Below, piece by piece: positions 1-64,000 of a stretch of 64,000 nucleotides of DNA (position 1 is the first letter of the stretch; the number at the start of each line of letters is the position of its first letter). Origin of the DNA: Gracilariopsis chorda (Eukaryota; Rhodophyta; Florideophyceae; Gracilariales; Gracilariaceae); the NCBI GenBank assembly GCA_003194525.1, contig NBIV01000034.1:1-64000 (forward strand), given 5' to 3'. The translations under genes and the position numbers were made by a program. The notes below the pieces were generated by a model. That model saw nothing but the letters and a program-made list of their open reading frames with translations. It was not told the DNA's origin and made no database searches.

Positions 1-812
1 TGTTGATGTTAGCACATGGTCGAGTGCCTGGTAGTCCTGGGACATCATGGTGCAGCACTTGGAAACAAAGTTTCATACAACAGAGGGCTGTTTTTGAGAG
101 CTGCTTTGCAAAAGGGCATATGCGTGTGTTCTCAAACCCAACGTGAAACGGGCATATGATTGGCTACTGCATATACTCATATGCAATGTAATGGTTACAA
201 GTGTTGTGCATCGTATGGGTCATGGGCATGGAACTGGCCACTTGGCATATGTTGAATGGTGATGGTACTTACGAGTATGTGTGGCTACGTCTGGTTTACA
301 GGTACATGCAGGTGTTGCATAGGTGCAGTTGTGCAAGTAAGCACGTGCCATTCACTGAATACATCTACGGTATGTAAATAGATGCGGTGGCATTGTAACT
401 TGTGCCTTGTCATAGTCATGATGATGCACGTAAGTGTTTACACAGTTCTGTCAAATGCTGGCACATTGTTGGCATGTCTGTATCACTTGTTGCGCATTTT
501 TGGCTGCTTGGTTCACTTGGTGTGCGTGGTTGTTATGTGTTGTAATGTTGTTATGCATGGTTGTACTAAGCTGTAATCAGTGTATGCAACCCTTATTGTG
601 TTATGTTTGATTATGATTGGTAGTATTGGGTGTCCCCACTTAGTGGTGTAGGGTTTTATTGTAGTGGTAGTGCGAACTAGAGGTGCTATATAAGACTTTG
701 AAGTCGCAGTACCAAGTAAACTCGCCCCCAGGCCTGGCAACCTTCACTCTTTATTTTCTTTCTTTCTTTCCCTTTCTTTTCCGTCGAACCCCAACGTCAT
801 TTCATATCAAAA
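1..812 (+). repeat. LTR and leader fragment, copia family B
   Basis: The window opens with TGTTGATGTTAGCACAT, which is also found, inverted, at about 20691. The two stretches stay alignable for about 700 bp. Both then run into a pyrimidine-rich leader (735-785 here; complement of 19910-20010 there). This is therefore an LTR in sense orientation followed by a scrap of 5' leader. It holds the promoter module seen in the other copia LTRs: a GCATATGCG-type palindrome near 135 and a CCAAT box (GATTGGCTACTG, complement AGCCAATC) near 160. The rest of the element is missing: at about 813 the sequence switches abruptly to an inverted copia A copy. The exact right end of the LTR is not clear. Confidence 0.6.
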
Positions 813-2190
813 TGCGAGCACGGGTAGACTTGGTCACAATACAGGAGTCACACACATCAATCGATTGAGTCACATCCACGTTTAGCCCTGCCACAGCACC
901 ATTTTGAGCCATGTCCTTGATGCCATCCATATTTACATGAGCCATTCGTTGATGCAATAGTGACAAGTCTGACGAAAGCGCGCGATTGTATTTTCTCGAT
1001 CGGTCAATTTCCGTGCACAAGTAGTACAGGCCTTTTATTCGAAGACCCTTTGCAAACAGCGCCGAGCCCTTCTACGTACTTAATTCGTGCTTGTCGAACA
1101 CCACAGTAGCACCCCAGTCTCACATGGAAGATACTGAGAGCAGGTGGTACTTCGAGATCGGTACATGCACCACATTTCTGATCAGGCACTCACACTTTTG
1201 CCCTTCAACAGCAAGATCAATGTTGACAGTGCCATGGCCACGTGACTTGGAATCATTACCGATGATCACACCAGACGACATTTTCCTCTCGTATGTTTTA
1301 AACATGGAGTCATCATACGTCATGTGCGCAGTTGCTCCAGAGTCAACGATCCAGTCACTGTTGGTTGGCTTGTTGGAACCACTGGCGGTGAGACACGCGT
1401 AGTCAGAATCACTGCAGCCCACACCTTCCTCGTTGCCAAGAACCGTGTGCACACTTGGGTGGGCAGCAGCATCTTGTCCTTTGTTGGCCTCATCGCGCTG
1501 TTTCTTAAAACAGTTTCTCTTGATATGACCCTTCTTGCCACTGTAGTAGCACACAATTGACTTCTTCCGAAACTCTCTGTCAACCAAAGCCACCTCACTA
1601 ACAGAGTCTTCATTTTGCGGTCATGCATTTGCTGCTCTTCTTCCAGCAAACGACTCTTCAAAAACTTCAGTTCGAGTTTGCGGTCACCAATTGTAGTGTA
1701 AATGGTAAAGTTGAGCTGCTCAAATCGTTCCGGTAGTCCACATAAGATAGCCAGAGCAATGTCTTCCTCCTCAACTGTGACGTCCATACTCTTAAGATCC
1801 TATATAAGATGACGTACTCGATTGCTGAATTGTATAATTTTCTCGCCATCCCTTATGTTGGCATTATAGAAGGAACGTCGTGCATTGATTCGGTTGACCG
1901 GCGTCTTGTGCTGGAACACATCGCATATATCTGTTCATATTTCTGCAGCATTGTTGGTGTCTCTAACATGATCCGACTGCTCATCACTGGTAGTCAGACC
2001 AATCACAGGTCGTGCCTTGTTATCTTTCTTCTTACATTATTACAGCTCGTCATCATCCGTGGGTTTGGTTGTTTCGAGATGGTCATCGAGGTCTTTGAGC
2101 GCCGGAAGCAACTCAAGTTTTTGCTTCCATACGTGGACGTTATCTTGTCCTATCTTCTTGATCTTGATGCCACCCAACGAGTCCATTGTA
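813..2190 (-). pseudogene. Copia gag-protease-preintegrase remnant
   Basis: Reading 2190 to 813 on the minus strand, fragments in shifting frames match the N-terminal 460 residues of the intact copia polyprotein. Recognisable pieces are the gag helical region, a zinc knuckle in which the second Cys is replaced (CYYSGKKGHIKRNC instead of CX2CX4HX4C), the protease motif WIVDSGATAHM, and the HHCC pre-integrase region with CDSC. At least two frameshifts separate the pieces near 1600-1700 and 1120. The sequence breaks off just after KSTRA. Identification by alignment with 7854-11879 is secure; no product is expected. Confidence 0.8.
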
Positions 2191-3335
2191 GGTGAAAATG
2201 AACAATGAGGTGCACTTACGACAAGACACAGTCACTAATAGTAAGAAACAAAACAAAAGAAAAAAAACTTAAAATTCAGGCGCACTGGCAGGGAATACTA
2301 TTACCGCTACACTAGGGAGTCGGACCCCTGGCTCCCGGAGACCCTCCGGGTAGGAAACGACTTCTTCTGTCTACCTCCTCCTGCGTTTGAGGAGAAGGTG
2401 CGATGTTCTCTACGAGACGTCCAGAGGATGGTTAATGACCAAAGATATGCCCTCACCAATGCACCCTCTCTGGTCCCTGACAAGAACTTGCACGACCTCG
2501 GAACTGAAGTTATTCTGGTATCCAAAGTACGCTACTGACGTGCAACCAAAATAGGTCACACGCGGCCTGATCCTAAAAGGGAGGTCAGCCTACGCCACGT
2601 TGCCTCCCCGTACAAACGCCCAAAGGTCAGATGCACAGATCAAAAGCTCGTTAAGGAATACCTTCACGATAGCCCAAGTATCCCGACACACAGTCAGGAC
2701 CAACACGAAGAGATAAATACTCGCACCAGTGCAGTACGCCACGGCACCCCGTCCACGAATGCACCTACCGAACTTACCAGGTCTTTACGACCAACACCGT
2801 TATACGCCCAAAAGGACCGGTGGGAAGCCGCACGACAGTACACCTGCTTTGGTTCAAGCCCCCAGGCTAACGTCCCCGATTACTCGGATCAACAGCTCGT
2901 CGCACTAGACAAGTATACCCCAAAACAACGCTGGGCAACACAAACCCCAGACTTCACAAACTGCTGAGTACAACACAAAAGTGCACAGACTGCAACTGGA
3001 ATGGTCCTCAACCTCTCAGATCAGAACCCGCGAACAAGACGCGGGAATCCACACAGGACTACAACAGAGGACGACCACAGATTCGGATAGTAATCGAAAA
3101 CACGGGCAAAAGCAAGTTCCCATACACAATCAATATAGGGAGTTGCCGTCTACCCACTACCACTACAACGCCATCAGGGACAAACACAAAACGAAAGGAA
3201 AGATAAACACCGAGCAAGCACAAAAGAAACACACCCAAGGCAACGAAAGAGGGGAACTGAAACATCGAAACGGATGAGCGGCGGAGGGAGAGCGACGGTA
3301 GAGGAAAAATATGGATGATGGCAGAGGTAAGCGAG

Positions 3336-3350
3336 GTTGGGCCCATAACC
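3336..3350 (-). other. Primer-binding site, initiator tRNA-Met anticodon arm
   Basis: The plus strand reads GTTGGGCCCATAACC flush against the LTR. This resembles the anticodon stem-loop of eukaryotic initiator tRNA-Met (CAT anticodon in the middle). Its complement on the element strand can pair with the half-molecule tRNA primer known for Drosophila copia and yeast Ty5. Confidence 0.7.
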
Positions 3351-4124
3351 TGCAAGAGGTTGAAGCGGCAGGGAAAGGAAGGTTTGTTGATGCAAAGGAC
3401 TCTCGCCAGCTCTACCTCGGATTTATTTTGAGGTGCTCAAATCACAACTTGTATAGCACTCTAACTTCGTCTTCTTCGTAACTTCGGCTAAAACGGAACC
3501 CTAAAGCAGTAGGCAGAGTCACTCAATACTTCCAATCATCATCTAACATAGCATAGCCACGCTAGCACGAACAAAGAACACCTTACATCACCTCAACACA
3601 ACACCGTGCCAACACAGGACCATAAGTTACGTGCCCACACACAGCCATGACAAAGCAACAAATCACGAGACACAACACAAGTTCACATGCTAACTGCCAA
3701 CGCATCCAAATCCATGCATGCACGTCACAATAACTCACCACATCATGTGTACGTGTTAACGCACCAACTCACACGTCATTAACTACTTCATGTACCTGTA
3801 AACCTGATGACAGTGCCCACACTCCTCACCAAAGTACCACTGCTGTACCACATATCCCGTGTGTCCAAATACCATACATAGGTGCCCTGTACAGTGTGCG
3901 CACTGTACTAGCTGGACACGTGGGTGTACCAATCTAACCCACTTGTGCACTACCACTTGTATGCACTACAGTGCATATGTACATTTGCAGTAGCCAACCA
4001 CAAGCCAGATTCACGTTGAGTTTGCACAGCGACGCATATGCACTTTTGCAGAGGCACCCTCCAAAGTAGCCCGTGCTCCACGGAACATTTCCTTTTCAGT
4101 GACAGCACATGTACGTCTGCAACA
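3351..4124 (-). repeat. Copia A-type 5' LTR, 774 bp
   Basis: It starts with TG (TGCAAGAGG) directly after the primer-binding site and ends with CA (CTGCAACA), aligning throughout with the 748-bp LTRs of the intact element. It is more diverged from those two than they are from each other, so it marks an older insertion. A CGCATATGCAC variant of the LTR palindrome lies near 4031 and a CCAAT-like box near 3991. Confidence 0.75.
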
Positions 4125-7085
4125 ATCTCACCCTCGTCTCCAACTGGTGAAGATCATTGCATGAAGACATCGGAGTCCAGTACTGCTAATCTATTGCATC
4201 CGCAACTTGCCCACTTCAATGCGCACGACCTCTAGTCAGTTTGCAACAATGCTGAAGAGGTGCCGAAGATGTCCGAAATTGAGGAGATATACCGCCCTTG
4301 TATGCTTGGTAATGCGCATAAACTTCTGCGTTCTGGCAAGTAGGACCAAGCATCAGCCGTAGGTGAGGTGGAACACTCCGACATACTAGGACTCCTTGTA
4401 CCGTCATTCCCATAAAGTTTTCAATCTGCCTCTAACGTCCTTGACGAGCACTCAAGGTATGCACTCTTAGGCTTCGTGACCCATCAAAGTGAAACTGCTG
4501 TTGTATTCGATGCAGTAGGGCACAAGTTTCAGCAGCTTGGAGGAGTGGGCATTGCGAAAGTGCACTCGGATAATGCCGAAGAGTATATTGCATTGGAGCT
4601 GAACCCTGCCAACAATCTTCAAGACACTTCTTTCTCTCCTCCGTACACTCTGCAATAAAATGCAATAGCCGAGCGCATCAAGCGCACTATGGAGGAAGCT
4701 GCTCAAGCTTTGCTCATACAGGCAAATCTACCAGAGTGCTTGTGGCCATTTGCGTTAAAGCACGCCATACATGTTAGAAATAGGTTTTCTCACTCTGCAA
4801 CTGGAAGCAGCCCTAACATTTTGATGACTGGTTCAAAAACCATCCCTGAAGCATGTCAAAGTGTTTGGGTGTGCTGTATTCGTGCTTAAGATGAAACCGA
4901 ATACGAAGTTCGAGTCTCGTGCACTGGAGGGAGTGTACTTGCAGACTCTTGAGCATGGTGTGTATGATGTTTTAGTCAATGATAATGATGGGAGCTCACG
5001 CATTGTAAAGTCTCGGCATGCGATATTTGACGAGTCCAAGTCGCCTGGTGCACCATTTCTGGAACATGTTATGAGTGATGAAAGTGCATCAGATTATACT
5101 TATGAATGCGCTGATCACTCTCAAAGTGATACTGAGAGTGGCCCTATGGTTTCTGTGAACAGTCCATTCGGCACTGAGAGTGATACGAAACCTATTGAAT
5201 CCACTCCTATACCAACCGCACAGATTACTGAAAGCGGTAGAGAATATCCAGATGATAGCAAACATACCTCTGATGACGATTCCGACCCAGACAATGGTGA
5301 TAATCATGCCCCAAGTGTTAGTCCAACTACTGCTGACACTGCCGTGTTACCGGAATCTGAGGCAGAACCACGTTATCCTCGCCGTACAAGACGTGCCCCA
5401 GCTAAGTGGTGGTACATGGCCGGTAGAGCAGCATCACAAATGCATATTACTACCAGTGATGAACCTACCCTGGGCGAAGCACTGTCTGCCACACCACTTG
5501 AGCAGAGCCTTTGGAAGAATTCCATTGATTATGAATTGATATCTTTGGAGGAGAAGAACAATTGGGAGGAGGATGAATCACCTGCCTTTCAGACTCTTCC
5601 TACTCATGTCATCTGAAACGTTAAGCGCGATTCCAAAAGATAGGTTGATAGATTCAAGGCTACGGTTGTGGCTCGTGGCCATCACCAGAAATACGAGCAG
5701 AACAACATAGACACATATGCGCCAGTGGTGCCATTTATTCTGGTCTGCATGTTATTGTACATTGTACTTGGTCTTCAGATTTATGTCGCTCAAGTAGATG
5801 TTAGCAATGCATTTCTCAACCGTGAGCTTATAGAAGACGTGTGGGTGATGTCGCCGCGGGGGTGTTCTTGGTTGGAAGCTAAAGTGCTACAAAACACTTT
5901 AGACTATATGCGGTTTGAAACAGGCTCATCTAGCATGGCACACCAAGCTCAAAGTAAACATGACGAGATTGGGGTTTGAGGAACTACCCAGCGCACCGTG
6001 GGTATTCAAGCGAAAGATTGGACATGGCATGTACGCCTACATAATCGTATACGTGGACGACATTCTGGTGTTCACGCCAACGCTGGAGCAACGGAATACG
6101 GTGTTGGACTAACTCCAAGCACTCTATGAGCTTTTCATTGAGAAGCGAATCATTCTGTACCTTGGCGTCGAGGTGTAATGGAAAATAGGTACAGCCGGAC
6201 CACTTCTTGGTGTTAAGCTGGGACAGTTGCTGTATATTGAAATTATACTTCGGCGATTTGGTGTCCAGAACGCTAAGCCAGTACCAACCTTATGGTGGAG
6301 TGCCTTTTCACATCTCTATCAACGGAGAATGACAAAACACCAATTGATGTGCAGCTGTACCAGCAGATGATCGGGTCTCTGCTGTACTTGGCACTAAGTA
6401 CTATGGAGGATATACTTGCTTCGGTTCCCATTCTGGCTCGTTTTCAGAGTTCACTTATTGCTTGGTGTCACAGAGCTGTGAGGCGTGGGCTCAAGTAACT
6501 GTGTGGAACGCGACAACGTGGGCTATGCTACAACCCTGGATCGCTAGATATGCATGGTTTTGTGGACTATGACTACGCTGGAGACACTACGAGTCGGAGG
6601 TCAATGTCCGTGTATATTGTTAAATTTGGGTCAGCGGCGTGCTGGTATGGTGGTCACAAAAGCAGCGTCACTTGTGCTATCAACTGGTAAGGTAGAGTAG
6701 TATGCTCTGACCTTGGCTGCACAGGAAGTGGTATGGGTTGCTCGTGTGCTACGAGAGTGCGGCTTCCAGGTGAGTGATGTGGTTCTTCTACAATCTGATA
6801 ACCAGCGCGTGTGAGGGTGGGCCGGTGGTGAAAGGTGTCCTTCTATTCGAGCAAAGCACAGTGATATAAAGGTTCACTTTATCCGAAATCTCGTAAGGGA
6901 CAACGTGATTTGTTTTTAATACGTCCCAAGTGACTTGAACGATTGTGATGTACTCACAAAGCCATTGGGACGTGCAAAAGTGAATGAAATACTCAAACGC
7001 ATTGGTGTTGGACAGGAACTCGAGGAGGAGTGTTGAAGTCTGGAAGTGATCGAGTGACTGGCCAACACCCTCAGGAGCCCTCAAC
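4125..7085 (+). pseudogene. Degenerate Ty1/copia pol, family C
   Basis: Plus-strand pieces in several frames make up a decayed copia polyprotein. From 4466 there is integrase core with the second Asp (HSDNAEEY, about 4567), then the integrase tail and a Ser/Asp-rich linker (4861-5616). Next come RT pieces with YAPVV (about 5720), VDVSNAFLN (about 5795) and YVDDILVF (about 6048). Last is the RNase H region with the QMIGSLLYL motif (about 6365) and a broken DNQ motif near 6800. At 7021-7030 a purine tract (GAGGAGGAG) abuts TGTTGAAG, which looks like the polypurine tract and the first 55 bp of its 3' LTR. The copia A element follows directly. Many stops; nonfunctional. Confidence 0.75.
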
Positions 7086-7833
7086 TGTTGAAAGTTGGAA
7101 GGAAGTTGAGGGGATGGAAGGGAAGTTCGCCAGCTCTAGCTTGGATTTACTTGGAGGTCCTTCAGACACATCTTATGTACCACTCTAAACTCGAATTGTG
7201 CGGGAACACCAACTACAAGTAAAACCTAAACCACTAAGCAGGGACACTCAATACTACCAATCATCATCTAACATGACATAGCCAGCTCAGCACAACCTCA
7301 TTACATCAACGCACACCAACGCACCAACGTTCCGTAATAGTTACGTGCATACACATGACCATGACAAGGCACAAATTCACGACTCCAACACACGCCAGCA
7401 CATGCCAACACATCACGGTAAGTCAACACGTCACGGTAAGTCGGCACGTAACCTGTGGTGTTAGTGCCATGTCATCAATATACCCGTGCATGTGTAAACC
7501 TGTTGACAGTGCATGCGCACCTTACCATTGTACCAACCACTGCTGTACCACTTGTACCAGCTGTCAACCACTTCACCAGTATCCCCTGCACACAACGTAC
7601 ACTGTGACCACTGTAGTAGCTGGACACGTGGGTGTGTCCAACCGATCCAGTGATGCCATACCACTTGTACGCACCACGTTGCATATGTACATTTGCAGTA
7701 GCCAATCAGAAGCCAGTTTCACGTTGGGTTCGCGCACACGCGCATATGCGCTTTTGCAGAGGTACCCTCTAAAACAGCCCATGCTCCCCGGAACATTTGG
7801 TTTTCAGTGACAGCACAGTTACTACTGCCAACA
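7086..7833 (-). repeat. 3' LTR of copia A
   Basis: 748 bp, TGTTGAAAG...CCAACA on the plus strand. It contains a perfect CGCATATGCG palindrome at 7741-7750 and a CCAAT box near 7698-7707. It abuts the C-rich (plus strand) polypurine tract at 7834. Confidence 0.92.
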
Positions 7834-7843
7834 CCCCCCCTCT
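7834..7843 (-). other. Polypurine tract of copia A
   Basis: On the element strand a G-run (AGAGGGGGGG) lies directly before the 3' LTR. This is where plus-strand DNA synthesis is primed in LTR elements. Confidence 0.8.
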
Positions 7844-7853
7844 GTCACTGACT

Positions 7854-10800
7854 TCAAAGGTCTAAGGGGAGCAAGCCACAGTCACCGCGGAACCTTGCCA
7901 GCTTAACTCGACCGAGCGCTTTCGTCAGCATATCGGCAACCATGTCTTCCGTGGAACAGTACTGCAACTGGACGGCTTTGTCGCGTAGAGCCTCTCTGGT
8001 GAAGTGAAAGCGAATATCAATGTGCTTAGTACGCTTGTTCACAACTCCATTTCGAGCAAGGTCGATGCAATCTTGGTTGTCCACGTACACAGTTGTGGGC
8101 TCAACCATTAGCGTCACTGACTCATCCACGTGTAGTCCACTTGCGTTGCCAATGCCACTCCACAGTCGTCTCAGCCAGATCGCTTCCTTCGTCCCACTGC
8201 ACAGACTCACATACTCAGCCTCAGCGCTAGACAATGCAACTACTTCCTGTTGGCGCGAGCTCCAAGACACAGGAGCACCGCACATCATGAACACATACCC
8301 ACTGGTGGACTTGCGGTTAGATGTATCACCTGCCCAGTCAGAGTCTACGTATCCATACAGCTGAGTATCAGTCGTGGTGCCATAAGTAAGTCCGAAGGAG
8401 CGAGTCCCATTGAGGTAACGCAGAACACGCTTGACCGCTTTCCAATGAGTCTCTCCAGGTTTCTCGACATACTTGGCTAGCTTGGACACTGCAAACGAGA
8501 TGTCCGGTCGAGTGCCAACAGAGAGATACATCAGACAACCGATCACCTGGCGATACGGGATGTTCGTCAGAGGCTCTTCTACCTTAGTGAGGTCAACACC
8601 GGAGTCCATGGGAGTGTCCATTGGTTTGCACTGCAACATGCCAAAACGTTCTAAGACCTTACGCGTGTATGCAGACTGTGTCAGGTACAGCTGTCTTTTG
8701 GATCGATCACGATGGATCTCGAACCCAAGTACCATGCGCGCTTCACTGAGATCCTTCATCTGAAAACGTTTTGACAGTTCGCGCTTTACGCGATTCATTG
8801 TCTCCATACTTGGACTCGCAATGAGCAAGTCGTCTACATAAAGAGCAATGATCACAAGCGCTCCCAGTACCTCTCCTGTGTAGACGCACTCGTCTGCAAC
8901 GTTTGGCTTCAGACCCATCCAACCCACGAGGAACAAGTACATCTTTGCAAACCACTGCCTTGATGCCTGCCGTAGCCCATAGATGGCTTTCTTGAGAAGG
9001 CATACCAAGTCCTCGTTCCCAGGTTTGATGAATCCGTCCGGCTGCTCCATGTACACAGTCTCTTTCAGGTCGCCATTCAAGAATGCAGTCTTCACATCCA
9101 TCTGGTGCAGATGATAGTTCTGCACTGCTACAATGGACAGAATCATTCTAATGGATGTGAATTTGACCACTGGTGCATACGTCTCGGAGAAGTCTACACC
9201 TTCGATCTGCAGAAACCCTCGAGCCACCACACGAGCCTTGTACCTCACTGTCGGTTCATCGTTGTCGCCAGCCTCATATTTTTGCACAAATACCCACTTG
9301 GATGATATCAAGTTGCTGTCAGCTGGCCTTGGCACTAACTCCCATGTGTCATGCTCCATCAGAGACTCGTACTCACTGTTCATGGCCTTGGTCCACGCTT
9401 TTGAATCAGGACGTGACACCGCATCCGAGTATGAGGATGGGATGTCATCACTGGCAGTGAGTAGGGCAGTTCCGCGCCACCACGAGGTAGGCGCTCTACG
9501 CTCACGAGTGGATCTCCGAAGTGGTGGTGGATCTGGTACGTCTGGCTCAACTTCTGTCTGAGCTGTGGGCTCATCGTGGCCACTGCCTGAAGCTTCTTCT
9601 GGTGGAGTATCTGGTGCAGCGGGTTCAACTTGGGCAGCATCGGTGGGTGTAGTAGAGGTGGAGTTGATGTTTGATTTCGGCTTGTCCGAGATGTCGATCT
9701 TAGCATAGTCGTCATCATTAACGTGGTCAGTACCTTGATCTGAACCACTACATTCGTCAAACCTCACATCCCTCGACACAACCACCTTCTTCTTTTGCGC
9801 ATCCAACAGTTTGTAACCGTTCGATCCAGATGTGTACCCAATAAAGATCGCCTCCACGGCACGTTGCTCCAGCTTCTTCAGCTTGCTGTCCACCACTTTG
9901 TACCAGCACCGGCTACCGAACACACGCAGATTGCTCAAGTCAGGTTCATATCCACTCCACATCTCGAGTGGTGTCACGTCAATCGGAAGGGCCTTGCAGG
10001 TGAATCGATTGCGGACATACACTGCAACGCTCAATGCTTCAGCCCAGAAGCTCTTTGGCAGTTTCTTGTGATGCAGCATCGATCTCACCAAGTCCATGAG
10101 TGTTCGGTTGAAGCGTTGGGCCAGACCATTCTGATGTGGATTGTAAGGCACCGTTCGCTGATGTTCAATACCGTGACGTTCAAGCTCTTGTGAAAACTTC
10201 TTTGACACATATTCACCAGCATTGTCTGTGCGTAACGCATGTAGCACAGACTCACGTGCGGTGATGGTTTTCACATGTCGGTCACTCTGATTTTGAACCA
10301 TCTTGAGCCACTTCACGAACACGTGGAACACCTCATCCTTGGTCTTGAGCATGTACAAGAAGCAAAAACAGGAGTGATCATCGATGAATGTGACGAAGTA
10401 GCGTGAACCTCCCAAGGAACCTACTTGGATTGGACCACAAATGTCCGAATGCACTAGGTCCAATGGGTGCAAAGCCCGTTCCCCCCCTTGCTTGGGAGTT
10501 GGAGCACGTGTAGATTTTCCCACTACACAAGAGTCACACACATCCATCGATTGATTCAAGTCCACATTCAGCCCTGACACAACACCGTTATGAGCCATAT
10601 GTTTGATACCATCCACATTCATATGAGCCATTCGAGCATGCCGTAGTGACAGGTCAGTCACAAGTGCGTTGTCCATGTCTTCTGGTACTTCAATCGCGGT
10701 ACATAGGTAGTACAGTCCTTTGATGCGACGGCCCTGGGCGATCATGGTGTTGCCTTTGTGTACACATACTTTGGTTTTGTCAAAAACCACTCGCGCACCC

Positions 10801-11879
10801 AGGTCACACATCGCAGACACTGACGGCAGATGATACCTTAAATTCGGTACGTGCACTACTTCACCCAACCGGTACTTGCTCTTACGCCCTTCAACAGCGA
10901 AATCGAGGTGGACACTGCCATGACCAAGAGACTCCAGCTTCGAGTCATTGCCGATACTCACACCGGCAGACTCTCTTTTGCTATAACTGTCAAACATGGA
11001 CTCGTCATACGTCATATGGGTGGTGGCACCAGAGTCAATGATCCAGTCACTGATACTTTCTTCCACAGAACCTGTAGCAATGAGACAAACAAAGTCAGAG
11101 TCACTGTCACATCCTCGTTTCTCGTTGCCGAGATTGGTCTGCACAGCTGGGTTTGCGGCAGCACTCGGCTCTTTGCTAGCTTGGTCACGTTGTCTCTTGA
11201 AACAGTTTCTCTGGATATGCCCCTTCTTACCACAGTAGTAGCACACCATGGACTTCTTTCGTGACTGCGCACCGACCAAAGCCGTGTCACTTCCGGACTC
11301 CTCCTTGGCACGATCGTTCATTCGCTGTTCCTCTTGCAGCAAACGACTCTTCACAAACTCTAAATCGAGTTTACGATCACCAATCGTGGTGTCAATAGCG
11401 ACAATGAGGTGTTCGAAGCGGTCTGGTAGCCCACATAGGATTGCCATAGCGATGTCTTCTTCCTCAACCACTACGTCCATGCTCTTCAGATCCGATGCAA
11501 GATGACGAACACGATTGATGAAGTGTAACATTTTCTCATCATCTTGCATCTTGGCTGTGTAGAAGGCACGTCTTGCATTGATTCGGTTGAGCAGCGTTTT
11601 ACGCTGGAACACATCGCAAATGGCTTTCCACATTTCCACAGCATTCTCGGTATCCCTCACATGGTCCAAATGCTCATCACTGATGCTGAGACCAATAACA
11701 GCCCTGGCCTTGGAGTCTTTCTTCTTCCATGCTGACAACTCGTCATCGTCCGTAGGCCTGGTTGATTCAAGATGGTCATCGAGGTCCTTGAGTGCAAGCA
11801 GCAACTCAACCTTTTGCTTCCATACATGGAAGTTATCCTCGCCCAACTTTTCAATCTTGATGCCACCGAATGAATCCAT
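7854..11879 (-). CDS. Copia gag-pol polyprotein (1341 aa)
   Basis: A single open frame starts with ATG at 11879. Domains in order: gag (residues about 1-200); CCHC zinc knuckle at 213-226 (CYYCGKKGHIQRNC); aspartic protease with DSGATTHM at 282-289; pre-integrase HHCC zinc region (H414, H419, C448, C451); integrase core with D479 and D552; Ser/Pro/Glu-rich linker (about 715-800); reverse transcriptase (about 845-1090) with YVDD at 1014-1017; RNase H (about 1150-1290). Gag and pol are fused in one frame, as is usual for Ty1/copia. One oddity: the third integrase catalytic residue, normally Glu in a context like NGLAERFNR, is Gln at 588 (codon CAA at 10118-10116). The enzyme may therefore be unable to integrate although the ORF is open. 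Confidence 0.95.
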   Translation of the reverse strand: MDSFGGIKIEKLGEDNFHVWKQKVELLLALKDLDDHLESTRPTDDDELSAWKKKDSKARAVIGLSISDEHLDHVRDTENAVEMWKAICDVFQRKTLLNRINARRAFYTAKMQDDEKMLHFINRVRHLASDLKSMDVVVEEEDIAMAILCGLPDRFEHLIVAIDTTIGDRKLDLEFVKSRLLQEEQRMNDRAKEESGSDTALVGAQSRKKSMVCYYCGKKGHIQRNCFKRQRDQASKEPSAAANPAVQTNLGNEKRGCDSDSDFVCLIATGSVEESISDWIIDSGATTHMTYDESMFDSYSKRESAGVSIGNDSKLESLGHGSVHLDFAVEGRKSKYRLGEVVHVPNLRYHLPSVSAMCDLGARVVFDKTKVCVHKGNTMIAQGRRIKGLYYLCTAIEVPEDMDNALVTDLSLRHARMAHMNVDGIKHMAHNGVVSGLNVDLNQSMDVCDSCVVGKSTRAPTPKQGGERALHPLDLVHSDICGPIQVGSLGGSRYFVTFIDDHSCFCFLYMLKTKDEVFHVFVKWLKMVQNQSDRHVKTITARESVLHALRTDNAGEYVSKKFSQELERHGIEHQRTVPYNPHQNGLAQRFNRTLMDLVRSMLHHKKLPKSFWAEALSVAVYVRNRFTCKALPIDVTPLEMWSGYEPDLSNLRVFGSRCWYKVVDSKLKKLEQRAVEAIFIGYTSGSNGYKLLDAQKKKVVVSRDVRFDECSGSDQGTDHVNDDDYAKIDISDKPKSNINSTSTTPTDAAQVEPAAPDTPPEEASGSGHDEPTAQTEVEPDVPDPPPLRRSTRERRAPTSWWRGTALLTASDDIPSSYSDAVSRPDSKAWTKAMNSEYESLMEHDTWELVPRPADSNLISSKWVFVQKYEAGDNDEPTVRYKARVVARGFLQIEGVDFSETYAPVVKFTSIRMILSIVAVQNYHLHQMDVKTAFLNGDLKETVYMEQPDGFIKPGNEDLVCLLKKAIYGLRQASRQWFAKMYLFLVGWMGLKPNVADECVYTGEVLGALVIIALYVDDLLIASPSMETMNRVKRELSKRFQMKDLSEARMVLGFEIHRDRSKRQLYLTQSAYTRKVLERFGMLQCKPMDTPMDSGVDLTKVEEPLTNIPYRQVIGCLMYLSVGTRPDISFAVSKLAKYVEKPGETHWKAVKRVLRYLNGTRSFGLTYGTTTDTQLYGYVDSDWAGDTSNRKSTSGYVFMMCGAPVSWSSRQQEVVALSSAEAEYVSLCSGTKEAIWLRRLWSGIGNASGLHVDESVTLMVEPTTVYVDNQDCIDLARNGVVNKRTKHIDIRFHFTREALRDKAVQLQYCSTEDMVADMLTKALGRVKLARFRGDCGLLPLDL

Positions 11880-13083
11880 GCTTTGTAGATGTCAACAAAC
11901 AGCACAGGTGCGATGAAAGACGTACGGCACTTAAGTAGTACAAAAATGGCAACAACGACAACAATAACAACAAAAACAACGACAACAACAACAACAAAAC
12001 TTCAAATTCGGGCGCACTGACGGGAGAAACTACCTCCGCTACCCTAGGGTGTCGGACCCCTGGCCCCCGGAGATGCTCCGGGTACAAGACGTCTTCTTCT
12101 GTCTTCCCTCTCCTACGTCTAAGGAGAAGATGCGTCGCTCTCTACGAGGCTCCCAGAGGATGGTTAATGACCCAAGATATGCCTTCACCAAGTATAACCC
12201 TCTCTGGCCTCTTGCAAGAACTTGCGCGACCTCGCAACTGAAGCTACTATGGCAACCAAAGTACGCTGCTAACGCGCAACCACTTAAGGTCACACGCGGC
12301 CTGATCCTAAGAAGGAGGTCAGCCTACGCCACGTCGCCTCCCCGCACAAACGCCCAAGGGTCAGATGCACGGATCAAAAGCTCGTTATGGAATACCTTCG
12401 CAACAGCCCAAGAATCCCGACACGCAGTCAGGATCAAAACAAATAATTCAATCACCCGCACCAGCGCAGTACGCCACGGCACCCCGTCCACAGATGCACC
12501 CGCTGAACTTACCAGGTCTTAACGACCGTCACCGTTATCTGTACAAATGGACCGGTGGGAAGCCGCTCGACAGTACACCCGCTTTGGTTCAAGCCGCCAG
12601 GCTCACGTCCCCGGATACCTGGAATCACCCAAAGTAACCCGGATCAACCGCTCGTCGCACTGGACACCAGATGATGATTAAGAAACACGAAAAACAAAAA
12701 ACTGCTGAGCACACGATCACGGAGCCCAGACTTCGAAACTAGACCGACTCGACCTCACGGATACGACCCGACAAACGACTCGGGGATACCAAAACACAAG
12801 ATAGAGGGAGTGTCACACACAAAGTAGATAGCGATCGACAACACGGGCAACAACGGAGGCCCAACTCAACAACGATAGGAAGTAAACGTCGAACCACTAC
12901 CACCCCAACGCCCTCAGGGAGGAACGCAAACCAAAGGAGAATGACCAACACCGACCAACAATGGGATCAAGACACCCGACGCAACGACGAAAGAGGCAAC
13001 AACAGCGAAAGGGATGAACAGCGGTGAGGGAGAGCGGCGACAGACGAACGATACGGAAAGGGATAGCGGCAGCGGTCAGCGGG
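11880..13083 (-). other. Copia A 5' leader, 1.2 kb, noncoding
   Basis: This is the stretch between the primer-binding site and the gag ATG, with no credible ORF. Similar sequence is found in the sister copy (about 2195-3335) and more distantly at 22980-23270. Conservation among old copies includes a GC-rich inverted segment around 12055-12080, where CCCCGGAG faces CTCCGGG. This suggests a structured leader (packaging or dimerisation), which is inference. Confidence 0.6.
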
Positions 13084-13098
13084 GCTGGGCCCATAACC
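13084..13098 (-). other. Primer-binding site, initiator tRNA-Met anticodon arm
   Basis: The plus strand reads GCTGGGCCCATAACC, flush against the LTR start at 13099. It is the same as the anticodon arm of animal-type initiator tRNA-Met as I know it. The element strand would pair with a half tRNA, as in Drosophila copia and Ty5, and not with the usual tRNA 3' CCA end. Confidence 0.8.
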
Positions 13099-13846
13099 TG
13101 TTGAAAGTTGAAAGGAAGTTGAGGGGATGGAAGGGAAGTTCGCCAGCTCTAGCTTGGATTTACTTGGAGGTCCTTCAGACACATCTTATGTACCACTCTA
13201 AACTCGAATTGCGCGGGAACACCAACTACAAGTAAAACCTAAACCACTAAGCAGGGACACTCAATACTACCAATCATCATCTAACATGACATAGCCAGCT
13301 CAGCACAACCTCATTACATCAACGCACACCAACGCACCAACGTTCCGTAATAGTTACGTGCATACACATGACCATGACAAGGCACAAATTCACGACTCCA
13401 ACACACGCCAGCACATGCCAACACATCACGGTAAGTCAACACGTCACGGTAAGTCGGCACGTAACCTGTGGTGTTAGTGCCATGTCATCAATATACCCGT
13501 GCATGTGTAAACCTGTTGACAGTGCATGCGCACCTTACCATTGTACCAACCACTGCTGTACCACTTGTACCAGCTGTCAACCACTTCACCAGTATCCCCT
13601 GCACACAACGTACACTGTGACCACTGTAGTAGCTGGACACGTGGGTGTGTCCAACCGATCCAGTGATGCCATACCACTTGTACGCACCAAGTTGCATATG
13701 TACATTTGCAGTAGCCAATCAGAAGCCAGTTTCACGTTGGGTTCGCGCACACGCGCATATGCGCTTTTGCAGAGGTACCCTCTAAAACAGCCCATGCTCC
13801 CCGGAACATTTGGTTTTCAGTGACAGCACAGGTACTACTGCCAACA
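13099..13846 (-). repeat. 5' LTR of copia A
   Basis: 748 bp, nearly identical to 7086-7833. It has the same promoter module (CCAAT box near 13711, CGCATATGCG at 13754-13763) on the side from which element transcription should start. Confidence 0.92.
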
Positions 13847-14479
13847 TTCAAAACTAATCCTTCAGAATAAGATGGGCACTTTTGGACCCCTTCGCTCCAA
13901 AAGCGCATATGCGCCTTTTCTCAAACCCATCGTGAAACGGCAATGTGATTGGCTACTGTAAAACGCTATATGCAATGTATAGCGTACAATTGTTATGGAC
14001 TGTATGGTTCTGGATTGCGTACATGCACGAGTGGTGAAATGTGGTTGGTCCAAGTGTGCACGCAGTAGGCAGTTGTATTGCAATGCCAATGATGCGAATG
14101 GGAGCTGTATTGGGCGATTTGGTACAATGTGCGTTTGTGGGCTGCGCTGAGTGGTTGGAGTGCCAGGATGGAAAAAGTCGGGTTTTTAGAGCTGGTTCTA
14201 TATCAAGGGACTGGCAATGGATTTGTTATATTGATTGATTTAGTTATTTGAATTTGTGACACTCTAGACTGCGCGCGCTTTTTTTGTACACGTGCACAGA
14301 CGCAGAACTTGTAGTGTAATGGTGTAACCGCCGCCGTCGCTTGCTGCAACGACGGCGAAGTGTGTGCTGCAGGGTAATTATGGGTTGAGATTGGCCACTC
14401 CCGAATAAGCTGCTCGATCAACTCTGACAACCTTCCTTGTTCTATTTTCCTGTTTCTTCGTCCTCCATTTTGTTCCTTT
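13847..14479 (+). repeat. Copia LTR fragment, sense orientation
   Basis: CGCATATGCG at 13904-13913 and GATTGGCTACTG at 13947-13958 repeat the order seen in the family B LTR near 135-165, so this is an LTR piece in plus orientation. It may continue family C LTR sequence interrupted by copia A. The part from about 14240 to 14480 is T-rich and could be leader. No coding is seen. Confidence 0.5.
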
Positions 14480-15260
14480 TATTTTCCTATCCTCCTTGGG
14501 TTGCAATACCATGCAGTCCCGTTCCACACCGGTACCTGTGATCATGTTCCAAAGCTTTGTGACACCAAGTGGTAGGAGCTCTGTGGAAACGAGCCAGAAT
14601 TTGATCTGGAGCAAGTATATCCACCGGAGTACGTAGTGCCAAGTACAGCAGAGACCCGATCATCTGCTGGTACAACTGCAAATCCATTGGTGATTTGTCG
14701 TCCTCCGTTGCTAGAGATGTGAAGACGCACTCCACCATAGGGCTAGGTACTCTCTTAGCGTTCTAGACACCAAATCGTCGAAGTATACTTTCAATGTACA
14801 GTGACTGTCCTAGCTTGACAACAAGAAGTTGTCCTGCTGTATCTATCTTCCAGGAGAACCCCACGCCAAGGAACAGACTGATTGGGTTCTCAACGCTAAC
14901 CCCATAGACTGATTTTAGATCCTCCAACACCGTAGTCCATTGCTCCAGCGTTAGCGTGAACGCCGGAATGTCATCCACGTATACGAGTATGTAGGCGTAC
15001 ATGCCATCTCCAACCTTTCACTTGATTACGCACGGCGCGCTGGGTAGTTCCTCAAACCCCAACCTCTCCACGTCTGCTTTGGACTTGGTGTGGCATAGAA
15101 CCGTTGTCGACGGTACTTTCCGCAAAAACGGATCTCTCAGCCCCATCCACACAGCTGGTAGCAAGCAACGCACGCGTGGAAAAGCAGCAACTCTGGACAG
15201 TCAAGAGACCCTCTTGAGGGAGTAAAGGAGGAATGGAACTCTTGTAACTCAACTACCTGG
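14480..15260 (-). pseudogene. Copia RT/RNase H fragment, family C
   Basis: The minus-strand pieces are RT with YVDDIPAF (about 14977) and the segment with QLYQQMIGSLLYLAL (about 14660). They are clearly homologous to the plus-strand family C copy at 6025-6500. The order and frames are broken, and only about 0.8 kb of the 3' half of pol survives. Nonfunctional. Confidence 0.7.
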
Positions 15261-16021
15261 CTCTACAGCGCCAGAATTGCGAAAAGTTTAGAACGGGAAC
15301 GTTGTCCGAATTTCGGAGATCGAATTGCTGAAGTTTCCGCGCAGTCGCGGTAATATACGAAGCGTCTCGAAAAATCCAGCGTCGTCGCCAGGGTTACACC
15401 GGTCGTCCCGGATGATGCACCTTTTGAGGAAGACATTACACTTCAATTAGAGGCAACGTTCTTGGACATTGTGTCCACGGCGACAGCTGTACATGTCCCA
15501 TCAGAAGGTTTGATGCAACACACCAGAGCACCGGAAGTAACCGCCGGATATCGCGTGCCAACACAGCAGTGCACGGTGGAGCTGGACGTATAAGCCCCAT
15601 GCCAAGGGAGGTGCAACGCAAGGAGGCGGTTCAGAGCCCCATGTCGTGGTAGTCACGTTAATGCACGGAGATTGCGTGCCCCGCACCAACCACCACGTAA
15701 TGCGCAAAGCCCCATCAGCGAATGATCTCCGCAACTCTGCCAAAGCGGCAAGATGTCTGTAAGCTCTCGGTTCGACCGGACTACCGTCAACCTGGGACGG
15801 AGGACCCCAGGAAACTAGCGGTATGACATAATTACCACGGAACGCGGCAACAGTTCCAAGAAGAAACCCTCTTGAGAGATATTATTCCGCACTCTGCGTC
15901 GCACCCTCCAGGCAAACCAGGCACTTATCCGTTGCATTCTGACGGACCCCAGAAAAAATAAATCCCGTGCCACAGGCAACCCCTGACATGCGAGGTCACC
16001 ATAACACGGCAAGGCCAGCAA

Positions 16022-16234
16022 GTGAACAAACAAGACTTTCTAATTGACCCAATCGTCAGGCATACCTCGAATCAGAAAGTTGTTCTAAGATACCGCTTCC
16101 ATTGGTACGGATGTGACCCAAGCTGGGACACCATGGAACCCATCGAACACCTCCCCCGTTCGAAGGTGGTCCATTATCACTGCAGGGCGGTTACCAGAAA
16201 TCCAGCTACGCTGTGCAACGCCCAGTTGGGATAA
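16022..16234 (+). pseudogene. Chromodomain end of gypsy pol (fragment)
   Basis: The translated segment shows a chromodomain core: FLIDPIVRHT, then a beta-strand segment, then HWYGCDPSWDTMEPIEHLP. This last part is the usual W-x-GY-x-x-x-x-(D/S)-T-W-EP pattern with changes. Its C-terminus (PATLCNAQLG then stop) matches that of the intact copy's pol (PATLVNAQVG then stop at 53630). Chromodomains on gypsy integrases direct insertion to modified histones in other species. Only this tail remains. Confidence 0.7.
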
Positions 16235-16529
16235 AAACGGCGCGAAGCCGGAGAAGGTAGAAAAGATGAGTACACCCCCTTTCGTATGGACTACGTCAAA
16301 AACGACATTTACGGAGAAAAAGACGTTCTAAGCGCGACACTTTACTCAGGAGCCTGGCTCTTCTGTGTGGTGCTAAGCTACACTACTGGCTCAGCTAAGG
16401 AAAGAGACCAGGATACTGGATTAGAGGTTCGACGTCTCCCCATCTTCCGGGGCGTGACCACTCGCAAGGCGGTAAGCCAATGCTTCTGCCATTGCGGTGA
16501 TGTCATTCGAAACCTCGGCAGCGCCTAAA

Positions 16530-18248
16530 CTAGCTCTGCGGAGGAAACTGACAAATCACATCGCTTTTATTGAATGTACCCTCACTGGGGAGTGAAGACC
16601 CGGTGATCGCTGTCGCAAGACTGGGAACCTGAGGCACACCCTCTGGGGATTCGTCTACTACCACCTTGGCAACATCTAGTTCCAGGTCTCCCGGATCTTC
16701 GGGTTCGTTATCAACCATCGGTCTATCCCCGCTATACGCGCGGTAGTAATCGTCGGAGTCAACGTACCCAATCGGGTTGTCGGCTGGCACGTGCCACGGT
16801 GCGTCGCGAAATTCGCTCAACTCGGATGGGGAAATCTCCCGGAACACCCAGGGATCGAAGTAGATGAAATCCCCAGCGAGGGCGGTGTTTCTACCAGTAC
16901 TTGGACCACCGGTACCGCCACCGCCGCCGTCGAGCCGAGAGCTCTGTTCCAGCGGAAACTCGCTGCAGTCAATACTGTCGATCAGACCAAGTAATTGGAG
17001 TACTTCTTCATTTTTGGCCAAACCCCCGAGGGGAACACTGAGGTCTAGGATGCGAATAGCGTCCCACATGCGCAGTTGCATGAACCACCGTCTTTACTGG
17101 CCATAAGCCTCAGCGAGGATATACGCCACAGTGCGGGACACCCACTCGGTTACAATTACCGATCGAAGCCCCGACCGGGGATCCTGAATCAGGAAGGAAC
17201 CGAGGTACGTGAGTGCTGAAGGGAGCTCAACGTAGCAACCCTGACAGGCCTCGTGAAACCTCCACCATTTGGGGAGTGCAACATCTTGACCATGTCGTTG
17301 AGGCGAAGCAATCCGCTAAATCTCTACGTTTTGGTCCGGGACGAAGTACCCGAATCTGGATCAGCAGCGCCGTTTAACACGGACGACCTTTTGAAGGAAG
17401 TTGGACCGGAAATGCTGGGAAAGGTACTGGAGTCCAGCCCAAAGGATCGGTCGTCTCCAACACAGAGCTTTTTGCCGCGCCACGGGAAAGTTCCTCCACG
17501 CGAGGGTTTCGAGGCTGGCCAGGTGTTTGCCATAACCGATTTCTCCGCGCGTGCGAAATAGGCTGACGTCGAAACCGACACCAGTAGGCACCAGGAATTC
17601 GATTGGAACCGGGCTCTGCCGTTGATATGAAATCCGCACCAGTGCCGCGTGAGCTACAGCCGCGGATTCTCCCGAGTTTCTTCGGATATGGTGCACCGGG
17701 ATCGCGATTCGATGCCGCTAGTCCCACGATGAGTTGAGAAAGCTGGGTATATCCCCGGGCAGGGTACCGAAACCATCTGCGTAGGCCAAAACTAACTCCT
17801 CATTGAGGGCAGCGATGGGGTGGAACCACGGCGCAAGCAAGAGCGGAGAGGTATGACTTACATTCATCGGATGTAAACGTAAGCGGGCATTATAAGACGG
17901 CCAAGTCACCTCCGAGGTCGGTCCAGGAGGCGCCACCGCTGTTCGAAGTTGGAAACCATGCTGGGACGCTGCGCCAATGTTGGCTGGCTTTGCCAAAGTT
18001 CGCCACAGTTCTGGCAAGGGTACAGACCGGAAACCGGTTGTGAAGTTCCCAAATAGAGTCAGTCCTGAAGGTTTGTTGTTGTTTTTGTTCATATTCCCCT
18101 TCGAAAGGGTGTGATCCGGGGAAGTTGAGGAAGAAGGTGAAGGGCTTGCACTCGTGGAAAGCTGGTTTGCTGCTTTTGGAGGAGGTTGATTCTCTGAGGC
18201 AGAGGTTGGAGCCGGTGAGCTAAAGAGGCCTGGAACTTTATGGCCCAT
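16530..18248 (-). pseudogene. Antisense ORF of gypsy relative (broken)
   Basis: The ATG is at 18248. The product begins MGHKVPG, like MGDKSAC in the intact copy. Frames: 18248-17718 (N-terminal third), 17696-17361 (middle) and 17081-16530 (C-terminal third); frameshifts and a stop separate them. Shared blocks with the intact 595-residue protein include TTGFRSVPLP, LAPWFHP, FRTRGEIGYG, LETLAWRNFP, NEEVLQLLG, GDFIYFDPW and YVDSDDYYRAY. Protein similarity has outlasted most nucleotide identity. No known domain recognised. Confidence 0.75.
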
Positions 18249-18304
18249 TTTCCGTTGGGATTTGCCTACGTTCGCGTTTGCTTTCCCGACTAAATAGAGT
18301 GATA

Positions 18305-19100
18305 TTAAGTGCAGTGCCCTCAGTAGAGGATTCTTGGTACTTGGTTGATTTCCCGAATGTTTCGTTAATGTAGTTATTGCATGAGCTACGACCACTAATA
18401 GTAGATTTGACACGTGGAACATGGAAGAATCAATTGGCGGTTGGCCAGAGTAGTGGACATGAACCACCAAAGTGAAGTAAGTTAGTGAATTTTATTTATT
18501 ACTTTTACACCCATTTCTGGGATGGTTAGTACTTAGTGCGCCGGCTAGTTGCCGTCACATTAGTAAACCTTCCCCAACAAGGGACCTGAACCTGGGGATT
18601 TGGCTCTAAATCTGACCACCTTCGTGCGTTCTCTACTACTCCTTGGAAGGAACCATCGTACCACACGGAAAGTCTAACTTCCATGCCCGTCTAAAGGACC
18701 CCAGTACTTGAATTGTTATTCCAACTGTCTTGGTGTTCGCCTGGTATAAGGTTTAATTATCGGCACTGCGGTTAGTCTTCGTCACGACCTTCATGACTCA
18801 GCTCCCCTTTCCTTCTCCCTTTACAGGGTGGCTTTTCCGCTACCCACGGCTCGTGTTTGCGCGTGCCACTAACTTGGAAACCTCACCTCTCTAAAGGATG
18901 ACCACCCCCACAAACCGCTCCTGCCGGTACCCGATTCTTGCCTCAACCTCCCTGCGCAATTCGCGACGGGTGGCCTCGGCCTTTCAACCAAACATAGTCG
19001 TGCCACTCCTGGGAAGGCTGTACCCAACTGGCCTCCCCCCTAACGAGGAGAGATCCCGAACGTCTTTCGTTGCTCTCCAACGTCTGGGCATTGCACTACA
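18305..19100 (+). repeat. 3' LTR of degenerate gypsy element
   Basis: Read on the plus strand, it aligns along its length with the reverse complement of the LTRs at 50768-51592 and 60775-61600. It begins near TTAAGTGCAGTGCCC, passes CACCCATTTCTGGGA and CTTCCCCAACAAGGGACC, and ends at GGGCATTGCACTACA. Many substitutions mark it as old. Confidence 0.75.
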
Positions 19101-19249
19101 GCCCTTACCTCGGTTCGTTTTGCGGTTAGGGACCATGACTGGAACTGGCAGATCCAAGTTGACGAGCGTTGTATTCGTCAATCAAAGTGGTTGCCGCATA
19201 GTCCCACGTTATTTCCGAGATCTTCTAAGTCTTAAGTGCTGCAGCAGTT

Positions 19250-20009
19250 GACTCCAGTGAGCAGTTGGGGTCAATAGACGCCAACAACATTGGAGCTTTA
19301 TGTCACTCTGGAATGACAGCGTTCTTCCCCATTCGGTGCAGTTGTGAGAATAACGCGGCAACGCGGTCGAAATATTCCGACATATTTTGCCCATTATACG
19401 ACATTCGGAACAGTTGAGTCTGTACAGCGATATAAAATACCGTTCGTTTAGAGGCATAAGGTGCATCTAATAGTTTCAGCATACAACCAGGATCATCATC
19501 TACAACCATGACTACTCGTATGGAAGCAAATCCGAGTGCACAGATGATGATGGCACATGTTTTTTCGCGTCCTGTCATGAGTCGGGAAGGGATCAGAGCA
19601 GCACTGGAGGTTAAATCTTGAGTCGATGGAGCACCCGATGCCTCATCCAGAGATGACGCCACTACATTCCAAACACCTTTAATGACACACGCTACAGGAA
19701 GTCGATGTCACCATAGCGTATTGTATTCATCACGCTTACCATGGAAGCGTGGGAGTTTCACACCAGAGCTAGCTTCAGTCTCAACTTTGGAGTCAGGCAT
19801 ACTTCCAGAAGGAGCTGAAACACTAGAAAATAAATGATTTGAAGCAGAGCGAAGGATTCAATGCGTCTTGGAAAACGATATACAAGAAGGGGAATGTGTT
19901 GAATCGGGGGATATTATAATGGTAAATGAAGTTGGGCTTCGACAGAAATGAAAAAGAAAGAAAGAAGTAAAAAAAGAGTGAAAGTTTTCAACCTTGGGGT
20001 GGTTTACTT
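19250..20009 (-). pseudogene. Copia family B gag fragment and leader
   Basis: 19662-19303 (minus) encodes a copia gag piece (REKTCAIIICALGF... YNGQNMSEYFDRVAALFSQL). It is homologous to a second copy at 22540-22037. The leader at 19910-20010 is pyrimidine-rich on the element strand and matches 735-815. It stands next to the LTR at 20010-20691, which is therefore its 5' LTR. The rest of the element is lost. Confidence 0.6.
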
Positions 20010-20691
20010 GGAGCTGCAACATCTGCAACTTATGTAGCACCACTAGAGTGCACTACAACTACAAGGAAAACCCTAACCACTAAGTGCAGACACTCAATCT
20101 TACAAATCATATTCAAACACAACACAATAAGGGATGAACAAACTGGTGACAGTTCACTACAACCATGCATATCACTATTCCAGCACATGTCAACGAAGCA
20201 CGGTAGGTGAAACAACCATGACACCAGTGTATGAGCATCTCACAGCCCTGTATCATGAGTTATTTGCGGTATCATAACCATGACAATGCACAACTTCACA
20301 TGAAACTGCATTCATATCGATACCCTAAGTCCTTTGCGTACCGTGCATTTGCTGCCGCACGCAATCATACGTCTGCGACAACTTGATGTACCTGTAAACC
20401 ACATTTAGTCACACAGAATCTTATGTACATTGTTCACTTACATTATGGAAAGTGGCAAATGCTGTGCCTATAAACCATACACTGTATGCCACTTGTGAAC
20501 CACGTAGTGCATTGGGGTTAATGCATTAGCCGATCATAAACCCTTTTCACGTTAACTTAGAGCACACGCGCATATACGCTTTTGCAAAGGAAGTATTCAA
20601 AAGTGCCCATCGTTATATGCCACTTTGTTTCCAAGTAGTCTACAATGATGTCTTAGGGCTACCAGGCGCTTGATGATGTGCCAACATCAAC
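20010..20691 (-). repeat. Copia family B LTR
   Basis: The reverse complement aligns with 1-740: both start near TTGATGTT(A/G)GCACAT and share CTTGGAAACAAAG. A GCGCATATACGC variant of the LTR palindrome lies at about 20571, with a weak CCAAT box next to it. The right end is inferred from the alignment. Confidence 0.6.
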
Positions 20692-22700
20692 GCTCTTCTT
20701 CAAGTTCATGGGTAAGTCCGTACTTTTTCGTCTTTACCGCTTCAGTTTCATGGATGAGTGGCTTGGGGAGTATGTCCATATCATTGTCTTCAATTTCAAC
20801 GTCTTTGGGCTGGAGAGGTTCGTCCGGTCTTGCTGCAGGGTGACGTTCTATCGTGCGCTATCCAAGTGCACTTTTGCGATCCAGGCTTCTCGAAGCTGCT
20901 GGAGCTTCTCTGCGACGGCTACGTACACTAGTGCGAGCCCACTTTGGTTTACCAAGAAGTCGACCAGTGCGCACATAGAGTGATCATGGATATAGCCCAA
21001 TGCACACTGAAAATGGTCTGGAAATGATAGCAGCAACGGCCCAAGTAAACATCATTTGCAACAGCGGTTGAACGGGCGCGCGTGCCCAAAAACACAAGTC
21101 CACATGGTCGAAACACCTTCTCCATTCCCATTAGCTTGGCAACCTCATCCCCATGCTTGGGCACAATTGACAAGACGTCTGGGTTGATATGCGCAAGTTG
21201 GCGGTGCAGAGGTTGAGGCCAGTCGTTTTCATGTGCAGAAAAATCCTGGCAAGCGCTGTATTCAATCACTATGTCAGAGAGAGTGTCTAAACCAGCCTTT
21301 TTGTTGCGTTTACAGAATCTGATGACTAATTCATCCCGATTTGTGAGGCGCACATCACTCACGTCAGGGAAACACTCGATGTCCTTTTGTATCAGAAGTC
21401 TCACAGAAACCAAGTTATACTCAAGATCGGAAGCCGAGAAGGCATCCGTGAGCCACAGGTTACCCTTTGAGAACGGTACTATCAGATCACCTCGTTGCAT
21501 AGCTGTGACAGATGTATTGTCTGCCGGAAGTATGATCGTACCATTGACTTCATGAAGGGATCTGGGGACAAACACATTCCTAGAGCAAAAGGAGTGAGAT
21601 ATTGCTTCACTTTCTGCATAAGTCTCCATGTCTGCTTGTATCGATGGCAATGCCGTATACATCTCGATGGAAAGTCCGGCGATCTCAATTTTAAATGACT
21701 TTTCAGAAGACTTAGCACTACTCTTAGAACTTCCGATCTTGTCCTTTGTCTTCCAGCTCAGTTTGTCCCGTAGGCTCCTGGGCAAATGGTTTCCGCGGTT
21801 GTCCGAGCTCATATGACACCGACCTGATGTATGTCCATCATGGTCATAGAACTTGAAATGATAACCTTCGCTGTTTGCTGTGTATGCACGTCCCTCAGAC
21901 TCACTGTGGGTGTGATCATCCAATGTGTTCGCTTCTTTATGTTCCACACTCTATACACGGGCAGAAGATTTCGAACTCCCATAGCCCCTGTTCTTGCCTT
22001 TTTTATGAGTGCAGGTACGACCAGAACCCCTAGAAGTCATTTGGTTGGCATTGTATTCATCGATAAGAGTAGTTGCCACGTAGTGCTAAGTGAGTTCTGA
22101 TATATCCTTGGTACGAAGAGCAGCTGATGTGAACTCTGGAGAGTAGTTGGGGTCACTGGAGGCCTGAGCCATAGGTGCCTTACCGGACTCTGGAATGGCA
22201 CCATCTTTGACGATGCAATGTAGTGGGAGAAGAACGCCCTAAACTCATCAACAAACTTGGACATATTCTGTCCATTGTTTGTCATTCGGTTCAACTGGGT
22301 TTGCGAAGCAATTCAAGAAACAGTGTAGTAGGCAGAGCTCGCGTTCAATAGTGCAAGCATAAGCGCAGTATCGTCATTAACGTCCAATATAACCCGTAAA
22401 GGAGCGTTGGCAAGAGCAAAAATAATTAAAGCACATGTTTTTTCACGATCAGCAATTACATAAGATCGGGTCTCAAAGCTGTCTGGAGCACCATTCTGAG
22501 TTGTAATGGCCATAAACGATTGCTCCGAATTCGTTGCCACAGCATTCCAATCACCTTTGATTTGGCATGCTGCTCGTAGCAGATGACGCCAGAGAGTACA
22601 ATCTGCACCTTGCTTCCTATAAAAACGGGGGTCTTCACACCTGAGCAGGAATTGGACTTAATATACGAGTCCGATATGGTTCATGTCACGTCAACCTGGA
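20692..22700 (-). pseudogene. Copia family B gag-protease-preintegrase remnant
   Basis: On the minus strand, 22638-22037 carries gag pieces. 21947-20949 is a 332-codon open stretch with a ruined zinc knuckle (FYDHDGHTSGRC), a protease-like region and the pre-integrase motif LHRQLAHINPD (about 21205). Integrase, RT and RNase H are absent. It is the same family as 19.3-19.7 kb. Frameshifts separate gag from the rest, and no start is supported. Nonfunctional. Confidence 0.65.
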
Positions 22701-22969
22701 ACCAGTAGTAGCAAATACACACGGAGAAGAATGAAAAGTGGAAAGAAAGATGCCTAACGATATTGTACTACTTCTCTTACATAAGGGGGTAGCGCTGGAG
22801 CAGTACTACGACTCAACACTCAACAGCAAGGGTAGCAGCGCCGAGTATGTGACGAATTCTACAAAACCGGGCATGACACGACCCGTACCCATTCATAGAC
22901 GAATTTTGGGTCCTCGGCGCCTGCAGCTAGCTCACCCTAGAGAAAGAACTCGAACCCGGAAAGGTGAAG

Positions 22970-23280
22970 TTTCTTAACTTCTTAGGCGGGCGTACTGACA
23001 GGAGATAATATCTGCGCTACCCTAGAGGAGCGATCCTCTGATCTATGGTAGCTCTCTCCAGGTTACCTGGAGTAATAAGTTCTTCTGGACCTACCCTGTT
23101 CTGCGTACGTAAAGATGGGGGCTTTAGAATCCTGACGAAACGTCCTAGGATGGCTACTAGTTGACGAGATAAGCTTTCACTAGTTAGCCTCTGCTAGTCT
23201 CTTCCAGGAAATTAGGGCGGTCTTTCGTATGCGCTGAAACAAAAGAAAAGGGATTACAACCGGCCCAGGTCAGGTAACTA
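22970..23280 (-). repeat. Copia leader fragment
   Basis: The string GGGCGTACTGACAGGAGA and the following CTACCCTAGAGG, TCTTCTGG and CTACTAGTTGAC segments align with the copia A leader (about 12012-12190) and its sister copy (2279-2460). No coding. It probably belongs to the element whose gag lies at 22.0-22.7 kb. Confidence 0.55.
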
Positions 23281-24055
23281 GAGACAAGTCCCTGAAAACT
23301 TTGCCTGCTCACTTAGATTTCCACATGATTCCCTCGCCCGCAGCTTAACGTACACCTGTACACAACGCCAGTATTCGTATAATATACATGAAACGCTAGT
23401 AGAGTGCGACCTCTTCAAAGAATCAACGCTTTGCGGCCATAACATGACGAAACGCACGCAAGGTAGGAAAATAAAAACAATTTGGGTAGGAAGAAAAAGA
23501 TAAAAAGAAAACAAGAGTGAATGTTGTAATCCTGAGGTCAACCAATATGCTCAAGGGTTGACAATGGTCACCTATAAATAAACTAGTGCCTCCTAAATTG
23601 CCCTTGTAGCAAGCGGTGATGGCGCTCGGGCCATGGCACGCCACGTTCTCCGTGTTTCTAGGTGTGCACGAAAAGTGGGCGCAACCTAAAGTACCACGAA
23701 AACCAAATAAAGCAATCAATCAACACAAACGAATCAACCCGTCAGTTTCAAAGCAAAAGAAGTCTACTCAATTTTCTGCACACTTTTTGTTATTTTTTTG
23801 ACGGGACTGAGTCGCAAAGTCGATCCGTTACAGCTAACAGGGGTTTTTATTTAAGCAGAAAAATAGGTAAATGAGCCAGATTTGAGTGATTTGCAGTTGA
23901 ACATGTTTAAATTAGTAACGAGGTGTTTTGTCAAAGTGTGCAGCTGTTTTAAAATAGCTCAGAAACTTCTTATTTTATTCATCTGGATCGCCGTCGTTGT
24001 ACTAATCCTAGGAGTTTGAAAGGGCAGGCCACAAAGGAATCCATCTACATCCATC
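23281..24055. other. No gene recognised; probable LTR debris
   Basis: AT-rich, with a TATAAATA near 23573 and short ORFs without credible products. It may include a decayed LTR upstream of the 22.97-23.28 kb leader. Confidence 0.3.
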
Positions 24056-25170
24056 ATGGATTCCAACCTCTCTCGTACATCCCACACCCTTGAAGGCTCA
24101 AAAGCTGTCAGTACTACATCTGACAAAAGTCCATCTGCATCAACAGTAGCCCATCATGTAACGCAGAATGCACAGTAGTTAACGCCTGCAACATCAGCTA
24201 CGCTAGCCCAGCACCTTGCACCTAACAAAGTAGAAAAGTCATGGATCTTGCAGCAACTTATCACACTTAACGCCTTAACACAAAAAGGAAAACAATTGGA
24301 GCAAAAATGTGCATCATTGGCACGAAGTGCTAAACAGCGCCATATTAGGAACCATTCAATTATCCAAGAGCATACTCATTATGGTATAGCGTGGCGTAGA
24401 GAATACATGTCTTTGATTACAATCGCGAAGGTGCAATACATTGCGTTCATTGCTACAAAGCAGGCAAAACCAGTGACAAGATGTGATTTAATGTGAGAAT
24501 GATGATGCGTGAATAGCACGCGTGAGATCGGGAGGAACGGGGGATGATGCTCAACATCTTTTGAATCAAGCACTTCTTGAGTACAAGATTGAGGGTGACA
24601 AAAGAGTTTTGTCTATTGATAATAGTGCTGAGAGAAACTTGGTACGTCGCAAAGAGTCAAGGAACAAAAAATCTACGCGTCTCCCAAAGCGCAAAGCCGA
24701 ATATGAATCGGAAAAGAAGGGTAGGGAGAACGCGAAGAAGAAACGTTTATCAGAAAGCCGTGCTGCTGACCGTCATATTTTGAAGACGCAGATCATGACT
24801 GAAAACGCGACAGTGACACGTGCAGCAGTTGCCACAAAACAAGCGGAACAGTTTGGCACGTTTCTTGCTCTTTACGCTCAGAAACACAATTTGAGTATGC
24901 CCAATCTTTCCAATGCTATGTCACCGTTGACCCAGTGCTGCCATTGGAAATAGACCCCGCTTTACTAAGCGATGAAAAGGATGGCATACGTCCTCAAAGT
25001 GTTGACCGAGAGTCTGATTCAAACAATCCGACTTCATCAGAGTGAGGGGCTGGCCAAACTGTCGCTACGAAACAACCTGAGAGGTCACAGATGAAATTGA
25101 TTGTGCCGCGCGCGCAGAGCGCGCCATATAAGCGTCTTCGGGCACGTATCGCGCAAGGAATTCAATAGGT
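24056..25170 (+). pseudogene. Broken ORF(s), basic coiled-coil-like, unknown
   Basis: From ATG 24056 a frame runs to 24496 with one in-frame TAG (near 24176). It encodes a Ser/Thr-rich start followed by a helical basic stretch (residues 65-140). A second frame (24522-24953) is very rich in Lys, Arg and Glu (RRKESRNKKSTRLPKRKAE). A third scrap ends near 25169. Together they could be exons or frameshifted pieces of one nuclear or transposon-associated protein. I recognise no family and cannot choose a gene model. Confidence 0.35.
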
Positions 25171-25933
25171 CTAGTTCTTTTCAGTGCGTTCCAGCACTTA
25201 GAGCTTGGAAAAATACCGCTCGCCCGTCTGCAGCGCAAACTGACGTCGGTAAAAGTGCCAATTGGAGACCATTGCGACATTGTGATACGCAATCGGAAAC
25301 AAAACCTTCTAAAATGGCCAACGTCCCAAGAAGAATCTATACCTGTTTTTGATAAAGAAGATTTGCCATTCATTCACCAAACCATGCTTTCGGATATCCT
25401 TGTTATGCTCACTCTTATACAACCAAAGTCTACTTCCGTTTTCTTTACGGGAAAAGCAGCTCTCCGTTCCTAGCAAATCCCATGTCTGCCATTCCATGCA
25501 GTGAGTTAGAAAAATAAAGTTCTACATTACGGTAAAACACCTGATCTGATGTAAAGCGAACGGTCTCACTCAGTGCCATGATCAGTTATTTATAAGCAAA
25601 TGAACCTTTCAAAGTGTGAGTGTCATGTTGCACGATGTCACGGCACCGCACGATGACGGTCCTCTTTGTACTCTTATTTGCTGGAGAGTAGATCAAAAGT
25701 ATATTCGTGGCTCGATAGCACCAGCACGGGCGTGCAATACAAATGTAGTAAATAGGCACATTTGCAACAAATAACCAAGATTCAATGTAGAAAGGAAACT
25801 CGGTAGTGACCGTACAACACAACGAGCGACGAAGCCCGGTACAATGTAGCAAAGAGACTATACCAGCGGATAACCTATGAAATCAAAACCTTAGATCTAG
25901 CGTAGTGCTGATGATCAGTCTTAGTATAGCGCA

Positions 25934-26179
25934 ATGGCCTACACGCACGCCCAAAACCTTATGTCTACTGCGCGGCTGAAGTCCACCGTGCTACAAAAGA
26001 CAATCCCAAACAAGGGCAGCGTGGTACAAGCACGTGAAAAGATGCGGCAGACCAATCCGCAACACGTGAAGGGGGGAGTGGTGAAGAGTGTGGTTGATGG
26101 CAAGGAGGAGCAGACTGCTCTAAGGGAAGGTGGGGGCTGCCAAAAGGAAGAAGAAGTGGTCTGGCCCGAGTTGGCTTAG
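25934..26179 (+). CDS. Hypothetical small protein (81 aa)
   Basis: ATG-initiated ORF of hydrophilic Lys/Gln/Glu-rich sequence, no motif. The stop is followed by the 3' half of an inverted repeat (GCCCGAGTT at 26164, AACTCGGGC at 26189) that could fold as a hairpin in the transcript. Coding status is doubtful. Confidence 0.2.
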   Translation: MAYTHAQNLMSTARLKSTVLQKTIPNKGSVVQAREKMRQTNPQHVKGGVVKSVVDGKEEQTALREGGGCQKEEEVVWPELA

Positions 26180-26406
26180 AGGCCGCCGAACTCGGGCTTT
26201 TATAGAAAATTGTTCTATTTGCTTACCCCCTAGTTCTGCATATTAGGTCTAAGTTAGAACCCATAATAACCTGTTATGGGACACCTCTTTGCCACGACGG
26301 ACCAGCTTCGCAAAAGGTATTATACCTCTTAGGGTATTTTTTTGTCTATATAATATCTGGTGAGGGCACTAGACAATTCCACGAACATTGTTCCAACGAC
26401 CTCATC

Positions 26407-26649
26407 ATGCCCACGCCAGACGCAACCGCTATCATTCGAAATATGTCTGAGGACTCCAGTTCCTCTACTCCATACTGTGACCAGGTCGAAGTGGAAGCCG
26501 AAAAAGAAAGCACGCCGTCAACTTTGTGGACCACACAAATGGCGACGGAAACAATTCCTGATAATGTTGAGGGCTTGGGGTTTTCTTCTTCCTCGTTAGA
26601 GGAGCTAGAAGAGGTACTCCGTCGTATTTCTGAAAGCAAAATGAAATGA
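26407..26649 (+). CDS. Hypothetical small acidic protein (80 aa)
   Basis: The ATG at 26407 lies about 55 bp after a good TATA box (CTATATAATATC, 26344-26355). The product is Ser/Glu-rich with a C-terminal helix (SLEELEEVLRRISESKMK). No family is recognised. The TATA spacing and clean ATG make it more plausible than most short ORFs nearby. Confidence 0.35.
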   Translation: MPTPDATAIIRNMSEDSSSSTPYCDQVEVEAEKESTPSTLWTTQMATETIPDNVEGLGFSSSSLEELEEVLRRISESKMK

Positions 26650-27000
26650 AAAGAAGCTGCTGTGGTACTGAATAACCTCATTGCCCAGCCACCGAATCTT
26701 TACGTGCGTGGGCTACTACATGGAATGGTGTTTCCTGCAAACTGTCTTCATATGAATACCGTCGGCCCTATTCCACTCCTTCTCACTATGCTTGATATCC
26801 GTCTAGACAAATAAAGGATACCTCTTCTTCATTGTGATACTTTGGTTGCTGTTGTTGGTGTTGCTGCTCCTCCTGCTGCTGGTGTGCATCTGATCCAGTG
26901 AATAGCTGCCGCTGTACGCGTATCCATCCTCCACCACCCCGTCGTAACGGTGGTAGTTGTAATTCGCTCCTACCGTCTGACTCAGCGCCTGATGTACTTC

Positions 27001-27612
27001 CTACGCCAATGTGCCCTCCCAGCCCTGCTGCGCTAACGCGCGCGCGGCGGTGGTCTTGCCGCTGCCGGGAGGCCCGTGCAGTAGTAGCAGCCCGCTGCAC
27101 GCGGCCAAGTTGTTGGGCTTTCTCCGCACCAGCACGTACGACAGTAAGCAACTCTTCACGCCGTCTCCCAGGTGCAGAAAGTGTGAAGCGGTTTTTAGCT
27201 GAGCTATGGGCAGCTGCGTCACGGTGGCGCCGTGCATGTGCTCCATGCCAAAGCGCAGGTGGTATGCGTGCAGACGCACATGCAGTGGCGCTGCTGCTGC
27301 TTTGGAGGACGAGGCGGGGTGCATGTGGTGGTCGACGATGAGATATGCAATTTCCACACGGAATACGCACGGTTGCATTGCTAATGGAAGCTCGATTTCT
27401 CGCAGAATGCTCAGCGCGCTGTCCGCAAACGCGCGGCTTTAGAGTGGCGCCGACCTCACGAAGCGCTTCACTGTGGCGTGCAGCGCGGCGAACTGCGCGC
27501 TGTGCACGTCCACTTTTAAGGAGGGCTCGTTGCGCAGCTTGGGATGCGAGGGGAGCAGTCTCAGTTGCACGTGCGCGGTTATGCCACCGGCTTCACTGTC
27601 GATGGCGTCCAT
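27001..27612 (-). pseudogene. Truncated Pch2/TRIP13-like AAA+ ATPase
   Basis: Reading from ATG 27612 on the minus strand, the frame has one TAA near 27437. It then runs through a segment like the TRIP13 N-terminal domain and linker (VKSCLLSYVLV before the P-loop) to a perfect Walker A, LLLHGPPGSGKTTAARALAQ (27070-27029). It ends about ten codons later. The rest of the AAA+ module (Walker B, sensors, arginine finger) is missing. TRIP13/Pch2 remodels HORMA-domain proteins in the spindle checkpoint and meiosis. The similarity of LLHGPPG-GKT-ALAQ and its upstream helix to that family is good, but another AAA+ ATPase cannot be excluded. It sits in GC-rich DNA like the host island, so it may be a displaced gene fragment. 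Confidence 0.5.
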
Positions 27613-27639
27613 TTCGGCGTCGGGAGGGCCGGGAGGGGG

Positions 27640-27641
<2 letters not shown>

Positions 27642-27687
<46 letters not shown>
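27642..27687. repeat. 46-nt poly-G homopolymer
   Basis: An uninterrupted run of G on the plus strand (C on the strand of the adjoining AAA+ fragment, 29 nt upstream of its ATG), flanked by further G-rich sequence with TT interruptions. It can form G-quadruplexes, and its length is likely variable. It lies at the junction between the AAA+ fragment and the Harbinger fragment. Confidence 0.9.
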
Positions 27688-27689
<2 letters not shown>

Positions 27690-27699
27690 GGGGGTGGCG

Positions 27700-28603
27700 T
27701 TGCCGGTGCGCGGTAGATTAGCCGGCTGCTTTGTATGATTATGCAGATGATGGTCTTGCCATGATGGCAGGGCATGGCAATTTGGGGTGCATGCCCTATC
27801 ATCATGGCAAAAGCATGCACCAAGATTAACACAAAGCTATTGCAGAAGACAATAATAAAATGAGACTTATTGTATCTGTCGTACGCTCGTTCTTGTTCAT
27901 TGTTCTGCTTTGGTTTCCATCTTTTCTTTCTGTTTACATCGATGAAAAAAACATAGGATAGAAACTTGGTCACCAAGGCCTCCATAATAGATTTCTCCTG
28001 TGCAGATGGCCATATAATAAGCTTAAGAATTTCAGCGTCAAGACACTTATGTAAAGCAAACCGTGTGTGTCTAACGTAGTTTGACAGACTCCCAACAGAA
28101 CAAACATATTTAATTGCTATCTGTTCCAGATCTTTATTGCACTCGCTTGACCCATAAAACGTGGAATGAGAAAAATAGCAGCTTTCTTGTGTCACACTTC
28201 TTTTTCGAGAAACAAGATCTTCGACGACAAAACCTTCTTTTACTTCAAATGGTTTTGATATTTCTGCAGCAACTAATTCACGCAGAGCGCAATGCTCTGA
28301 TTTTGTTAGTTGGGTAAGCTTCTGAAATATTTCAACATCTGCATCTTCTTTTCGCGCAATGCGGTAAACATTTGTCGACTCTCTGGAACATAAGTAGCGT
28401 TTTTGCTTTATATGCTGTTGCCACGACCGATTGTATGCTTTTTGAGGCTCATCGTCGTGGTTTTCTTCTGCAAATTGCTTTTGCAGGTATAATTGTGCCG
28501 TAGAGTTAGCTGCAACAAAGAACTGTTTGTTATGCTGGTGTTGCTCTTCTATTTGGATCATGAAGGCAACTGCTTTGGTAACGTCATCATCTGATTCTGT
28601 CAT
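27700..28603 (-). pseudogene. PIF/Harbinger transposase, N-terminal part
   Basis: The ATG is at 28603. The protein has the helix-turn-helix type region seen before Harbinger catalytic domains (CSVGSLSNYVRHTRFALHKC... LIIWPSAQEK, residues about 165-210). Next is a segment with the first catalytic Asp (YVFFID, then RAYDRYNKSHF, about 230-270). It then runs into the proline run coded by the poly-G tract, so the second and third catalytic residues are lost. Truncated DDE_Tnp_4-type transposase; the family call rests on motif order. Confidence 0.55.
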
Positions 28604-28755
28604 TTTCGTTAAGTGATGGGATGATTATGGGGATGGTTGTGTGCGATGGATTATAAAGATAGTTTTCAGAAAAAGGCAGTGAACAAAACAACATTATTTG
28701 AAAATAACAAACCGTTCGGAATCGTCGTTTTAGATATAAGAACGTTTGGTCTTAA

Positions 28756-29349
28756 TCAAAACCCTTTAATATAAATTGGCCATTTTACGTTATTCCGTAA
28801 AATGTTCCATTTTGGTACATGCATGCCAAATGCATGTTCAACGTGGACTTGGAGAGAGAAAAGGTAAAATTTGAAAGCAAAGTCATGTGGGCCGTTTGCT
28901 TGAGATAACCGAATGAGGATTATTGAACTATCATTGCAAACATAAGCCTCTTTTCTAACAATCCAGAATTCATATCGTAGATGATTACGATCAAGATACT
29001 TACCCAGACCCAAAACGGCATGTGCATGTGAGTCATGCGTGGCTCTAACAAAGCGTCCGGAATAACTTAGAAAAAGATATGACATACCCACCAAAGCTCA
29101 AACTGGGAGATCATGAAAGACTTTTTCACGATGAAAATAAGCAGGGCTTAGATATATTGCTGTCTTCTTGATGCTTACCGATATGGCATCCGAAGCACCC
29201 AAAAATTCTGAAAATCTGCTCGTTTGTGCACAGGAGTTTTTAAAGCTCGATAATAGCTCGTGCAGACCCTCGAAAGTAGTAGGAAGTTCTGGGAGCTTTA
29301 GTTTATATATCAGCTGCATACATGTGTCATTAATAATGCTGTAAACCAT
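28756..29349 (-). pseudogene. PIF/Harbinger transposase, C-terminal part
   Basis: Two minus-strand frames (29349-29098 and 29094-28756) show, in order, FSEFLGASDAISVSI (first Asp region), THDSHAHA (second Asp region) and VEHAFGMHVPKWNIL (the final Glu in VEHAFG). This is the catalytic half of a Harbinger-like transposase. It lies upstream, in transcription order, of the N-terminal fragment at 28603, so the two are not one gene in the normal order. Its own N-terminal part was probably cut off by the Tigger insertion at 29442. Confidence 0.55.
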
Positions 29350-29441
29350 TGAGAAGTGTACTCAAAACGCAATCATGATATCCAAATAGCAAGCACCTGC
29401 CAGTAAGCCCAAAGTCTTATCCAGAAGGACCTTTAGAGGTA

Positions 29442-31951
29442 CAGAGTAAACTGGCGCTACAGTGAACACTAAATGTGGCGGCCACATTTGGCGGCACTGA
29501 TCACTGTACTGCGCAGTTCACTGTAGAGTGTTACCACGTGTACACGTATCCGCGTTTATGGGCCTTGTTCGGAGTGGGACCAAACCAGGCCAAAACCGAG
29601 CCAGTCCTACTTCTGACCATACGAAAAAGCAGATCTCCAACGCTCTGAAGCGTAAGCCCACGACCCAAAACCATCCCCATGCCCCCTCGAAAGCAAATAT
29701 CACTTGCAAAAAAGCAAGAAGCGCTCTTGCTATTAGGTGGTCACGCTATTGGAAATTTCTCCCCGCCAAAGATTGATACTGAGACAGGCAAACGACATAG
29801 CCTCCGAACCGTCGCAATGCTTTTCAAGGTCTCGCCAGCTGCTGTTGCAGGATGGAAAAAGAATTCGTCCACAATTTTATCCATGAATGTCTCGTCGCGA
29901 CGCATCGCCAAGAGCTTTCGGTTACGCATGGGATCCTTCCCTAAATTAGAGGCTTCTCTTTTGACATATATGCGGGAATGCGTACGATATATGCACCAAC
30001 AAAATCTATTCAGAGAGGATTTCATTCGTGTCAAAGCGTTAGAAATACGTGACGAAATGCTTCGTCAGATGTATGGGAGCAATCAAGACGAAAACCGACC
30101 CGAGCTTCAGGAGTTCAAGGCGAGCCGTGGCTGGGCATGGAATTTTATGAATCGGAACAACCTAACCAGTAAGCGCCAAATGGGTGATGCTGTATTCATA
30201 TCTCCGCAGACCCTGGCTGACCACCGGATCACGATGAAGAAGAAATTAGCCTTGTGGCCAATTGAACATCTATGCAACACCGATGAAGTTGCTCTATTGT
30301 ATCGCTGTTTGCCGAGCAGAACGGTCCATGAGAACAATGGTACATCTTCGTTTGTGCGCGTAAAAGACCGTATGACAGCCGTCTTGACAGTGTATGCGGA
30401 CGGCAAGAAGGCACCCCTCACCGTTATTGGGAAATCAATGAGACCGCGCAGTTTTCCACGTCATGTGAACCCAGCACGAGATCTAGGGCTATCCCACTAA
30501 GCAAAAGCCGATGCGTGGAACACCCAACCCTTATGAACGACTATTGCGGAGGGATTCGACAAGATGTCTTTGCTACAGGGGAGTAAGCTTGGTCTCATAC
30601 TTGACAATTGTTCGGCTCATTCTATATATTATGACGCTTTGAAGAATGTGAAGCGATACTACCTACCACCCAACACGACCTCAGCCCTACAACCCGTGGA
30701 TTGCGCCGTTGGACGCTCTTTTAAGTGTGCGTATCGCCGCCTGGTCGTCTCGTTCATACTTTCTAAAGTTAGAAAGGCCTTAGCAATGGATGCGGCAGAG
30801 AGGCCCACGTTTAAGATCACTGACTTTGTCACAGCTTATGATGCACTGCTGCTCATGCGCCCGGCATGGGACATGGTCGCAAAGCGTGTCATCCTCAAAG
30901 CATGGCTGAAAACAGACATCTTGTCTCTGCCTCAACTTCAAGATATTCAAAGGCTATTTGGTGAATATGGCAACATTAAGGAAGCTGCTATGAAACCACA
31001 GCATGGAAGAGCAACAAAAACAGAGATAGTGGCTGCTGATGCTCGATTAGTGGCAGCGGCGGAGCGCGGGAGGCAATGGCTAGAAGAGGAGGAGGTTGAC
31101 GATGCACCTGATGTAATGGGAGAAAGTGATGCTGGTGACGACTTGTCTGTCGTAGAAAACATACATGTGGCTACAGAGGACACGCGGGAGCTACAGCGGC
31201 TTCCGGAGTTTTCGGATGTAGATTTGGAAGCACTGGCAACGCTTTATGATGTGGAGGCTAATGTAGATGTTTGCCGACAAGTAAGTGAAGATGACGCGCT
31301 TCAAGTCGCTGTTGAAGGTACTCTTTAGGGAGATGTTAATGAAAGCGATGGAGTTGATGAAGGTGACGCGTCTGCGGAGTCAGATGGAGAGCAAGCAGCA
31401 TCTAATAACACGGCTTCTTTCGCAGCGCATTCATATCTGCAGACGGCAAAGAATTTAATTGCTCAGATAGAGGTTTTGGCTTCAAGTGGGCATGAATTTG
31501 CTGGTGAATCCAGCTGCCAAGACGTGGTAAGGCTGCTAGCGCTCGAGGTGGGACGAGTCGAAAACTACTTACGTCGGGGTCGTCGTCAAACGACGATCAC
31601 GTCTTTCTTTGATACAGCCCCTGTCTAAGTGGTGGTGTCGTGGAATGTTGCTTTTCAGCTGTTGGACTTGGGTTTACAGTGCAGAAGGCTGACCACCCGT
31701 GACACGTGGGACCCTTGCTGGTAAAACCATTCTAAAAATATGCAAATTTAAGCTTTTTTACAGCGATCGAAGCACACGAAAACGGTCACTGTAGCGTGAG
31801 TGGTCACTCTAATGTGAGTGGTGACTCTCAGAAAACAAATGTCCACTTGAGCACCCTGTACGTGTATGTGGCGGCTTGAGCAGACGTCGGTGGTCACTAT
31901 TTTGGGAGTGGTCACTGCATCGGGGGCTCACAGTAGCGCGAGTTTACTCTG
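29442..31951 (+). mobile_element. pogo/Tigger-type DNA transposon (2510 bp)
   Basis: Terminal inverted repeats of 26 bp (29442-29467 and 31926-31951) match at 23 positions, each beginning CAGAGTAAACT. Each end is flanked by TA (29440-29441 and 31952-31953), the target duplication of the Tc1/mariner superfamily. A single transposase gene lies inside on the plus strand. 31629-31925 is noncoding and holds subterminal repeats of the type GTGGTCACT (for example around 31797, 31890 and 31910) that could be transposase-binding sites. Ends are well kept although the gene carries stops. Confidence 0.88.
29679..31628 (+). pseudogene. Tigger/pogo-type transposase with three internal stops
   Basis: The frame from ATG 29679 to TAA 31626-31628 spans 650 codons. 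It is interrupted by TAA (30498), TGA (about 30534) and TAG (31326), all in one frame with no frameshift. Visible parts: CENP-B/pogo-like HTH (residues 1-65), Tc5-type HTH (70-165), and DDE domain with CNTDEVALLY (about residue 200), LILDNCSAHS (about 308) and LQPVDCAVG (about 333). A long acidic tail follows. The last 20 codons, beyond the third stop, encode QTTITSFF at 31587-31610, a good PCNA-interaction (PIP) motif. Nonfunctional now, but decay is recent enough that motifs remain. Confidence 0.85.
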
Positions 31952-31953
31952 TA

Positions 31954-33442
31954 GGGTAGTTCGGCCGAATTGGATTTCCATTTATATGTTCTTTGTTATT
32001 TGCTTTTTGAACCAAGCCAACAAACGATAAAATGAGTTTCTGCTCATTCCAAAAGCGCTTTAAAAAAAACTACCATTGAAGGTGCATGTTATATTGCAAA
32101 AACTTAGGTATTGCCGCAAGGTGACGGATATATGCGTTAGATCTTTTCGTTGCTGATTCTGATTGTGATTATGGACAGCCTGAGTGTACCATATAATTGC
32201 AGCTACGGATGCATGGTCAAATTTTGATTGCAGGTTTGAAAACTCGTCTAAGGAGAAATCCGCGTTGTTATACATTTCGACAATTTCTAAAGAAAGATGG
32301 CCGTGTATATGGCAGAGAAACAACGAGAAATTAGCATCCTATACAAGTAGTGTGGGGGAAAACGATTTTCTTGTACTCAAACCCTGCCCATGAAGGCGTA
32401 GCCTCAGAGGCGAAGCGCATAGACATGCTGGGTCCAGTGAGAGCTGCTCGCAAATGGACCGGAGCTGAATACTAGGCACCGGCGGCCTCTACTTGCGGAT
32501 AAGATTAAATCATAAACATCAATTATTTACGAGCAGATCAGGCTTGTTAAGAACGGCCCTGACAACAAGCGCACATTTTGAACTCTACCTCCATTATTGC
32601 TACCTGCGCAAGCCGTCTTAGATGACCGAACCCTGTTTTTCTTTTGGGTTTTTCGTCCAAGACTGCAAAGCTGAAAATGGCTACACTGGTGGAATAATGC
32701 ATCGTGCCCAAAGTGTGGCCACTGTCGTTTTCCACGTGAGCAGTACATGTCCAACAAAAAGCGACCAGGCACTGAAGCTCTAGATATAAGCTACGACTGC
32801 TTACATTTCGACCCAGATCGCTTTGACGGGTTTAAAGACATCTCGGGTGGGCAATATGATGCACAAAGGTAACAGCTACTCTATCTCTGTTTCAGCAGGG
32901 TAAGACTTGAACCACCGTTGTATTGTTGCACAATTTATAAGTTAGGGTGGCTCCGGACCACCACGTGGTCTACTTTCCATCATTCCAACTACTTACACAA
33001 ATATACAGCAGCCTCAACTATGCGTTTCTTACCATACTACTTGCGTGCTCACAGAGGCTGCGCTTACCTCCATCACAGAGATGTAGGCTTGACGTTGTAA
33101 GCCAAAGATCACACTACAAAGACGAATGCTTGATTTATGACCTCATTGACATATAAAGAGATGTAGAACCACTAACTCTTGTTCCGCTGAGCCGCCTTAT
33201 CGGTACAGAGTTCTACTGGTCCGCAGGAGTGTATCGGGATCGGAAGGAGGTAATCGGAACCGTCAGCCTGCTTTGGCTCAAAGGCCCAAGTTAGTAGCTT
33301 GCTTGAGAACGGCCGAAAGTAAGGCGCAACTGACATTATATAACATACCAGTGAAGGCCAGGTCTGCTCTCTTGGAGGAGGCAGAGCCTTAGTGCCCATT
33401 GATTCAGTTCCTCCGTTGACTCAGCTGCGCGTAGAGCTGAAC
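31954..33442. other. No gene recognised
   Basis: AT-rich sequence with only short ORFs. The minus-strand ORF at 32323-32060 shows no motif. Some of this may be the other half of the Harbinger element split by the Tigger insertion, but I could not match it. Confidence 0.3.
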
Positions 33443-33521
33443 ACCCTATGGACTGTAGGTATCTCGAATGAATAGATTAAAGGGATAGAGCTCAAGTAGC
33501 TTTGAATATTTTATTTACTTC

Positions 33522-33992
33522 TTAAAACATCCATGTCGGTATGGCTAGCATTATGGGTTCGTCACCATTGTTTGTACTTGTTTGAATGTTGCTGCACACG
33601 TCATTCGTTTTAAGACGGTTGTCTTTTCCGCAACTGGTTTGTTTTTCAGGCTCTTGTGCTTTTGGTTTTGGTTTTGCTTTTGCTTTTGCTTTTGCTTTTG
33701 TCTTCTTAACCGCTTTTGATTTCTTTGAAACCGATGATTGCCGTTTTGTTGTGGTCTTTTTTCGTCTCTTTTTGTCATTCGTGACTTGAACTTCAGTTGA
33801 GAGGGGCTCGATACCATCTGTGAGATCAATGGTCAATGGAGCATACAGGAGTTCTTGCTTGGGGTTCTTTGATAGCATCATGGCCAGAAGCACGTCTTGG
33901 GGGGTAGTCTCATGCCTGCGCAAGTTCATGTCGGTTTCGAGGAGCCAGATGGGCTCTTGGGAAGAATGCTTCATGGTTTGGAGAGGGTCCAT
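33522..33992 (-). CDS. Lysine-rich small protein, left copy (156 aa)
   Basis: The ATG is at 33992 (MDPLQTMKH). The first half is acidic to neutral (DLTDGIEPLSTEVQV). Residues about 75-120 are extremely basic, with KKRRKKTTTKR and a KA-repeat (KAKAKAKAKPKPKA). This looks like a nuclear or nucleic-acid-binding tail, reminiscent of histone H1-like tails, though no fold is recognised. A TATA-like CTTATA (TATAAG on the coding strand) lies about 165 bp upstream of the ATG inside the arm. The partner copy is 35155-35625. Confidence 0.55.
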   Translation of the reverse strand: MDPLQTMKHSSQEPIWLLETDMNLRRHETTPQDVLLAMMLSKNPKQELLYAPLTIDLTDGIEPLSTEVQVTNDKKRRKKTTTKRQSSVSKKSKAVKKTKAKAKAKAKPKPKAQEPEKQTSCGKDNRLKTNDVCSNIQTSTNNGDEPIMLAIPTWMF

Positions 33993-35154
33993 TTCTGAAA
34001 AGAAGTTGTTATGGCCGTGTCTGCGCTGCAGTGTCTGCGGCAGCCCCAACAGGATTCAAGCGTAGTTTCTATGACGACACGAAAGAATTCCAGAGACAGA
34101 AGGTGGGGATGCGGCGAGTTGATGAGGCGCCCATGGAGCTCAGACCTCCGCTACTTATACGCACAGAACGACAACAAAACTCGAAATGCTGTGGCGTCTT
34201 GCGCCGCAACATTAATTCCAGTTGCGCGAAAAGGAGCGCTGCCAAATTCGTGATGTACTTCAGTCGAGCATGTATTCTGAATTATACGTCTGGGAAGAGT
34301 GACAGGTCACAGATATTCCTTTACAATGACCTATGTAGCACACCAAGAAGAACTTCAAATAGAAACATAGCGGGTGGAACAAAGGTGTATCGCAGACATA
34401 GGAAAATCTAAATTCTCTGTCAAGGGCTTCAAACTTGGAGATATGTTTCTTTAGTCTTATTTCACTCCTTCTACTTTCTAGAGGTTGTAAACACGTATTA
34501 TCTAAGTTTAGATCCTACTACGTTTACGTCACGTCTGTTTCTTCTGCTGCGTGTCAATTTGGCCTTCATTCTAATATCTGACGTGCGAAATCTACATGCG
34601 CAAATGCTCTATCACTCTTGTTAAGCGTGGAATTCACGTACATATTCCAATGAATTAAACGGAGTAGTGGAAAGTACTCTGTTTGGACGTAATTAGAATT
34701 GGTGTTGCGGCGCAAGACGCCATATCATTTCGAGTTTTGTTGTCGTTCTGAACGTGAAATTCCCTCAGGTCTTCAGGCTATGTTTCAATTGAAGTTCTTC
34801 TTGGTGTGCTACATAGGTCATTGTAAAGGAATATCTGTGACCTGTCACTCTTCCCAGACGTATAATTCAGAATACATGCTCGACTGAAGTACATCACGAA
34901 TTTGGCAGCGCTCCTTTTCGCGCAACTGGAATTAATGTTGCGGCGCAAGACGCCACAGCATTTCGAGTTTTGTTGTCGTTCTGTGCGTATAAGTAGCGGA
35001 GGTCTGAGCTCCATGGGCGCCTCATCAACTCGCCGCATCCCCACCTTCTGTCTCTGGAATTCTTTCGTGTCGTCATAGAAACTACGCTTGAATCCTGTTG
35101 GGGCTGCCGCAGACACTGCAGCGCAGACACGGCCATAACAACTTCTTTTCAGAA

Positions 35155-35625
35155 ATGGACCCTCTCCAAACCATGAAGCATTCTTCCCAAGAGCCCATCT
35201 GGCTCCTCGAAACCGACATGAACTTGCGCAGGCATGAGACTACCCCCCAAGACGTGCTTCTGGCCATGATGCTATCAAAGAACCCCAAGCAAGAACTCCT
35301 GTATGCTCCATTGACCATTGATCTCACAGATGGTATCGAGCCCCTCTCAACTGAAGTTCAAGTCACGAATGACAAAAAGAGACGAAAAAAGACCACAACA
35401 AAACGGCAATCATCGGTTTCAAAGAAATCAAAAGCGGTTAAGAAGACAAAAGCAAAAGCAAAAGCAAAAGCAAAAGCAAAACCAAAAGCACAAGAGCCTG
35501 AAAAACAAACCAGTTGCGGAAAAGACAACCGTCTTAAAACGAATGACGTGTGCAGCAACATTCAAACAAGTACAAACAATGGTGACGAACCCATAATGCT
35601 AGCCATACCGACATGGATGTTTTAA
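35155..35625 (+). CDS. Lysine-rich small protein, right copy (156 aa)
   Basis: It differs from the left copy at one visible residue in the basic repeat (AKAKPKA instead of PKPKA). The ATG is at 35155. A TATAAGTA box lies at 34987-34994 and an AATAAA polyadenylation-type signal shortly after the stop (about 35633, in AAATAAAAT). Both copies remain open and nearly identical, which argues that they are expressed genes and not random ORFs. Function unknown; the KA-repeat length is a microsatellite and probably varies. Confidence 0.55.
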   Translation: MDPLQTMKHSSQEPIWLLETDMNLRRHETTPQDVLLAMMLSKNPKQELLYAPLTIDLTDGIEPLSTEVQVTNDKKRRKKTTTKRQSSVSKKSKAVKKTKAKAKAKAKAKPKAQEPEKQTSCGKDNRLKTNDVCSNIQTSTNNGDEPIMLAIPTWMF

Positions 35626-35704
35626 GAAGTAAATAAAATATTCAAAGCTACTTGAGCTCTATCCCTTTAATCTATTCATTCGAGATATCTACAGTCCATA
35701 GGGT

Positions 35705-36954
35705 AAATGGGTCTACATCTTTTAAAAGAATCAAGGTCAGCACATCGCATACGCACGTTTTAATGTATCCAGTTTGAGAGGATGGGCATTCCTCACATTC
35801 CCAGCAGTAGTAACAAACAGCAAGTGAAGGGTAACGATCAAGCGTGATGACAAATTCCGCGAAGTTGAGGAAGGCAAGCTGATCAAGAGAAAGTGAGCGG
35901 GTTTGTGGTCACACTCCGGCACAAGCTAATGCGCCCGAGTCACTTTTGTTACAAATTGAAAAGCTTCCAGGGCATCATGTGCAAGAATAACCTTCTACTT
36001 TCACCGCGCGATGACCCCTTTGGCGATAGTATTGCCGGGAAAGATCGCTATAATTGGCATGTGTCTGCTTCTCAATGGGATTCTCCCCTCGAGAAGGGAC
36101 TAATACCAAATACACGCATTACCAAATCAAGTTGTTTACCCCTGAGGGTGTAATCAGGAGTTGAAGTTTACATGATCTCGAAAAGTTAGAAAAGACAGGG
36201 ATTATTTCATGGGAAGAGTAGACAGAAGCTTAGAATGTTTCTGTGTTGGGGATCGTTTCTCCAGAATGGGAACTCCACATCGCCAGGAGAAGCAAATCTC
36301 GGTTTTGAGGTTCTTTTTGAAACAAGTCTTGCCTCAAGCGCGGCGGCACTACTGTACCTCAGTGGTCTCGCATTGGTATATACTAGAACTTAAGAGACAT
36401 AGACATTCTGTTGCACATGATGCAGTACGCAAATGTGAAACAATTCACATATCCCCTCAAGCTTCACGCTCGTAGAGGTAGTAATCACCGTCAGATTCGA
36501 CAGCACAGGTATGCAGAGCCCTTGTTACTGTTCTTCGGAATACACTGTCTCTCCACTTGAAAATTTTGCGTTCGCATCATCATGATGAAAACATAAGACA
36601 GAAGTTGTTCAAGCATCATATGATCTGCGAATATATACTCGCAGATGCAGGTGTGTGGGAGGAGGTAGAGAATTGGCAAAACGATTCAAAATACAGTACA
36701 GTATATACAATTGATTGTCTCGAATTGGGAAAAGTGCGAACTGTACTGCATTTAGTGGGGGTGTTGTACGATATCTATTTCAAGAATTCTGCAGTTTCCC
36801 GTCTCTTGCCAAGGGTTCACGCCATGTCCTCAAAACCCCGCTTCCACCACATTGTCTTGCAAACGAACAAGATCTGCTCTTCAATACGACATACTTAGCT
36901 AGCAGCGGGAACGAAATCAAGCGATCACCTTCGGCTGGGGAGGTTCAAGTCACG
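35705..36954. other. No gene recognised
   Basis: Between the duplicated gene and clpP. It has short ORFs only. A perfect hairpin (CTGCGA/TCGCAG around an ATATATAC loop, 36626-36645) is the one visible structure. The last few hundred bases are presumably the clpP promoter. Confidence 0.4.
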
Positions 36955-37698
36955 ATGCTGCGATCATTCACTAGTCTCTTCTACCTTGCCCCATGTGCTC
37001 GAAAACATGCACAGCACGCTCTTGTTTATAACAGACGACTCTCTCCTCACACTCGCCAGAACAGGTTCGAAGCATCTCTATCCACGCTAGTACCTATGGT
37101 TCTCGAGCAAACGCCCCGTGGGGAGCGAGTTTTTGATATCTACTCTCGTTTGTTGAAGGAACATATAATCTGTCTTAATGGACCCATAAACGATTCCATG
37201 GCGTCCTTGGTTGTAGCCCAGTTGCTTTTCCTTGAGGCGGAAAACCCTTCGCGACCGATATCCATGTACATCAATTCTCCGGGGGGAGTTGTCACCGCTG
37301 GACTTGCCATCTACGACACTATGCAGTATGTGGCGCCCGACATCGCCACGCTTTGCGTAGGACAAGCGTGTTCCATGGCTTCACTCTTGCTGGCGGCTGG
37401 TGCATCAGGACAACGTCGTGCTCTTCCAAATGCACGCGTCATGATCCACCAACCAAGTGGCGGGGCGCAAGGACAAGCAAGCGATATAGCGATTCACGCC
37501 ACAGAAATTTTGAACCTCAGAAAGCGTCTCAATGATATCTATGTTAAGCATACAGGCCGCGACCTCAAAGAGGTCGAGTCCAGGATGGAGAGAGATCACT
37601 TCATGTCGGCGGAGGAGGCCACTCAGTTTGGTCTCATCGATGAAGTGGTGCACCCACGCTCAAAGGATATGCATTCCGTCTCCGCCCAATCCGCTTAG
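36955..37698 (+). CDS. clpP: ATP-dependent Clp protease proteolytic subunit, mitochondrial type
   Basis: 247 residues from the ATG at 36955. The frame is open further upstream, but this start gives the expected length and a basic, Ser/Arg-rich leader without acidic residues ([20 protein letters not shown]...) typical of a mitochondrial presequence. The mature part begins near [23 protein letters not shown]. The catalytic triad is visible: Ser140 in [15 protein letters not shown], His165 in [10 protein letters not shown], Asp214 in [12 protein letters not shown]. ClpP forms a double heptamer barrel and degrades proteins fed by ClpX. No intron. The gene is convergent with the dynamin gene (278 bp between stops). 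A chloroplast location is possible but plastid ClpP is often plastid-encoded; the bacterial-like motifs do not settle this. Confidence 0.92.
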
Positions 37699-37975
37699 TA
37701 TCCAATATGCGCTCATAGTGTGAGATACGCCCATCCACGCTTATCACTTCTTTTCCGCAAGAACGTGTGGAATCTGAAGAGCATGACTGCTGCTTTGTGA
37801 TCACAACTCATGCCCGTATTGCGAAAGCTTGGAACTGCATTTAGGTACTTATACATCATTCGCGAGCAAGCTCCACATATGCAGTAAGGCAATGAGCTTG
37901 CTCATGTGTTGTCCATACGATAGGGAATGTTTCTGTCTTCTTTGAATTACTTGAACCCCACTTTGCTGCTTGTGG

Positions 37976-40165
37976 TTAATGCACATCTCGTATTTCGTTC
38001 ACTTCCGACAATGCCTGCTCCAGAAGCGATTCAACTGCTTTCATATCCTTCCGCCTTTCTGTGGTTTCCGAAGACTCTACCATCAGCTTCTCAATTATGT
38101 TCGGCCTGTACAGCTTTTTCACAAGCACAGATTGTAAAGCATCCTTTGATCGCTGCACGAGAAACGTAATGATCGCCTTTGGAACCATGTCTTGCATGCG
38201 TTTCCTAACTATGTTGAAGTAGCTCTCTAGCAATGTGCGCAGAATTTCAAGCTCTTGCTGTTCTTCATCTGAGAGAAAATCCATGTTGGAAACTCGAATA
38301 TGATCCGGGGTCTGATCATCCGAATTTGCAAAGCTGTCCTGCAATCCTCTTCCACTGCTTGCCGTTCCTCGCGCGCGTCGCCGACTTGTCGCAAGATACG
38401 GCTCCGGACCACCACGGCCGTTATCGTTTGCGATACCGTTCGATGAAGCTCGATTTTGATGAGCTGGGTTGGCTTGCTGGCCTAACAGATTCTTCTCAAC
38501 CCAGGCATCTTGATGCACCTCACGATGACCGTACCGCGCGGGCTTACCGGATAAAATATTATCATACCCAGGTCCATCCGACCCAGAAACCGAGCCTCGA
38601 CTCATCATGGCGCGCTCCACAATAGCTGCCAACGCCTGCTTTCCGCCCACAAAATCGGGATGCCATGTGTTTATATAACTCATTTCCATCTCAATCAGGT
38701 TGTGGATCATTTCAACGGTGGGGGTCTTACGCTCGCGCAAAAGCTTTAGTGTGGTGTCAAACACTTCCATTCTGAGCCGATGAAATCTTGCCAGTTCAGG
38801 GCTTTCAACCACTTCCGCTAGACGTGTAAGTTCATCATAAACCATATCTACGCACGCCAGTGATGGGTCCAGAAACATGTTTATCTGTCGTTTAACCAGA
38901 AGCTCAAATGCCGACTCTGGAATGAAAAGTGGGGTTCGATGCCCTGTTGCGTTTCTTAAAGCAGTTCTGATTTCTTCAGTTCCCAGTGAATCGAACGGAT
39001 CCATGTTAGCGAGTTGTCGTCCGAACTTGTCATGAAAGATAAAGCTAATACGGGCACCACCCGCAAGTTCATTTGTTGCGATTGGGGCTTTTGGTCGGCC
39101 GTCAATGGCATCACTAAAGGCAGAGGCATAGTTAGTCAGAAGATGCAACAGAGTACCACTTGAATCATCTGCGCCACAGACTTCAGGACCCAGGGAAGCA
39201 AGTTGTTCACGCACGTCTGAAAGCTGGGTGGTAATCTTGGTTCGAATCGACGGCAAGACATTTCTAATGTGTTCCATGAGCATAGCGCTTAGCAATTCAG
39301 CCAGGTATTGCGAACCCATTTTAGCAGCGTATGGTGCGTATACGGGGTGGCTTTGGAAAAATGCTTTCTCTGCTACTCTAGCTTGCGTGACAGTTGCCTT
39401 TGTGTCGAGATCTGCCTGTGATCTGTTGACGACTCCTACATAACCGCGGCGTAATGGAATGATGCGGCCTAGGAGCATGTCCAGCGCATTCGTGCCGGCA
39501 TCCATAAGGTCTAGCTTGGTGACCACGCCAAGAGTTCTTAGCCCTTGCGGATCGACGCGGCCTGCCATTTGCAGCGCGTCAGAAGTGGCTATGTCTGTGT
39601 TTGCAGGATGAACGGCGAGAATGATTGTGTTAGGTTTCTCAATGTAAGAATATATCATGGCTCTCACAAGTTTTTCTATATCGGGCGGTTGATCTCCGAC
39701 AGGAACTTTGGTGAGGCCCGGCAGATCGATGAGAGTTAGGTCGACGACTTGGGTCGAGAAAACCTTCATGATTACAGCGGTTGGAGTAAGCTTCTTATTC
39801 TTGCCGGCGACTCGTTCAGTCTCGCGTATGATCTCTGCCTGAATGTCAGCTTCGGTTTCAAAACGTTTGTCAGGGGCGTGTAGAAACTCTACCCATCTTT
39901 GGGCAGGTTGAGAGTCATCAACGGTGCGGATTTTGTTCAGTTGGATGAGAATCGGACTTCTGGTAACGACACCAGTTCCGCGGGGCAAAAAATCGAATCC
40001 GACAATGGACTCCAGAACGGAGCTTTTCCCGGAAGATTGTGACCCGACAACAACAATTTGGGGAAGATCGATTGGGTCGGCTAGACCGCATCTCTGGAAG
40101 ATATTGTGAAGCTTGTTGACGACGGGGAGAAGCCGGTCGATAGCAACGGTACAAGACACTGTCAT
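37976..40165 (-). CDS. Dynamin-related GTPase, DRP1/Dnm1 type
   Basis: 729 residues from ATG 40165; an upstream in-frame codon at 40309 is non-ATG and the extra 48 residues do not fit the family. GTPase motifs: G1 GSQSSGKSS (41-49), G3 DLPG (147-150), G4 TKLD (216-219), after a typical MTVSCTVAIDRLLPVVNKLHNIF start. The middle/stalk region follows. A low-complexity linker (about 520-610) replaces a PH domain. The GTPase effector domain closes the protein (YFNIVRKRMQDMVPKAIITFLV... LSEVNEIRDVH). There is no PH or proline-rich tail, so it belongs to the mitochondrial/peroxisomal fission class, not endocytic dynamins. It acts as a self-assembling membrane-constricting GTPase. Head-to-head with the SURF2 gene. 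Confidence 0.95.
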   Translation of the reverse strand: MTVSCTVAIDRLLPVVNKLHNIFQRCGLADPIDLPQIVVVGSQSSGKSSVLESIVGFDFLPRGTGVVTRSPILIQLNKIRTVDDSQPAQRWVEFLHAPDKRFETEADIQAEIIRETERVAGKNKKLTPTAVIMKVFSTQVVDLTLIDLPGLTKVPVGDQPPDIEKLVRAMIYSYIEKPNTIILAVHPANTDIATSDALQMAGRVDPQGLRTLGVVTKLDLMDAGTNALDMLLGRIIPLRRGYVGVVNRSQADLDTKATVTQARVAEKAFFQSHPVYAPYAAKMGSQYLAELLSAMLMEHIRNVLPSIRTKITTQLSDVREQLASLGPEVCGADDSSGTLLHLLTNYASAFSDAIDGRPKAPIATNELAGGARISFIFHDKFGRQLANMDPFDSLGTEEIRTALRNATGHRTPLFIPESAFELLVKRQINMFLDPSLACVDMVYDELTRLAEVVESPELARFHRLRMEVFDTTLKLLRERKTPTVEMIHNLIEMEMSYINTWHPDFVGGKQALAAIVERAMMSRGSVSGSDGPGYDNILSGKPARYGHREVHQDAWVEKNLLGQQANPAHQNRASSNGIANDNGRGGPEPYLATSRRRARGTASSGRGLQDSFANSDDQTPDHIRVSNMDFLSDEEQQELEILRTLLESYFNIVRKRMQDMVPKAIITFLVQRSKDALQSVLVKKLYRPNIIEKLMVESSETTERRKDMKAVESLLEQALSEVNEIRDVH

Positions 40166-40575
40166 GTTGGCTAATGGGGAAAAATGGAATTTTTGCAGAG
40201 TGTGTGAAGGAAGTTCTGGGGGAAGAACGCATGGAAGTGCGGAAGAAGCATCGATGGAGGCGGCGCAGGGGGAAGGGCGCTGGTCTCTGGTGGGCAACGA
40301 CAACGGCACACGTGACGGTGATGTGCATCTTCTTGGACGTGGGAGGCATCAAAGTCTGTCGTCAGCGCACCAACACGACTGACACCTTGACAGCTCAAGA
40401 GCGCTTTACATGTCACAACGCGTCGGGATCAATACGGGTACAGCGCTCGCGTCTTGCGCCGCGGCAGTTCCTCGCTGAACAGCTTGCAACTCGGTGGAGC
40501 AGTGAAGCACGAGTAGATGGATACGAACGTGCATCTGCAAAGCAGCGAACAGCAAACTTTCTTATCTCGGTCGTA

Positions 40576-41409
40576 ATGCTGCCAACGTCAGAAGCAGCCA
40601 TGTACGCCAAGGAGCATCCCGACTCCACAACGCTGCTACCAAATGGCAAAATCCGCTTCATTCAAACAGGAATGGAATTCCCTGCCAATGTTCAAACATC
40701 TGCCCTGAAGGCATATGTCGATGGCAAGGCGTTCCGTCGAGCGGTTGCAAAGAAGATTAACGACGCGTACGAATTTGATCAACATGTTCCGTATATTATA
40801 CCGCACCCGCACAAGGACAAGAAGCACTTTTTGTACTGCACATTGACCGGTTGTACACTGCCTCGAAGTAGGGATGTGCTTGTTAATCATACGAATGGAA
40901 AAAGATTTAAAAGAAGGTTTCAAGAGGCTGAGAAGAAGCGTCTGGAACGGGAGCAACGTGAGTTGAAGAAGAAGCAGAAGAAGAAGAAGAAGAAGAAGAA
41001 GAAGAAGAAGACAGAGGGGGGGGCAGAGGGCGGGAACAAAGACGACGAGCCTATGGATGACGGCACTAAGGAGAACGACGTACTGGATGGAATCCTCTCC
41101 AGTGACGATGAAAGCGCGGACAGTTCTGATGATGAAGGGGAAGGTAAGGAAGAGGACGAAACATTCTGGACCAGGGGCAAGCAGAGAACTGAAGCTCCAT
41201 CCGACGAAGACCAAATCATGGAGGACGAGGACGACTTTCAGCGCGAGCAAAAAGGGCAGCAAGAAGGCAGCAAAAGCAATTCAGAAAACAACCTGTCGCT
41301 ATTGTCTATCAAGCAAAGGGCAAGGAAGAGACAGCGTGAGAAGATGAAACTGCAAAAGAAAGTTAGACGCGACGCGCAACGTCGCAAACGTGACGCCATG
41401 CAAAGCTGA
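40576..41409 (+). CDS. SURF2 (Surfeit locus 2) family protein
   Basis: 277 residues from ATG 40576. The start was chosen because MLPTSEAAMYAKEHPD aligns with the N-terminus of SURF2 proteins; the frame is open 400 bp further up without homology. Family features are KIRFIQTGMEFP, LKAYVDGKAFRRAV, a KKHFLYCTLTG segment, LVNHTNGKRFKRRF, and later an acidic region followed by FWTRG. A lysine run (about residues 133-145, coded by an AAG microsatellite at 40970-41009) and a basic C-terminus suggest nuclear or nucleolar location. SURF2 is linked to the 5S RNP and ribosome-assembly checkpoint in humans; the molecular role here is not known. It shares a 410-bp intergenic region with the dynamin gene. 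No intron. Confidence 0.85.
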   Translation: MLPTSEAAMYAKEHPDSTTLLPNGKIRFIQTGMEFPANVQTSALKAYVDGKAFRRAVAKKINDAYEFDQHVPYIIPHPHKDKKHFLYCTLTGCTLPRSRDVLVNHTNGKRFKRRFQEAEKKRLEREQRELKKKQKKKKKKKKKKKTEGGAEGGNKDDEPMDDGTKENDVLDGILSSDDESADSSDDEGEGKEEDETFWTRGKQRTEAPSDEDQIMEDEDDFQREQKGQQEGSKSNSENNLSLLSIKQRARKRQREKMKLQKKVRRDAQRRKRDAMQS

Positions 41410-42041
41410 TAGTTTCTATGGGCCGTTCGCGCTGGGTGCAGTGCGTTTGAATATGCGCAAACACGTAACCAACAATATGCGTATGTCCGTTGTAGCACAT
41501 GATAAAAGAAGGACTGCGACATTGTGGGGAGCAATGTTGGTGGCATGCAAACGGTGTTGCCTTCAAATAGGGGTATCAGTTGGTGCTTGCTTGGTCGAGA
41601 ATGCTGTGTGCTGAACTTTTTGCGTGTTGATGGAAGCTGTTGATGTAGATTGCGGGTTGGTTGTCATATGAAGCATAGAGGAATAAGAACGAGAAGCAAG
41701 CTTGCGTTTGTTTTTTCAAGATGTGGAACTGCGCGTAGGTAGATATGCTCATATAGAACACGTCATGCAGTAGATTGAGGACTGATGAAATGACGGGAGT
41801 AAACGCAAAACGGTGCAGCAACATGCACAGAAATCAACATGAATACTTAAGAAAGATGTAGAACAAACAATACACGGAAGCAAGCACAAGTGCACAAGGC
41901 TAGAGAGGAGAGTTTGAAGCAAGATAGAAGAGCGCGGCGATTTTGGTTGTGAATGTTTACAAACAGTAGCAGTCGATTGTAGCTACTGCGGTTGCTCCTT
42001 CAGAGAAAAAAGAAAACGAGTAGGAGCGCGTGGCTAAGCGG

Positions 42042-43508
42042 CTATGAGACGTTTTCCGGAAGACTGGATGTGTCGAAATCGACGTCAACTTGGATGTCGA
42101 GGTCCATCAAATCATCGTCTTCCGCGTGCATGTTCGGAGAAAAGTGCGGAGATTCGGAGGGTGAGTGGATACGATGTGATGAACGGAGTGGCGGTGGTGA
42201 GGGTGGTGATGGGGGAGGAATAGAATGTTGGTGGATGGATGGAGGCAGGGACGGTGATGGGAAAATCGAGGGTGGCTGGGAGAGAAGGCGGTGTTGTTGC
42301 GGAGGAAAATGTGGAAAGTGGTGAAAGTGCAATTGTTCGTAACATGTGAGGTCGATTTGGGCGTGCTCGGCGGGGCTTTGTGGTGGGGTGGGGCTTCGTG
42401 GGTGGGCGCGGTTTTGTGGTTGGGTAGGGTTTGGGTTCAGGTGGGAGGGGGTGGGGGAGGAAGAGGAGGAGGAGGAGGAGGAGGAGGAGGAGGAGGAGGA
42501 TTTTGACGTGGCGGCGATCTGGCGGATTATGTGGGCCCATATGGAATGGCGATCGACGGGGAGACGGGGGTTTGGAAGGGTTGGGACTCGGATGGGCTCC
42601 TTTTGGGGCGGGTTTAGTGCGGTAGTGGGAGGGCGTATTCTGATGCGGGCGTTGAGCGGAGGTGGGGTGGGTTTGGGGATGGGTTTGACTTTGAGGTTTG
42701 GTGCAGGCGAGGGTGGTTGTTGTTGAGAGGAGGAGGGGGATGGAGAAGAAGAGCTGACAGTGGAGTGGTCGGTGAGGCGCATCATGACGAGTTTCTTGGG
42801 CGGGAGGCGAGGCGGCGGGGGTGGGGAGGGGCGGGTGAGCATTGCGACGACATCGGTCTCCGAGTAAAGCGAGAAAGGGCGCGGCAGATGAAGAGTAAGG
42901 CGCGAAGAGTCGGGGGAGTGAGTGATTCGCGGGTGGGCGGCGGCGGTGAGAAGCACGAACGGGAAGGGCAAGACGGGGCGGGGCGCAAGTGAGCGCGGCA
43001 CGGTCTGCGTGCGCAAGAAGGCATGGAAGGCGTTAATGGAGTGTATGAGGGCGGTCAAGCGCGATCGTTTCCTCTGCAGCAGCAGCTGCTTGTGGTTGAG
43101 CAGCCGTTTCAACGCGGTGACGTCGGGCAGCAAATGGTGCACGCCGAGCCAGTGCAAGAGCTTGCCGCGCTTGCGAATGGTGCCGACGGCGGTCATGACC
43201 TTGAGCGCGTCGTACACTCTGCGGCGGGCGTTGCGTTCCACGGCGTGAAGGTCGCGGTGGGAGACGTGGTGGCGCATGCCGTTGATGGCGGCGAGGGCGA
43301 CTTCGTCGGCGACGCGCGCGTAGGGGCGGACGGGGGGGGTGGCGGTGGTGAGCTTGTTGACGAGCGTGACGGCGGTCCATCGCAGGTTCTTGGAGAAGGG
43401 GGGGTGCACGACGTGGGGGAGGGCGGGGGTTGCGAGCGACTGCGAGGAGGGGGGGGTGGAACGGCGGCGACGGGGAGCGCTGACGCGCTTGGGTCCGGGC
43501 AGCGTCAT
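42042..43508 (-). CDS. DP-type partner of E2F (winged-helix transcription factor)
   Basis: 488 residues from ATG 43508 (MTLPGPKRVS); earlier in-frame sequence is Arg-rich and unlikely to be coding. Winged-helix DNA-binding domain at about 41-123: LRWTAVTLVNKL, RVADEVALAAING, and the signature RRRVYDALKVM (96-105 area), then IRKRGKLLHWLG. Next come a dimerisation coiled coil (LLNHKQLLLQRKRSRLTALIHSINAF, 136-161) and the DP-conserved box (VLPFPFVLLTAA, ETDVVAML). The C-terminal half is Pro/Ser-rich with a serine run (GGA microsatellite, about 42464-42501) and an acidic tail (DDDLMDLDIQVDVDFD). DP proteins pair with E2F to control S-phase genes. An E2F consensus stands in its own upstream region. 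Convergent with SURF2. Confidence 0.85.
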   Translation of the reverse strand: MTLPGPKRVSAPRRRRSTPPSSQSLATPALPHVVHPPFSKNLRWTAVTLVNKLTTATPPVRPYARVADEVALAAINGMRHHVSHRDLHAVERNARRRVYDALKVMTAVGTIRKRGKLLHWLGVHHLLPDVTALKRLLNHKQLLLQRKRSRLTALIHSINAFHAFLRTQTVPRSLAPRPVLPFPFVLLTAAAHPRITHSPDSSRLTLHLPRPFSLYSETDVVAMLTRPSPPPPPRLPPKKLVMMRLTDHSTVSSSSPSPSSSQQQPPSPAPNLKVKPIPKPTPPPLNARIRIRPPTTALNPPQKEPIRVPTLPNPRLPVDRHSIWAHIIRQIAATSKSSSSSSSSSSSSSSSPTPSHLNPNPTQPQNRAHPRSPTPPQSPAEHAQIDLTCYEQLHFHHFPHFPPQQHRLLSQPPSIFPSPSLPPSIHQHSIPPPSPPSPPPLRSSHRIHSPSESPHFSPNMHAEDDDLMDLDIQVDVDFDTSSLPENVS

Positions 43509-43651
43509 ACTGATGGGGACGGGGATGGGCGTGGGGCGTGGGGGGGTGGGGGCGCGGACGACAAGGGCGCAGGCGCGTGGAGCGAAGCGGCGACACAAAT
43601 ACGCGCGTCCGGTTCGCATTGCGGATGCGCATCGTTTCGCTGCGCGCGTTG

Positions 43652-43659
43652 GCGCCAAA
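43652..43659 (-). promoter_or_regulatory. E2F/DP consensus site upstream of the DP gene
   Basis: GCGCCAAA is the complement of TTTGGCGC, a perfect TTTSSCGC site. Near-matches follow at once (ACGCCAAAA, ACGCCGAAAC), giving a small cluster at 43651-43678. It lies 143 bp upstream of the DP ATG and 200 bp upstream of the divergent BED gene. This fits autoregulation, which is inference. Confidence 0.45.
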
Positions 43660-43816
43660 ACGCCAAAACGCCGAAACGCAAGCGCGCGCGACGACACGTG
43701 CGACGACGTGTCGCCACGTGTGAGCGCAGATCCGGTCGGGGTATCCGGGAGCCGATGTTTCGGGGGGGGGGGGAACGGTGATGTGGCGCGCGCGCGCACG
43801 CCTTTTTGTGGTGGTT

Positions 43817-43880
43817 GATATACGTGTACCAGCTGCGACTATCATCAGTTGACACCGGACATGTGGCGTAGTCGTTTTGT
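43817..43880 (+). repeat. Inverted repeat flanking the BED gene, left copy
   Basis: The outer 26 bp (43817-43842) are a perfect reverse complement of 45306-45331. The next ~40 bp match at about 80-85 percent after a 7-bp indel. It includes the BED gene's start codon at 43861, a CAGCTG E-box and an ACGTG core. Confidence 0.85.
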
Positions 43881-45189
43881 GACACTTTTGACGCACCACT
43901 GCGGTGCGCGTCGTCGCGGCGGCGCCATCCGCGTCAGCAGTCGGCCAAGTATGCAGTCGGCTGTGCCGGCGCCGGCGTTGCCGCCAGACCCGGACGACCT
44001 GTTCACGCCGCCGCCGCGCCTGCGCGCGGGGCACATGCCGTCGTACGTATGGTCCGTCATGCGGCTGACGTCCACCAACGTCGACTTTGCCTGGTGCACC
44101 GTCTGTCACCTCTGGCTTCGAGTACGTCGTTCACCCCCCCCCCTTCACCCTCGCCCCCACCGCGTCCGTCGCAACGCTAACCCTCGCTCCCCGCCGCCGC
44201 AGTACCGCCCCGACTTCAACGCGTCCTACATCAACAGCCTGTACAAGCACTGTCGCACTCAGCACCGCATCGGTGCCGACGGCAAGCTGCATCCCCTGTC
44301 GTCCAACACGCGCACTCCGCACCACTTGCGCCACCACCCCGCCGCATCCGCCGAGCGCGCCGCCGAGCGCGCCGCCGAGCGCGCCGCCCACCGCGCGCCC
44401 GCGCCAGCGCCGTCTCCCTACCGCATCCCAGTCGTGGCGCAGCAGCCGCACCACCCGCTCAACTTTGCGCAGCTGACGCTGAGCCCCACGCCGCTGTCGC
44501 GCGCGCGCGCGCCGCGCATAACGGCGCCAATCTGCAAGCCGACGCGCCAGTGCCAGATCACGGAGCCGGTGCGCAAGGTGGCGGAGCGTACGCAACGGCT
44601 CATCTTCAACGGCACCAACCTGTTCTTCACGGACGCGCACTTCCGCGTGCCCAACAGCGTGCCGGAGGCGTTTGAAATCATGAAACGTGGCACGTTTGAC
44701 GTGCACGACGGCTCGGCGCAGTCGCCCTGTCCGGACCTGTACTACCGCAGCTGGAGCCACACGCAGTTCTTCGCGGCGCAGATGGCCGCGCTGGGCTTTG
44801 GCTTTCGCAGCTGCAACTTGGTGCGCAGGACGCGCGCCTCCGCGCCCCCGCCGGTTGAGCAATGGCTCAAACTGGAGCGCTTCGCGCCTCCCTCCGCCGC
44901 TGGCCGCTCTGCGCCGCCGCGCGCTTCGGCGCCCACCGTGGCCACGCCGCCTGCGCCCGCCTCCGCGCCACCGCCGGCGACGCCCGCCCCCGCGAATGGC
45001 GCTGTGCAGCCGGCGCAGCCGCCGGCGCCCACACGCCTGGCGACGGGCGCCATCAAAAAGGACGCACTGCCCATACCGCCGACGCCCGCCGCGCCCGCCG
45101 CGCCCGCCGCGCCCGCCGCGCCCGCGAGCAAGGCGGCTGCAGCTGGCGGCGCGCCTTGCTCCGCCGCAGCTGTAATAGACCTCACATAA
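43861..45189 (+). CDS. BED-type zinc finger protein, one intron
   Basis: The model is ATG 43861, intron 44122-44202 (81 nt, GTACGT...CGCAG, branch point CTAAC at about 44177), stop 45187-45189; about 415 residues after splicing. ATG 43951 is an alternative start. The intron length is a multiple of three with no stop, so retention would add 27 residues. Splicing joins the two halves of a BED-like finger: VW at the start, C-x2-C (CTVC), about 20 residues, then H-x4-H (HCRTQH). Further on, there is a folded-looking region (ITEPVRKVAERTQRL... VPEAFEIMKRGTFDVHDGS, WSHTQFFAAQMAALGF). The C-terminus is a long Ala/Pro-rich tail with near-exact repeats (AAPAAPAAPAA). BED fingers are found in hAT transposases and derived DNA-binding proteins. 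Specific role unknown. Confidence 0.7.
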   Translation: MWRSRFVTLLTHHCGARRRGGAIRVSSRPSMQSAVPAPALPPDPDDLFTPPPRLRAGHMPSYVWSVMRLTSTNVDFAWCTVCHLWLRVRRSPPPLHPRPHRVRRNANPRSPPPQYRPDFNASYINSLYKHCRTQHRIGADGKLHPLSSNTRTPHHLRHHPAASAERAAERAAERAAHRAPAPAPSPYRIPVVAQQPHHPLNFAQLTLSPTPLSRARAPRITAPICKPTRQCQITEPVRKVAERTQRLIFNGTNLFFTDAHFRVPNSVPEAFEIMKRGTFDVHDGSAQSPCPDLYYRSWSHTQFFAAQMAALGFGFRSCNLVRRTRASAPPPVEQWLKLERFAPPSAAGRSAPPRASAPTVATPPAPASAPPPATPAPANGAVQPAQPPAPTRLATGAIKKDALPIPPTPAAPAAPAAPAAPASKAAAAGGAPCSAAAVIDLT

Positions 45190-45207
45190 AAGCCATGGCG
45201 CGTTTGT

Positions 45208-45215
45208 TTTGGCGC
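45208..45215 (+). promoter_or_regulatory. Second E2F-type consensus
   Basis: TTTGGCGC in the gap between the BED gene stop and the CCT gene, 374 bp before the CCT ATG. A single short match in GC-rich DNA, so weak on its own. Confidence 0.25.
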
Positions 45216-45260
45216 TTTTCTCGCCCCCTTTTTCCGCGCGCGCGCTTTCCGGTGTCGTAG

Positions 45261-45331
45261 TCAAAATCACTTCGACACATGGCCGGTGTGAACTGATGAG
45301 ATGATATAGTCGCAGCTGGTACACGTATATC
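45261..45331 (-). repeat. Inverted repeat flanking the BED gene, right copy
   Basis: Counterpart of 43817-43880. It repeats promoter-proximal sequence and even an ATG in the position of the BED start (on the minus strand). It lies between the BED gene and the CCT gene. Confidence 0.85.
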
Positions 45332-45588
45332 GTGCACCGCTTCCGTTGAGCCATGCGCCGCCATCACAACGGCCCAAATTGACGGCCGAGTGGCGCGATG
45401 CACCGCAGATACCGTTCCGAACATACGCTCAACGCCACGTGCGTTGCGCACCTGTACACTTCATCTGCCCTTCGTATCTACGCTCCACGCAGGCGCACAC
45501 GGCAGGCGCACCTCCTACCCACCCCACCCCCCCCCCTTTGCGCCCCCCGCGCCCGCCTCCGTGCCACCTGCCCCCCTACGTGGTTCAC

Positions 45589-46410
45589 ATGTATGTGCCC
45601 AACGTGATGCCGCCTCCCCCTCCACCGCCCCCCCCCCCACCGCACTCCCCCCCCCCGCACTCGTCGCCGCAGCTGTACGCGCATCCCGCCGTCGCGGCCG
45701 CAGCCGCCGCCGCCGTCGCCGCTCTGTACGCCCCGTCGCACCTTGCGCCGCCGCCATCTTCGCCGCCGCCCGCCCCGCCGCCCACCCCGCCGCCCGCCCA
45801 CCCCGCCCCCCCCGCCCCCGCCTCACTGCTCTCCCCCGACGTAAGCGCGCTCGCGCTGCAGCACGTGCATTTCCACATGCTCCACCTCCACGCGCAGCAC
45901 CACCAGCACCACCAGCCGCACGCCGCGCATCCATCGCACCTTCCGCCAGCCCGTGTGCAGCACGCCGCACCGCACTCGCCCTCGGCCGTATCGCCGCCTC
46001 CCCAGCAGCACCACCATCTCGTCCAAATTCAAATGCAGTCCGCCTATCGTATCGGCCGCTACACCCCGGCAGAACGTCGCCTGCGTCTGCAGCGCTACCG
46101 CGAGAAACGCGCGTTGAGGAATTATTCGCGTCGCGTCAAGTACGATTGTCGCAAGCTCATCGCGCAGAAGCGCCATCGGGTGCAAGGCCGCTTCGTCAAA
46201 CGGGAGCTCGAAGTCGAGCTTGCGCAACAGCAGCAGCAGCAACAACAACAACAAGCACAACAACAACAACAACAACACCGAGAACAACACCTACAGCACC
46301 ATCGCCATCGTGCTCTTGATCACAATCTTTCGTCTCCGTCTTCGTCTGCTTGCTCGCACACTTCGACCGCCTCTGTACGTGCACTACATGATTCTTCCGC
46401 GTTTTTGTGA
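45589..46410 (+). CDS. CCT-domain protein
   Basis: 273 residues from the first in-frame ATG (45589); the open frame extends upstream but only with non-ATG codons, and a 5' exon cannot be excluded. It has a proline run, an Ala-rich helix, a His-rich stretch (about 90-145), then a clear CCT domain at about 159-205. The pattern RxxRLxRYREKRxxRNYxxxxxYxxRK, then AxxRxRVxGRFVKR, is that of CONSTANS/TOC1-type proteins. A Gln-rich tail (CAG/CAA microsatellite, about 46226-46275) follows. No B-box or receiver domain is present, so it is a CCT-only protein. CCT domains bind DNA together with NF-Y subunits in plants and appear in algal regulators; here the target is unknown. Confidence 0.85.
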   Translation: MYVPNVMPPPPPPPPPPPHSPPPHSSPQLYAHPAVAAAAAAAVAALYAPSHLAPPPSSPPPAPPPTPPPAHPAPPAPASLLSPDVSALALQHVHFHMLHLHAQHHQHHQPHAAHPSHLPPARVQHAAPHSPSAVSPPPQQHHHLVQIQMQSAYRIGRYTPAERRLRLQRYREKRALRNYSRRVKYDCRKLIAQKRHRVQGRFVKRELEVELAQQQQQQQQQQAQQQQQQHREQHLQHHRHRALDHNLSSPSSSACSHTSTASVRALHDSSAFL

Positions 46411-46863
46411 TTCGTTTCACCCCGTCGTCATTCGTGTTTCTGATGTAACCCTCCACCGTTCGTATACACTATATCCTATTGCGTTGCCCGTGGGCCCCTT
46501 GTTCGCCTGCATGTACCATAGTCTTATTACTTGCCTTCTCGTAGAGCTTGCACTCTCGCGTGTAAAATAAAAAAGAGTTTTGGTCTTCTGGTATCTTATC
46601 GGCCGTTGCGCAGCTCGCAACAAGTGCTCATTCGCCGTTAGAGCTTCGTTGCCAAACATCATGTTTTGAGATCAACTCACATGCCCCGTGTTTGCCGCCC
46701 ATGCCAGCGCATCTCTAATTTGTTCCCCTCAGTCAACTCTATGCACTAACCCACAGTTACCTGTACTGTACCCACGCAATCTGTTTACAACAATGCCACA
46801 CATGCACACCCTCCCCAACCATCACCCTCAACTTCTGAACCTCACTGCCACCTCTTCTTCTCT

Positions 46864-46883
46864 CCCCCCCCCCCCCCCCCCCC
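46864..46883 (+). repeat. C20 homopolymer in 5' flank of cysteine synthase gene
   Basis: Twenty C on the sense strand, 28 nt upstream of the ATG, in a pyrimidine-rich context. Similar sense-strand C runs precede the NDUFV2-type gene (48957-48972), the CCT gene (45527-45536) and the AAA+ fragment (27642-27687). Confidence 0.9.
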
Positions 46884-46911
46884 ACCTGCTCTAACCGCCA
46901 CCATCACCACC

Positions 46912-48104
46912 ATGTGCGCCTACACAAAGCCCTTCCCGCCCATCCGCACTCTCTCCGACAACGTCTACGACGGTCTCATCGACGCCATCGGCAACACCCC
47001 CCTCATCAAGTTGCACCGCGCGTCGCAGCTCACCTCCTGCAACATCTACGGCAAAGCGGAGTTTCTCAACCCAGTAAGTTGCCCGCCGACCATGCGCACA
47101 ACCAAACACGTACATGCAGCTAACTGTGTTCCACCTCCAACCGAAACCGCGTGTGTTAGGGCGGATCCGTCAAAGCGCGCGCCGCATTATACCTCATCAA
47201 ACACGCAGAGCAAGCCGGCTTACTCACGCCCGGAAAGGGCGGTACAATCGTCGAGGCCACGGCGGGCAACACCGGCATCAGCCTCGCCCAAATCGCGCGC
47301 GCTCGGGGCTACAACTGCATCATTGTAATCCCCGAGACGCAGTCGCAGCAAAAGAAGGACGCTCTGCTGTACGCCGGCGCGCAACTGGTTCAAGTGCGCG
47401 CGCGCCCGTACTCGCATCCGAACAACTACGTCAAGCTGGGAAAACGGCTCGCCGATCAACTCCACGCCGTGTACACCAATCAATTCGACAACACCGCCAA
47501 TCGCTGCGCGCATGAACTCACCACCGGCCCGGAGATCTGGGCGCAGTTGCGCGGCGAGGTGCACGGCTTCAGCTGCGCAGTGGGCACCGGCGGCACGCTG
47601 GCCGGCACCGCAAACTACCTGCGATCCGTGAGTGACAACAGCGTGAAAATTGCTCTGACGGATCCGTGCGGCGCCAAGCTGGTGCGCTACTACCGCGACG
47701 GCAAGCTGGAAGCGCACGGCAGTTCGATCACAGAGGGCATTGGACAAGGACGGGTGACGGCCAATCTAGAAGGGTTCACGCCGGACTACGCGTTTGAAAT
47801 CGACGACGACGAGGCGTTGCAAGTGGTGTACAGTCTGATGCAGGAGGAAGGGCTGTGTCTGGGCCTGTCGTCCGGGGTGAACGTGGCCGGCGCCATGCGT
47901 CTGGCGCGCGAATTGGGGGCTGGACATAACATTGTGACGGTTTTATGTGATGAAGGCACTCGGTACGCGGACAAGATGTTCAACGTGGAGTTTCTAAGGG
48001 GCAAGCAGTTGCCGACGCCGGAGTGGATTGATCGGGGAGTGTCGGCACAAGTGAGCGAGGCGGTGAAACAAGTGACGGTGGCGGATGATGAGGCGGAGGG
48101 GTGA
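46912..48104 (+). CDS. Cysteine synthase (O-acetylserine sulfhydrylase-like), one intron
   Basis: Exon 1 is 46912-47073 (54 codons). The intron is 47074-47159 (86 nt, GTAAGT...TTAG, CTAAC branch point at about 47130). Exon 2 is 47160-48104. The 368-residue product is a fold-type II PLP enzyme. Visible parts: IGNTPLIKL (26-34), PLP lysine K59 in NPGGSVKAR, substrate loop TAGNTG (88-93), phosphate loop GTGGT (196-200), GSSITEGIGQGRV, and SSGVNVAGA near the pyridine-binding Ser. It makes cysteine from O-acetylserine and sulfide. The pattern resembles the CysK-like branch known from fungi. The residue after the lysine is Ala; the family normally has Asp (VKDR). A 20-C run ends 28 nt before the ATG. 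Stop codons of this gene and the next are 25 bp apart, tail-to-tail. Confidence 0.92.
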
Positions 48105-48129
48105 GAGAAAAAGCAAACAAGCGCGCATG

Positions 48130-48888
48130 TCACTTTTGTTGGGCGGGTTTGAGCGCGTCGAGGTCGCGACAGTATGGTGCGGGGGGTGGCGAAGTGAGGG
48201 TGGTGCGACCCTTGGGCCCCTCACAGCCGTTACGATCAATCTGGGGCCCGATAGTGGGGTGCTTGCCGTTCTTAAGGTCGGTCAGCACAGCCTTGACGGA
48301 ATTCGGGGTGAGGTCCTCGTAGAAATGGTCGTTGATCTGCACCATAGGTGCATTGACGCACGCTCCTAAACACTCCACTTCCATGAGATGGAACAGACCA
48401 TCGTCGGTATCCGCGCCCACTCCAATACCCAGGTGGCTCTTACAGGCGTCCAAGATGTCGTAGCCGCCGCGCAGCATGCAGGGGGTTGTGGTGCACACCT
48501 GGACGTTGTACTTGCCGATGCGCTCCCTGTTGAACATGGTGTAGAAACTGGCCACCTCGTAGACGCGGATGGGCGGCATGGAGAGCACGGTGGCGACCTT
48601 GTTCATGGCGGAGAGCGGGAGCCAGCCGCCGTTTTGACGCTGGGCGAGATCGAGGAGGGGGATGACAGCGGAGGCGGCATAGTTTTTCGGGAAGCGTTTG
48701 AGAATGGCGCGGATGCGCTGGTAGTTGTGCTCGGTGAAGTCGAACGGGGTGTCGTGCGTGTTGTGCGCGGCGTCGCGGTGGACGTTGAGCCCGGCGGCGA
48801 AGGGGCGGGCATGGGAGATTGAGGGGGAGCGGCGCGCGGGGGGGGATCGCGGGAGCACGCGGAGGAGCGTTGCGGCAAGGGAGCTCAT
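48130..48888 (-). CDS. NDUFV2: NADH dehydrogenase (complex I) 24-kDa flavoprotein subunit
   Basis: 252 residues from ATG 48888, with an Arg/Ser/Pro-rich mitochondrial presequence ([20 protein letters not shown]). Mature signatures are [30 protein letters not shown] and [12 protein letters not shown]. The four Cys ligands of the N1a [2Fe-2S] cluster are C132, C137, C173 and C177 (CX4C ... CX3C). The protein belongs to the NADH-oxidising tip of respiratory complex I in the mitochondrial matrix. The extra 97 in-frame residues upstream lack homology and cross a 16-nt G run (48957-48972), so the shorter start is preferred. No intron. Confidence 0.95.
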
Positions 48889-49179
48889 GAGGGGGGTGGG
48901 GGCGGGACGGAGGGGAGGGGGGGTGTGGCGGGGGTGGGGAGCGAGCGACCGGAGATGGGGGGGGGGGGGGGGAATGATGTACGTCTGCGCATATTGTTTG
49001 CTGGTGGCGGCGCACGTGTCCAGCAGTGGTGCGCAGCACAGCGAGGGCGCGGTGTGCCACAGGAGCGCGTGTGCACTCATGGCGCGCGGAAGCGAAGGGA
49101 GCGAGCGGCCGGAGAGGGGGGGGGGTATTGGGCCTTTCCAAGGAAAGCCACTCTGAGAGAATGACAAAGTTATAGCCAA

Positions 49180-50767
49180 TGAGCCCCTATCCCCATGCTC
49201 CCAGTGTCAACAATTTTGTTCACTCTGGGGCAGGGTGATTTCGAGAAATATCGTGAATCACGCTGCTCGGCGTGAAATCACCCTGCTCCAAGCGTGAAGC
49301 TCACGCTGGAGGAGCGTGAAGTTCACGCTGAGAGCGCTTTTGATCACGCCGGAACACGAATTCTTTATCTCACTTGCTCTTAAGCTCAAACAATGCCCCA
49401 TTCTCCGTACTTTTGTGGCGCCTGTTCCTCAGCCTTTTCCATAAATACTTTCAGTTCAGCTTGTCAAATTTTAGCCTCCTTTAACTTTCAAACACTGTGC
49501 CACACATCCCAACACCTTGTACACAACGATTACTTACAAATTTTACACCACTGCCTGACTTTTGAACATCGCTTCTCTCTTAACGTTACTTTTCTTACTT
49601 TTAACAAAAATTTGTGTGAAAAAGAAGAACAAGAAAGCAATATCAAGACTTTTTTTTCTTCACTGCATAATTTCCAGGTAAACAAGGTCCTCGTTTTGCA
49701 TTTTTACCCCGGTTATACTTTTCAATGACGTTTCGGACATACAAATATGACAATAAATCTCGTTTTGAAAAATTTGTAGCCGCAAGCTCACTAAAATTCT
49801 TTACCTCATCCTGAATTCTGTATTGTGCTACAAACTTTTTTCTCAGCTGTTTTGCAAAGGTCTGAAAATTTCATACACTTAGACACAGCGTGTCTTTGAT
49901 TTCTATACCGGAACTGCATGTGTCGAGCAATATCATTGATTCTCCATAAGAAGCCTTTTGTATGAGCTAAAATTAACCGGTAGAACAAAGCAGAATTTGC
50001 AACTTGAGACGTGATTAATCTCCCTATAACGCCTAAATCGTATTTTCGGATGACGTTTTGTAGCGCAACCTTTTCATGTTACGGCTAAACTCGTCTACAC
50101 CGTCTTTAGGGTGGTTTTAAAAAACGAAAGATGTAGGGCGTATCATTCTGGATGGTTGTAGTAATTCCCGCTGTGGTACAAGTTTTTTGCAAGCATTGCT
50201 AACATTATAGTAAGAGCAGAACAAAAACAAATGTGTTGCATACGTATTAAGCAATACAGGATCACATTCTTTTGGTATGTTGTCGGCTTGTGGACCAATC
50301 CACCTAAATGCAATTTTGGGTAATGAACTGATCGCAAATATGTAGTAGGCAATGATTGCAGTTCTAAAATCGAACACCGCGATGTAGATAATTTCCTCCA
50401 CACCAATGTTGCTCCCTCAGCTCACAACAAAAAGACTGTCTTTTTTCCAAGAGCAACAACGTTATGTAAGCATTGAAATCGATATAATGTTCTTGGCACG
50501 AGTTAGTGAAAGAGGTTGTTCGAAAACTCAGATTATGCAATAGCAGATACTCGAACAACTTTTCTGTACATGTCAATAACACTTTCAGCCTCTTTGTCCT
50601 CCAAGAGGTCATTGTTTTCGCTTTGATAGCGCCAACGCAAATTTCATTCTCATAAACGAATGTAGCCATTCTGTCAGGACTCCCAGCATTTAAGGCTTTT
50701 TATTTCGAACGAATTAGCCCTGTTGTACGAATAAATGTGACTTCCACCTGTCTTTTTTATGCATCTC
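49180..50767. other. Intergenic, with a cluster of GCGTGA/TCACGC palindromes
   Basis: No gene seen. 49230-49286 has a 13-bp inverted repeat (GCAGGGTGATTTC / GAAATCACCCTGC). Two copies of the hairpin AGCGTGA-n3-TCACGCT follow at 49291-49307 and 49313-49329, plus half-sites at about 49254 and 49345. This could be the end of the DDE element whose transposase lies beyond the gypsy insertion, or a regulatory cluster. 49390-50760 is AT-rich with no recognisable product. Confidence 0.45.
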
Positions 50768-51592
50768 TGTGGTGCAATGCCCCAAAGGGGAAAAACACCG
50801 AAAGACGTTCGGGGTCTTCCTCTCACGAGGTGAACACAGTTGGGTAGAGCCCTCCCACAGGTGTCACGGCGAAGCCGTTTGTAAGACCAGGGACACCTGT
50901 CGCGACTCGCGCAGGGAGGTGAAGGCGAAGAATCGGTATCCGCGTGAGCGGGGGTGTGATCCTCAGTAGAGGTATGTTTCCACGTAAGTGGGGGTGTGTG
51001 AGCGGATGCGCACACGAGGGCCGCGGATAGCGGGAGGTGCTACCCTAAAAAGGGGAAAAAGGAAGGGCGAAGAGAAGGAAGAGAGGGCGAAGTGAGTCGC
51101 GAGAGCGACGGGGACGAACGGCGATGCCGGTAACAATATCCCTATACAGGGCGAAACACCAATGCAATTGGAACAATTATACTCCCAGTGATGGGTCCCT
51201 TTAGATGTGCAAGGGGGTTAGATGTCCCGTGGTTTACGGCGTTTCCCTCCAAGGAGGAGTAGAGTACGCGCGCAAGCGGCAACAACTAGAGCCAATTCCC
51301 CAGGTTGGGGTCCCTTGTTGGGGAAGTTTTACTGGTGCGACGGCAGTGCGCCTTCGCACTAAGTACTAGCTTCCCAGAAATGGGTGTGAAAATAATAAAT
51401 AATATTAACTAAAATACTCCACATTTCGTGGCAACATCCACTACTGTGGCCAACCGCCAATTGACCCAAAACCGTGTCCCACGTGTCGATACCCACCATT
51501 GCGGGGCGTAGTTCATACACGCACTACACAACCGATAATATCGGGATAACGATCAAGTACCAAGAATCCCTCCCTGAGGGCGTTGCACTTCA
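50768..51592 (-). repeat. 3' LTR of the chromovirus
   Basis: 825 bp, TGTGGTGCAATGCCCC...GTTGCACTTCA on the plus strand. It is preceded by ATCTC and followed inward by the polypurine tract. It contains about twenty short CC-NN-loop-NN-GG palindromes. Confidence 0.95.
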
Positions 51593-51608
51593 TATCCCCC
51601 CCCCCTAA
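51593..51608 (-). other. Polypurine tract of the chromovirus
   Basis: Ten C on the plus strand (51596-51605) give a G10 tract directly before the 3' LTR on the element strand. This confirms that gag-pol, and not the 595-codon ORF, is in genomic sense. Confidence 0.85.
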
Positions 51609-51650
51609 GACGGGAAAACGACCGCGGACGCGGAGGATTCCCAGACGAAA

Positions 51651-53438
51651 ATGGGTGATAAAAGCGCGTGCTCTGTCTCCGGTTCTTCGGTAAATCCCTC
51701 TGCACCAGAGTCATCGAGCGCACAAACAACAACAACAGCCACCCTCCAAAAGGGAAAAATGAACAAAGACAACAATATCAACAACCACAGCCAACCTCCG
51801 AGACTTCTCGGGCGATACACCACCGGTTTCCGGTCAGTTCCCCTGCCTCAGGGCGATCGACATCCGGTACAACCGGGGAATATGGCTGCTGCAGCCGACC
51901 ATCCCTTCGCACTACCACCTTCGGTGGTGTCCTCCGGAACCACTCCGCTGTCCAACTGGCCAACCTACAACACCCTGGTGGGGCTCAACCCGATGAATCG
52001 GAATCACGCGTCGCGCCTGCGCCTTGCCCCGTGGTTCCACCCAGTCGCTGTCCTCAATGAGGGATTGGTCACCACTTATGCGGATGGCTCAGACACCCTT
52101 CCGGGGGATCTGCCCAGAGCAGTAACCACGTCGTGGGATTGGCGTCACCGGATTGCGATTCCGCGTCACCACCTCCGAAGAAATTCGGGCGAGACCGTCG
52201 CTGCGGCACAGACCGCGTTGACGCGCATGGCGTATCAACGGCAGAGCCGGGCTCCATTCGATGTACCAGTCCCACCGGAGTTTGGCTTCGACGTTAGCTA
52301 CTTCCGCACTCGCGGGGAGATTGGGTACGGCGAGAACCTGTTCCGCCTCGAGACCCTCGCTTGGAGGAATTTCCCCGCAGCGCGGCAAGAAGCCCTTTGC
52401 TGGGAGCGACCGATTATTCGGGCGGAGTTCAGGTACCTTCCCCGGCAATACCGGTCCAACTTTCTCCAAAACTTCATCCGCTACGAGCGGCGTTGGCGAT
52501 CCCGATTCGGGTATTTTATCCCGTATCAGAACGTGGAGATAGAGCGGATTGCGCCGCCTCACCGACTAGGTCGGTATGTAACACTCCCCGAGTGGTGGCG
52601 CTTCCATGAAGCCTGCCGGGGGTGCTACATAGAACTCCCGCCGGTACTTACGTACCTCGGTTCGCTGCTCATGCAGGATCCCCGGTCGGGGTTGTGGTCC
52701 GTATTGGTTACAGAGTGGGCGGCCCGCAGTGCGGCTTATATCCTCAACGAGGCGTACGACCAGTATCGTCTCTGGTTCCTTCAACCGCGTGTGCGGGCAG
52801 CGATCCGAAACCTGGATCTTCGCATCCACCTTGGGGGCCAGGCCAACAATGAAGAGGTCCTCCAATTACTTGGGTACATCGACAGCGTTAGCTGGAGTGA
52901 GGTCCCGCTGGAGCAAAGCGGTCGTCTGGATGGCGGCAGCGGTAACACCGGTGGTCCGGGACTTGGTAGAAACACCGCCCTTGCGGGGGATTTTATCTAC
53001 TTCGACCCCTGGGAGTTCCGGGAAATTTCCTCCGAGGAGGCGCGCGAGCTTCGCGATACGCCCCGGCATGTGCCGGAAGACCACCCTGTTGGGTACGTCG
53101 ATTCTGACGACTACTACCGCGCATACGGCGGGGATGACCCAATGGTCGATAACGAACCGGAAGAACCCGGGGAGATGGACGTAGAGGAAACCGGCGCTAG
53201 CGCGGAAGCTTTCCCAGAGCGGGTATCTCCGGCCGAGCCGGCTGCTGACCCTTCGGCGGCAAGTTCCGGACCTTCTATCCCCAGCGGGGTGACGGCGAAT
53301 GAAAACGAGATCATCGCACGTTTCCTCCGGGGTGCCGGTCTTAGCGCTGCCGAGGTATCGGGGGATGTCACCACCATGGCGGACGCGTTGGCCTACCGCC
53401 TTGCTGGTGGTTACGCCCCGGGCAACGGCGAAGAGTGA
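51651..53438 (+). CDS. Antisense ORF of chromovirus, 595 aa, unknown
   Basis: A complete ATG-to-TGA frame on the strand opposite to gag-pol, starting 58 bp inside the 3' LTR and ending 192 bp short of the pol stop. The N-terminus is Ser/Thr/Gln-rich with short Lys patches. The centre (about 100-430) is Arg-, Trp- and Tyr-rich and looks folded (LAPWFHPVAVLNEG, FRTRGEIGYGENL, LETLAWRNFPAARQEALCW, LPEWWRFHEACRGCYIELP, NEEVLQLLG). After GDFIYFDPWEFREIS the C-terminus is acidic. No known domain or catalytic motif is recognised. It is not Env-like: no signal peptide or membrane segment is seen. A homologue at the same place in the relative at 16.5-18.2 kb shows it belongs to the family. Promoter would have to lie in the LTR, read in antisense. 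Confidence 0.75.
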   Translation: MGDKSACSVSGSSVNPSAPESSSAQTTTTATLQKGKMNKDNNINNHSQPPRLLGRYTTGFRSVPLPQGDRHPVQPGNMAAAADHPFALPPSVVSSGTTPLSNWPTYNTLVGLNPMNRNHASRLRLAPWFHPVAVLNEGLVTTYADGSDTLPGDLPRAVTTSWDWRHRIAIPRHHLRRNSGETVAAAQTALTRMAYQRQSRAPFDVPVPPEFGFDVSYFRTRGEIGYGENLFRLETLAWRNFPAARQEALCWERPIIRAEFRYLPRQYRSNFLQNFIRYERRWRSRFGYFIPYQNVEIERIAPPHRLGRYVTLPEWWRFHEACRGCYIELPPVLTYLGSLLMQDPRSGLWSVLVTEWAARSAAYILNEAYDQYRLWFLQPRVRAAIRNLDLRIHLGGQANNEEVLQLLGYIDSVSWSEVPLEQSGRLDGGSGNTGGPGLGRNTALAGDFIYFDPWEFREISSEEARELRDTPRHVPEDHPVGYVDSDDYYRAYGGDDPMVDNEPEEPGEMDVEETGASAEAFPERVSPAEPAADPSAASSGPSIPSGVTANENEIIARFLRGAGLSAAEVSGDVTTMADALAYRLAGGYAPGNGEE

Positions 53439-53629
53439 GCCCCTTTTGTCCAGTTTCCTGGTGTTCCTTCCCTGGCTATGCCAGTTAGTGTAGTGTAGTA
53501 TTGTGGGGAGCTAGCTGCTCCCTTGAATAAACTTTCCCGTTTAGAACGGTGCTTCTCGGTTGAGTTCCCCGTCTTCGACGGACCTTGCCTTGTTATCCTT
53601 TCCTATCGCTCTCCGCTCGCGCGGCAACG

Positions 53630-55996
53630 TTACCCAACTTGGGCATTAACCAGCGTGGCTGGGGCTGCAGTTCCCGTTTGACGGTGGTATCGCAGGACCT
53701 GCGACCGTGGGAGGTGTTCGATTGGCTCCCACGTATCCCCACTGGGGTCGTACCCGTATCAGCGGACGCGGTATTGTAGAATACCATCCTGGTCCCAGGT
53801 GTGTCCGACAAGTCGGTCTACTACGAACTCTCGTTCGTAGACCTGCCGGCCGTGCCAGGTGGGGGTTGTACTCCCTTGCGGAGGCTGCCCGCTGTGCGGT
53901 ATAATGTCCCTTAGCAGGGTGTTCGGCGATAACTCCGGCGTTGCCGTGCGCTGTGATAGCGGCCGCTGCTCATGCGGGAAGATATCCCTCAAGAGGGTGT
54001 GTGGTGCCACGGTTTTCACCGGCAAGTCATTCCCCATTGGGGCAGGTTCATTTCCGCTTTCGCGGTATTGCCGGCGAACCGCCAGTCGGCGGGGGACTTG
54101 GGCTCCGCCTTCGCGGTTGAGCTCACGAACCGCGAGTTTGCGTGAAGATGACCGCTCCTGCGGAATCGGCATTTCCACAATCCCCTGGGGGGTCCCGTGC
54201 GACACGGTGATTGGGTGGCAAACCGCCTCCCTGCCAGGCGCACGAGCGCTCTGCACCATACGTTCCGGCGATGCCGTGGTGTCCCCGGCTACTGACGGGT
54301 TGCCTGGGCCTAACTCCGATACACCGGTATTTTGGTCAAAAGTCCCCTTTGGGGGGTGCCGGGCAGGTGCCGATGACACCCTTTTCAGGGGCTTGGCCGC
54401 TAAGTGCGGTGCACCGTCTCCACGCGGAGGAGCAGCGTCCGGTATGACCGGTTTCGAGCGTGCGATGGCGTGCGCTTTTTCCGAGTTCCTCGGTTCTTCC
54501 CCGCAGCGTTGCGGGAGGTGGCGCAAATTATTCCCCGGAACGGGGGCTTCAATTCCGTCGACGACGGGAGGCGTTTCCGGCGCTTGCGGGCCAGGGCCTG
54601 AAGCTTCGGCTGCGGCTTGGCTGCCTTTTTCCCCAGGTTGGGTGTGGGGATTTCCCAGCGGCGCTGGTATATCTGGGCGCCTCTTCTCCGCAGGGCGCGG
54701 GTCTGATCGACCTGATTGAACGGCTTCCGCGGGGACTTCCGCCAACGGCGGCTTCGAGGCATCGCCCTGCTCAGGGGATTGAGGGCGATCGTCGCCGTAC
54801 TCCTCTAACGGGGATCCTTCCCTGACAGGGGTGTGCGGTAGCTGCGTTTCCACTTCCCGTTGGGATGGCGATATCGTTCCTCGAAAACGAGTGTTCTCCT
54901 CCCCCTTCTTAGACGGAGCAGCGGGATAAGGGATAACATTCCCCGCCTGGCGGGTGTAAATTCGCGCCAGGGGGGCGGGCGCTGAGAGGCCCGAATTACC
55001 CGGCTGAGCCGGTGAGTCCGACAGGTTCGGTAGGTCTGAGAGTCCCCGGCTGGGGTGTGGTAGTACCGTAGGCCTAGTACTCCCGGATGATTCCGGTGTT
55101 GCAGAGTCCGTAGAAACGGGATGTTCTGAATCCAGGATTACCTCTGAGGAGGGAGGGGGGGCGAGTACGACACGATCGCGGGAGATCCGCTCGTGTGCTT
55201 CACCTATCTCTACAACGACAGTGTCGGCATTAATAGAGATGACCTTGAAGGGTCCGTCCGCCACAGGCGAGAGTTTGTGACGCTTCTCCCGTTCCGGGTT
55301 GTAGTACTCCTTCCTTATGAAGATGTAGTTATTCGCCCGAATCGGGGACGGTTTCCCTCGCAAGCGAGCATCAAAATCCCGCTTCTAAGCGGCTTGGGCC
55401 CGTGCCATAGACTTCCGCGCAGCGGGGACCAGCTTGGAAAGCCATTGCTTCCATTGCTGCCGGTAGATACCCACAGATGGGAAATTGTCCAAGGTAGCTT
55501 GGGGTTCCAGCGCCACAGGCGGGGGTGTTCTAGATAGAACCAACTCGAATGGCGAAACTCCGGTAGTCCGGTGTACCTGCGTATTGTACGCGTAGGTTAC
55601 CGCATCAGCGTAGAGATCCCAATTCGTTGGGTGGTCAGCGACGTAGGAACGTAACGCCGCGAGTAACGTCCGGTTAAACCGTTCAACTTGCCCATTACAC
55701 TGGGGGTGGTAGGTAGTCGTGAACAAGTTCTTGACATCCAGGATGCGACAAACATCCTGGAAGAACTTGCTCACGAACTGCTTCCCGTTATCGGAGAGCA
55801 CCTCCACAGGGGGACCGTAGACAAAAATCCAGTGCGTCACCAGAGCCTGGGCCACCGTGAGGGCGGTTATCCTCCGAAGAGGGACAGTCCGTACCAGCTT
55901 AGAAAAGCGGTCGGTAATGACAAGTAGAAACTTGTTTCCACGTTTCGTGGTGAGTAATGGTCCGAGAATATCGATCGCGATAAACTCGAGCGGCGC
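53630..55996 (-). pseudogene. Chromovirus pol: integrase core, long linker, chromodomain
   Basis: The integrase core (55996-55385) has all three catalytic residues: Asp in FIAIDILGPL, Asp in VEVLSDNGKQF, Glu in CNGQVERFNRTL. An in-frame TAG follows (55385-55387). The C-terminal integrase domain continues in the same frame (KLSPVADGPFKVISIN, VVVEIGEAHERISRDRVVLA). An unusually long Pro/Ser/Glu-rich linker of about 400 codons (55180-53850) comes next. The chromodomain (53840 on; YEREFVVDRLVGHTWDQDG) has a TGA where a Trp codon is expected (53757-53759), and pol ends with TAA at 53630. The H2C2 zinc region that should precede the core is absent (deletion). Nonfunctional as it stands. Confidence 0.85.
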
Positions 55997-58499
55997 CCTT
56001 TTTATAAATGACTTGAAAGTCATATTCCGCGAGGCGGAGTCTCCAGCGCATGAGGCGTCCCGACGGGTCGGAGATATTCATCAACCACCTCAATGAGGAA
56101 TGATCCGTGTACACGGTGAAGTGAACTCCCATAAGGTACGGGCGCAGAGTGGTCATCGCCCATACGACGGCGAGGCACTCTTTCTCCGATACGGAGTAGT
56201 TCCGCTCATGAACATTGAGCGAACGTGACCAATAACCAATTGGATGTTGTTCCCCCTCAGGGGTGGTTTGAAAAAAAGCACACTCGACTTGGTAGTCGCT
56301 CGTGTCCGTATCTACGGAGTATGGCAACCCAAGTTTTGGGAGATGTAGGATTGGTGCTGATGTGACAGCCTCCTTCAAGGAGTTGAAGGCTTCCGATTGC
56401 TCGGGCGTAAATGTTCCCAGTTTTGGGGGGTTCCCCTTTCGCAACAACGCGTTTAGGGGCGCCGCAGTATCCGAAAAGTTCGGGATAAACCGTCGATAGA
56501 CGTTGACCAGCCCCAAAAAGGAGCGCAGTTCCGTTTGAGTACGGGGTTCTTTCGCCTCAACGAGGGATTTGACTCGAGCTTTCTCGATCGCTAACCGTCC
56601 AGGACGGATAATGTGACCCAGATACTTCACAGTATCTGTGAAAAACTCGCATTTCCTCAACTTGAGGGTAATTCCCGCATCGCGGAGTACGGTCAGCACG
56701 TCTCGGACGTGAGTGAGATGGTCGTCCAACGAGTTGGAGAAGATGATAATATCATCAAGGTAGACCAGACAACTCCGCCACTTAAAGCGGTTGAGTAGAA
56801 TATCTACTGCACGGTGAAAGGTGGCGGGGGCGTTGGTTAACCCAAATGACATCCGCTTGAAGTGGTGCGTTCCTGCATGGCAGGTGAATGCGGTTTTGTC
56901 GCGATCCTCCTGTCTGACAGGTACTTGCCAATATCTCCAATTGGCATCAAGGGCCGTGAACACGGTGGCGTCTCCAAGGGAGTCAATGCACTCGTCCATA
57001 CGAGGGATGGGGTACGTGTCCCTAACGGTCACGGCATTGAGCCGGCGGTAGTCGACACAGAACCTCCAGGTTCCGTCGGCCTTTAAAGCCAGTACAACTG
57101 GGGATGCCCAGGGTGATTGAGCGGGCTCAATCACACCTGCGCGGAGCATCTTGTCCACTTGGGACTGCTCCTCTTCCCGAGCTTTCGGACCTGCCCTGTA
57201 AGGGGGTTGTGCAACCGGTCGCGCACCGGGGATTAAATCGATCCAGTGTTCCGTTGCATTAATCTCGCCAAGCGAGCCATCCCACATTGTGGTGAATTCC
57301 CGTAACATGGTACGGAGTTTGTCGCGGTGCGACTCTGGCACGTGGCTGAAGTCCAGCGCTTCAAGTGCTTTTCCCGGATCAATCCGGTCGTTGCTCGATG
57401 GAGCATTGTCCTGTGGAACAGGTGTGGTTCGCAATTCCGAGTTACTCGGTATGTTCGACGCTGAAGTAGCGGTTTCCTCCCCCTCCTTAGACTTGACGTC
57501 TTCGGACGGCGGGGCGAACTCCTCAGAAGAGGTGGCAACTCCGAGTACATCGGCGGCTGTCATCTTCGTCGGCAGCATTCCCATAGGATGGGGGGTTACA
57601 CTCCCAATTACTTGGTGTTTGACCAGATACTGGGGGTGTTTGCCAAGGTTGGCAACCAATATACGGAAAGGAACATCCGGGGAAATGGAGACAATTCCAT
57701 TAGCCAGCGCCAGCTGGGATTTCTCGTATAACGAGGCGAGGGGTTGTATAACCCGAAGACCGTGTTGACGGGAATTTACCTGCACCCAGACTTGGGACTC
57801 GGCCGGTATAGAAACCGAGGCAGCGACGCGGAGCTTGGTGGACTCGCGGGACGCGGGCGGTGGTTCCTGCGCAGCAGGGAGCGGAACTTGTTTCCGAGAG
57901 GACCGCTTTAGCGGGCGGCGAACAATCGGAACCGACGATCCGTCGTCAAGTTCTACACGCCTGAGGCGGGGCCTGATTGCGTCGACAAATCTGTCGCAGT
58001 AATCACATCCCAGTATGACTGGTGCTGCCAATGAACGGCAAACGATGAAGTCCAACTTCACCACAGAGGTACCAAGTCTCACGACGAGGTCCACTGTGCC
58101 CACCGTTTGTAACGGATTGTTGTTCGCATCCGAAATGTCGGGGACCGCGTCAGAGCGGATACGCGACCGCACAAGCGGGGGTAAAAATGATTCCACAACA
58201 AAGTTGGGGCCTGCACCTGTATCCAGGACGGTGAGAAACCTCACCATAAACTGGGGGTCAAGGCCAAGGTCGGCATAGACCTTATAATTGCGCTTGGCCA
58301 AGACCAAGACTCTACCGGGAATCCGGGGATTTTTACTCCGTATCCACGGGCGACGCAACACACCGAGGTGCGCAGAGTCCGCGTCAGTGCTGTCTTTCCT
58401 CGAGAGGACTTTCACCGGGGAGCGAGGCGAGGACGCCTCGAGCGCCAACAGCCTCGTTCTTGAGGACGCCTCTCCCAAAGGGGAGACTCCATCAGTTAG
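55990..58499 (-). pseudogene. Chromovirus pol: protease, reverse transcriptase, RNase H
   Basis: An open frame overlaps the end of gag by a few bases in the -1 frame; its first codons are non-ATG, so it would be made as a fusion. Aspartic protease VLDTGAGPNFV (about 58226), with a second conserved segment VILGCDYCDRFV. RT from LIPGARPVAQPPYRAGP through FCVDYRRLNAVT, FTALDANWRYWQV and LVYLDDIIIFSN (YLDD active site, about 56755). RNase H has VDTDTSD, where the family usually has T-D-A-S-D, then YWSRSLN, EKECLAVVWA and VYTDHSSLRWLM. The frame leaves RNase H and runs straight out of register at 55990, where an internal deletion joins it to integrase. Confidence 0.88.
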
Positions 58500-60669
58500 T
58501 TTTCCGCCTTCGGCGGTGGGTTGGTTTCCTCCAAAACGAGTGCTTCATCCCGTTGAAGGGGGTTTCTATCCGCATAAGCGGGGGTTGCAACGGATGGTTG
58601 CGTGATCTCCCGAATCGGGGTGTATGAAGCTTGCCGCGCACGCGGGGTCTGTGGTAGGGCGTGGGAAAAGTCCGTTTTAGCACGGAGGTAGGAAGCCGTC
58701 GGGACGGAACGTTTCTCCTCTGGAGTGAGGGCCTCATAATTTGCCACCACCTTGGCCATATCCTTCAGTGAACAAATACACTGAGGAGAGGTATGGCCAT
58801 GGGCATAGCACAGGTGGCAAATGAGAGCCAGCACCACGACACGCGGATTATTATTCCGAGTATCAGAGAAGCGAACTGCAGGGCGGGTGTCAGTCCATCC
58901 AGGCCGTTGATAACGGGATTGACCGTTTGAAAACAGGAGTCGTTGGGGTTGAACCCGACTGTTACCACCGTACAAAACGGGGTCTTCCGTTCCCGTATCA
59001 CGGTTCATCTCCGTCGTTGACGGTAAATCACTGGTGGGTATCGACACACCATCCTCCTGCACCAAATGCACGGTATCAAATCCCTGTCCAGGGTTCCCAT
59101 TCGCGGTGAGCGGGAGAGAGGAAGCTTCGCTTTCCAGCAACAACGCCTTGGCGGATTTAGACCGATTGTTCGGAGTTCTTGCACGAAGTGCATCCCGTTC
59201 CGCTCGGGCGTGTTGGACCAGCTCGAGATAGGTGATCCTCCGCTTGTCCTCCCGATAACGGGTAACTAAACTCCGGATTGCCCGGTCAAGACCATCGATG
59301 AACATGGTACTGCGCTCCCCAGCGGGGTATACGTTACCACATCTGTGGAAAGCCTTGTTAAGGCGCACCGAGTAATCGGTCTCGGTCTCTCCAGCACGCT
59401 GGCGTGTATCTCGCAAAGCGAGGATAGCCTGCTGAATAGCGGTGTTGGTGGCGTAGGAGCGCAGAAGATACTGCACAGCCTCCGGCCAGCAAGTAACTCC
59501 TCCCTCGGAGGTACGAGAAGATCCTCTGACAGAGTTGTATTGGTCCTCCGCCACTCCCCGTAAGAATACGGTAAAGCCAAATAGGCTTGTCCCTCATTCA
59601 TACCGAGGATATCGGCCTCCGCTACAAAGTGGGATAGGAAATCCAGTACTAGGACTGGGTCCTCTCCAGTGAAATACTGGTTGCGGAGCGAGAGCTGCAT
59701 TCGCTTAATGCATTCTCGCACCTTTCCCGTACCACGGGGCGCACGTCCAAGTGACGAGTCTTCGAGCCGGTAGTACCGGTATGATAAAAGCTTCCGGTAA
59801 TCCGGGTTTGTCGGTTTCAACTCCCGAAGACCAGGGTGTCTTCTCCCCTTCTGGCGGGTTCGGACCACACCTTCAGTGGCCGATGACCGCTTCGAGCGGG
59901 AGGAGTAGCCTCGCTTCTCGTCCTCCGAGTCGGAGTCCGAGGAGCTCGAGCTAACCGAATTGTTTCGGGATGAGTCCGACGATGTCGAAGAATCAGAGTC
60001 CGAATATTTTCGGTGGTGTTTCCGTCGATGACGGCGTTTCTTCTTCCCAGCAAGCTGGTCGTTGTGCGATGCCTCGTGTACTGGATCATCCGGGGATGGT
60101 TTGTCCATGAGGACGAACTGCTCCAGCGTCTCCAGGCGGGCACCAAGCCGATCAAATCAGGCTTCAACTCCTTCGATGAAGGTGGCGGGTTGCCCCAAAC
60201 TCTCCAACACGGAATTGACATCAGACCGTAAAATACGGAGTTCCTCGGCAACCTCCTTTACGGGGGTTGCCGAGAACACCTCTTGGAGGGATTTTAGTTC
60301 CCCTACAAGGGTGTCATGAGCGGTCCACAGAGCGCGGACCTGGGATTCCAGGGAAGTCCCCTGGAGGGTGTTATCGCCCGTTCCACGGGGACTTGAAGCC
60401 GCGACAGCGGGAGCAGGCCAGGGTGCCTGGGGCACTGCGGCAACAGCCGGAGTCGATGCTGCATTCCCCTGCGGGGGTGATAACGAGGGTAAAAGGAGGT
60501 TCCGGGGTTCCCGGTCGGGGGTATCATTCCGCGATGAAGCGGCGCCAGTACGGCTGGAACTTGTCCGTATAGGGATACGGGGTACGAATCGAACTTCGGA
60601 AGTGTCCCCATTGTCGCAGGAGTGACTACGCGTAACCACTGGCTCCGCATCGGAGGGATTTCTCGACAT
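58496..60669 (-). pseudogene. Chromovirus gag (one stop, one frameshift)
   Basis: ATG 60669 lies 106 bp inside the 5' LTR. The N-terminal part is Pro/Ala-rich with a coiled coil (ESQVRALWTAHDTLVGELKSLQEV). An in-frame TGA (60157-60159) follows, and the same frame resumes (GARLETLEQFVLMDK...). A Ser/Asp/Lys-rich low-complexity region is next, then the capsid-like region (DPVLVLDFLSHFVAEADILGMNEGQAYLALP). A one-base indel near 59560-59580 shifts the frame, and the capsid continues (WPEAVQYLLRSYA... FIDGLDRAIRSLVTRYRED). A CCHC knuckle CHLCYAHGHTSPQC (58829-58788) is present, and gag ends at TAA 58496. Gag coats genomic RNA. Order and motifs are clear, but two lesions prevent a full product. Confidence 0.8.
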
Positions 60670-60755
60670 GAGAAAATACCGTTACGACGGGAAACGATCA
60701 CAGAACTTCCGGTAAATAAAAACAAACCTCCTAAGAGGGAAAACAAAAACCGATT

Positions 60756-60771
60756 CTAGGTCGGGAGACCA
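60756..60771 (-). other. Probable primer-binding site of the chromovirus
   Basis: Three bases inside the 5' LTR the element strand reads TGGTCTCCCGACCTAG. TGG pairs with a tRNA CCA end, and the following bases would match a tRNA acceptor arm ending in GGGAGA-CCA. I cannot name the tRNA. It is a conventional 3'-end primer, unlike the copia elements here. Confidence 0.5.
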
Positions 60772-60774
60772 CTT

Positions 60775-61600
60775 TGTGGTGCAATGCCCCAAAGGGGAAA
60801 AACACCGAAAGACGTTCGGGATCTTCCACTCACGAGGTGAACCCAGTTGGGTAGAGCCCTCCCACAGGTGTCACGGCGAAGCCGGTTTGTAAGACCAGGG
60901 ACACCTGTTGCGACTCGCGCAGGGAGGTGAAGGCGAAGAATCGGTATCCGCGTGAGCGGGGGTGTGATCCTCAGTAGAGGTATGTTTCCACGTAAGTGGG
61001 GGTGTGTGAGCGGATGCGCACACGAGGGCCGCGGATAGCGGGAGGTGCTACCCTAAAAAGGGGAAAAAGGAAGGGCGAAGAGAAGGAAGAGAGGGCGAAG
61101 TGAGTCGCGAGAGCGACGGGGACGAACGGCGATGCCGGTAACAATATCCCTATACAGGGCGAAACACCAATGCAATTGGAACAATTATACTCCCAGTGAT
61201 GGGTCCCTTTAGATGTGCAAGGGGGTTAGATGTCCCGTGGTTTACGGCGTTTCCCTCCAAGGAGGAGTAGAGTACGCGCGCAAGCGGCAACAACTAGAGC
61301 CAATTCCCCAGGTTGGGGTCCCTTGTTGGGGAACGTTTACTGGTGCGACGGCAGTGCGCCGTCGCACTAAGTACTAGCTTCCCAGAAATGGGTGTGAAAA
61401 TAATAAATAATATTAACTAAAATACTCCACATTTCGTGGAAACATCCACTACTGTGGCCAACCGCCAATTGACCCAAAACCGTGTCCCACGTGCCCATAC
61501 CCACCATTGTGGGGCGTAGTTCATACACGCACTACACAACCGATAATATCGGGAAAACGATCAAGTACCAAGAATCCCTCCCTGAGGGCGTTGCACTTCA
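60775..61600 (-). repeat. 5' LTR of the chromovirus
   Basis: 826 bp, near-identical to 50768-51592 and followed by the target duplication ATCTC at 61601-61605. Confidence 0.95.
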
Positions 61601-61605
61601 ATCTC

Positions 61606-63860
61606 TGAACTCTTCATTTGTCTGAAAGGCCTCTGCCTCAAGTACGGTATTATGATCAAAGAATTGCGGAATATTCTTGAGAACTTTACGCTCGTTACGT
61701 GAGCCTTCTTTTATTCCAACTGTGAGAGTTAGTGGCTTCATGAACCACGCTGTCAGTGATGCTTCATACAATTTTTGTTGCAATGACTTTGTGTGCACAT
61801 ATGTTGCTGGTCCTCAGGCAATTGGGGCATTTGGAGGGCGTGCAAAGCAAGGCTTCCATCGTTGAAAGACTGTTGAAGAGCCAGTATTTTGCTTATAGGG
61901 GGTTTTTTGTTCGTTGAGGATGGGTGTCGATGGTCCACGTTTGCAAGCATTGAGTATAATTGCTCTTTTCTTAGCGCTTGCAATGACGACGGAGTGGCTG
62001 TCATTATTGCGGACACAGGATCACTCGCACTCGTGGTTTCGTCGGTGGGGCTCCTACGAAAGCCTAGAGTCGTTATGATATGTTCCCATTTTGTATTCAG
62101 ATGTTCCTTTGTTTTTAATATGTCACTCGGTAGCGGAGAGGATCCTCGCACAACTATATTCCCCTTCAATAGTTCTGCGCTTCCAGCCAAATTTTTGTCG
62201 TAGTCAGCTGCAAAGGTAACGATGAAGCCATGTGTCATTCTTGAAGTGAACTGAAATGCACGCATCAAAAACCATCCTGGGTCCTCAGATTGTAAGAAAG
62301 TGTATTCGTGAAATTGGGTAAGTGCAAGGCTGAGCTTGAGTTCCGATTCGGCACTTACGTTAGTGCTGGTAGAAGCTTCTAAGGTGTAAACATCGTTGAA
62401 TTTCTTTCGATTCTCGGCAGCAACCCCCCGGCTCAAGAACGCAGACTTCGGAATCAGAGTGTACAGATGTGATCTAAACAATTTCAAATTGTGGTGGTAA
62501 ACCGAAGCTATCCTGCCCGAAAAGCTTTCTCTATACACAATAGCTTGGATCACTCTACCGTCCTTCTCTTTTGCAAGCCTTGTCGCACTGTACGCAGCTC
62601 TGCAATCCTTTTCCTGCACGACCATACCTCTATGGCCCTTTCGCACTGGGCCGTCTCCATAGACGAAAGGATAATCAAGACTCCGCTTTTGGGTCCCAAT
62701 TCCAGTAGCACCAAGCCAGTCGGTGATGAGGTCCACAGTCTCTTTTCCGTTGTAGCCGCGATCTGCAGCAAAAATAGCATTGGTCATTGGCCTCAGAGAT
62801 CTTGGAGTAGCGGCCCCCTGCAAAAGTTGGACTGATCTCTCCCACAAATGTATTAGCTTTTCCCCTGGTCGAGAGTAATCACTAGATAGAAATCCGGTGG
62901 TCAATACAGAGCACAACGCGTTATTAACAGACCCGAGGGCCTTTTGAGGATTATTCACATTTGAAAGGTTGGTAAGATGTGTCCAGTCCTAGATCGTAAT
63001 CGTTGGTGATCGTCATCCAGGCTGAAAATTATTTGCCCTGGAACGTACAAGTAGCTTCTATTGAATGCCGACAGCTCTTGCTCCAGTTCTGTGATCATTT
63101 GATTTCCAACGACCGGTTTGTTGAACCACCCCTTCTCGCTATTACTGTAAACCTCTGCGCGTTGTCGACGCTTTTTTGTTCCGCTCAATGCAACCCAAAT
63201 TTCCGCGTAACGGTTCCCCGAGATTCCAGTTTGATATTAGAACTCTTCATTTTCTGTGGACGGCATAACCGACACAGTAGTACCATATGAGGCTGCGAGC
63301 ATATGGTTCACAATGATGCCCTTCAATTCTATCAAAGTAGTAGGCTTTTCCTTCCAACCCGACAGTACACGATTAACGTAAGAACGTATTTTTTCCAGCA
63401 ATGAAGTTGGCAGAAACACATATAAGACATTCATGCGAGTTATTTGTGACTCCTCGAAAACAACGGGCCCTTTCAAAAGTACTTTAACTTCTTTCACGAC
63501 TTTGTCAATGAAATCGTTTGCTTCATTGCAAGAACGACGTCCCAAGAATTCATCAGTGTTGTCAAGTTGTATTTCTACGTCTTCAAACGCTGTTGCGTAT
63601 TTCCAGCCTGGTAGTCCTCCTGTTTGATGCGCCGTACTCCGCACTTGCCACTCCTCTTCATTGTCATCATTTTGCTCTGTACTATGTTATTCGGCATTAT
63701 TCTCAACAACAGTGTAATCCAAAATGCATTGGATGGGGTCAGCAAACAACGCAGACCAGAAGTCTTCAACCTCAGTTGTATGAGCTTCTTCTGCGTATGA
63801 CAAATTGCTCGCCACAAAAGTCGCACTCTTCTTGCTCAAGTCCGTCGGTGTTCTCGGAAT
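61606..63860 (-). pseudogene. DDE-like transposase of unrecognised family, broken
   Basis: Minus-strand pieces: 63644-63237 and 63188-62955 (same frame, one TAA between), 62958-61753 (next frame), and 61798-61606 (C-terminal tail). Motifs include GQIIFSLDDDHQRLRSR (candidate first Asp) and NAIFAADRGYNG (candidate second Asp in DRGYN). Further on are KDCRAAYSATR, IVYRESFSGRIASVYH and a region rich in Ser/Leu. The arrangement suggests a DDE-type transposase of a kind seen in protist genomes, but I cannot place it in a named superfamily. The chromovirus inserted two codons before its stop. N-terminal end is not resolved. Confidence 0.45.
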
Positions 63861-64000
63861 GCTAGATAAGGGTGCTAGATCGCAAGTTTGTTAGGCAATC
63901 ACTCAAAAAAACTACGAAAACGCTAGATTCTGCTAGTTCGTGGTGGTTGGCAAGCAAAAAAAAAAATTTTTCGGAAATCACTCTTTCATATTTTCTATTG

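What the first reader, a model, noticed from the sequence alone, without database searches (positions are those of the whole stretch)
50768..61600. Chromovirus studded end-to-end with CCNN-loop-NNGG palindromes
Short inverted repeats of the form CC-N-N, a loop of 1-7 nt, then the complement ending GG occur about every 20-40 bp across both LTRs, gag, pol, the linker and the antisense ORF. Examples: CCCC-AAA-GGGG (50780), CCTC-AGTA-GAGG (50962), CCAC-GTAA-GTGG (50980), CCAAT-GCA-ATTGG (51158), CCGATA-A-TATCGG (51532), CCACC-TTC-GGTGG (51918), CCGAC-AA-GTCGG (53807), CCGC-TTTC-GCGG (54056), CCTCAA-C-TTGAGG (56656), CCAAC-GA-GTTGG (56727), CCGCC-TTC-GGCGG (58503), CCGCG-CA-CGCGG (58635). At equal base composition such a motif with loops 2-6 is expected about once in 800 bp. 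Stem sequences vary while the CC...GG frame and spacing persist, through coding and noncoding DNA alike. The copia element and host genes do not show it. It could be a scaffold of RNA hairpins in the genomic RNA, a landing array for a hairpin-binding protein, or the trace of a palindrome-making mutational process. I know of no described element like this.
Basis: partly seen in the sequence, partly recalled or inferred. Interest (0 to 1): 0.88.

Follow-up and report, generated by a model that had tools for sequence, protein, structure and literature searches.

The report
Hairpin-studded retrotransposons of a red alga
A family of jumping genes in the red seaweed Gracilariopsis chorda carries a tiny, conserved hairpin about every 45 letters along its whole length, genes included, and some sister families use differently spelled hairpins, which suggests an undescribed recognition code written over the genes.

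Summary
The 10.8-kb Ty3-type element (50768-61600) holds 244 non-overlapping CC..GG hairpins (22.5/kb; 43 expected, z 33); the rest of the window gives z -1.3 to 0.9, except a related relic at 15901-19110. Codon-preserving shuffles leave z 9-15 in five element ORFs and -1.9 to 0.2 in four control ORFs. The unit is tight: four Watson-Crick pairs, the outer two C-G, loop mostly 3-5 nt, no fifth pair outside. The host is Gracilariopsis chorda. Related families C, D and E share the grammar; of three further Ty3 sequences with excess hairpins, two (F, G) spell them differently, one (L090) alike. Copia, host genes and three outside Ty3 elements show no clear excess. Between families A and B, hairpin-foot bases in LTR/aORF differ at 2 of 140 sites against 57 of 248 CC/GG sites outside, while private changes in dead copies are similar: selection in active lineages, not a mutational scar. 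Most likely a single-stranded intermediate, probably genomic RNA, is bound along its length by an element protein, best guess Gag; that step is inference. Six literature listings showed no such element.

The parts
50768..51592 (-). LTR (3' LTR in gag-pol sense), with about 20 CC..GG hairpins
   Evidence: LTR pair 98.2% identical over 833 aligned columns; TG..CA ends and 5-bp duplication ATCTC at 50763-50767 and 61601-61605 read from the printed sequence; hairpins listed
51596..51605 (-). polypurine-tract candidate: run of ten C on + strand next to the 3' LTR
   Evidence: sequence; role inferred from position
51651..53438 (+). antisense ORF, 595 aa, 35 hairpins; homologue of G. chorda BWQ96_03215 (49%) and of a Gracilaria domingensis protein (48%); no Pfam domain
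   Evidence: A-B fixed differences by codon position .22/.15/.47 over the part aligned indicate protein-level selection
53759..55363 (-). linker ORF downstream of integrase, 40 hairpins
   Evidence: no Pfam match in this copy
55703..55993 (-). integrase core (PF00665)
   Evidence: residues 11-107 of the 55385-56023 ORF
55899..58478 (-). protease motif DTGA (58212-58223), reverse transcriptase and RNase H ORF, 55 hairpins (11.3 expected by codon shuffle)
58496..60669 (-). gag region, in pieces in this copy; zinc knuckle CX2CX4HX4C at 58778-58819
   Evidence: hairpin excess in two pieces
60775..61600 (-). LTR (5' LTR in gag-pol sense), about 20 hairpins
50780..61588 (.). array of 244 CC-NN-(loop)-NN-GG hairpins
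   Evidence: full list; statistics
15901..19110 (.). decayed copy of related family B with 30 hairpins (9.3/kb, z 6.4)

Best explanation
The element's nucleotide sequence carries a second code on top of its genes: an array of some 240 minimal hairpins (mostly 4-5 bp, loop 3-5 nt, fixed C-G/C-G foot, unpaired neighbours) that form on a single-stranded replication intermediate. Shown: the array, its size range, conservation of its foot in active lineages, its decay in dead copies, and different spelling in some sister families. Inferred: the acting form is the genomic RNA, each hairpin is a weak site for the element's own nucleic-acid-binding protein (most likely Gag with its zinc knuckle), and many weak sites together coat, compact and select the RNA for packaging, so that sister families in one nucleus can tell their RNAs apart.
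For: Enrichment beyond codon and dinucleotide nulls, on both coding strands and in the linker, and present in the LTRs. Watson-Crick pairs enriched 6.5-12.8x at pairs 3-4; mismatch types 0.3-2.2x except T.G at pair 4. An outside Watson-Crick pair is avoided (families A, C, D, E pooled: T-A 4 seen, 26 expected; A-T 12 against 31). LTR+aORF: A-B differences at the CC/GG foot 2/140, at pairs 3-4 14/139 (p 0.002), at CC/GG outside hairpins 57/248, while private changes in dead B copies are similar. Hairpins re-made in place: 56328 (CCCAA-GTT-TTGGG against T-CCCA-GTT-TGGG-T), 51419 and 51841; five double compensatory inner pairs among 37 hairpins. Same grammar in families C, D, E, whose antisense proteins are 54% (A), 61-65% (E) and 71% (D) identical to that of C. 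Grammar shifted by one pair in F and different in G. Gag carries a zinc knuckle. Sense RNA is predicted to form the hairpins slightly more often than antisense RNA (0.396 against 0.354, p 0.001); in pooled families sense G-U at pair 3 is 38 against 20 expected, antisense-strand G-U 34 against 26.
Against: No binding or probing data. In family A, G-U pairs at pair 3 are no better tolerated than other mismatches, unusual for selected RNA helices; the commonest tolerated mismatch at pair 4 is T.G on the antisense strand (3.5x; 3.8x pooled). The sense-over-antisense folding difference is significant in two of five families only, and 4-bp hairpins are predicted to form only 35-40% of the time in RNA against about 56% with DNA parameters. 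In RT the stem-versus-rest contrast of fixed to private changes is modest (p 0.037; p 0.20 at codon position 3 alone); the reverse-ascertained LTR/aORF test is weaker (11/119 against 77/382, p 0.006); between F and L090 stem bases are not more conserved than the rest. L090 spells its hairpins like A although nearer to F, so spelling does not simply follow kinship. No gag sequence of F, G or L090 was seen, so coevolution with Gag is untested.
Confidence: 0.4

Rival explanations
1. The hairpins act on single-stranded DNA: the minus-strand cDNA made during reverse transcription (the window + strand), as sites for a DNA-binding protein or to keep the strand folded and protected.
For: DNA energy parameters predict the hairpins formed more often (about 0.56 against about 0.37); strict Watson-Crick pairing at pair 3 in family A; T.G is the commonest tolerated mismatch on this strand; with a four-pair stem, loops of families A, C, D, E pooled are T-rich on this strand.
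Against: Sense and antisense DNA hairpin probabilities are alike overall (0.566 and 0.557, p 0.08), so nothing points to one cDNA strand. The loop bias is the same thing as A-rich loops on the sense RNA, and is not seen in family A when loops are taken after full closing (sense A 0.27, T 0.30).
Confidence: 0.2
2. Anti-dsRNA or anti-silencing structure: dense local self-pairing of both strands slows annealing of sense and antisense transcripts (the element has an antisense gene) or hides the RNA from small-RNA machinery.
For: The hairpins are palindromic, so both strands fold; families A-E carry the antisense ORF; stems are short, 338 of 367 being 4-5 bp in the looser scan of family A.
Against: Does not explain a fixed CC/GG foot more conserved than the inner pairs, nor the different preferences of F and G; an intact multi-copy copia family (35 of 35 scored places at 97% or more) has no such array.
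Confidence: 0.15
3. Mutational origin: reverse transcriptase repeatedly copies one arm from the other (intrastrand template switching), creating and repairing short palindromes.
For: Perfect Watson-Crick stems, double compensatory changes, and hairpins re-made one base away; positions turn over between F and L090.
Against: Predicts any complementary foot; instead the CC/GG foot is nearly invariant (2/140) against 14/139 at inner pairs, and an outside pair is avoided. Three Ty3 elements from other sources lack the array.
Confidence: 0.1
4. By-product of composition, codon usage or protein sequence.
For: The element is GC-richer (0.57) than most of the window.
Against: Dinucleotide and codon nulls; GC 0.64 DNA of the window shows none; present in non-coding LTRs.
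Confidence: 0.01

Closest known systems
Dispersed packaging signals of single-stranded RNA viruses and hepatitis B virus (parechovirus PMC5431903, abstract and outline seen; HBV PMC7612645 and enterovirus PMC7793301, start of abstract in the listing only)
   Same: Many degenerate short RNA sites along a genome that share a small recognition feature and are thought to act together in assembly.
   Different: The HBV abstract puts the motif in stem-loop loops and the parechovirus abstract counts 60 RNA segments; here the shared feature is the helix foot, loops are nearly free, 244 sites cover 28% of a retrotransposon, LTRs included, and some sister families spell it differently.
Genome-scale ordered RNA structure of persistent RNA viruses (term search, listing only)
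   Same: Genome-wide folding imposed on coding sequence.
   Different: Here the fold is a near-uniform 11-14 nt hairpin with fixed closing pairs; overall folding energy excess is moderate (mean z about -1.3 in 120-nt windows).
Yeast Ty3 genomic RNA by SHAPE (PMC11381356, abstract, outline and one results section seen)
   Same: A Ty3-type element whose genomic RNA folds and dimerises through short palindromes at the 5' end.
   Different: The section read describes a mosaic of structured and dynamic regions and mentions no repeating hairpin unit.
Chromoviruses (Ty3/gypsy with chromodomain)
   Same: RT, RNase H, integrase, zinc-knuckle gag; many close protein relatives carry PF00385.
   Different: Antisense ORF and hairpin array; chromodomain not detected by Pfam in this copy.

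Membership tests
Ty3/gypsy LTR retrotransposon | Two near-identical LTRs with TG..CA ends and target-site duplication | tested here: met
   98.2% identity over 833 columns, ATCTC duplication
Ty3/gypsy LTR retrotransposon | Order gag-PR-RT-RH-INT | tested here: met
   zinc knuckle 58778-58819, DTGA 58212-58223, RVT_1 and RNase H domains, then rve downstream
Chromovirus | Chromodomain after integrase | tested here: inconclusive
   No Pfam match in the linker ORF of this copy; close relatives have PF00385
Dispersed packaging signals | Many similar stem-loops spread over coding and non-coding genome | tested here: met
Dispersed packaging signals | Shared recognition motif in the loop (as in the HBV abstract) | tested here: not met
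   loops varied with a mild T bias on the + strand; GNRA 5 and 8 of 70, UNCG 1 and 1 of 70 on the two strands
Dispersed packaging signals | Sites bound by capsid/Gag protein and needed for assembly | not testable with these tools
   needs biochemistry
Genome-scale ordered RNA structure | Folding energy well below sequence-preserving controls along the genome | tested here: inconclusive
   mean z -1.32 and -1.23 on the two strands (36 windows each) against -0.56 copia (14 windows) and -0.19 host (30 windows)

The most novel reading that the evidence does not exclude
Ty3-type elements of this red alga carry a hairpin alphabet over their whole genomes that differs between families: a self/non-self barcode by which each family's Gag recognises and packages its own RNA among several co-resident families, with the code diverging by register (pairs 1-2 in A, C, D, E and L090, pairs 2-3 in F, another preference in G).
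Probability: 0.3. Interest if true: 0.95.

Novelty: categorically new. Interest (0 to 1): 0.88.

Why it matters
If right, a retrotransposon genome is a dense protein-landing array as well as a set of genes, with selection for a physical code on roughly a fifth of its bases (stem positions are about 19% of the LTR and RT stretches examined). It would let one ask directly how related retroelements sharing a nucleus avoid packaging each other's RNA, and give a natural library of hundreds of variants of one hairpin for learning a recognition rule.

Tried and rejected
Chance, base composition, codon usage: rejected by dinucleotide and codon-preserving nulls. Stable RNA tetraloops as the point of the design: rejected, GNRA 5 of 70 (+) and 8 of 70 (-), UNCG 1 of 70 on each strand. 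Tandem repeats in 49200-62000: one weak array, outside the element. Regular spacing: gaps look like random placement with few below 6 nt plus an excess at 7 (judged by eye, no test). Cytosine protection against a deaminase: considered and dropped because CC remains common outside hairpins (445 cases; no formal test). Strand of action by wobble pairs: inconclusive. Relatives in IMG/VR and GTDB contigs: none; two (L077, L078) and one (L089), none with the array (CC..GG z 0.8 and 0.3 for the first two; any hairpin z 2.3, 1.7, 0.1 against a Markov null, and 1.4, 1.9, -0.9 against codon shuffles).
Full report
WHAT IS THERE. The stretch is a Ty3-type LTR retrotransposon: LTRs 50768-51592 and 60775-61600 (98.2% identical over 833 aligned columns), ATCTC target duplications, gag-pol on the minus strand with zinc knuckle, DTGA protease motif, RT, RNase H and integrase, and a 595-aa antisense ORF on the plus strand. 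This copy's gag-pol is broken into several ORFs; copies with open frames of 1875-1887 aa exist elsewhere in the genome. The genome (91.3 Mb, 1081 contigs) is that of Gracilariopsis chorda: a predicted protein of that species matches it at 100% over residues 1-491 of 617, and its contig length equals that of own contig C30, 445473. In the RT search 144 of 144 scored places were at least 96% identical (4079 candidates, not all scored), so the family is abundant and young.

THE ARRAY. 244 non-overlapping hairpins of the form CC-NN..NN-GG lie in 10.84 kb (both LTRs counted), 28% of the bases, median gap 24 nt. Expected 43.0, s.d. 6.1. Outer dinucleotide CC is enriched 6.2x, GG 1.3x. With a four-pair core the loop counts for 1 to 8 nt are 19, 10, 50, 85, 71, 25, 11, 11; loops of 5-6 nt usually close by one more pair. 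Watson-Crick types at pairs 3 and 4 are enriched 6.5 to 12.8x, mismatch types 0.3 to 2.2x, the exception being T.G at pair 4 (3.5x). A pair just outside the foot is avoided: in the pooled families T-A 4 seen and 26 expected, A-T 12 and 31, G-C 6 and 11. In a looser scan of any stem of 4 bp or more, 338 of 367 are 4-5 bp, 22 are 6 bp and 7 longer; the longer ones are also above expectation (22 against 8, 7 against 3), so the limit is a preference, not a wall. The flanks are polar (T before CC in 47%, G or T after GG, plus strand) in all element regions irrespective of coding strand, but background CC and GG show part of the same bias, so I do not lean on it.

NULLS AND CONTROLS. Codon-preserving shuffles (200 each): five element ORFs z 9.2 to 14.7; four controls z -1.9 to 0.2. 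Counting any hairpin of 4 bp or more with loop 3-6, against 100 codon-preserving shuffles: F 9.7, G 8.5, RT ORF of A 11.2, antisense ORF 8.0, copia -0.2, dynamin 0.8, and three Ty3 elements from other sources 1.4, 1.9, -0.9. Other transposons and GC 0.64 DNA of the window: z -1.6 to 1.2; the outside Ty3 loci 2.3, 1.7 and 0.1 by the Markov null.

EVOLUTION. Family B (about 82% identical in RT) has hairpins at the same columns. RT region: of 46 places strict in at least three A copies, 36 keep both inner pairs in B, 4 have one mismatch, 5 lost or shifted the foot, 1 had no majority; of 29 strict in B, 29 are strict in A (overlapping registers counted apart). LTR plus start of the antisense ORF, where turnover is higher: of 39 places strict in A, 20 keep both pairs in B, 4 have one mismatch, 6 lost or shifted the foot, 9 had no majority; of 49 strict in B, 27 are strict in A, 3 have one G-U, 1 two mismatches, 18 lost or shifted. 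In that second stretch foot bases differ between A and the B majority at 2 of 140 sites, pairs 3-4 at 14 of 139, pairs 5 and beyond at 12 of 31, loops at 42 of 128, CC/GG outside hairpins at 57 of 248; private changes of single dead B copies are alike (5.2-5.4% at the foot against 4.9-5.9%). Sites with fewer than six B letters or no 60% majority were dropped. Defining hairpins in B instead gives 11 of 119 against 77 of 382, p 0.006, weaker but in the same direction. In RT at codon position 3: 5 of 68 foot sites, 19 of 90 CC/GG outside, 96 of 329 other; the fixed-to-private contrast of all stem sites is p 0.037, and p 0.20 at codon position 3 alone. Five inner pairs changed on both sides and stayed complementary, and some hairpins were rebuilt in a shifted register (56328; 51419, 51841). 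Dead copies carry fewer hairpins: 12.4-18.9/kb in 14 B fragments and 9.3/kb in the window relic, against 22.5. Together this is maintenance by selection in the active lineage and decay afterwards.

BREADTH. Searching with the G. chorda antisense protein brought out further families C, D and E; against the C protein, D is 71%, E 61-65% and A 54% identical. The eight loci cut from them (L079 lies inside L081, so seven places) have 14.4-18.8 hairpins per kb, z 12.8 to 20.2; in L081 the density rises from 0-1 to 6 per 500 bp at the LTR edge. The grammar is the same: CC 6.0-7.6x, loops 3-5. Searching with a frog Ty3 protein brought out other Ty3 families: F (L087), 83 hairpins against 36; G (L088), 55 against 21; and L090, 72% identical to F, 27 against 12. 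In A, C, D and E1 the C-G pairs are 1 and 2 from the foot; in F they are 2 and 3 under a free outer pair; in G the foot preference is weaker, inner G-C rises and 4-nt loops dominate (48 hairpins only); L090 is like A. Between L090 and F only 7 of 27 hairpins share both ends and stems are not more conserved than the rest (80 of 252 against 258 of 946), so positions turn over while the density stays. Only one sequence each of F, G and L090 was seen, and the last two are under 2 kb.

MECHANISM. Shown: hairpin pairing under selection, a narrow size range, and different spelling in some families. Inferred: a protein reads the helix foot. Many weak equal sites on a single-stranded genome, spelled differently by co-resident families, fit cooperative coating and selective packaging by Gag; the gag of family A has a zinc knuckle. 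From memory, not from a call: the Ty3 particle has about 540 Gag copies, near two RNAs times 244 sites, which may be coincidence. Strand: predicted hairpin formation is a little better on sense than antisense RNA (0.396 against 0.354 over 440 hairpins, p 0.001; significant in A and D, not C, E1, E3), but DNA parameters give higher formation on both strands (0.566, 0.557), and wobble and loop-composition evidence is mixed. I give 0.4 to RNA with an element protein, 0.2 to single-stranded cDNA, 0.15 to dsRNA avoidance, 0.1 to template switching.

NOVELTY. The listings of six searches of the held open-access library showed no retroelement with a genome-wide array of uniform short hairpins; two more looked for algal LTR papers and one for Gracilaria. 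I saw titles and abstract starts, plus one abstract with one section (PMC11381356) and one abstract with outline (PMC5431903). Subscription papers are mostly not held. The nearest ideas are dispersed packaging signals and genome-scale ordered RNA structure. I file it as working possibly like the former, not as a member: the motif is in the stem foot, not the loop, and binding is untested.

Noticed in passing
51651-53438 and P0121-P0125: Antisense ORF of the element belongs to a protein family seen in Gracilariopsis chorda, Gracilaria domingensis and three unnamed sources, without a significant Pfam or PDB relative; codon positions show purifying selection.
   Followed up: partly
15901-19110: Decayed relative (family B) of the element, about 74% identical in its best blocks, minus-strand orientation, hairpins partly decayed.
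   Followed up: yes
L061 (own contig C11): Junction near L061 position 1161 where family-B-like sequence (82% to A) gives way to an A-type LTR (94%), consistent with an A-type element nested in a B-type one.
   Followed up: no
window 55618-55950, compared with L031-L060: About 20 of 30 aligned copies share a block of different sequence here in which three hairpins are altered, one to a different perfect hairpin: the window copy belongs to a minor subfamily or is mosaic.
   Followed up: partly
pair 4 of hairpins, families A-E pooled: C.A on the sense strand (T.G on the cDNA strand) is the commonest mismatch (3.8x), which could be C-to-T change on minus-strand cDNA or a tolerated wobble.
   Followed up: no
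7854-11879 and own genome: An intact copia family with a 1341-aa open frame; 35 of 35 scored places are 97% or more identical; no hairpin excess, a useful negative control.
   Followed up: yes
gaps between hairpins, 50768-61600: Excess of gaps of exactly 7 nt (20 of 243) and only 4 of 243 below 4 nt; meaning unknown.
   Followed up: no
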